The notes below the pieces were generated by a model. The model worked only from the letters and a program-made list of their open reading frames with translations, was not told where the DNA came from and searched no databases. Of a stretch of 24,262 bases of DNA, positions 1-24,262 are shown piece after piece; positions within the stretch are counted from its first letter, which is position 1; every line of letters begins with the position of its first letter. A program made the translations under genes and the position numbers. Source of the DNA: a virus; the IMG/VR virus record IMGVR_UViG_3300042549_008695, positions 1 through 24,262 of that record. The stretch is one strand, 5' to 3'.

Positions 1-34
1 TAAGTTAGCTAGGAGTTAGCGAAAAAGTTTTTAT

Positions 35-111
<77 letters not shown>

Positions 112-137
112 GACAACCGAGGGAAAGACGAGGGCAA

Positions 138-242
138 GAATTAGACGGGGCCGTCATTGTGTTGAAAACTTCGAAAGAAGTGGCTTCGTGAGGTGCAGTA
201 TCATTAGATACAACTCGAGACTACGAGTGCGGGGTCTAGTTC
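138..242 (+). ncRNA. Possible structured RNA between the two tRNA genes
   Basis: The 176 bases between the tRNAs contain no convincing reading frame but several potential helices. GAATTAGAC (138-146) can pair with GTCTAGTTC (234-242), nine pairs including one G-U. Inside this lie ACTTC-GAAA-GAAGT (168-181, a GNRA tetraloop), GTATC-ATTA-GATAC (198-211) and ACTCG-AGACTA-CGAGT (213-228). GACG/CGTC (144-147/152-155) is a competing pairing. The arrangement resembles a multi-branch junction, but it has no T-loop motif, CCA or anticodon arm, so it is not a tRNA. One 9-bp helix of this kind is expected by chance at this length, so only the cluster of hairpins is suggestive. It could simply be transcribed spacer. 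Confidence 0.3.
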
Positions 243-287
243 AATTAATTGAGTAGAATGTATAGTTTAGTATTAAATAGTTTTCAT

Positions 288-370
288 GTCCGCGTGGTGA
301 AATAGGTAGACACAAGAGACTTAAAATCTCTCGCGAAAGCGTCCCGGTTCGAGTCCGGGCGTGGACACCA
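288..370 (+). tRNA. tRNA-Leu (anticodon TAA), CCA encoded
   Basis: The acceptor stem GTCCGCG (288-294) pairs with CGTGGAC (360-366), with one G-U, followed by discriminator A and encoded CCA (368-370). The anticodon stem AGAGA/TCTCT encloses the loop CTTAAAA with anticodon TAA. A variable arm (CGCGAAAGCG region) and T arm CCCGG-TTCGAGT-CCGGG follow, as expected of a class II leucine tRNA. It reads TTA, the leucine codon favoured in AT-rich phages. It lies 16 nt upstream of the first protein gene, so it may be cut from a common transcript. Confidence 0.97.
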
Positions 371-386
371 GTTTAAAGGAATAAGC

Positions 387-575
387 ATGTCTATAGAAAT
401 TGCAATAGTTGTAGGTTATGTTGTTGGTTCTATTGTTACCGGTATCATGGCATATAAACGCGGCGTTATTCGCGGTTCAGGCGCAACAGTGGATCTGCTT
501 ATTTCTGCAAACTTTGTTAAGTGGCGTAAAGTAAACGGCGAGATTGAACTCTGCCCCCTAGATAGCAAAGACTAA
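387..575 (+). CDS. Small single-pass membrane protein
   Basis: This 62-residue protein is not recognised. Residues 4-24 form one hydrophobic, glycine-rich segment (IAIVVGYVVGSIVTGIMAY), followed by a basic patch (KRGVIRG). The protein is therefore probably anchored in the inner membrane, with the remainder in the cytoplasm by the positive-inside rule. The C-terminal half is polar with no known motif. The start ATG follows the purine-rich AAAGGAATAAGC, a plausible ribosome site. It lies between tRNA-Leu and the SpeD-family gene, 12 nt from the latter, and probably shares its transcript. The coding call rests on the ribosome site, spacing and tight packing with neighbours. The function is unknown. 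Confidence 0.65.
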   Translation: MSIEIAIVVGYVVGSIVTGIMAYKRGVIRGSGATVDLLISANFVKWRKVNGEIELCPLDSKD

Positions 576-587
576 GAGGACACATTA

Positions 588-965
588 TTGGCTCAGTTTC
601 ACAAACATCTTATTATTCGTGCAGAAATTAAAAAACCCGCAGTAGACCCAACATATGTATCAGAAATGTGGATGCCTAATCTAATTGATAGGATTGGTAT
701 GAAAACACTAATGGGTCCTTATGCAACATATTGTGACGTTCCCGGTAATCGAGGACTTACAGCAGTAACTATCATTGAGACCAGTCACATCGCTATGCAT
801 ATTTGGGACGAAGAAAGCCCTGCAATGATGCAACTAGATGTTTACACTTGTGGTCCTTTGGATCCTTACGATGTAGTAGCTGCTATCCAAGAATTCGAAC
901 CAGTTCTAGTAGAAATGAAGTACCTAGATCGAGAACAGAATCTAGTAGAAATTCCTATGCCATAA
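588..965 (+). CDS. speD: SpeD-family pyruvoyl-dependent decarboxylase (S-adenosylmethionine decarboxylase-like)
   Basis: This 125-residue protein has the length and core motifs of prokaryotic SpeD, a self-cleaving enzyme whose new N-terminal serine becomes the pyruvoyl cofactor. The classical product is decarboxylated SAM for spermidine synthesis. The candidate processing serine is S66 in IIETSHIAMHIWDE, H71 is the processing histidine, and C88 in DVYTCG is the catalytic cysteine. The spacing S-to-H (5) matches the family. The glutamate normally just before the serine is a threonine here (T65). The start is TTG at 588, behind AAGAGGA. SpeD is a known auxiliary gene of marine T4-like phages. 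Some SpeD homologues decarboxylate ornithine or arginine instead, so the family call is firm but the substrate is open. Confidence 0.88.
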   Translation: MAQFHKHLIIRAEIKKPAVDPTYVSEMWMPNLIDRIGMKTLMGPYATYCDVPGNRGLTAVTIIETSHIAMHIWDEESPAMMQLDVYTCGPLDPYDVVAAIQEFEPVLVEMKYLDREQNLVEIPMP

Positions 966-990
966 CAAATCAGCTACACTCTAACTAGCT

Positions 991-998
991 GATAAATA
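991..998 (+). promoter_or_regulatory. T4-type late promoter box GATAAATA
   Basis: GATAAATA differs from the T4 late consensus TATAAATA only at the first base. It ends 5 nt before the ATG of the radical SAM gene, so a transcript started from it would have almost no leader. It also overlaps the right arm of an 8-bp inverted repeat, ATCAGCTA/TAGCTGAT (969-976/986-993). Confidence 0.45.
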
Positions 999-1003
999 TT
1001 GGT

Positions 1004-2332
1004 ATGGATGAGATACACACAAAACATTACAAGCACTGGAACGAACTACCTATTAACAAGGATACTTCGTGTCAATTTAAATGGACATGGAGTACCCTGT
1101 TTTTAAACTTTGGTACTACCAGTAGCTGTCACCGTTGCAAGCATTGGCCTGTAACAGTTGATACTATTGAAGACTTCCACAATGTTCCAGGTAAACTGCA
1201 AGATCGAGAAAAGATGTTGCAGGGCCAATGGCCCGGTAACGGTTGCGAGTATTGTAAAGTTGTAGAAGATGTAGGCGGAACCAGCGAGCGTCAAGCCTAC
1301 ATCAAGGACCTAGCGATGCTGCCTCCAGAGATGCAGTACAATCCCAGCGCCACTGAAGTTACGCCCAGACTACTAGAAGTTTATTTTAGTAGTCTATGTA
1401 ATCAAGCCTGCACTTATTGCAGCGCAAAGTTCAGCAGTGTTATTCAAGCAGAAATTGTAAAGCATGGTGAGATCGTTAAGGACGATCTAGAAGTATATCA
1501 GTGGCCCAACAATCCTGATTATGACATTATGCGCGAAAAGTTTTGGAACTGGATGGATAAGCATGGTAAAGACCTGTACAAGTTTCAGATCCTAGGCGGT
1601 GAGCCGCTGTATCAACCTGAGTTTGAACGCTGCATCGAATGGTTTGATAAAAATCCTTGCCCTAATCTAGAATGGCACATCTTTAGTAACCTCAAACATA
1701 AAACAGAACGCTTAGAGCAGCAACTAGACAAAATTGAACGTCTTATTGCAGATAAAAAGCTAAAGAGCTTCCAAGTTGTTGCTAGTATGGATTGCTGGGG
1801 AGATGAAGCTGAATATGCACGCTACGGTATGGACCTAGAACAATGGGAGCGTAACTTCCTGCTGCTGCATAACAAGCGTTGGGTCAAGCTACAAGTACAT
1901 AGCACTATCACATCGCTAACTACTCCCACAATGTGGAAACTGTACGACAATATTATCAAGTGGGAAGATAATCAAATTATGCCTTGGGGCAAGCCCAAGC
2001 CAATCTTCTATAGTTGGAACACTATTCAAGATCCAAAGTGGATGAATCCTAGTGTGTTTGGTGATTACTGTGTACCTGAGATTGATCAGCTAATACGCAC
2101 TCTTGAAAGCAGAAATCAAACTTTTAACAGGGATATTTCTTATCTAGAAGGTATTCGTAAGCAGTTAGTAAATGCTAAACCAAACAAGTATGAAATGTAT
2201 CGTTTCCGATCACACTTAGATGAATTGGATAAACGCCGTAACTTAGATTGGAAAAGCATCTATCCGAGACTAGCTGAATATGTTAATTTACAGCTACACA
2301 ACTATACGTTTGAAAGTAAAAAGGGGCAGTAA
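1004..2332 (+). CDS. Radical SAM protein (twitch-type, phage family)
   Basis: This 442-residue protein has the radical SAM cluster motif CX3CX2C at C132, C136 and C139 (SLCNQACTYC), which holds the [4Fe-4S] cluster that cleaves SAM. The GGEPL motif at 198-202 is the usual SAM-binding GGE. Two further pairs, C42xxC45 and C81xxC84, lie before the core and could bind zinc or an auxiliary cluster. No SPASM-like cysteine cluster is seen at the C-terminus. Proteins of this type are frequent in marine T4-like phages, usually next to glycosyltransferase-like genes, as here. The substrate is unknown. The gene overlaps the next one at TAATG. No Shine-Dalgarno sequence is seen before the ATG. The FdxA ferredoxin at 4808 is a possible electron donor. 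Confidence 0.85.
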   Translation: MDEIHTKHYKHWNELPINKDTSCQFKWTWSTLFLNFGTTSSCHRCKHWPVTVDTIEDFHNVPGKLQDREKMLQGQWPGNGCEYCKVVEDVGGTSERQAYIKDLAMLPPEMQYNPSATEVTPRLLEVYFSSLCNQACTYCSAKFSSVIQAEIVKHGEIVKDDLEVYQWPNNPDYDIMREKFWNWMDKHGKDLYKFQILGGEPLYQPEFERCIEWFDKNPCPNLEWHIFSNLKHKTERLEQQLDKIERLIADKKLKSFQVVASMDCWGDEAEYARYGMDLEQWERNFLLLHNKRWVKLQVHSTITSLTTPTMWKLYDNIIKWEDNQIMPWGKPKPIFYSWNTIQDPKWMNPSVFGDYCVPEIDQLIRTLESRNQTFNRDISYLEGIRKQLVNAKPNKYEMYRFRSHLDELDKRRNLDWKSIYPRLAEYVNLQLHNYTFESKKGQ

Positions 2333-3453
2333 TGCCTCAAATATATGCTAATGGTTTAATAAAAGAAAATCCTTTTTTTGAACTATCTAATCAAAGTTTT
2401 GAAAAACTGCTGAAGCTATATACTAATAAAAACACAAAATATTCTAAATACATAGTAGTAAAACCTGTTTATAAGAATCTCAATTTAGAAACAATTGATT
2501 TTGACCCGGTTGCTTTTTTCAGCGATGCATTAATAAAAAAGTTAAAATTAGGAAAAATATCTTTAATTTTTGATTGTTCCATAGAAGGTTCGCATATCGT
2601 ATTTCCTTACTTTAAAAGATTTAGTAAAGGATTTTCAAATAATAACATACCACTTCAACGTTTTTATTATTTAACAGGCGATGCTGTTGAAAAAGACATG
2701 CATCTTAAAAACAATGTGTATCACATTAATGCGTGTGATAGTATGTTGAGCTGTCCCAACCCACGTTTAGATACAAAAGCAACCTTATATTTTACGTGCC
2801 TCAGTCGCAAACCTAGATACTGGCGTTCTAGATTAATCTATGAAATGTATAATACTGCGTATAAAGATAAAATGCTAGCGAGTCATCCGAAAATTGAATC
2901 TAAAAATGATTTTATGAATCATGACGGATTTGATGTTGACGGTAATATGGTTGAGTTTTTTATTAAACATTCTCCTATGCAAGTTTCGCAGAATGCTCCA
3001 CTTTCTAGCACAATGCCGGATAAAGATATAATATCAACTTTACCGGAAGTCTACAGTCGCGCAGTATTTGACGTATCATTAGAAACATATCAAGAAAGAG
3101 CACACGAATTTATTACAGAAAAAACTTTCAAACCTATGCTTAATATGATGCCGGTAATAATTTGGGGTACACCCGGTATTAATACATCGGGGCTGACCCG
3201 ATTAGGATTTAAGACATATGAGGATTGGTTTGATTTAACCTTCGATATTGAACCTAATACTGAAAAAAGACTTAAGCTTTTACTTGATGAGATACATCGT
3301 GTATGTAATATGCTAGATAGCATCGATGATATATCTAGTTGGCAGCGAAAGAATATGGGCGTAATAGAGCACAATAAAAATATTATACGCAACTTGTTAC
3401 CTACAAATGTATCCGAATTTACTCAATTTTATAAAGATATAGAAGCAGGTTGA
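2332..3453 (+). CDS. Glycosyltransferase-like phage protein, 'EKTFKP' family
   Basis: This 373-residue protein shares its C-terminal half with the protein at 12201-13460. The key block is ITEKTFKPMLNMMPVIIWG (261-279), then a conserved LGFKTYEDWFD (291-301). An upstream block, LSRKPRYWRSRLIYEMY (157-173), corresponds to SLNRTVRQHRLQFARELY in the paralogue. The pattern 'E-K-x-x-K-P, hydrophobic run, P-x-I-x-x-G' resembles the nucleotide-sugar binding part of fucosyltransferase-like GT-B enzymes, which suggests a sugar transferase. That is inference. No signal peptide or membrane segment is seen. It is translationally coupled to the radical SAM gene by a TAATG overlap. It is visibly more AT-rich than that gene, so it may have a separate history. 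Confidence 0.6.
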   Translation: MPQIYANGLIKENPFFELSNQSFEKLLKLYTNKNTKYSKYIVVKPVYKNLNLETIDFDPVAFFSDALIKKLKLGKISLIFDCSIEGSHIVFPYFKRFSKGFSNNNIPLQRFYYLTGDAVEKDMHLKNNVYHINACDSMLSCPNPRLDTKATLYFTCLSRKPRYWRSRLIYEMYNTAYKDKMLASHPKIESKNDFMNHDGFDVDGNMVEFFIKHSPMQVSQNAPLSSTMPDKDIISTLPEVYSRAVFDVSLETYQERAHEFITEKTFKPMLNMMPVIIWGTPGINTSGLTRLGFKTYEDWFDLTFDIEPNTEKRLKLLLDEIHRVCNMLDSIDDISSWQRKNMGVIEHNKNIIRNLLPTNVSEFTQFYKDIEAG

Positions 3454-3478
3454 CAAGATTGCAATATATTGCTATACT
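3450..3478 (+). promoter_or_regulatory. Sigma70-type early promoter for the ligase operon
   Basis: TTGACA (3450-3455) and TATACT (3473-3478) are separated by exactly 17 bp, matching the bacterial housekeeping consensus in 11 of 12 positions. The -35 box overlaps the end of the upstream gene. Transcription would start near 3485, giving a leader of about 25 nt with AAGG before the ligase ATG at 3510. It is a strong host-type promoter, as expected for phage early genes. Confidence 0.88.
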
Positions 3479-3509
3479 GTTGTATCATTAGTATTTTAAG
3501 GCAACTAAA

Positions 3510-4808
3510 ATGACCCCATGGCAAATTATTAAAGATTTGGAAACACACAATCTGCGTACTAACAAAGAGCAGATCATTGATGCTAATAGAGATAATGCAG
3601 AATTTTTAGAAGGTTGTAGACTTGCACTAGACTCTATGATCACATTTGGTCTCAAGAAAATTCCAGAAAAGACTGATGAGGATGGGCCTGGCCTAAGCTG
3701 GGACGCATTTACTCTAGCACTAACAGGCTTTGTTAGTCGCGGTGTCACCGGTAATACAGCTCGCGACATGATCGCAACAATGATGAACTCTGCTACGCAA
3801 GAGCAGTGGAATCATTGGTATCGACGTATCCTTATTAAGGATCTACGCTGCGGCGTAAGTGAAAAGACCATTAACAAAGTTGTTAAGGGTGCTATTCCTG
3901 TATTTGAATGTCAGCTCAGTCATGACAGTGCTAACCATGAAAGTAAAGTATGCGGCAAGAAACTGATCGAAGTGAAGTTGGATGGTGTGCGAGTTTTAAC
4001 CGTAGTCTATCCAGATGGGCGAGTGGACCAGTTCAGTCGCAATGGCAAGGAGTTGCTCAACTTTGGTCACATCAAAGAGCAGTTCGCCAAAGTAGCGAAC
4101 AAGTTAAGCTCTCCGACTGTTTTCGACGGGGAGATTATGAGCAGCAGTTTCCAGGATCTAATGAAGCAGGTTCACCGCAAGGAAAATGTAACAGCCGGTG
4201 ATGCAGTACTACACTTGTTTGATATTATTCCGCTTGACCAGTTTCAAGAAGGCAAGTTTGCAGTTAAGCAACGTGAGCGCACAGCATGGCTCAAGCAGTG
4301 GTACGAACAACACATGAACCTGTTGCCCAACGTAACTGTACTTGACCATGCAGTAGTTGACCTTGATTCTGATGAAGGACAGAAGTTGTTTTCTATGTAC
4401 AATAAGAGTGCAGTAGAGAACGGTTACGAAGGTATTATGATCAAGGACTTGAATGCTCCATACGAGTGCAAGCGTAGTGCTGCCTGGCTCAAACTCAAAC
4501 CCTTCATTGAAGTTTCGTTGGAAGTAATCAATGTTGAAGAAGGCACTGGAAGAAATGTTGGACGACTGGGTGCATTTGTATGTGCCGGCGTCGACGACGG
4601 AAAACGTATTAAAGTTAATGTTGGGTCTGGCTTCAGTGATTCGAATAGAGATAGCTTTTGGGCTAGCCACGTTGAAAATGATAATATTGTAGGACAAATT
4701 GTTGAAGTGAGGGCAGATGCGGTAACGCAGAACCAAGATGGAACTTATAGTTTGCGCTTCCCTCGCTTCTTACGTTTCCGTGGCTTTGAGGCCGGAGAGA
4801 AACTATAA
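3510..4808 (+). CDS. ATP-dependent DNA ligase (T4 gp30-like)
   Basis: This 432-residue enzyme seals nicks in duplex DNA and would join Okazaki fragments during phage replication. Motif I is KLDGVR with K156 as the nucleotide-accepting lysine. Motif III is TVFDGE (203-208), motif IV is YEGIMIK (306-312), and motif V is WLKLKP (326-331). An N-terminal DNA-binding region of about 150 residues precedes the adenylation domain, and an OB-fold region of about 100 residues follows. The size is slightly below the T4 enzyme (487 residues). The start ATG follows AAGGCAACTAAA. It is the first gene of an operon behind a strong sigma70-type promoter, consistent with early expression. It overlaps the ferredoxin gene at TAATG. 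Confidence 0.95.
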
Positions 4809-5137
4809 TGACATACGTTGTAACAGAATCATGTATTAAGTGCAAGTATACTGATTGTGTGACGGTTTGCCCAGTAGATTGCTTTTATGAAGGTGAAAAT
4901 TTTCTAGTCATTAACCCCGACGAATGTATTGATTGTGCGCTGTGTGAGCCTGAGTGTCCTGTTAATGCGATTTATTCTGATAACGACTTGCCACAGGAAC
5001 AGCGTTACATGATTGACTTAAATGCTGAACTTAGCAAAGAGTGGCAAACTAGTAATATTACAGCCAAACGTGATCCGCTGCCGGATGCAGAGCACTGGGC
5101 TACTGTTCAAGATAAAAAAGATTTTCTAGTAAGGTAG
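4808..5137 (+). CDS. fdxA: 7Fe ferredoxin, FdxA type ([3Fe-4S][4Fe-4S])
   Basis: This 109-residue protein is a full-length match in layout to proteobacterial FdxA and Azotobacter ferredoxin I. C9, C17 and C50 fit the [3Fe-4S] ligands. C21, C40, C43 and C46 fit the [4Fe-4S] ligands. The two additional cysteines C12 and C25 are also where ferredoxin I has them. The C-terminal tail includes the family's [11 protein letters not shown]. It carries single electrons in the cytoplasm. Phage ferredoxins are usually the plant type; this bacterial type is unusual and was probably captured from a proteobacterial host. Its start overlaps the ligase stop (TAATG), and the deformylase follows after 12 nt. 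Possible partners are the radical SAM protein or host oxidoreductases. Confidence 0.95.
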
Positions 5138-5149
5138 TTAAATAAAGTT

Positions 5150-5746
5150 ATGAGTAAACAATACGACCCATATAGCAAATATGCATCTAGCACTGATGTC
5201 AGTTTAGGCGAGTCCTTTCTCGAAGATTGGCGCTGTGAATTAGTTGACCCTAGAGATCCTGCATTACATCGAAGTGCTACAACTGACCCGTTTAAAGGCG
5301 GTATTGACTGGACTGAACGCGAAAAAGAAATGCTTGAGCTAATGCATGCCAATTTAGGTGTAGGACTTAGTGCTACACAAGTTGGTAGTAGTTATAACAT
5401 GTTTGTTATGGCACATAGTTTCTTAGGTGACATAGGTATTTACAAACCCTCCATTATTGAAACTGAAGGTGAAGTACAAATTGAAGAAGGTTGCTTAACT
5501 TGGCCGTTGCTTTACTTAAAGATTAAGAGACCAGCTAAGATCAAGGTACAGTTCACCAAAACAGATGGTGAGACTGTGGTTGAAACATGGATGGATGGTA
5601 TTGATGCAAGATGTTTCCTTCACGAGTATGATCACTTGCAAGGAATTAACTTTATAGACATTGTTGGCGAATTTAAACTACAGATGGCTAAACAAAAACG
5701 CGACAAGCGTTTTAAAAGATTGGAACGTTCTGTTAAGAGAGGATAA
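5150..5746 (+). CDS. def: Peptide deformylase
   Basis: This 198-residue enzyme removes the formyl group from the first methionine of new proteins. All three family motifs are present: GVGLSATQ (70-77), EEGCLTWP (112-119) with metal ligand C115, and FLHEYDHLQG (156-165) with metal ligands H158 and H162 and catalytic E159. The usual EGCLS is EGCLT. About 45 residues precede the usual start of the domain, an acidic extension with no motif. Deformylases are recurrent in marine phages, where they are thought to speed maturation of host or phage proteins during infection. The start is coupled to the ferredoxin gene, and the stop overlaps the next start (TAATG). Confidence 0.95.
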   Translation: MSKQYDPYSKYASSTDVSLGESFLEDWRCELVDPRDPALHRSATTDPFKGGIDWTEREKEMLELMHANLGVGLSATQVGSSYNMFVMAHSFLGDIGIYKPSIIETEGEVQIEEGCLTWPLLYLKIKRPAKIKVQFTKTDGETVVETWMDGIDARCFLHEYDHLQGINFIDIVGEFKLQMAKQKRDKRFKRLERSVKRG

Positions 5747-6603
5747 TGGACTATCCATTCTATGTCAACAACTTTGATCGTGTTCAAGACCATGCAAGAC
5801 AATATCCTTTAGTAAGAAAGATATTTGAGCATCCTGTTGCGTTTTGGTACGGCCAAAGAAACGGCAAACCCGTAAAGCATCTAGAAAAGAGCTTGGCAAG
5901 ATTGTTCCGTAGAACATTGCCTGCTCTTCCTGTGTTTGTGCTTTACAATCTTCCTAACCGAGACATGGGACATTACAGCAAAGGTGGCGCTAGCAGTTCT
6001 GCTAGCTATTTAGAGTTTATTGAAAGTTTTGCATTAGGTGTAGGCAAACTTTCGCCTATTGTTATCTTTGAACCCGATGCGCTGCCACATAGTACAGAAA
6101 TGGCTACAGTTGAAGCACAGTGGCGCTATAAACTAATGCAACAAGCATTAACAATACTAACTGAGCGTACTAACGCACTAGTGTATGTTGACATAGGTCA
6201 TAGCAATTGGCTCGAACCTGAAGAAGCTGGTAAACTACTTAACAGTGTATGTGCGCCGGGTGTGCGCGGCTTTAGTGTCAATGTCAGCAACTTTAGAACC
6301 ACAGAAGAGTCTGTAAGCTGGGCAGAGCGTGTAGGCGAATATACACAGTACAATCACTACGTAGTTGATACTAGTCGCAACGGCAACGGTCCATATGGCA
6401 ATGAATGGTGCAACCCACCTGGTCGTGCAATTGGTCAAAAACCTACAACAGATACTGGATACCCTCTGTGCGATGCTTATCTATGGATTAAGATTCCTGG
6501 CGAGAGTGACGGAAGAAAAAATAACGGACCTAGAGCAGGCCGCTTTTGGCCCGTTTATGCCGAGCAATTAGTTATTAATACCGCGAATATTTTAAATGAT
6601 TGA
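5746..6603 (+). CDS. Glycoside hydrolase family 6 enzyme (cellulase-like)
   Basis: This 285-residue protein is a compact GH6 catalytic domain, a family of inverting beta-1,4-glucanases (endoglucanases and cellobiohydrolases). The ordered motifs are VLYNLPNRD (65-73), IFEPDALP (107-114), VYVDIGHSNWL (146-156), VDTSRNGNGP (207-216) and IKIPGESDG (248-256). D73, D111, D149 and D208 fall where the family's key aspartates lie. The D73-D111 spacing of 38 equals that of Thermobifida Cel6A (D79-D117). There is no signal peptide, carbohydrate-binding module or linker, so export would depend on lysis or on the virion. It sits inside a tightly packed early operon, with TAATG and 8-nt overlaps on either side. 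The actual substrate is unknown; a host or biofilm glucan is possible. Confidence 0.92.
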   Translation: MDYPFYVNNFDRVQDHARQYPLVRKIFEHPVAFWYGQRNGKPVKHLEKSLARLFRRTLPALPVFVLYNLPNRDMGHYSKGGASSSASYLEFIESFALGVGKLSPIVIFEPDALPHSTEMATVEAQWRYKLMQQALTILTERTNALVYVDIGHSNWLEPEEAGKLLNSVCAPGVRGFSVNVSNFRTTEESVSWAERVGEYTQYNHYVVDTSRNGNGPYGNEWCNPPGRAIGQKPTTDTGYPLCDAYLWIKIPGESDGRKNNGPRAGRFWPVYAEQLVINTANILND

Positions 6604-7069
6604 ATATTATAAAAATGCTCTTAGTGAGCAAGAAATTATCTATTTAGAAAAGAATGTACATGAATTCTATAATCATGATACAGAAATTTTTCATAGCTTA
6701 CGTGCAGATCTAATTAAAATACCACTGTTTTTCAAATTTTTAATTTACGAAAAACTACAAGCATTCTCCGAAAAATATAAAGTAGAAGTTGGAGAAATTG
6801 AGTTTGCTAGATATAGACGATATTTACCCGGTGACTATATTAAACCACACAACGATAATTATAAAAATGGTAATAGAAAAGTAACTATTATTTTCGGAAT
6901 AAACGATCAATATAGCGGCGGCGAACTCTGTATTAACAACACAGAATTTAAAATTCTAAGAGGTGATATGTTGCTATTTTCTAGCGAAATTATGCACGAA
7001 GTTAAGACAGTTACAGACGGTGTAAGAGATATTATAGTAGTGTTAACTCACACTTTAGAAAATATTTAA
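6596..7069 (+). CDS. 2-oxoglutarate/Fe(II)-dependent oxygenase
   Basis: This 157-residue protein has the double-stranded beta-helix signature of the prolyl 4-hydroxylase-like superfamily. H85 and D87 form the HxD iron motif in IKPHNDNYK, H134 in EIMHEVK is the distal iron ligand, and R144 in GVRDII is placed to bind 2-oxoglutarate. SGGEL (107-111) and GDMLLF (123-128) are family-typical. The 65-residue N-terminus is short and without other domains. Such small oxygenases are abundant in marine T4-like phages; their targets (protein side chains or nucleobases) are mostly unknown. It overlaps the GH6 gene by 8 nt and is the last gene of the early operon. Its stop codon overlaps the stop of the opposing gene. 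Confidence 0.88.
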   Translation: MIEYYKNALSEQEIIYLEKNVHEFYNHDTEIFHSLRADLIKIPLFFKFLIYEKLQAFSEKYKVEVGEIEFARYRRYLPGDYIKPHNDNYKNGNRKVTIIFGINDQYSGGELCINNTEFKILRGDMLLFSSEIMHEVKTVTDGVRDIIVVLTHTLENI

Positions 7070-7410
7070 GAAACACCGCTTGGATCAGTGTTGTCTTGCA
7101 CTTGATCACTAACAGCAACTTCATCACCTGGATTGTATAGTTCTGCTTCTAAGTAATGCTTTGCGCTACTAATGTAATCACCTGCACGAACAATCTTAGC
7201 AGTCCACCATTGAGGAAGATCACCGTTTGGAACTTCCTTTAGCATCTTGTGTAGCTCAACGGCATACTTGCCAATCTTATAAAGTTCTTGACGAATCATA
7301 TCTGGTTCGTCGTCAACATGACCGACCACAGTCTTTACAACTTCATCGCCTGTTTCTGGTTCTTCTTTTAGAATTCCAGCTAGCTTTTGTAATCTATATA
7401 AGTCGTTCAT
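7066..7410 (-). CDS. Late protein with N-terminal LAGI module, unknown function
   Basis: This 114-residue acidic protein is not recognised as a known enzyme. It begins MNDLYRLQKLAGILKEE, which closely resembles two segments of the upstream-encoded protein (ILRKLAGLPLEE and ELRKLAGLR at its end). This looks like a portable module. The LKE-E step at its end loosely fits the L-x-E cleavage rule of T4-type prohead proteases, so it may be a capsid-targeting peptide. That is inference. The middle is predicted helical, around YKIGKYAVELHKMLKE. It is coupled to the preceding gene by a TAATG overlap. Its stop overlaps that of the convergent oxygenase gene, leaving no room for a terminator. Confidence 0.7.
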   Translation of the reverse strand: MNDLYRLQKLAGILKEEPETGDEVVKTVVGHVDDEPDMIRQELYKIGKYAVELHKMLKEVPNGDLPQWWTAKIVRAGDYISSAKHYLEAELYNPGDEVAVSDQVQDNTDPSGVS

Positions 7411-9296
7411 TATCTTAAACCTGCTAGTTTGCGTAGTTCTAACATAGCTGCATCTAGTGCATTGCCTGCTGTTCCCTCAACTTCTTCGTTGGAAATCTTA
7501 CGCATTGTGTTTTTGCGATTATAATACTTACGTGCCGAATCTGCATCGTCATGGCTATTGTCCCAATGCTTACCAATTTCTCCCGATGCTTTCTTTACAT
7601 ACGAGTCTTTAGTTTTATCGGAAATTTCAGCAATCTGATCGTCTTCGCGAACGTCAGCATCACTGTTGCCATAGTCTGCTTCTAATTGATCAGCAACAAT
7701 GTCTAGGATCTGTTCAAAGTCATCGTCTGGGTGTAGGTGATGATCGATTGATACGTCATCGTACATTTGCTGAATAATTTTAGCAGCAGTAGCTTCTGCA
7801 GGTGTCTTCGGGTTAGTCATAACATCATAGATGTCTAGTTCACCTGAGCCAGCTTTTGCTAGTACTAGATCTGAATCGCTGCTGAAACCTTCTTCAACCT
7901 CTTCATTTTTTAATTTACCTTCAAGATCCTTTAACTTTTCGCGGGCAGCTTTGCGGCGAAGTGCTGTGTAACCTTTATCCATAGAGTCACGCTTAACAGT
8001 TTGAATCTGTCTTTTCAGGGCAGCATTCTCATCTTCGTCTTCAGCTTCGACTCTGAGCGCACCTACGCCTCTGTATCCGTGTGCAATTTCTTGCTCGAAG
8101 TCATCTATGCTTGGAATCCAATCTTCGTCATCTTCGTCCTCATCTTCTTCGTCTTCATCCTTAGCTTCTTCTACACCGTAGTCAGTGCGAATGCTGTTTA
8201 AGTCAACATTTTCCTTTTTGAACTCATCTTCATCAGCTGAATCATCATAAGCAGGGCTATTGTCGCCAGCAGTTAGGTCCATGTTTTTAACTGCATTAAC
8301 TGTTAAATCTAAAACAAACTGCTTTAGGTCTTTTGGTAGACCTGAAATACCGATGTCTTTTTGATTCATAAGCTGTACAATATCGCTTACCTTTTGATCA
8401 ACTGCTAGACTGTTGTTGTCTTTAGGATCAAGTCTTTCGCTGATCTCTGCTAACAATGCTTCCGGAGAGCGTAATAGTGCTTGAATAAACTGCTCTTGCT
8501 TAGCCGCCGGATCGCTAACATCTACACCCTTAGGGAAACGATTGGCAATACTCATCTTAGCACTGGATGCACTGGGTGGTAAAAACTTTGCTGCCTTAGC
8601 ATCAGCACTGCTAAATTCAACTGGTGCTGCTTCTTCTAAAGGAAGTCCTGCTAATTTTCTTAGAATGTTAATTTGTTCGCTCATATCTGCTCTCGCTATT
8701 TTGTTATAAATTAAGTTAAACACCTTGTCGTTGTACGTGCCAAACTGTTTTGTATAAATTTGTTTAGCACTTTCTGCATCCGGAGCAGCTTTTAATGCGT
8801 CTCTAAATGCGCTGGCGCTAGCAACTTCGTCACCAATTTTAATAGTAGGCGCTAGTGTAATGTATCCACGCTCACTCATCGGCTTTGGACTTGCCTTTAG
8901 TGTATTTATCTTTTGGAAGTATTTAGGCTTTGCTTCGCCCCGCACAGTCATATCTAAACCTGTGTTTGGATCCACATTATTGAAGGGGAACCGATCTAAG
9001 TCTTTTTCGCCTACTGCAAAAACAATTATAGTTTCAGCAGGATTAAAGTACTTAGCGTAGTCCTCTTGATGATATGTACGAGTAACAGCTAGCACTCGAT
9101 CTGCCGAAATACCGTGTGCAGCAGCAATCTGTTGCTTTTCCTTAAAGTTAAAAGGACTTTTAGGAAGCTCTACTTTATCGCTGGTACCAATATATACATC
9201 AGCATCAGGAAACTGTGATTGAAGCTGTTTAAATACTTCAGCGTGATGGCTGAGCATTGGCTGGAATCTGCCTGGATATATAACTACTTTGTTCAT
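7410..9296 (-). CDS. Nucleotidyltransferase (NMNAT/cytidylyltransferase-like) fused to long acidic LAGL-module region
   Basis: This is a 628-residue protein from the ATG at 9296. Residues 1-200 are a HIGH-type nucleotidyltransferase fold: YPGRFQPMLSHH (7-18) is the GxFxPxxxxH motif, and SASAFRDAL (160-168) is the ISSTxxR-like motif. This is the superfamily of NMN adenylyltransferases and cytidylyltransferases; the substrate is unknown. The rest is unlike any enzyme: an MSEQINILRKLAGLPLEEA segment (205-223), a low-complexity acidic run (about 377-392) and a terminal ELRKLAGLR. Several V/L-E-E followed by A or G steps resemble T4 prohead-protease sites. An internal ATG at 8684 after GCGAGAG could start a separate product. 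A GTG at 9311 extends the frame but lies inside a promoter box. Confidence 0.82.
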   Translation of the reverse strand: MNKVVIYPGRFQPMLSHHAEVFKQLQSQFPDADVYIGTSDKVELPKSPFNFKEKQQIAAAHGISADRVLAVTRTYHQEDYAKYFNPAETIIVFAVGEKDLDRFPFNNVDPNTGLDMTVRGEAKPKYFQKINTLKASPKPMSERGYITLAPTIKIGDEVASASAFRDALKAAPDAESAKQIYTKQFGTYNDKVFNLIYNKIARADMSEQINILRKLAGLPLEEAAPVEFSSADAKAAKFLPPSASSAKMSIANRFPKGVDVSDPAAKQEQFIQALLRSPEALLAEISERLDPKDNNSLAVDQKVSDIVQLMNQKDIGISGLPKDLKQFVLDLTVNAVKNMDLTAGDNSPAYDDSADEDEFKKENVDLNSIRTDYGVEEAKDEDEEDEDEDDEDWIPSIDDFEQEIAHGYRGVGALRVEAEDEDENAALKRQIQTVKRDSMDKGYTALRRKAAREKLKDLEGKLKNEEVEEGFSSDSDLVLAKAGSGELDIYDVMTNPKTPAEATAAKIIQQMYDDVSIDHHLHPDDDFEQILDIVADQLEADYGNSDADVREDDQIAEISDKTKDSYVKKASGEIGKHWDNSHDDADSARKYYNRKNTMRKISNEEVEGTAGNALDAAMLELRKLAGLR

Positions 9297-9301
9297 ACTA
9301 G

Positions 9302-9309
9302 TATTTATC
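9302..9309 (-). promoter_or_regulatory. T4-type late promoter box GATAAATA
   Basis: Read on the minus strand the box is GATAAATA. It is followed after exactly 5 nt (CTAGT) by the ATG at 9296. The same geometry occurs at 991-1006. No Shine-Dalgarno sequence lies between the box and the start, which suggests a leaderless late transcript for the nucleotidyltransferase fusion gene. Confidence 0.5.
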
Positions 9310-9337
9310 ACTGAGGCATATAAATGTTGCGCCTAAA

Positions 9338-9880
9338 TTAATCTAAAGTAGTACACCAAACACTTAATTCGCCAACCTCAATTCCTTGAGGCTGGTCTAA
9401 GCACCATTTAACCATAGCTGCTAGTTGTTCGGGCGTTAACATTTTCACATCTACGTGAGAAACCATATCTGTTCTCACATATCCCGGGTTTATATTAATT
9501 ACACGGCATTTTCTGTTTATATCACGAATAGCATTAATTGCACTAGAACGCAACAGTTTTTTATCTGCGGTATATTTTCGCTGATTTGGTCCGTTATAGA
9601 TCGTTCGACTGTTTATGTTAACAATCGTTTTAGTAGAGTCGCTGTTCCAGTGCTTTAGTAACATGTCAAAGATGGTTGTTTGAGCTGTGTTGTTGTATGC
9701 ATTGTTAACAAACACATCACAATCTATTTCTATTGTATTTTTAATAATTGATTTAACATCTTCCGGTTTTGAAATATCATATCCATTACTACGGCTGAAT
9801 CCTACAACTTCGTCGGTGTAGTATAATCCGGCAATTGCTTTACCAATTCCTTTAGTGTGTCCTGTGATTGCTATTTTCAT
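9338..9880 (-). CDS. Short-chain dehydrogenase/reductase (SDR)
   Basis: This 180-residue protein is a short classical SDR. TGHTKGIG (6-13) is the glycine-rich NAD(P)-binding loop, NNAY (59-62) replaces the usual NNAG, S91 and Y103xxxK107 form the catalytic set, and PGYVRTD (132-138) is the family's post-catalytic segment. The usual length is about 250 residues, so it lacks part of the substrate-binding region. It would reduce or oxidise a small alcohol or carbonyl compound with NAD(P)H in the cytoplasm; the substrate is unknown. Compact SDRs like this occur in marine T4-like phages. It is coupled to the upstream hydroxylase-like gene by an ATGA overlap, so the two may act on the same compound. 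Confidence 0.87.
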   Translation of the reverse strand: MKIAITGHTKGIGKAIAGLYYTDEVVGFSRSNGYDISKPEDVKSIIKNTIEIDCDVFVNNAYNNTAQTTIFDMLLKHWNSDSTKTIVNINSRTIYNGPNQRKYTADKKLLRSSAINAIRDINRKCRVININPGYVRTDMVSHVDVKMLTPEQLAAMVKWCLDQPQGIEVGELSVWCTTLD

Positions 9881-10440
9881 TTAGCGCCTCGTATTCTTTC
9901 TTTGATATATTTTACACCAACCATATGGTACCTATCGTGGTCGCCGTAGTTTACTGCTGTGTGTAACTTAGTGGTGTTCACTTCGTAGCTATTACCTGCT
10001 TTTAGATTAGCATGATATACTGTTACAGTTGTATCGTCCCCGGGCATAACATCGTAGAATGTTAGAAATGCTCTGCTGTTAGTAACAATTGGTATGTGTA
10101 GTCTAATGTTTTCTCTAAAAGGTAACCCGTCTGGATGAATAGAATATGTCGCCCGCGGAATTACCTTCAATAGCCTCCAGCGATAAAAATCTGGATAGCG
10201 ACGAATGCACTCTGCAATATATGTGCCTTCTAGATATTCGTTGATTTTATTAAAGTAGCGTTCTGGGTACTTAAGTAAGTGACGCTTACCTGTACTATTG
10301 ATCCAGTTGTTCTCACCGGCTAGACTAGTAAGACTAATCTGAGGATGTTCTTCAAGCTTGAAATGCTCGATTAATTGATATATTTCTTTAGCCAACAGCT
10401 CGTGGTCTATATCTGTGTGTATGAGTTTTGTAAAGTTCAT
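9877..10440 (-). CDS. Aspartyl/asparaginyl beta-hydroxylase-like 2OG oxygenase
   Basis: This is a 187-residue protein from the ATG at 10440; an upstream in-frame TTG at 10452 would add four residues. The motif pattern fits the Asp/Asn beta-hydroxylase branch of 2OG-Fe(II) oxygenases. HPD (102-104) gives the HxD iron ligands, followed by RLHIPIV. A YEVNTTKLHTAVN segment supplies H160, and DRYHMV supplies R170 for 2-oxoglutarate. The order and spacing fit that family better than prolyl hydroxylases. The N-terminal 90 residues show no motif. The protein substrate is unknown. It shares an ATGA overlap with the SDR gene and lies 58 nt after the gene at 10499. Confidence 0.75.
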   Translation of the reverse strand: MNFTKLIHTDIDHELLAKEIYQLIEHFKLEEHPQISLTSLAGENNWINSTGKRHLLKYPERYFNKINEYLEGTYIAECIRRYPDFYRWRLLKVIPRATYSIHPDGLPFRENIRLHIPIVTNSRAFLTFYDVMPGDDTTVTVYHANLKAGNSYEVNTTKLHTAVNYGDHDRYHMVGVKYIKERIRGAK

Positions 10441-10498
10441 GTATGCTACCAAAAATATTTAATACTAGTGGTGTAAATAAATTTCGTTTTTTGGTAAC

Positions 10499-11044
10499 TT
10501 ATTCAACTCTCCATGATGTTGTGTTCAATTTAATATTAGTTGGCCAATCACCCTCGGTAAATGACTTGTCGTGGAACCGTAGTTCATTCGTTGGCATGAT
10601 GCACAGTCTGCCATTGTCTAGTTCTATAAACATAAACTCTTTAGACTGCGATGGATGCATACTGTAACCATCGTTCATGGGAATAGCAGTAAACAGATAT
10701 CGACCAAACTCTCCACTGCTGCGAATCTCTGCTCGCTGAGTGTTTAGATAATCATAACTGACAACTGAGAACTGATCACCGTAGCAATCCCATATCTGTG
10801 TATCTTCAAGCACCCATTCTGGTTCTGGGTCTGCAGAAAATGCCAGAGCATGTGGCGGAACACTACGCCAGACAGCACCACATTCCAACATTACATGGCA
10901 ACCCCATGAGTGTCCAGGTTTTGAATGTAATGCAAACCAAACACACGGTTCAAAGGTGTACGGTTCTATATCTTTACGAATGAATGACGAATCTACCCAA
11001 CAGTAGATATGATGAGGAATATTTCCTGATCCTGTGTATAACAT
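10499..11044 (-). CDS. Conserved-looking phage protein of unknown function
   Basis: This 181-residue protein is not recognised. It is rich in aromatic residues (many W, Y, F, H), has four cysteines in the first 60 residues, and has no signal peptide or membrane segment. It starts at ATG 11044 behind AAGGG, a usable ribosome site. It sits between the DUF5872-like protein gene and the hydroxylase/SDR pair on the minus strand and is probably expressed with them late in infection. The sequence looks like a compact beta-rich globular domain, but no catalytic motif stands out, so no function is assigned. Confidence 0.72.
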   Translation of the reverse strand: MLYTGSGNIPHHIYCWVDSSFIRKDIEPYTFEPCVWFALHSKPGHSWGCHVMLECGAVWRSVPPHALAFSADPEPEWVLEDTQIWDCYGDQFSVVSYDYLNTQRAEIRSSGEFGRYLFTAIPMNDGYSMHPSQSKEFMFIELDNGRLCIMPTNELRFHDKSFTEGDWPTNIKLNTTSWRVE

Positions 11045-11068
11045 ATTAACCCTTAATAAAAAATAAAA

Positions 11069-11929
11069 TTACCACTTGCGACAGCTCCAATAACGTGCCT
11101 TTGTTCTTGGACCAGGATTATCACAGTTGTGTCTTGCCCGGAAACTTCTACGTCTTGCAGGGTTTGACTTTTTAATTCTCATATTAGGGTCACCAAAGTT
11201 AACTTTGACTACATTGCCTTTGGGATTTTTAACATACACTTTAAACTTCTTAACATCGCCCTGCATAGGTTTACCTAGCGGAACATCACGACCCTGATAC
11301 TCAGCTTCTGTTAATGCATTAAATAACTCGTCGTCAGCATGTAATACAATACCGTCAGCAGCAATAGACTCTACCCAAGTGGACAACATTTCAGACTCTG
11401 ATAACTCAATGTCAAAGTAGTCACCTACCGCAGGCGAATCAATCCTCTCCCAATCCATATTCTCAATAAGACCGGCTTTGTGAATTTCTCGCCCAATGGT
11501 TACTGCTTCTGAATACGACTTGCTACCATAGCGTAATATGCTTTTAGTAAATGGCACGCCTTCTTTTATGTGGCGTAACGCTGTAATGAAAGTGTTGACA
11601 CTTTCAGTTCTTGATCTTTTTAGTGTTAATGAACGCTTGCGTTTCATCTGAGGTGTTGCTAAGTCTGATAGTACTTCATTATATCCTCTTAGCATACTCA
11701 TAAAAGCATCCATGCTTTTATTGTTGAGTATACGTTCAAGTTGATCAGGACTACCATCGATCATATCGGCGAAGTCTGAGAGGCGTTGCTTAAGTCTATT
11801 TTTAAGAGTGTTTAAGGAATATACTCCGACACCATGTACATATACTTCTATGTTAGCAGGATCGAAATCGCCTGTATCCTTAATGGACGCATGTCTTTTT
11901 TCACCGGAGCCTAATTCTGATATCTTCAT
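11069..11929 (-). CDS. Late phage protein with C-terminal Arg/Cys-rich module (DUF5872-like)
   Basis: This 286-residue protein is of unknown function. The C-terminus is distinctive: VYVKNPKGNVVKVNFGDP, then a basic stretch, and finally SFRARHNCD with YWSC in the last 25 residues (262-286). I believe this matches a family seen in phages and giant viruses (Pfam DUF5872, from memory and not checked). The conserved His and Cys residues could bind metal. The N-terminus MKISELGSGEKRH is short and polar. The middle has HIKEG and LTEAE steps that loosely fit T4-type prohead protease sites. ATG 11929 follows AAGGAATATCACAA, with a late box further upstream. It is likely a virion or head-core protein, by inference. 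Confidence 0.75.
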   Translation of the reverse strand: MKISELGSGEKRHASIKDTGDFDPANIEVYVHGVGVYSLNTLKNRLKQRLSDFADMIDGSPDQLERILNNKSMDAFMSMLRGYNEVLSDLATPQMKRKRSLTLKRSRTESVNTFITALRHIKEGVPFTKSILRYGSKSYSEAVTIGREIHKAGLIENMDWERIDSPAVGDYFDIELSESEMLSTWVESIAADGIVLHADDELFNALTEAEYQGRDVPLGKPMQGDVKKFKVYVKNPKGNVVKVNFGDPNMRIKKSNPARRRSFRARHNCDNPGPRTKARYWSCRKW

Positions 11930-11958
11930 TTGTGATATTCCTTAAACTAATATGCAAG

Positions 11959-11966
11959 TATTTATC
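11959..11966 (-). promoter_or_regulatory. T4-type late promoter box GATAAATA
   Basis: On the minus strand GATAAATA lies 29 nt before the ATG at 11929, leaving room for a leader with AAGGA. It is one base from the T4 late consensus. It overlaps the region just after the stop of the small basic protein gene. Confidence 0.6.
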
Positions 11967-11971
11967 AAAAA

Positions 11972-12136
11972 TTACTTGCCTTGTCCTCGGTAAGCCTTAT
12001 AGGTTGCACGCTTACGCTTGTTCATTGTGGAAAATTTAATTGAACTGTGAGTTGAACCAATTGTGGTTTTACCCTTTGCTTGACTACTAAACGAAACTTT
12101 TGATCCTTTATTAGAACCACCACTTGATTTTGCCAT
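11972..12136 (-). CDS. Small basic protein (54 residues)
   Basis: This short gene encodes a 54-residue protein starting MAKSSGGSNKGSKVSF and ending KAYRGQGK. It is rich in Ser, Lys, Gly and Arg and strongly basic, with no hydrophobic core, cysteine or membrane segment. The coding call is well supported for its size. The ATG at 12136 follows AAGGAGTAACACA, a near-ideal ribosome site. A perfect late promoter TATAAATA lies 34 nt upstream, and the frame fills the gap between two larger genes. It is likely a late, abundant protein that binds DNA, RNA or an acidic partner, perhaps in the head. The function is inference from composition only. Confidence 0.82.
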   Translation of the reverse strand: MAKSSGGSNKGSKVSFSSQAKGKTTIGSTHSSIKFSTMNKRKRATYKAYRGQGK

Positions 12137-12170
12137 TGTGTTACTCCTTGTGTGTTATATAATAACGCAT

Positions 12171-12178
12171 TATTTATA
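12171..12178 (-). promoter_or_regulatory. T4-type late promoter TATAAATA (perfect consensus)
   Basis: On the minus strand this is an exact TATAAATA, 34 nt upstream of the small basic protein gene, with AAGGAG between them. It falls between that gene and the end of the 12201-13460 gene. Confidence 0.85.
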
Positions 12179-12200
12179 AAAACACACTATTATCAGTAAC

Positions 12201-13460
12201 TTATGATTTAAACATCGAATCTACTTTGTTAATAAAACCGTTAAAATAGTTTTCGTTGTCTTTTAGGCTTTTGTACAAATTAAAATTATGTTGCAATATA
12301 TCAGACATTTCGTACATCATATCGGCTAGTGTCTTATGGCTATATCCTGATAGGGTTTGATATAGTTTAAAAAGAGCTTTAAAGCGTTCATTTGGGTCTA
12401 GTATGTCATCGTAACTCTCATCCCACCAGCCATGAAAAGTTTTAAATCCCATGCTACGCAAATGTTTTAGAATGCCTGGTTGTCCCATAACAATAAATGG
12501 GTGCAGCATACTAATTGGTTTAAATGTTTTTTCGCTAATATCTAATTCATATTCTAACGGTTTAGTAGCAAATTTATAATCGCTGTACCAAAAGAATGTT
12601 TCTGTTACAAAGCTGATATAACCTTCTTGATAAAATCTTCTACTTGATGGCAAATCTAGAGTGACAGGATTGATATCGCTTATAGTCCTGATATCATAAT
12701 ACCACGGTAGTGTTTGTATCATTGACTCTGGTACGGGCTTAAACACAAACGAATCATTCTCAATCTCATAATCATCAAACAATGGAAATGTATAGATATT
12801 TTCTGCTAGTAATTGATTGACATACAATTCTCTGGCAAATTGTAATCTATGCTGCCTAACTGTTCGATTCAATGATATTAATTTCTTAGGACGTCTATAC
12901 CTGCTTTTAATTAGTTTTAGATTTTCCCACCATTCTTGTGATTGTGCTGCTTCACTCCAAAACATTGAACCATTAAAACTAAAAATTTCATAAGGAACAT
13001 CGGTGTATGGTTTTAGATTTGCAGTTCCGAGTAATATGTTTTTATGATCTATACCATATATTTCAGAGGTGTTGCAAATCATGTCATGAGTCATATCATC
13101 GAACCCTTTCATATGATAAGTGATATCATACCCTTCGGAACTATGGTCTATATATAATTTACATAGACCTTTATCAATGTCTTTTAATATTTTTGTAGAG
13201 ATATCAAACGAATCTACACAAACATTTTCTTTAACTGATGCAACAACAGGGTCAAAAAATATAGGGTAGATATAGCAATCCGTTGCGTCCCTATCAACAG
13301 ATGGTTTTAGTTTTTGACTCTTGTAGAAGTGATCCGGGATAAACTGCTGTTCATTCCAGTGCTTGATCCACGATAATGGTTTTTTATCTTTGATACGCTG
13401 AATGTAGTCTACGGTGAATCCGTTGGCTTCTGAGATAGGATTTTTAAAAACTTTAAACAT
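12201..13460 (-). CDS. Glycosyltransferase-like phage protein, 'EKTFKP' family (paralogue)
   Basis: This 419-residue protein is a distant paralogue of the one at 2332-3453. Shared blocks are SLNRTVRQHRLQFARELY (196-213), ISEKTFKPISMLHPFIVMG (308-326) and MGFKTFHGWWDESYDD (337-352). The block order and spacing are the same, while the N-terminal halves barely align. The EKTFKP region resembles the donor-binding part of GT-B fucosyltransferase-like enzymes, so sugar transfer is a reasonable guess; no proof is visible. The N-terminal 150 residues have no known motif. The ATG at 13460 has no strong ribosome site; AGTAAATA shortly upstream is a weak late-box candidate. A terminator at 13535-13563 isolates it from the upstream operon. 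Confidence 0.65.
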   Translation of the reverse strand: MFKVFKNPISEANGFTVDYIQRIKDKKPLSWIKHWNEQQFIPDHFYKSQKLKPSVDRDATDCYIYPIFFDPVVASVKENVCVDSFDISTKILKDIDKGLCKLYIDHSSEGYDITYHMKGFDDMTHDMICNTSEIYGIDHKNILLGTANLKPYTDVPYEIFSFNGSMFWSEAAQSQEWWENLKLIKSRYRRPKKLISLNRTVRQHRLQFARELYVNQLLAENIYTFPLFDDYEIENDSFVFKPVPESMIQTLPWYYDIRTISDINPVTLDLPSSRRFYQEGYISFVTETFFWYSDYKFATKPLEYELDISEKTFKPISMLHPFIVMGQPGILKHLRSMGFKTFHGWWDESYDDILDPNERFKALFKLYQTLSGYSHKTLADMMYEMSDILQHNFNLYKSLKDNENYFNGFINKVDSMFKS

Positions 13461-13534
13461 TATGCTTATATTTACTTGAGTATGATAGCAGTATTATATT
13501 AATCCGAGTAATAGTTTTTATAGATCGTGTCATA

Positions 13535-13563
13535 AAAAAACCCGCCGGGTGGGCGGGTTTTTT
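13535..13563 (-). terminator. Strong intrinsic terminator (hairpin plus T-tract)
   Basis: CCCGCC (13541-13546) pairs with GGCGGG (13552-13557) around the loop GGGTG. A-runs on the left and T-runs on the right extend the stem and provide a T-tract in both directions. Read on the minus strand it lies just after the stop of the 13585-14235 gene, closing the virion-protein operon. Confidence 0.92.
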
Positions 13564-13584
13564 ATTGATTAAAAATTTAAATGA

Positions 13585-14235
13585 TTAATCGTTCCAGACT
13601 AAACTGTTGCCCACAATACTTGCATTGTACACTTCAATGCCGCCCATGCCCCATGATGTCATGTTAACTTGTAAACCTGTACCGTTAGTATCTATGGTTC
13701 CAAATGTTTGAACTCTAGTGAATCCACCTGCTTGCGTATTTGCTGGATTTGAATTCTCATCAGTCCATACACCACCATCTACGATTTCAACGGCTGTAGC
13801 AACACCTGCGTTAGATGCTGTTACACGAACTTTTAGTGGTGTAGCAAACGATGCATGACGGAATTCAAACTCGTCGCCCACGTCATTTAATGTACCGCCG
13901 GCACGTAATGTAATAGCTAACACTGTGTCACTGCCACACATTTCAGCAATATCTGCACCTAGGCTTGTGATAATACCAGTAGTAGCACCTGCGACTGCAC
14001 CAGGAATACTAGAAATTCTAGCAGAAAATGTAAAAAAGTTACCATCTGGCAAACCTATCATGTACAAATCAGTAGTTTTTTGTAATGCTCTTACTGCTTG
14101 AGCATATAAGCTATTGCTCAAGCTATAGTCTGTTTCAATATCTTCGCCCATGTCTACTACGAAGAATCCCAATTCTGGGGTTCCCATTGTGTTAACAGGG
14201 AATGCTCTTTGCCAATCCGGTGATGTTTGTGGCAT
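13585..14235 (-). CDS. Probable virion structural protein
   Basis: This 216-residue protein is not recognised by motif but has the look of a phage structural protein. It is rich in Ala, Gly, Thr, Val and Asn, has a low lysine content, and has alternating beta-type segments such as VRVTASNAGVATAVEIVDGG. No signal peptide, membrane segment or catalytic motif is seen. The ATG at 14235 follows AGAGGATTTAAT, a good ribosome site, with the box AATAAATA upstream. It is the last gene before a strong terminator, downstream of the two paralogous beta-rich proteins at 15311 and 15857. A tail-fibre, decoration or baseplate role is possible. Confidence 0.7.
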   Translation of the reverse strand: MPQTSPDWQRAFPVNTMGTPELGFFVVDMGEDIETDYSLSNSLYAQAVRALQKTTDLYMIGLPDGNFFTFSARISSIPGAVAGATTGIITSLGADIAEMCGSDTVLAITLRAGGTLNDVGDEFEFRHASFATPLKVRVTASNAGVATAVEIVDGGVWTDENSNPANTQAGGFTRVQTFGTIDTNGTGLQVNMTSWGMGGIEVYNASIVGNSLVWND

Positions 14236-14266
14236 ATTAAATCCTCTTTAAACCATTAGTTACAAA

Positions 14267-14274
14267 TATTTATT
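14267..14274 (-). promoter_or_regulatory. Late promoter-like box AATAAATA
   Basis: AATAAATA on the minus strand is one base off TATAAATA, 31 nt upstream of the ATG at 14235, with an AGAGGA ribosome site in between. It sits in the short gap after the preceding stop codon. Confidence 0.45.
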
Positions 14275-14279
14275 AAAAA

Positions 14280-15311
14280 TTAAGTTGCTACAAACAAGCT
14301 AGTGTGACCCTTTGACTTGGCCCATTTAACAGCAGCTTTCTTAGCATCACTGTAGCTCATGCCATGTAACTCAACATAGTCCTCGCCTTCAACATCTTTG
14401 CTAAAGTTAATGCCCCCGCGATGTGCAACAAAGAACCAACTACCTTGGCCACCTGGCTTTTTACCGTGCGTGAATTCATAGTCTGTGTTACTAACTTCAG
14501 CTTCATCTAGACTATTCAGTTTTTGACTTACGGCTTGCATCAACGGTGAAAGTAGTTGCTTTACTTCCTGCGGATCCATGACATCTGTTAGTGGCCACTC
14601 TACTTCACGCTCTAGTGTTTGCAGCACTTGTCTTAGTACATCTTCAGGTTCGCCCCATTGGCTGCTTTCTGTTGCACCAACTAGCTTGCCTTGATATGGG
14701 TGAGGACTCTCGCCGCCCATGCTAGGCTTAAATTTCTTAGGCTTGTCCTTAGTAGTTACTACATAGTTAGGACGCTTATCGCCCTCCGCAACACCTTGCT
14801 CTTCGTTTGTTTTATCGCGTTTTCTTTTTAGCAGTGCAATCTGAGAATCAATATTTTTGCGAGCAATTGGACTTGATACTGAATTCTTTTTACGAATTAA
14901 ATCAGCAATCTGTGCGCTAACATCATCAGCCTCTTCTTTAACACTACGATCGTCTTTAACAACTGTAGCATTAGATCCGCCGCGCATATTAGAAGCTCGC
15001 GCACGCTTCTCAGCCGATTCTTTATCTTGATGGTAACTGATTGATTGGCCATTACGCATCACGTAATAGCCAGCTGGCTTTTTATTAGGAAGGTCAGCTT
15101 CTTCGTCCATCTTCTTGTAATCATCGTAGCTGATGTACAAGTCAGTGTCTGGATCGTAATAAGAACCTTCTTGTGGATCGTAGTACACTACCTTACCGTT
15201 GCGTAAGCGGAAAGGCCCTTCTAACCCGCTGCGTGGTTGATATTTTTCTTTATCAATAGGAGAAATAGGAGGAAGTACTTTATAGCCTTCTACGATATTT
15301 GTGATCTTCAT
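14280..15311 (-). CDS. Modular late phage protein, probably head-associated
   Basis: This 343-residue, lysine- and acid-rich protein is assembled from short segments. The N-terminus MKITNIVEGYKVL has an I-V-E-G step (6-9), like the short targeting peptides cut from T4 internal head proteins. A tyrosine-rich region (38-65) and a KPAGYYVMRNGQSISYHQ segment (78-95) follow. EEQGVAEGDK (170-179) holds another V-A-E-G step, and SLDEAE (267-272) an L-D-E-A step. A C-terminal module of about 65 residues contains WFFVAHRGGINFSKDVEGE and ends KSKGHTSLFVAT. These features suggest a protein packaged into the prohead and processed by a gp21-like protease; that is inference. It overlaps the preceding gene at TAATG. 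Confidence 0.72.
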   Translation of the reverse strand: MKITNIVEGYKVLPPISPIDKEKYQPRSGLEGPFRLRNGKVVYYDPQEGSYYDPDTDLYISYDDYKKMDEEADLPNKKPAGYYVMRNGQSISYHQDKESAEKRARASNMRGGSNATVVKDDRSVKEEADDVSAQIADLIRKKNSVSSPIARKNIDSQIALLKRKRDKTNEEQGVAEGDKRPNYVVTTKDKPKKFKPSMGGESPHPYQGKLVGATESSQWGEPEDVLRQVLQTLEREVEWPLTDVMDPQEVKQLLSPLMQAVSQKLNSLDEAEVSNTDYEFTHGKKPGGQGSWFFVAHRGGINFSKDVEGEDYVELHGMSYSDAKKAAVKWAKSKGHTSLFVAT

Positions 15312-15844
15312 TAGTTAATTGTCCCCGAATACCAAATAATTACTTTTGCAGAGCCCGCGCTAGCACCGCCCTGTGTTACAGTGATGCTAATTGTGTCACT
15401 GGTAGTATACTCGTACTTGGTGTCAACAGTTGATTGTGCTGATACATCAAACCCGCTAAACAGTCTGCTAGCATTTCCGGTATCGCCTACAGTGATTTCT
15501 GTGTTAGCATCGGCACCTGTCCAGTTGCCTGCGGTTTTTTCAACGTTTACACCATGAATAAACGTATTAGCACTAACATTACCTACAACAACGTTGCCTG
15601 AATTGTAATTAACAGTTGTTGCAACGTAGCTAATAGCGTTACCGCTAATAGCATTAAGTTGATTAAGTGTAACACCGTGTGTTGCATCACTGCCTTCAGC
15701 AATAGCGATCGCTTCTAAATCACCTATTTTGTCTTTGAAAGCAATTACGCTGGTGTTACTAGCATCAATAACAGGGCCTTGCTTGCCTAGTTCAACGTTG
15801 GCAGCTACACCAGCTAAGTTATATTGTTTGACCGAGTCTATCAC
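15311..15844 (-). CDS. Beta-rich virion protein, paralogue of the 15857 gene
   Basis: This 177-residue protein aligns along its whole length with the upstream neighbour. Both start with YNLAG then ANVELGKQG, share the GDT(G/S)N(A/G)SR segment and YEYT, and end with a TVTQG(G/S)AS(A/S)GSA block. The composition (Thr, Val, Ala, Asn, Gly) and the alternating hydrophobic pattern suggest beta structure, as in phage tail fibre or capsid decoration proteins. The start is GTG at 15844 behind AGGGGAACAGC. It lies 12 nt after its paralogue and is coupled to the next gene by TAATG. A tandem duplication is the simplest origin. The exact virion location is unknown. Confidence 0.75.
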   Translation of the reverse strand: MIDSVKQYNLAGVAANVELGKQGPVIDASNTSVIAFKDKIGDLEAIAIAEGSDATHGVTLNQLNAISGNAISYVATTVNYNSGNVVVGNVSANTFIHGVNVEKTAGNWTGADANTEITVGDTGNASRLFSGFDVSAQSTVDTKYEYTTSDTISITVTQGGASAGSAKVIIWYSGTIN

Positions 15845-15856
15845 GCTGTTCCCCTA

Positions 15857-16477
15857 TTAAAGTGTAATGTTGCCAAGATCGTTGTTGCTGTTCTGTGCTT
15901 GGTTGATTGAACCGTAATCTGTAACAGCTACGGCATCGCTAGCTAGTACAACACTAATTGTGGCACTACCGCTACTTGCACTACCTTGTGTTACTGTATA
16001 TTTTAATGTACCTTCACTGGTATACTCATATTGGTATTGGCTATGATACTGGCCTACTTTTAGTACGTCAACGTCTTGTGCGCGGATAAATCTACTACCG
16101 TTGCTAGTATCACCTACTTCAACAAATGTTGTGGTGTTATCAGCAGTACCGCCCCATGTACCCGGAATATCTACTGTGACACTGAGGATTCTGCTACCAG
16201 CAGCAACAGTTGCTAAGTTAGCACTGCCTGAATCATGTTGGATGTCGATGGTAACGTGTTGTACTAGATCCCCGCTTGTTGCATCTAATTGTGCTTTGGT
16301 AACAGCTTCTGTGCCTACAGTAGCATTAGCAATAGCAATCTTCTGTAGCGCACCAGCACTAGTATAAAATCCAATTGCACTTGCATTACCTGCAATATAT
16401 GAACCTTGTTTACCTAGTTCAACATTTGCATTTAAGCCTGCTAAGTTGTATTTTTTTATTTTATTGACAATCGCCAT
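15857..16477 (-). CDS. Beta-rich virion protein, first gene of late operon
   Basis: This 206-residue protein is a paralogue of the following gene, longer by about 29 residues, mainly a C-terminal tail with an acidic-Asn-rich end (QAQNSNNDLGNITL). Shared features are the N-terminal YNLAGLNANVELGKQG (10-25) and the later VTQGSASSGSA. No enzyme motif, signal peptide or membrane segment is present. The ATG at 16477 follows CCGGAGATTGAT, a good ribosome site, 18 nt after a perfect late promoter. As the first gene of the operon it is probably made in quantity, which fits a structural role such as fibre or decoration. The identity of the structure is not established. Confidence 0.75.
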   Translation of the reverse strand: MAIVNKIKKYNLAGLNANVELGKQGSYIAGNASAIGFYTSAGALQKIAIANATVGTEAVTKAQLDATSGDLVQHVTIDIQHDSGSANLATVAAGSRILSVTVDIPGTWGGTADNTTTFVEVGDTSNGSRFIRAQDVDVLKVGQYHSQYQYEYTSEGTLKYTVTQGSASSGSATISVVLASDAVAVTDYGSINQAQNSNNDLGNITL

Positions 16478-16495
16478 ATCAATCTCCGGAAGATG

Positions 16496-16515
16496 TATTT
16501 ATAAACATATTTATC
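16496..16515 (-). promoter_or_regulatory. Tandem T4-type late promoter boxes
   Basis: On the minus strand there are two boxes: a perfect TATAAATA (16496-16503), 18 nt before the start at 16477, and GATAAATA (16508-16515) 12 bp further upstream. They drive the virion-protein operon leftward. They lie back to back with the rightward sigma70-type promoter at 16525. Confidence 0.82.
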
Positions 16516-16524
16516 AAAAGTAGG

Positions 16525-16553
16525 TTGACACAGTGATAATTATACTGTATACT
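16525..16553 (+). promoter_or_regulatory. Sigma70-type early promoter for the uvdE operon
   Basis: TTGACA (16525-16530) and TATACT (16548-16553) are separated by 17 bp, the same boxes and spacing as at 3450-3478; the spacers differ. Transcription is expected to begin near 16560, which is the A of the first gene's ATG, so that mRNA would have no leader. Confidence 0.87.
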
Positions 16554-16559
16554 GAGATT

Positions 16560-16829
16560 ATGAATTACGAACTTAGAGTTGTTGTATTTTCCGAAAATGT
16601 GCTACAGATTAGGAAAGTGTATCTAGATGATCACAGCAATCCAGTACGGATTGATCCTGAGAGCATTGATCTTTCTGCGGAATCGCTGGAAGAATTAGTA
16701 GCCACAGTATTACATGCTAGTGCAAGTTTGACTAAACCTGCACTTGATGTTAATATGTTTGTTAAACATGATGTTACAGATGCTGCTCGCATTGCAGCAG
16801 CTATTTTGAGAGGTGACAGTGTACGATAA
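16560..16829 (+). CDS. Small early protein, unknown function
   Basis: This is an 89-residue protein from the ATG at 16560; an upstream in-frame GTG at 16533 lies inside the promoter and is not credible. It has no recognised motif, signal or membrane segment. The sequence suggests a small alpha/beta domain: an N-terminal strand YELRVVVF, then an acidic helix ESLEELVATVLHAS and a C-terminal helix DAARIAAAIL. There is no Shine-Dalgarno sequence, and the predicted transcription start coincides with the ATG. It is the first gene of the early operon and overlaps the UV endonuclease gene by 11 nt. It could be a host-takeover protein, but nothing in the sequence proves that. Confidence 0.75.
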   Translation: MNYELRVVVFSENVLQIRKVYLDDHSNPVRIDPESIDLSAESLEELVATVLHASASLTKPALDVNMFVKHDVTDAARIAAAILRGDSVR

Positions 16830-17859
16830 TTCAACTAAACGCATCGGCTTTGCTTGTAAGTACATGCACCCCGATCAAACACAATCTAAGAAAATTTTAG
16901 AGGAAATACAGCGCCCACTAAACACTAAGTCAACCACTGTAGCTTGGTTGAATAGACAATCACAGGACGTAGCCGAAACTCGCCTGTGGGAAATTATGCT
17001 ACACAACACAGAATCAGCAAGGAGATTAGTCGAATATGTTTCCACGTTACCTAAAGATCTTCGCATGGTGCGTCTTGGCAGTGATATCCTTCCCGTTTAT
17101 ACTGAGCCTACTTGGTCTTATTTTTGGCATCGCCGCGATGTCATTGATACTATGGTACCTCGTTTTGCAGCTATTGGTGAGCTTGCTCGTCGCACCGGGG
17201 TACGACTCAGCTTCCATCCAGGACAGTTTTGTGTACTCGCCAGTGTCAATCCAGAAATCGTTAACCGAAGTATAGAGGAGTTTGAATATCATGCAGACAT
17301 GGCACGTTGGATGGGCTACGGAAGGTCTTTTCAGGACTTTAAGATTAACGTCCACATCTCCGGACGGCAAGGGCCCGATGGAATTCGAGCGGTGCTACCG
17401 AGGCTTAGCCCGGAAGCACGAAACTGCCTCACAATCGAAAACGACGAAATGTGTTGGGGGCTTGACGCAAGCCTAGAACTAGTGAATGATTGTGCGTTAG
17501 TGTTGGACATTCATCACCATTGGATTAGAGATGGAGAATACATTGAAACTAATGACGATCGTATTAAAAGGGTTATTGATAGTTGGCGCGGCGTGCGTCC
17601 TGCTATTCATTACTCAGTTAGCAGGGAAGACCTGCTCTTGGAACACTGTAGGGACACTCGACCCGATCTTAACGCACTGCTAGAACAGGGCTACAAGAAA
17701 GCAAAACTTCGCGCACACAGCGACTATTATTGGAATCGTGCAGTTAATGACTGGGCCCTTACATTCCGAGATCAGTTCGATATCATGTGCGAAAGCAAAG
17801 CCAAGAACCTTGCTAGCCATGCACTATATGAACATGAAAAACAAAACGTCCAAGGTTAG
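16819..17859 (+). CDS. uvdE: UV damage endonuclease (UvdE/UvsE family)
   Basis: This 346-residue enzyme nicks DNA 5' of UV photoproducts and starts an alternative excision repair. It is a TIM-barrel metal-dependent nuclease. Family motifs in order are LSFHPGQFCVLAS (about 130-142), INVHIS, CLTIENDE (about 203-210) and LDIHHHW (about 229-235), which supply the metal-binding His, Glu and Asp residues. The length is normal for the family. The GTG at 16819 is preferred because GAGAGG lies 5 nt before it; the GTG at 16813 overlaps that site. It is in the early operon, so repair would act on the phage genome from the start of infection, as suits a phage in sunlit water. Confidence 0.93.
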   Translation: MYDNSTKRIGFACKYMHPDQTQSKKILEEIQRPLNTKSTTVAWLNRQSQDVAETRLWEIMLHNTESARRLVEYVSTLPKDLRMVRLGSDILPVYTEPTWSYFWHRRDVIDTMVPRFAAIGELARRTGVRLSFHPGQFCVLASVNPEIVNRSIEEFEYHADMARWMGYGRSFQDFKINVHISGRQGPDGIRAVLPRLSPEARNCLTIENDEMCWGLDASLELVNDCALVLDIHHHWIRDGEYIETNDDRIKRVIDSWRGVRPAIHYSVSREDLLLEHCRDTRPDLNALLEQGYKKAKLRAHSDYYWNRAVNDWALTFRDQFDIMCESKAKNLASHALYEHEKQNVQG

Positions 17860-17866
17860 TGATAAA

Positions 17867-18097
17867 ATGGGCGAAGTAACATTAGGTGACAAAGCTGGAC
17901 ATTTTCTTGTTGGTGAAATGGAGGGCATAGGCCACTATGCTATCATTAAAAATGCCACTTGGTGGCTCAATAACATCTTCGAAATCGAATCATGGCTAGA
18001 CGACACTGGGATCGGTGCTCGATATAAACATGAGGGCATGGTGCTTACATTTGAGTGTAAGGAAGACTTAGCCATGTTCATATTGAGGTGGGCGTGA
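17867..18097 (+). CDS. Small protein, paralogue of the next gene
   Basis: This 76-residue protein starts at the ATG at 17867; in-frame ATGs further upstream lie inside the uvdE gene and lack ribosome sites. It is not recognised. Its C-terminal half has the pattern W-L-D-D-T-G-I-G-x-R, then D-L-A-M-F-I-L-R-W, which recurs in the following gene. Both are compact alpha/beta-looking proteins without signals or membrane segments. The gene begins 8 nt after the uvdE stop, with AAGG as a weak ribosome site, and shares a GTGA overlap with the next gene. It is probably an early product, co-transcribed with the UV endonuclease. The function is unknown. Confidence 0.72.
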   Translation: MGEVTLGDKAGHFLVGEMEGIGHYAIIKNATWWLNNIFEIESWLDDTGIGARYKHEGMVLTFECKEDLAMFILRWA

Positions 18098-18336
18098 AGA
18101 ACATTATTTGGGTGCCCGGGCAACCTACCTTTACTCGCCCGTTGACATTGCGAGCAACTGGCAGAAGATTTAGTGAAGGGGATATTGACCCTATACAAGC
18201 ATGGTGCCAAGAAACTGGGATCGGCAAGCGCACTAGTTTCGATACCTTTGCATTTCGCAACGAAACCGATATGAGTATGTTCTTACTACAATGGAATAAC
18301 CACGAGCCCAAAATAGATGACTGGGACTTGTTTTAA
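18094..18336 (+). CDS. Small protein, tandem paralogue of the preceding gene
   Basis: This is an 80-residue protein from the GTG at 18094, chosen because GAGG lies 5 nt before it; the in-frame GTG at 18088 overlaps that site. AWCQETGIGKR and ETDMSMFLLQW match the corresponding segments (SWLDDTGIGAR and KEDLAMFILRW) of the upstream gene, so the two arose by tandem duplication. It ends in a polar tail, KIDDWDLF. No motif of known function, signal peptide or membrane segment is seen. It is the last gene of the early operon. The stop is immediately followed by the late promoter of the sugar operon. Confidence 0.72.
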   Translation: MKNIIWVPGQPTFTRPLTLRATGRRFSEGDIDPIQAWCQETGIGKRTSFDTFAFRNETDMSMFLLQWNNHEPKIDDWDLF

Positions 18337-18338
18337 TT

Positions 18339-18346
18339 TATAAATA
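18339..18346 (+). promoter_or_regulatory. T4-type late promoter TATAAATA for the sugar operon
   Basis: This is an exact TATAAATA directly after the stop of the preceding gene. It ends 34 nt before the ATG of the RfbH-like gene, with AGGAAAAG as ribosome site between. It places the whole downstream sugar operon under late control. Confidence 0.83.
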
Positions 18347-18380
18347 CCATAACACGAAAAACACAGACTACAGGAAAAGT

Positions 18381-19703
18381 ATGAAACAAGAAATCCTCGC
18401 ACAAATTCGTGCATTTATTGAACAGCGTGATACAGAAAAGACTTGGGAACCAGGCAAAGATTTTGTAAACTACGCAGGGCCTTTTTTTGACGCGGAAGAA
18501 ATTGTTGCCGCAGCTGAAACGTTACTTGACGGTTGGCTAGTAATGGGCAATAAGAGTATGTTGTTCGAAAGAAGGTTTCCAAAACTGTTTGGTAAAGACT
18601 TTGGAATTCTAACTAACAGCGGTAGTAGTAGTAATCTTTTGATGATGGCATCGCTTACCAGTAAGCGAGGTCATAATTTTCCAAAAGGCACAAAGGTGTT
18701 GATGCCTATTGCAGGATTTCCGACAACACTAAATCCTACATTGCAAGTGGGTTTCACTCCTGTTTTTGTTGATATTGAGCTTGACACATTGAATATCGAT
18801 GTAGATCACTGTGAACGTGTGCTTGCTAACGATCCCGATATTAAGGTTATTACCTTTGCTCACGTACTAGGTAATCCACCTAATATGGATCAGTTAATGG
18901 AACTGGTTGAGAAGTATAATCTAGTACTATTAGAAGATTGCTGTGATGCACTAGGTAGTACATATAAGGATAAACATCTTGGTAGTTTTGGTGAGATGGC
19001 AAGCTGTAGTTTCTATCCTGCACACCACATGACAATGGGTGAGGGGGGTTTCGTTGCCAGCAACACTAAAGATCAAGAAGTTATTCTACGCAGCTTCCGC
19101 GAATGGGGTCGAGGTTGTTATTGTGTCGGACCAGAAGCAAACAAGCTCAAGTGCGGAACGTGTAAGTCACGTTTCTCAAACTGGATTCCTACCATGCCCG
19201 ATGAAATCTTTGACCACAAGTATGTGTATGATGAAATTGGTTATAATCTAAAGCCCATTGAACTACAAAGTGCTATGGGATTGAAACAGCTAGAAAAGCT
19301 AGATGAGATTCATGCTAAACGTAGACAGAATTATAATCTGTTGTTTAAGGTTTACGAAAAGTATGAAGAATTTTTCCATCTACCACGAGCAAGAGAACAC
19401 AGCAATCCGAGTTGGTTTGCCTTCCCACTAACAATTAGAAAGTCTGCTCCTTTCAGCAGGACACAGTTAGTTGATCATTTAGAAGATAACTTGATTCAAA
19501 CACGACCATATTTTGCAGGTAACATTATGCTACAGCCTGCGTATAGTCACTTAATGGATCCAATGGACGCTAAGAACAATTTCCCAAATGCAACATTTTC
19601 ATTGACTAACACCTTCTTCCATGGAACAAGCCCTGTAATCACAGAAGAACAAATTGCTTACATTGGCGAGAAGGTTGATGAGTTTATGGGGTCATTTAAG
19701 TGA
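18381..19703 (+). CDS. rfbH: RfbH-type PLP/[2Fe-2S] sugar 3-dehydratase (DegT/DnrJ/EryC1 fold)
   Basis: This 440-residue protein is of the sugar-aminotransferase fold, but the PLP-binding lysine position is a histidine (H215 in FYPAHHMTMGEGG). That marks the dehydratase subfamily of RfbH/AscC (E1), which removes the C3 hydroxyl of CDP-4-keto-6-deoxyglucose. C188-X57-C246-X-C248 matches the E1 [2Fe-2S] ligand spacing, with the fourth cysteine at C258 (X9, versus X7 in E1) or C261. NSGSSSNL (79-86) and LLEDCCDALGS (183-193) are typical cofactor regions. It makes a 3,6-dideoxy sugar intermediate in the cytoplasm, and needs an electron-transfer reductase that is not visible in the window. It is the first gene of the late sugar operon, with a GTGA overlap to the next. 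Confidence 0.9.
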   Translation: MKQEILAQIRAFIEQRDTEKTWEPGKDFVNYAGPFFDAEEIVAAAETLLDGWLVMGNKSMLFERRFPKLFGKDFGILTNSGSSSNLLMMASLTSKRGHNFPKGTKVLMPIAGFPTTLNPTLQVGFTPVFVDIELDTLNIDVDHCERVLANDPDIKVITFAHVLGNPPNMDQLMELVEKYNLVLLEDCCDALGSTYKDKHLGSFGEMASCSFYPAHHMTMGEGGFVASNTKDQEVILRSFREWGRGCYCVGPEANKLKCGTCKSRFSNWIPTMPDEIFDHKYVYDEIGYNLKPIELQSAMGLKQLEKLDEIHAKRRQNYNLLFKVYEKYEEFFHLPRAREHSNPSWFAFPLTIRKSAPFSRTQLVDHLEDNLIQTRPYFAGNIMLQPAYSHLMDPMDAKNNFPNATFSLTNTFFHGTSPVITEEQIAYIGEKVDEFMGSFK

Positions 19704-20308
19704 ACCAATTAGAACAACGAATCATTGATATTAGCTATAATGAAAAGATAGGACATCTTAGTTCTACTCTTAATGCTGTTAATATTATTGACGAAATTTA
19801 TGCAACAAAACAACCTGACGAACCTTTTATTCTAAGCTCGGGTCATGCGGCTCTTGCAATGTATGTAGTTCAAGAAAAGTATGAAGGTCGTGATGCAGTA
19901 GAACTTTTTCACAAACACGGAGTACACCCACATCGTTGCTTAGAAGATGGTATATATTGTTCAACCGGCAGTCTTGGTATGGGACTTACTGTGGCAACAG
20001 GCTACGCTCTAGCTAATAGAGATCGTAAGGTATATTGTTTGATTAGTGACGGTGAGTGTGGCGAAGGATCTATTTGGGAAGCACTACGTTTTATATACGA
20101 AGCAAAGTTAGATAACTTAGAAGTATACGTTAATGTAAACGGAATGATTGCTTACGACATGATTGATAGAGATTATATCAACAATAGGTTACGGGCGTTC
20201 CTGCCACGTATCAACATTCGTAACACAGAGCCACCAAAGTGGCCTTTTGCAGAAGGTGTACTAACACATTATTATGTTTTAAAACCAGAGGATTTGGACA
20301 AGCTATGA
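19700..20308 (+). CDS. Transketolase-like, N-terminal (thiamine pyrophosphate) half
   Basis: This 202-residue protein is the PP domain of a split transketolase. GHLSS (18-22) and SSGHA (46-50) carry the conserved histidines, TGSLGMGL (89-96) is the cofactor loop, and SDGECGEGS (116-124) with a downstream asparagine near 145-147 is the thiamine-diphosphate metal motif. It works with the next gene product as an alpha/beta pair. A full transketolase has about 660 residues, so the third, C-terminal domain is absent. In this operon the pair may transfer a two-carbon unit to a sugar rather than run the pentose phosphate pathway; that is inference. The start is GTG at 19700, overlapping the previous stop. 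Confidence 0.9.
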   Translation: MNQLEQRIIDISYNEKIGHLSSTLNAVNIIDEIYATKQPDEPFILSSGHAALAMYVVQEKYEGRDAVELFHKHGVHPHRCLEDGIYCSTGSLGMGLTVATGYALANRDRKVYCLISDGECGEGSIWEALRFIYEAKLDNLEVYVNVNGMIAYDMIDRDYINNRLRAFLPRINIRNTEPPKWPFAEGVLTHYYVLKPEDLDKL

Positions 20309-20784
20309 GAAATTACTTTGGACAATTAATGGCAGAAACGTTAGCTAACGATCAAAATGTTTATCTTCTCACAGGCGATTTAGGCTTTGGTGTTTTAAAT
20401 AAAAGCAGAGAAGTTTCTCCTGATAGAGTATTCAACGTTGGTGCTGCTGAACAGTTAATGTTGGGAACCGCGGTGGGTCTTACACATAATGGCAAAATTC
20501 CCGTTTGCTATAGTATTACTCCGTTTGTGATTTTTAGACCATATGAATGGTTGAGAAACTATCTTGATCACGAAGGGGCGCCGGTAAAACTTGTAGGCAG
20601 TGGCCGAGATAAAGATTACGGACATTTAGGATTTAGCCACTGGGCTATAGATGATGAAGCCGCATTAAAGGCATTTCCTAACATTAAAATTTACAAGCCT
20701 GACAGCGAAGAAGAATTAGCGAGCATTTGGCAAGAGTTTATCTACAGTAATGAGCCCTGCTATCTAAACATTAAAAGGAATTAG
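20305..20784 (+). CDS. Transketolase-like, pyrimidine-binding half
   Basis: This is a 159-residue protein from the ATG at 20305 (ATGA overlap with the preceding stop). It is the Pyr domain of the split transketolase: FNVGAAEQLMLGTAVGL (43-59) includes the conserved glutamate E49 that activates the thiamine ring, and LVGSGRDKDYGHLGFSH supplies active-site histidines. It pairs with the product of the upstream gene, with the active site at their interface. The usual C-terminal nucleotide-binding-like domain is missing, as in other split forms used in secondary sugar metabolism. The fused upstream extension of the frame, back to 20239, overlaps the preceding gene and is not credible. Confidence 0.9.
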   Translation: MRNYFGQLMAETLANDQNVYLLTGDLGFGVLNKSREVSPDRVFNVGAAEQLMLGTAVGLTHNGKIPVCYSITPFVIFRPYEWLRNYLDHEGAPVKLVGSGRDKDYGHLGFSHWAIDDEAALKAFPNIKIYKPDSEEELASIWQEFIYSNEPCYLNIKRN

Positions 20785-20786
20785 TT

Positions 20787-21416
20787 GTGGATAGACTCAT
20801 TGACAAATTAGAAAAGCGAGGAGACTGGTGGTGGCCCATTGGAGACCAAGGTTGCTGGAACTATATGCATCAGCATAGTGATGTTGTTGACCATCTCTGT
20901 GAATACGTAGCAGAACGTAAAGTTGTTGTGCAAGCAGGTGGCAACGCTGGATTTTACATTCGTAAATATGCAGAGCAGTTTGAAAGAGTTTACACATTTG
21001 AGCCAGAACCATTGAACTTTTTAGCATTGTCGATGAATTGTGATTATCCTAATGTTGTGAAATTCAATGCTGCTGTAGGCGACGCACACAGATTTATAGC
21101 ATTAAATCATCATGCACACGATGTTGGTGCAACTCATGTTCAAGGCATGGGGACTATACCAACATTTAAAATTGATGACCTAGAACTTGATCGTTGTGAC
21201 TTAATACAACTAGACACTGAAGGTTATGAATATTTTGGTCTTCTAGGAGCAAAAGAAACAATTGACAAGTTTAAACCAGTTATCTCTATAGAATGGTTTG
21301 GGCCTTGGGCGGAACGATATGGTGTTACGTTCAGCATGATTGAAGAATTCTTAGCCCAATGGAACTACGAACATGTAGCAACACACGCTACAGATTTAGT
21401 TTATGTGTCAAAATGA
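20787..21416 (+). CDS. FkbM-family methyltransferase
   Basis: This 209-residue SAM-dependent methyltransferase probably O-methylates a sugar. VVVQAGGNAGFY (46-57) is the SAM-binding loop, TFEPEP (70-75) holds the ribose-binding acidic residue, and DLIQLDTEGYE (138-148) is the characteristic FkbM motif, followed by the family's GA-x-x-T-I segment. The length matches the family. No membrane segment is present, so it acts in the cytoplasm. The start is GTG at 20787 with AAAAGGA upstream. It overlaps the next gene by 4 nt (ATGA). Its place between transketolase and epimerase genes suggests that it modifies the same sugar, or a glycan carrying it. Confidence 0.9.
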   Translation: MDRLIDKLEKRGDWWWPIGDQGCWNYMHQHSDVVDHLCEYVAERKVVVQAGGNAGFYIRKYAEQFERVYTFEPEPLNFLALSMNCDYPNVVKFNAAVGDAHRFIALNHHAHDVGATHVQGMGTIPTFKIDDLELDRCDLIQLDTEGYEYFGLLGAKETIDKFKPVISIEWFGPWAERYGVTFSMIEEFLAQWNYEHVATHATDLVYVSK

Positions 21417-22357
21417 ATAATATATTAATTACAGGCGCAACAGGATTTATAGGTCGTTATCTTGTTGAGCAATTTTGTGAAAATAATAATGTTATCTGTT
21501 TGGTTCGACCAGGAACAAAAAATCTAAAAAGAATTTCTGAGTTCTCTGATAAGATTAAAATAGTAGAACACAATATTAGAGATCCATATAATTTTGATAC
21601 CTTTAAAGACATAGATATTATTCTTCATGCTGGTGCAAATCCTAGTGCAGCTGATAGCATTAGCGCACCTGTCGAATCTGTGCTAGATAATGTAATTGGA
21701 ACGTTAAATCTATTAGAACTAGCTAGACAAATTAATCTTAAAAAGTTTGTTTATTATAGTTCTGGTGAAGTGTTTGGACCGATTCCAATTGGTAATGACA
21801 GCGGAGAGAATGATGCATATCGTTCTAACAGTCCATATGCAGCATCAAAAGCTTCGGGCGAAGAGCTTTGTGTGAGTTACTCTCATACTTACAAACTGCC
21901 AGTAAGTATTATACACATTAACAATACGTTTGGGCCCATGTGTCAACCAAACAGACTGCCCACCATTATTATTAAAAAATTGCTTAATAATGAGACATTG
22001 GACATTCATGTAGGCAAGGAAAATCAAATAGGTGGCCGCCGGTGGTTCTATGCAGGGGACGTTGCTAGTCACACAGACTTTGTAATTAACAAACAACGGG
22101 ACTTGTGCGAAAAATGGAACAGCGCCGGAAACAAGTTTATTAACAATTTTGAGTTCGCCAATAATATAGCGGACATAATGGGTAAAAAACTAAATTATAA
22201 CTTTATACCAGTTGACAGACCCGGGCATGATTTATGTTATTCAGTGGATCCGCAAAAGTTTTATGCAAAAGGCTGGACTGAACCAGTTTCTTATCAACAA
22301 AGACTTGAACAAACTGTTAATTGGTATTTGAACAATCAGGAATGGCTCTATGTATAA
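21413..22357 (+). CDS. NAD-dependent epimerase/dehydratase (extended SDR)
   Basis: This is a 314-residue protein from the ATG at 21413; an upstream extension of the frame overlaps the methyltransferase gene. TGATGFIG (7-14) is the NAD(P) loop, YYSSGEVFGP (114-123) is the catalytic serine region, and YAASK (142-146) is the Tyr-xxx-Lys pair. The position normally Asp-Glu in 4,6-dehydratases is G-E here, so it is more likely an epimerase or 4-ketoreductase than a dehydratase. It would act on a nucleotide-linked sugar, possibly reducing the keto intermediate made by the RfbH-like enzyme, as abequose or paratose synthases do; that is inference. It overlaps the next gene by 8 nt. Confidence 0.88.
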   Translation: MNNILITGATGFIGRYLVEQFCENNNVICLVRPGTKNLKRISEFSDKIKIVEHNIRDPYNFDTFKDIDIILHAGANPSAADSISAPVESVLDNVIGTLNLLELARQINLKKFVYYSSGEVFGPIPIGNDSGENDAYRSNSPYAASKASGEELCVSYSHTYKLPVSIIHINNTFGPMCQPNRLPTIIIKKLLNNETLDIHVGKENQIGGRRWFYAGDVASHTDFVINKQRDLCEKWNSAGNKFINNFEFANNIADIMGKKLNYNFIPVDRPGHDLCYSVDPQKFYAKGWTEPVSYQQRLEQTVNWYLNNQEWLYV

Positions 22358-23300
22358 AACTGTGTATGTTACGGGATGTTTAGGATTTATTGGCTATCAC
22401 GTTGCTAAATCCTGTTTAGAAAAGGGTTGGTATGTCTGCGGAGTTGATAAGGGCACATATGCTGCCAATTGGAATCTTCTTGATGATTTACTAACATACA
22501 AGAATTTTAAATTTGAAAATAAAGACATTAATGAACTAACAATGATTTATGACTGTGATTATTTTATTAATACTGCCGCAGAAACTCACGTAGACAATAG
22601 CATTGTTAGTAGTATTGAATTTGTAGACAGTAATATTAGTGGTGTTCATAATATTTTAGAACTTATTAGAACAAAAATTAGTGGTAGAAAAAAGACTCCT
22701 GTTCTATTACATTTCAGTACTGACGAAGTGTATGGTGATATAGATCAAGGCTTCCATAAAGAAACAGACCTGTTAAAGCCGAGCAACCCTTACAGCGCAA
22801 CAAAAGCTGCTGCTGACATGTTGGTCATTGCTTGGGCCCGAACATATAACTTACCTTATGTAATTGTTAGACCAACAAACAACTATGGTATTGGTCAGTA
22901 TGCTGAAAAGTTTATACCACACGCCATCAAGTATCTAACGTTGGGTAAAAAAGTTTTGTTACACAACAAAGGAACACCGCGTAGAACGTGGTTACATGCA
23001 AGTGATACTGCCGAAGCTGTGATAACAATTATGGAAAAAGGTATTGTTAATGAGATTTATAATATCTCAGGCACATTTGAAGAACAAAATATTGTAGTTG
23101 CAAAAAAGATTATTAATCTTTTAGGGCTAACAGGAAACGAAGAAACCTATCTAGATACAAATTATGAGCGGCCTGGTCAAGATGTTAGATATGCTATCGA
23201 CGATACTAAGATTAAATCTTTAGGTTGGGAACCAAAAGCTAACTTTGACAACGAGCTTGTAAAAATTGTAAAATATTATAAAGAAAACTTTATTTGGTGA
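22350..23300 (+). CDS. Nucleotide-sugar 4,6-dehydratase-like (RmlB-type extended SDR)
   Basis: This 316-residue protein resembles dTDP-glucose 4,6-dehydratase. TGCLGFIG (8-15) binds NAD; AAETHVDNSI (76-85) is a signature segment; STDEVYG (123-129) supplies the Thr-Asp-Glu triad needed for the dehydration step; and Y148xxxK152 is catalytic. RPTNNYGIGQ (174-183) is also typical. It would make a 4-keto-6-deoxy sugar, the substrate class of the RfbH-like enzyme at the head of the operon. The nucleotide (dTDP, CDP or GDP) cannot be told by eye. The protein is slightly shorter than RmlB (about 355). It follows the previous gene with an 8-nt overlap. Confidence 0.9.
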   Translation: MYKTVYVTGCLGFIGYHVAKSCLEKGWYVCGVDKGTYAANWNLLDDLLTYKNFKFENKDINELTMIYDCDYFINTAAETHVDNSIVSSIEFVDSNISGVHNILELIRTKISGRKKTPVLLHFSTDEVYGDIDQGFHKETDLLKPSNPYSATKAAADMLVIAWARTYNLPYVIVRPTNNYGIGQYAEKFIPHAIKYLTLGKKVLLHNKGTPRRTWLHASDTAEAVITIMEKGIVNEIYNISGTFEEQNIVVAKKIINLLGLTGNEETYLDTNYERPGQDVRYAIDDTKIKSLGWEPKANFDNELVKIVKYYKENFIW

Positions 23301-23304
23301 AATT

Positions 23305-24054
23305 ATGAAAAATTATCTTATTGGCGCTGTGCGCCCAATTATTAAGAACTGGGGTTATTGGAAGGGCCCGGGAGATAATCCAAAGGCTGAACGTGACCTT
23401 ATGGACTATGAAAACATGTATTCTATTAGTAGAAGCAGTGCAAAAACTTATCTACAAGGCGAGTGGGAGGAAATCAAGCTCACTGCACCTGTACTTGATT
23501 CTAGAGCATATCAAATAGCACATTGGTACATGATTAAGGAACTATGGCACAAAGAGCCCTGCAACATTTTATGCATGGGTGCAGACACTATGTTTCTCAA
23601 ACCAACAGAAGTGTTCGGCAAGTATAATGATATGATGATGTTTAATTACACTGATCCAAAAACACACGAAGAAGCACAGCATTATTTTAACGATGATATT
23701 AGATACTATCCAGCAGATATGGATCCAAAGGTTTGGGACTTAGGCGAAAGACTTATGGATAAGTGGTTCACTCATAAAGAAAATGACTGGAGTTGGGGAC
23801 AGTTGATTCATAATTATCAGTTATGGAGTCAAGGTTTAGATGTTTCGGAAGTATTAGATCCAAAGATGGCGTTTCAAATCTTTAATTTGAATATACCTTT
23901 TGCAGAAGAATGGAACAATTGTAAGTTTGCAGACGCTAACATAATTCATTTACATAGCAGCAGAGATACATCATCTCGAGTATCTGCAATGAAGGAAATT
24001 GCAGAAACGTGTAATGTTCCTGTTTATGTAAAGGAAGAAATGATAGTATTGTAA
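23305..24054 (+). CDS. Possible GT-A-type glycosyltransferase
   Basis: This 249-residue protein is not firmly identified. ILCMGADTMFLKPTEVFGKY (88-107) resembles the segment around the DxD metal site of GT-A glycosyltransferases, where a hydrophobic strand is followed by 'D-x-D-x-x-F-x-x-P', though only one aspartate (D94) is in place here. HSWG-like and IIHLHSS segments near the C-terminus could be further donor or metal contacts. There is no membrane segment or signal. It is the last gene of the late sugar operon, 4 nt after the dehydratase gene, and a transferase is the expected remaining step there. A strong terminator follows 45 nt after the stop. Confidence 0.6.
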   Translation: MKNYLIGAVRPIIKNWGYWKGPGDNPKAERDLMDYENMYSISRSSAKTYLQGEWEEIKLTAPVLDSRAYQIAHWYMIKELWHKEPCNILCMGADTMFLKPTEVFGKYNDMMMFNYTDPKTHEEAQHYFNDDIRYYPADMDPKVWDLGERLMDKWFTHKENDWSWGQLIHNYQLWSQGLDVSEVLDPKMAFQIFNLNIPFAEEWNNCKFADANIIHLHSSRDTSSRVSAMKEIAETCNVPVYVKEEMIVL

Positions 24055-24099
24055 AATACTACAGCAATCGGCAGACTACTTCGTTAGAAGTTTTGCATA

Positions 24100-24133
24100 A
24101 AAAGTATTTGGTAGGCGCCTACCAATTACTTTT
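24100..24133 (+). terminator. Long inverted repeat, likely bidirectional terminator
   Basis: A perfect 18-bp palindrome, TTGGTAGGCGCCTACCAA (24108-24125), is flanked by AAAAGTA on the left and TACTTTT on the right. These also pair, after one T-T mismatch, giving arms of 17 nt. As RNA it forms a stem with a GCGC loop and a short U-run. It closes the sugar operon. Confidence 0.8.
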
Positions 24134-24262
24134 AAATTAGGACAGTCAGTTGCAGCACTGGGCTACTATATAGCGTATTCTAAGAGGGACGCAAAAAACA
24201 TTACTTGTTAGACTGAACATATTCTGTCCACGCTATTATTTACGCAAACATTAAAAAATCGT
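24134..24262 (+). other. Non-coding end of window
   Basis: No reading frame of useful length, tRNA or clear promoter is seen in these 129 bases on either strand. It may hold the regulatory region of a gene beyond the window edge. Confidence 0.4.

Follow-up and report, generated by a model that had tools for sequence, protein, structure and literature searches.

A widespread phage-specific clade of glycoside hydrolase family 6 proteins without export signals in large environmental myoviruses

The stretch of DNA analysed here (the window) is an IMG/VR virus record of 24,262 nucleotides (IMGVR_UViG_3300042549_008695) that encodes, at positions 5746..6603 of the plus strand, a glycoside hydrolase family 6 (GH6) protein of 285 amino acids. 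This protein belongs to a widespread, phage-specific and export-free clade, a variant of a known enzyme family. As far as the searched collections show, the export-free lineage is confined to phages, where it is carried by at least 85 environmental contigs that represent two kinds of large myoviruses. If the enzyme is active, a cellulose matrix could be loosened at phage lysis, with progeny and carbon both set free; alternatively, phage GH6 would point to an intracellular glycan that is new to science.

The GH6 open reading frame (ORF) starts with ATG, is intact over its 285 codons, and matches Pfam PF01341 (E=7.8e-53, 180.7 bits against a cut-off of 27). It has no PHROG match, and the PHROGs library is itself without a GH6 match. 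The nearest solved structures are 1up0/1uoz (2e-57), 6fao, and 1tml (4e-47). An AlphaFold2 model, for which the input alignment consisted of 54 sequences (the window and related loci), reached a mean pLDDT of 91.1 and a pTM of 0.92. Foldseek aligned this model with 1up0 at a TM score of 0.90, which leads to the GH6 endoglucanases, and VIA-align gave Z scores of 35.9 to 1up0 (rmsd 2.1 Å over 279 residues) and 34.1 to Thermobifida fusca Cel6A. The best match in the BFVD viral structure library reached a TM score of only 0.45, so that library yielded no GH6-like match to the model. Profile, fold and catalytic set are thus in agreement, and the protein belongs to GH6, as a sequence-only reading of the window had proposed. 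Its 285 residues compare with 286-294 for 1tml and 1up0 and with about 360-440 for cellobiohydrolases, and the Z scores of the model are higher to endoglucanases than to cellobiohydrolases. By short domain length and Z scores, loop geometry aside, the modelled protein is of the open-cleft endoglucanase type.

Six active-site residues of T. fusca Cel6A (Y73, D79, D117, D156, K259 and D265) correspond in the alignment to Y67, D73, D111, D149, K249 and D255 of the window protein, and all six are invariant in the 64 distinct viral and the 80 bacterial sequences (64/64 and 80/80). The four aspartates, which the sequence-only reading had described as intact, are indeed all present; on the plus strand their codons lie at 5962..5964 (Asp73), 6076..6078 (Asp111, the catalytic acid), 6190..6192 (Asp149) and 6508..6510 (Asp255, the proposed base). 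Neither the acid nor the base, whose loss had been named as grounds for doubt, is missing from any of the 64 viral sequences. Among residues of the substrate site (T. fusca numbering) Y73, W41, W162, K259 and E263 are retained, as is W231 in the clade that includes the window (clade A, below). Endo-β-1,4-glucanase activity of the phage proteins is very probable.

Progressively wider queries of IMG/VR recovered 21, then 105, and then 157 stretches that encode GH6. The phage type is found on at least 85 contigs at 43-100% identity, a count made up of 80 contigs kept from the 105-stretch scan together with L195, L202, L203, L240 and L241 from the 157-stretch scan. These proteins are minimal, with 272-318 amino acids and 0-11 residues ahead of a conserved MDYPF-like start. 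Other contigs classed as viral (L168-L173 and L214) encode a secreted-type GH6 with signal-peptide-like N-termini, and these contigs may be of bacterial or prophage origin. A search of 50,697 deposited phage records brought up a relative, at 34%, in Streptomyces phage Gilgamesh and one unverified faecal scaffold only. Across 84,980 genomes of bacteria and archaea, the highest identities among the matches listed were about 45% or less, and the matches listed were mostly from Actinomycetota, with some from Myxococcota and candidate phyla. The earlier impression that GH6 is rare in phages therefore stands for sequenced isolates but not for environmental contigs, where the gene is common (at least 85 contigs); viral GH6 entries are also listed in two viromics surveys (PMC8725595 and PMC9948696). 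Relative to the sequence-only reading, the phenomenon is broader in extent but less strange.

The phylogeny that had been suggested as a check on the enzyme's affinities places the viral sequences in one group apart from the bacterial ones. In a maximum-likelihood tree, which is unrooted and in which long branches make fine placement unsafe, 64 distinct viral GH6 lie on one side of a branch with an SH-aLRT of 100 and 80 bacterial GH6 on the other. The viral sequences are split into clade A (n=54, with the window) and clade B (n=10), and the GH6 of Gilgamesh and of the faecal scaffold group among bacteria, outside the phage clade. Nei-Gojobori dN/dS values for clade A pairs with measurable dS range from 0.03 to 0.15, with 0.28 in a nearly identical pair, and these low values indicate that the function of GH6 is being kept.

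The window is a fragment without a capsid or tail marker, so that its carrier lineage is judged from relatives. On one 340 kb contig (L010) the gp23 capsid protein matches that of PA5oct-type Pseudomonas jumbo phages at 70% identity, and on another (L118) the tail sheath is 49% identical to that of the same phages. For the deformylase encoded next to GH6, the Sinorhizobium jumbo phage Phosso is one of the two best isolate matches by coverage, and Phosso also carries a related capsid protein. The capsid protein of a clade B contig shows 52-59% identity to Microcystis phage Mel-JY01, Flavobacterium phage immuto and an uncultured phage. Judged by these marker genes, the clade A carriers are relatives of PA5oct/GAP32-type jumbo myoviruses and the clade B carriers are far-T4-like myoviruses. 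The description of the window as T4-like fits the gp23 capsid of its relatives, but by the same relatives the lineage is nearer to the PA5oct/GAP32 jumbo phages. The nearest isolates point to the phage lineage only, and not to the host. Papers searched for the IMG sample numbers, as a lead to the habitat, gave no match. A cyanophage origin was considered and rejected, as no psbA/psbD-type gene occurs in 25 contigs, a set that includes many fragments, in a search for which the control genome was positive.

The different capsid matches of clades A and B place GH6 in two capsid lineages. The gene is absent from 23 contigs with related capsid genes, most of which are fragments and one of which extends to 374 kb, in a search that does find the GH6 of the window; the view that GH6 is core to the lineage was rejected on these grounds. 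Overall, GH6 is an accessory gene, forming one clade in two capsid lineages and lacking in a contig of 374 kb whose capsid protein is similar.

Upstream of the GH6 start codon the reading frame is open for only 3 codons before an in-frame stop, which fixes the start, and the N-terminus is polar rather than hydrophobic. The absence of a secretion signal noted by the sequence-only reading is upheld, and it extends to the clade: no signal peptide was detected in the window GH6 or across 81 viral loci, where N-terminal extensions are short (11 residues or fewer), while N-terminal extensions are present in the 80 bacterial homologues. A second difference lies in the cysteines. Cys80 and Cys125 (T. 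fusca numbering), which we take to form a disulfide in T. fusca Cel6A, occur together in 79/80 bacterial sequences, as against 0/64 viral ones, and the position of the first is occupied in the window by Met74 (alignment; codon 5965..5967, plus strand). Cys267 is found in 62% of the bacterial and in none of the viral sequences. The window GH6 thus has neither of the traits of secreted bacterial GH6 cellulases, signal peptide and Cys80-Cys125 pair. Together the missing signal peptide and the lost pair point to folding in a reducing compartment, and the phage proteins almost certainly fold in the cytoplasm. All clade A sequences (54/54) keep Cys222 and have a new Cys242, whereas clade B has neither; since this co-occurrence may reflect a single event on the tree, a new disulfide is not claimed.

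Within the window GH6 is the fourth gene of a run on the plus strand, which consists of an ATP-dependent DNA ligase (3510..4808; PF01068 1.4e-19, phrog_114 1.7e-93), a ferredoxin-like protein that, here in a phage, carries a DUF3470 tail (4808..5137; PF11953, PF00037, phrog_8732), a peptide deformylase (5150..5746; PF01327 1.3e-26), GH6, and a 2OG-Fe(II) oxygenase (6596..7069; PF13640 9.9e-12). The start of GH6 overlaps the stop of the deformylase gene as TAATG, and its end overlaps the oxygenase gene by 8 nt. The deformylase is a conserved upstream partner, located 1-2 genes upstream of GH6 on the same strand in 56/65 informative clade A loci, and the junction between the two genes is often overlapping or no longer than 8 nt. 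From this arrangement, the deformylase appears to be translationally coupled to GH6. No paper was found in a literature search that combined GH6, peptide deformylase and viruses.

In clade B the block ahead of GH6 is another one, containing APS-kinase-like, ThyX, NagB-type, PIG-L-type and RimK-type genes, and gp32-like and recombinase-like genes follow GH6 (the recombinase read by eye); a baseplate-like ORF, also read by eye, lies some 7 kb from GH6. Among the genes of this block upstream of GH6 are one of the glucosamine-6-phosphate isomerase type and one for a PIG-L-type deacetylase (L162 5157-5828; L160 3922-4428). A RimK-like ATP-grasp family (cluster 63) occurs near GH6 in both clades (L126, L130, L136 and L144 in clade A; L156, L158 and L160 in clade B). 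The phage-clade proteins are bare catalytic domains, with a deformylase partner in clade A, and show neither a tail-gene neighbourhood nor an anchoring or trimerisation domain. In the window, the earlier description of a minimal 285-residue domain encoded away from tail genes is likewise accurate.

Several further features of these loci were observed. The peptide LRKLAGL is repeated within proteins encoded adjacent to GH6 and at their C-terminus (65 ORFs in one cluster; 7066-7410 and 7410-9311 (-) in the window), and it is also C-terminal in a protein beside the capsid gene that is scaffold-like by position (L165 2595-3707 (-), read by eye). The peptide may serve in head targeting or in processing; its role as a head-targeting tag on GH6 was rejected, for it is absent from all GH6. 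Elsewhere in the window, a surface-sugar-like cluster (18381-24054, plus strand) encodes a DegT-type aminotransferase, an FkbM-type methyltransferase and an NAD-dependent epimerase, and within it a transketolase is split over two genes (19700-20308 and 20239-20784, plus strand). The window also encodes an S-adenosylmethionine decarboxylase (588-965, plus strand), a UvdE-type UV endonuclease with a strong match to phrog_8420 (16813-17859, plus strand), and two proteins of one cluster without Pfam or PHROG match (2332-3453, plus strand; 12201-13460, minus strand) that recur in 21 related loci.

A candidate sigma-70-like promoter (TTGACA-17-TATACT, with TG before the second hexamer) is located at 3450..3478 on the plus strand and extends into the intergenic space ahead of the ligase gene. 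It is the best such site in positions 1-12200 of the window (11/12 with TG), yet a weak candidate, as the number of sigma-70-like sites equals the shuffled expectation. The exact T4-type late octamer TATAAATA has three copies in the whole window, all in gaps between genes (12171-12178 (-), 16496-16503 (-) and 18339-18346 (+)), and none in the GH6 run. Across clade A, 61/128 matches to the octamer are intergenic, as against 5.9% for intergenic DNA. Early expression of the window GH6, suggested by the sigma-70-like site and by the fact that no exact copy of the T4-type late promoter lies close to the gene, is unproven.

With regard to function, the chances are about even that GH6 is freed at lysis to open a cellulose-like matrix. 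Here, a large myovirus lineage would long have retained a predicted competent inverting GH6 endo-β-1,4-glucanase, which would be translated and folded in the host cytoplasm and would accumulate there until phage lysis of the cell released it. The freed enzyme would then cut the cellulose-like β-1,4-glucan of the host's putative matrix, and progeny could leave the debris and reach new cells. In keeping with release at lysis, GH6 is encoded away from tail genes, has no anchoring domain, and is without the LRKLAGL-type peptide of its neighbours. What the data favour is folding in the cytoplasm; they do not discriminate between release and attachment to the virion. Precedent for such a role is provided by the cellulases gp094 and gp095 of Erwinia phage S6, which help that phage use host cellulose (PMC9544554).

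It is rather unlikely that GH6 is instead a component of the virion, bound to the tail or baseplate and cutting a cellulose layer at entry in the manner of a depolymerase. Folding in the cytoplasm without a signal peptide is usual for virion proteins too, and the missing export signal and the lost cysteine pair would therefore also fit this role. The nearest GH6 of a cultured phage, that of Gilgamesh gene 72, has an extra N-terminal part and is encoded near a minor tail protein, and as it too is without the pair, cysteine loss does not by itself tell whether the phage-clade protein is a soluble enzyme or part of the virion. The exact octamer TATAAATA is present in the GH6 run of 11/54 clade A loci; in the control, however, an anagram, TTAAATAA, outscores it with 13 loci, and the window's own GH6 run has no late octamer. 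All members of the phage clade are bare catalytic domains without an anchoring or trimerisation part, and the immediate partner of GH6 is a deformylase gene rather than a tail gene, which further argues against a place in the virion.

Action within the infected cell, on a β-1,4-linked glycan or glycoconjugate, is also unlikely. The targets considered were cellulose still being made at the synthase, a lipid-linked precursor of surface sugars, and a sugar on phage or host molecules. The lack of an export signal, the lost cysteine pair, and the setting of the gene among metabolic and replication genes (with NagB-type, PIG-L-type and RimK-type genes nearby in clade B) are all consistent with such a site of action, as are the sugar-nucleotide enzymes encoded by the window and the glycosyltransferase-like genes upstream in many related loci. 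The conserved substrate-site residues nevertheless suggest ordinary binding of cello-oligosaccharides, and we know of no β-1,4-glucan in the bacterial cytoplasm. It is correspondingly doubtful that phages have reshaped a family whose other known members are secreted cellulases, giving rise to a long-lived subfamily that stays in the cytoplasm and works within the infected cell.

That the protein is inactive as a hydrolase and only binds glycan is very improbable. Clade B has His in place of W231 and Phe in place of Cys232 in 10/10 sequences, and the viral and bacterial sets show swaps at a few conserved positions; against loss of activity stand the catalytic set, invariant in 64 viral sequences, the W231 kept by clade A including the window, and purifying selection. 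Finally, it is scarcely credible that what was taken for phage sequence in these contigs is bacterial DNA or a gene captured recently from a host, for although GH6 is abundant in Actinobacteria and the viral-classed contigs L168-L173 and L214 do carry the bacterial secreted type, a host-acquired or misbinned gene is rejected for the window's clade by the separate clade of phage-type GH6, with all bacterial matches listed at 45% identity or less, and by the gp23 capsid and tail-sheath genes on linked contigs.

The phage proteins can be compared with known systems. The two viromics surveys (PMC8725595 and PMC9948696) report, as here, GH6 on viral scaffolds and give these as auxiliary genes; unlike the present account, their available portions make no mention of an export-free clade, the loss of the cysteine pair, or a jumbo-phage context. 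The cellulases of Erwinia phage S6 are multidomain GH48 and GH5 proteins of a podovirus (Schitoviridae) and in this differ from the window GH6 (PMC9544554). Mycobacterium tuberculosis Cel6 (1up0/1uoz) shares the GH6 fold, the catalytic residues and about 40% identity with the window protein, but it is bacterial, and the signal peptide and cysteine pair seen in the bacterial set are both missing from the phage proteins. T. fusca Cel6A (1tml, 2bod) is, like the window GH6, a minimal domain (286 residues) of open-cleft endoglucanase length, whereas in the phage proteins Cys80 and Cys125 are replaced, Cys267 is lost, and there is no signal peptide. Gene 72 of Gilgamesh (MN234216) is, as in the window, a GH6 domain in a phage genome; unlike the window GH6, to which it is 34% identical, it encodes 444 amino acids with an extra N-terminal part and lies near a minor tail protein gene, yet it shares with the phage clade the loss of the Cys80-Cys125 pair.

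Follow-up and report, generated by a model that had tools for sequence, protein, structure and literature searches.

The window, which is the whole 24,262-nt stretch of viral DNA analysed (IMG/VR record IMGVR_UViG_3300042549_008695), had been described in a first-pass annotation as carrying a packed seven-gene sugar operon, and all seven ORFs were indeed found at 18381-24054 on the plus strand, with junctions that overlap or span at most 5 nt (Table 1). Assigned by Pfam and NCBIfam profiles together with fold prediction, the gene order is RfbH, TkN, TkP, FkbM, SDR1, SDR2 and GTx. The enzyme set claimed for the operon (both dehydratases, a two-chain transketolase, an SDR, a methyltransferase and a possible glycosyltransferase) was recovered at the level of predicted families, the last member by its fold.

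Table 1 Features of the operon and its neighbourhood.
Feature	Position	Strand	Evidence
Paralogue of the cement-like protein	15311..15844	-	same cluster; aligned with the 15857..16477 protein
Capsid-cement-like protein, candidate glycan acceptor, outside the operon, divergently transcribed neighbour	15857..16477	-	AF2 and Foldseek
T4-type late promoter motif TATAAATA	18339..18346	+	element kept upstream of RfbH in 13/13 window-type loci examined
RfbH-type NDP-4-keto-6-deoxyhexose 3-dehydratase, PMP/[2Fe-2S] type (predicted)	18381..19703	+	NF011936, 3bcx match, His motif
TkN, N-terminal (ThDP-phosphate-binding) chain of a split transketolase-like enzyme	19700..20308	+	PF00456 E 3.7e-7; PF13292 E 5e-7
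TkP, pyrimidine-binding chain of the split enzyme	20305..20784	+	PF02779 E 7.5e-21
FkbM-family methyltransferase	20787..21416	+	PF05050 (Methyltransf_21) E 2e-13; TIGR01444 48.4 bits > 37.7
SDR1, extended SDR, SS[GA]E...YxxxK	21413..22357	+	PF01370 E 2.4e-39
SDR2, RmlB-like NDP-glucose 4,6-dehydratase	22350..23300	+	TIGR01181 290 bits; STDE motif
GTx, predicted GT-A-fold glycosyltransferase	23305..24054	+	AF2, Foldseek, VIA
Conserved hairpin TTGGTAGGCGCCTACCAA, likely terminator	24108..24125	+	GGTAGGCGCCTACC kept in 8/8 loci folded

RfbH passed the equivalog model NF011936 (449.6 bits, cut-off 423), and its best PDB match was 3bcx (E 2.5e-101). In the alignment with 3bcx a histidine replaces the PLP-binding lysine, as it does in 167/167 distinct phage RfbH sequences, and four cysteines, which we take to be the [2Fe-2S] site, occupy columns common to both proteins and are kept in 163 of the 167. 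No partner E3 (RfbI-type) reductase was found in the operon and NAD_binding_1 was detected in 0/19 long phage contigs, which counts against the pathway proposed below; this partner might be replaced by the host or by the ferredoxin gene that the window carries. SDR2, like SDR1 an extended SDR, scored below the cut-off of 365 bits for TIGR01181 (RmlB) and reached only 66.6 with TIGR02622 (CDP-glucose 4,6-dehydratase), and its distinct relatives retain STDE (156/157) and YxxxK (157/157). Among the distinct relatives of SDR1, SS[GAS]E was present in 41/42 and the TDE dehydratase motif absent from 41/42; we propose that SDR1 is a reductase or epimerase working after branching. Profile searches returned no family match for GTx. 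Its AF2 model (pLDDT 90.1, pTM 0.88) matched glycogenin in Foldseek (E 7.9e-7), VIA gave Z 15.3 for the UGGT catalytic domain and Z 14.1 for the PBCV-1 capsid glycosyltransferase 2p6w, and GTx is predicted to be a soluble glycosyltransferase with a confident GT-A fold.

The two small transketolase-like subunits matched the families Transketolase_N (TkN) and Transket_pyr (TkP), and their best PDB matches were 6yak, the N-terminal chain of a split transketolase (E 2e-13), and 6yaj (E 5.2e-16), respectively. The ThDP/Mg motif of TkN (SDGE plus N.NG) was found in 33/33 distinct sequences, and the catalytic Glu of TkP, retained in the window, appeared as (A/I)EQ in 33/35. TkP stops after Transket_pyr at 159 aa, with the third (C-terminal) transketolase domain missing, and EDG, presumably the transketolase donor-site motif, is present in 6yaj and in 0/35 distinct TkP sequences. 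The absence of both features sets TkP apart from the nearest split transketolase with a known structure and counts against our main reading, in which the donor is putative. Uninformative motif patterns were disregarded, namely H76 (3/33, despite being invariant in an 8-sequence alignment), the E1b Glu (38/68), G.[FSM][ST]H in TkP (0/35) and the GDG patterns of acetolactate-synthase-type (AHAS-type) proteins (70/80 and 31/42).

The late promoter and the terminator named in the first pass held up in part. Since TATAAATA occurs in the window at chance level by raw count (3 observed, 2.65 expected), the motif by itself proves little, and position and conservation were used in place of such uninformative counting. 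None of the three copies lies inside a listed gene. The element (T/G)(A/G)TAAATA was found about 28-37 nt upstream of the RfbH ATG in all 13 window-type loci examined, with diverging flanks, and with motif and conserved position both present we accept it as a T4-type late promoter element. Across six window-type loci, 10 of 17 TATAAATA copies were 8-80 nt upstream of an ORF; 55 permutations of its letters, counted in the same loci as a control, averaged 1.9 of 17.7 copies at this distance, and two of them, including ATAAATAT, a word overlapping TATAAATA, also reached 10. Sigma-70-like sites in the window stood at chance level (23 found, 24.0 expected). Putative expression of the operon late in infection is supported by this promoter motif only. 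The hairpin 3' of the last gene recurs in every locus folded; its T-tail is weak, so that termination is only its likely function. A gp23-type major capsid protein was encoded in 11/19 long relative contigs and in 0/3 window-type contigs, those being 38-49 kb fragments.

Relatives were retrieved by RfbH alone, giving 81 loci (the window and 80 others) from freshwater and marine phages; 60 of these loci have a GTx homologue. We found that the slot after RfbH was filled by one of four thiamine-diphosphate (ThDP) enzyme types: split transketolase (Tk), split acetolactate-synthase-like (AHAS2), single-chain acetolactate-synthase-like (YerE1) or split pyruvate-dehydrogenase-E1-like (E1). A ThDP enzyme was present in 61/81 loci, directly beside RfbH in 50, and the 20 loci with none on the stretch examined count against our reading. 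After dereplication, the 52 clusters comprised 12 Tk, 7 AHAS2, 11 E1, 10 YerE1, 1 mixed AHAS2/none and 11 none; L145 and L146, whose single-chain gene runs off the contig, were relabelled unknown. In the reverse scan, RfbH lay immediately upstream of TkN in 38 of 46 loci and at 0.8 kb in 2, while another 3 loci were truncated by the contig end and the last 3 had no RfbH; of 28 single-chain loci, 25 had RfbH immediately upstream and the other 3 were cut; an RfbH-family match was found in 80/80 AHAS2 loci. E1-type genes adjoined RfbH in just 45/80 loci, which again counts against our reading. The YerE-like enzyme JanthE (8rph) was matched by AHAS2 and YerE1 (E 1.8e-51 and 1.5e-73, respectively), and for one of the acetolactate-synthase-like enzymes it was the top PDB hit. 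Among the 80 of 239 TkN relatives examined in bacterial genomes, RfbH with TkN/TkP occurred only in a 9 kb Maricaulis MAG contig (L306) that could be viral. In cultured phages, RfbH at E 1e-40 matched 8 records (38-44% identity); of the three examined, RN05-S and S-H68 had no ThDP gene among the annotated RfbH neighbours and AG-345-D19 is unannotated. Searches of phages with TkN, AHAS and E1 gave weak or probably bacterial matches, and P-TIM68 and S-SM2 carry fused E1-like proteins with RfbH absent among the annotated neighbours. No cultured phage with the RfbH-ThDP arrangement was found among the matched records examined, which counts against our reading, and the open-access literature searched gave no account of such phage cassettes.

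The RfbH stop codon marks a clean exchange of the ThDP enzyme between closely related phages, whose homology returns further downstream. Between pairs of different type, homology was lost -7 to +22 nt from the RfbH end in 120/120 comparisons and regained downstream in 103/120, whereas in same-type control pairs it ended there in 1/71. RfbH may be pictured as a constant socket and the ThDP enzyme as an exchangeable plug; because the slot of relatives holds transketolase-, acetolactate-synthase- or PDH-E1-type enzymes, we propose that the core sugar would be common to them and the branch on it would differ. Genes for 2-oxo-acid supply were found only with acetolactate-synthase-like types (29/54 AHAS-type clusters vs 0/65 others), a count that drops to about 21/54 (18 aminotransferase and 3 aldolase clusters) when the HpcH-like genes (no NCBIfam match; PF03328 39.2, cut-off 25) and NeuB-like genes (below their cut-offs) are removed. 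FkbM and SDR1 occurred together in 15/20 Tk and 12/29 AHAS2 clusters vs 0/45 E1 and 1/25 YerE1 (each gene tested separately against slot type, Fisher p <= 3e-11), an association that is suggestive and that fell short of significance when tested on phylogenetically independent pairs (of 10, 1.9 ran the same way and 0.1 the opposite). This co-occurrence alone is suggestive of a hydroxyacetyl unit that both Tk and AHAS2 may deliver, the aminotransferase making hydroxypyruvate. The weakness of relatedness-corrected tests counts against our main reading, and the scarcity of NTP_transferase, seen in 1/19 long phage contigs and only weakly there, in its favour.

We consider it probable that the phage diverts host nucleotide-activated glucose into a ThDP-branched 3,6-dideoxyhexose, most likely for virion proteins, with an exchangeable ThDP slot. 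From host NDP-glucose, most likely dTDP-glucose, SDR2 would make the 4-keto-6-deoxy sugar and RfbH would take off the 3-OH; TkN/TkP with ThDP would then add a two-carbon unit (hydroxyacetyl or acetyl) to the C4 ketone, leaving a tertiary alcohol, SDR1 would reduce or epimerise the branched product, FkbM would O-methylate it, and GTx would transfer it in the cytoplasm. This scheme is built on gene content and order, motifs, swaps and donor-gene co-occurrence in the sequences; every reaction, the nucleotide, donor, acceptor and timing we infer from them, and the branched 3,6-dideoxyhexose as product is well supported by such inference. That phage virion proteins would be the acceptor late in infection is plausible on circumstantial evidence, being compatible with the late motif, a soluble glycosyltransferase, the lack of export genes and the cement-like neighbours. 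The larger of these proteins (AF2 pLDDT 69 overall, 84-93 across most of residues 71-180) matched the cyanophage Pam1 capsid 7eel (E 2.0e-5), the KHP30 capsid 7dn2 (E 3.2e-5) and the KHP40 cement protein 7dou (E 2e-4) in Foldseek, and its gene has its own TATAAATA at 16496-16503.

The sugar could instead enter host LPS or capsule, with superinfection blocked or the receptor changed. Genes for RfbH, RmlB and FkbM are typical of O-antigen synthesis. A 2025 review (PMC12247030) gives LPS as the main role of YerE-like enzymes, and PMC3037559 describes clusters of LPS type in cyanophages, their function undetermined. We nevertheless regard host-surface modification as unlikely, given that no flippase, polymerase or membrane transferase was found near the operon, that at least 6 TM-like stretches were predicted in 2/1520 proteins of the 81 loci, none of them in the window, and that the operon has a late-promoter motif. 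Glycosylated DNA is a known trait of T4-type phages, and if the sugar were joined to a modified base in the phage genome, a soluble GT-A enzyme would suit that step; some relatives, L047 among them, also have QueD-like and QueE-like genes, all below NCBIfam cut-offs, close to the cassette. Yet the motif points to late and not early expression, the operon holds no thymidylate-synthase-like or base-modifying gene and, in the window group, it is flanked by cement-like capsid proteins, which makes DNA hypermodification quite improbable.

Two further readings concern the genes rather than the acceptor. TkN/TkP might be a pentose-phosphate transketolase raising host nucleotide supply, as the transketolase name and fold would allow and as survey counts of viral tktA/tktB as metabolic genes imply (PMC13390420). 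RfbH directly upstream of most TkN genes, the occupation of the TkN/TkP slot by other ThDP families in relatives, and the loss of the C-terminal domain and of EDG from TkP leave auxiliary central metabolism very improbable. That the genes are idle or decaying and serve as filler for packaging, a possibility that PMC3037559 raises for cyanophage LPS clusters, is barely credible here, where frames and catalytic motifs are intact across distinct sequences, exchanges are precise, the operon is preserved and the promoter element conserved.

Returning to the branched sugar for virion proteins, a wider and more tentative proposal is that aquatic T4-like phages may possess modular glycan variation, in which a fixed dehydratase supplying a 4-keto-3,6-dideoxy sugar, swaps of carboligases from three superfamilies by precise recombination at the RfbH stop and matching donor-supply genes would place chemically different branched sugars on the virions of close relatives, the phage equivalent of a serotype switch in O-antigens. 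PMC12247030 names exactly three ThDP superfamilies that use ketone acceptors, YerE-like decarboxylases, alpha-KADH2 and split transketolases, and by sequence the four slot types appear to cover all three that it links to keto-sugar branching. It treats branching by split transketolases as still unproven, with 13 candidate sequences, all from Streptomycetes; these phages supply many compact two-chain candidates beside an enzyme known to make the substrate, and their natural swaps single out the step that varies, which opens branching itself, and what each type contributes, to direct testing. They also offer a concrete case for the long-open question, raised in PMC3037559, of whether LPS genes in phages have a function or are filler, and some of the viral genes that environmental surveys count as tktA/tktB or acetolactate synthase may serve sugar branching instead of central metabolism.

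Among known systems, the cyanophage sugar clusters of S-SM2, P-TIM68, S-H68 and RN05-S hold E1a relatives (37-38% identity) or RfbH relatives (42.5%), with the RfbH and ThDP pairing absent in the regions viewed. The closest solved structure for both phage chains is the Carboxydothermus hydrogenoformans split transketolase (6yaj/6yak), whose chains measure 309 and 341 aa vs 202 and 159 aa in the phage, where TkP lacks the C-terminal part and EDG. In Yersinia pseudotuberculosis, the yersiniose A pathway (YerE; YerE-like enzymes include ErwE and JanthE) follows the same logic, in which a 3-dehydratase acts and a ThDP enzyme adds to the 3,6-dideoxy sugar at its 4-ketone, and the branched, methylated 3,6-dideoxy sugar that the first pass had drawn from it is strongly supported by comparison, through the slot swaps to AHAS-like and E1-like enzymes. 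The full match to yersiniose fails, since the window has a split transketolase-like enzyme and not a single-chain YerE-type carboligase, its dehydratase is RmlB-like (dTDP type) and not of the CDP-glucose type, and the partner reductase was not found in it; forms close to the YerE class, AHAS2 and YerE1, occur in relatives only, AHAS2 being split into two chains. Slot type E1 resembles the alpha-keto-acid dehydrogenase-2 enzymes AviB1/AviB2 and KbDH-alpha/beta, two-chain E1-type proteins of antibiotic producers described as adding acetyl to keto sugars in PMC12247030 and PMC4753412, whereas the phage E1 chains are short (~206 and ~178 aa). Like TkN/TkP, the split transketolases of miharamycin and amipurimycin, proposed in PMC12247030's account to put hydroxyacetyl on a keto sugar, are candidates for sugar branching, a function putative in both; unlike the Streptomycetes enzymes, the phage pairs adjoin RfbH and swap with other ThDP types.

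The seven-gene operon proposed in the first-pass annotation was confirmed, as seven plus-strand ORFs of the window, an IMG/VR virus record of 24,262 bases, extend from 18381 to 24054 with every junction either overlapping or no longer than 5 nt, and its interpretation as the source of a branched, methylated 3,6-dideoxy sugar destined for the virion was supported in part. The sequence TATAAATA, present at 18339, occurs three times in the window, as often as chance predicts, so that the case for a putative late promoter rests on position. A (T/G)(A/G)TAAATA element was found ~28-37 nt upstream of the RfbH ATG in 13/13 window-type loci (relatives resembling the window's own locus), its flanks being divergent, and 10 of the 17 copies of TATAAATA in six window-type loci were located just 5' of ORFs, compared to an average of 1.9 of 17.7 when the letters were permuted (55 permutations). 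At the other end, a GGTAGGCGCCTACC hairpin with a weak T-tail lies 3' of GTx in 8/8 loci.

Features of the operon, of its surroundings in the window and of related loci (L-numbers)
Feature	Position	Strand	Description
RfbH	first ORF of operon	+	RfbH-type 3-dehydratase; family/structure match
TkN, TkP	directly after RfbH	+	202 aa and 159 aa; two chains of a split transketolase-like enzyme
FkbM	fourth ORF	+	methyltransferase; family match
SDR1	fifth ORF	+	extended SDR; family match
SDR2	sixth ORF	+	RmlB-like 4,6-dehydratase; family match
GTx	last ORF	+	249 aa; no match in family searches
Two cement-like proteins	15311-15844, 15857-16477	-	paralogous; divergent neighbours of the operon with their own TATAAATA
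S-adenosylmethionine decarboxylase	588-965
Radical-SAM-like protein	1004-2332
Ferredoxin	4808-5137		might be a source of electrons for RfbH
Glycosyl hydrolase family 6 domain	5746-6603		PF01341, 180.7 bits; a cellulase family, here in a phage
L040 sugar phosphate cyclase	4658-5701	-	AroB-related, 397 against a cut-off of 400; flanked by an HpcH-like aldolase and a YerE-like enzyme
L045 FG-GAP-repeat protein	2586-4970		near the cassette; lipobox-like N-terminus (judged by eye)
L047 QueD-like	6841-7392		on one side of the sugar cassette; below NCBIfam cut-off
L047 QueE-like	14822-15676		on the other side of the sugar cassette; below NCBIfam cut-off
L386 fused E1-like protein	8049-9194		3' of alcohol dehydrogenase; cultured cyanophage P-TIM68
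L387 fused E1-like protein	7983-9191		3' of alcohol dehydrogenase; cultured cyanophage S-SM2

RfbH scored 449.6 bits against an equivalog cut-off of 423, and its best solved relative was the E1 dehydratase 3bcx (E 2.5e-101), with a histidine replacing the PLP lysine; this exchange was present in 167/167 distinct phage RfbH sequences and the four-cysteine pattern in 163/167. Among solved structures TkN and TkP are closest to one chain each of split transketolase 6yaj/6yak, and the motif for thiamine diphosphate (ThDP) and the catalytic glutamate are retained. TkP lacks the third transketolase domain, and the EDG motif was found in none of 35 distinct TkP sequences, indicating that the pair is related to transketolase without being a standard one. 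SDR2 obtained 290 bits with the RmlB model, below its cut-off of 365, versus 66.6 with the CDP-glucose model, and the dehydratase TDE motif was present in 156/157 of its relatives and missing from 41/42 relatives of SDR1. For GTx, a GT-A fold was predicted (pLDDT 90.1), matching glycogenin in Foldseek (E 7.9e-7) and the UGGT catalytic domain with a second structure aligner (Z 15.3). Its likeness to the PBCV-1 capsid glycosyltransferase 2p6w (Z 14.1, 191 residues, 3.6 A) is one of fold and not evidence of the acceptor.

A search of viral contigs with RfbH yielded 123 loci, of which the closest 80, chosen blind to their neighbours, were analysed together with the window. Among these 81 loci the gene 3' of RfbH was often a ThDP enzyme of one of four kinds: the split transketolase-like pair (Tk); a split acetolactate-synthase-like pair (AHAS2), with TPP_enzyme_N+M on one ORF and TPP_enzyme_C on the other; a single-chain acetolactate-synthase-like enzyme (YerE1); and a split PDH-E1-like pair (E1). 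The best solved relative of the AHAS2 N-chain was 8rph (E 1.8e-51), which is the YerE-like enzyme JanthE according to PMC12188165. A ThDP enzyme was present within the examined stretch in 61/81 loci, at ≤60 nt from RfbH in 50 (Tk 19, E1 16, AHAS2 8, YerE1 7), at ≤1.25 kb in 6 and elsewhere in 5. No ThDP enzyme was found on the examined stretch of the other 20; one of these (L025) stops at the contig edge, and in L072-L074 RfbH is ≥95% identical to that of L070, which carries a partial AHAS2 gene upstream. Dereplication at 95% left 52 clusters (Tk 12, AHAS2 7, E1 11, YerE1 10, mixed AHAS2/none 1, none 11). A group of loci (L013-L024 and L026, excluding L015) combines RfbH, GTx and a sulfotransferase-like gene without a ThDP enzyme, mostly adjoining cement-like proteins, and on three contigs (L187/L271, L188/L272, L190/L273) E1 and AHAS2 follow RfbH in tandem.

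The association was also seen in the reverse direction. RfbH was immediately upstream in 38 of 46 TkN loci, ~0.8 kb away in 2 and absent from 6, 3 of them cut at the contig start; it was adjacent in 25 of 28 YerE1 loci, the other 3 being cut. Among 80 E1 loci kept of 101, RfbH was adjacent in 45, an RfbH-family match lay elsewhere in 29 and none was found in 6; 8 of those 29 non-adjacent matches (24-32% identity) are probably other aminotransferase-fold genes. All 80 AHAS2 loci kept of 88 had an RfbH-family match (2 weak, 38-42%), adjacent in 24 and about one gene away in 33. The second ThDP chain adjoined the first in 44/46 Tk loci and, for the loci kept, in 80/80 E1 and 80/80 AHAS2 loci. TkN relatives (36-47%) also occur in genomes of Patescibacteria, Omnitrophota and others (L308-L325), which lack RfbH and in most of which TkP and an SDR are close by, and the sugar cluster of P-TIM68 and S-SM2 has no annotated RfbH.

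On a FastTree phylogeny of 145 dereplicated RfbH sequences, well supported at only 42/142 inner branches, the slot label changed at least 52 times (48 when 'none' was disregarded). L055 (AHAS2) and L097 (Tk), for instance, are colinear up to the end of RfbH (90.1% and 88.0% DNA identity), differ in the ThDP pair and become homologous again just before FkbM (79.8% over 4.66 kb); L111 (Tk) and L241 (aminotransferase plus AHAS2) showed the same pattern. We compared 120 different-type pairs, whose RfbH genes share ≥85% DNA identity, to 71 same-type control pairs. Homology stopped within a span of -7 to +22 nt around the RfbH end for 120/120 of the former and for 1/71 controls, and it was regained downstream in 103/120. 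Since unrelated neighbours must break homology nearby anyway, what is informative is that homology persists right to the stop codon and later returns. We found no description of such an exchangeable carboligase slot in the open-access literature searched.

Donor-supply genes differed by slot type among clusters with at least 4.5 kb of downstream sequence (AHAS2 29, Tk 20, E1 45, YerE1 25). A class I aminotransferase gene was present in 18/29 AHAS2 clusters, each time directly after RfbH, and in 0/20 Tk, 0/45 E1 and 0/25 YerE1 clusters, while HpcH-like (6) and NeuB-like (2) genes were restricted to YerE1 clusters. Genes for acylating acetaldehyde dehydrogenase and 4-hydroxy-2-oxovalerate aldolase were found in L049 and L061 (YerE1) and L282 (AHAS2), the L049 pair scoring over the cut-offs; together they would supply 4-hydroxy-2-oxopentanoate, given in PMC12247030 as a donor that ErwE prefers in erwiniose synthesis. 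Altogether, 2-oxo-acid genes occurred in 29/54 AHAS-type clusters versus 0/65 Tk or E1 clusters, and over 12 phylogenetically independent pairs a mean of 5.7 agreed and 0 opposed (median p 0.031). FkbM+SDR1 accompanied Tk in 15/20, AHAS2 in 12/29, E1 in 0/45 and YerE1 in 1/25 clusters, a link to Tk and AHAS2 without significance on phylogenetically independent pairs.

As to where the sugar goes, targets of phage glycosyltransferases on record in PMC12619734 are DNA, host serotype and the virion. The T4-type capsid protein gp23 was encoded on 11/19 long contigs. A nucleotidyltransferase was found on just one of the 19, as a weak match, so the host would have to supply activated glucose. Only 2 of 1520 predicted proteins in the 81 loci had at least six TM-like stretches, which makes export by a phage-encoded route less likely. 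The protein cluster to which the two cement-like neighbours belong was present in 17/81 loci, and the ordered domain of one of the two resembles the capsid cement proteins 7eel, 7dn2 and 7dou; this makes virion decoration the leading guess. The QueD-like and QueE-like genes of L047 hint at 7-deazaguanine DNA modification.

The analogy with yersiniose held for the working logic and not for pathway membership, because the window lacks YerE, its dehydratase is RmlB-like and no E3-type reductase was found on 19 long phage contigs. PMC12247030 counts three ThDP superfamilies with ketones as acceptors. These are the YerE-like decarboxylases (yersiniose, erwiniose), alpha-KADH2 and the split transketolases, for which it lists sequences from Streptomycetes only and gives branching as unproven. 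The phage slot contains all three, which is the chief reason for reading TkN/TkP as a sugar-branching enzyme. A 3,6-dideoxyhexose branched by a ThDP enzyme is the best explanation of the operon, and one we consider likely.
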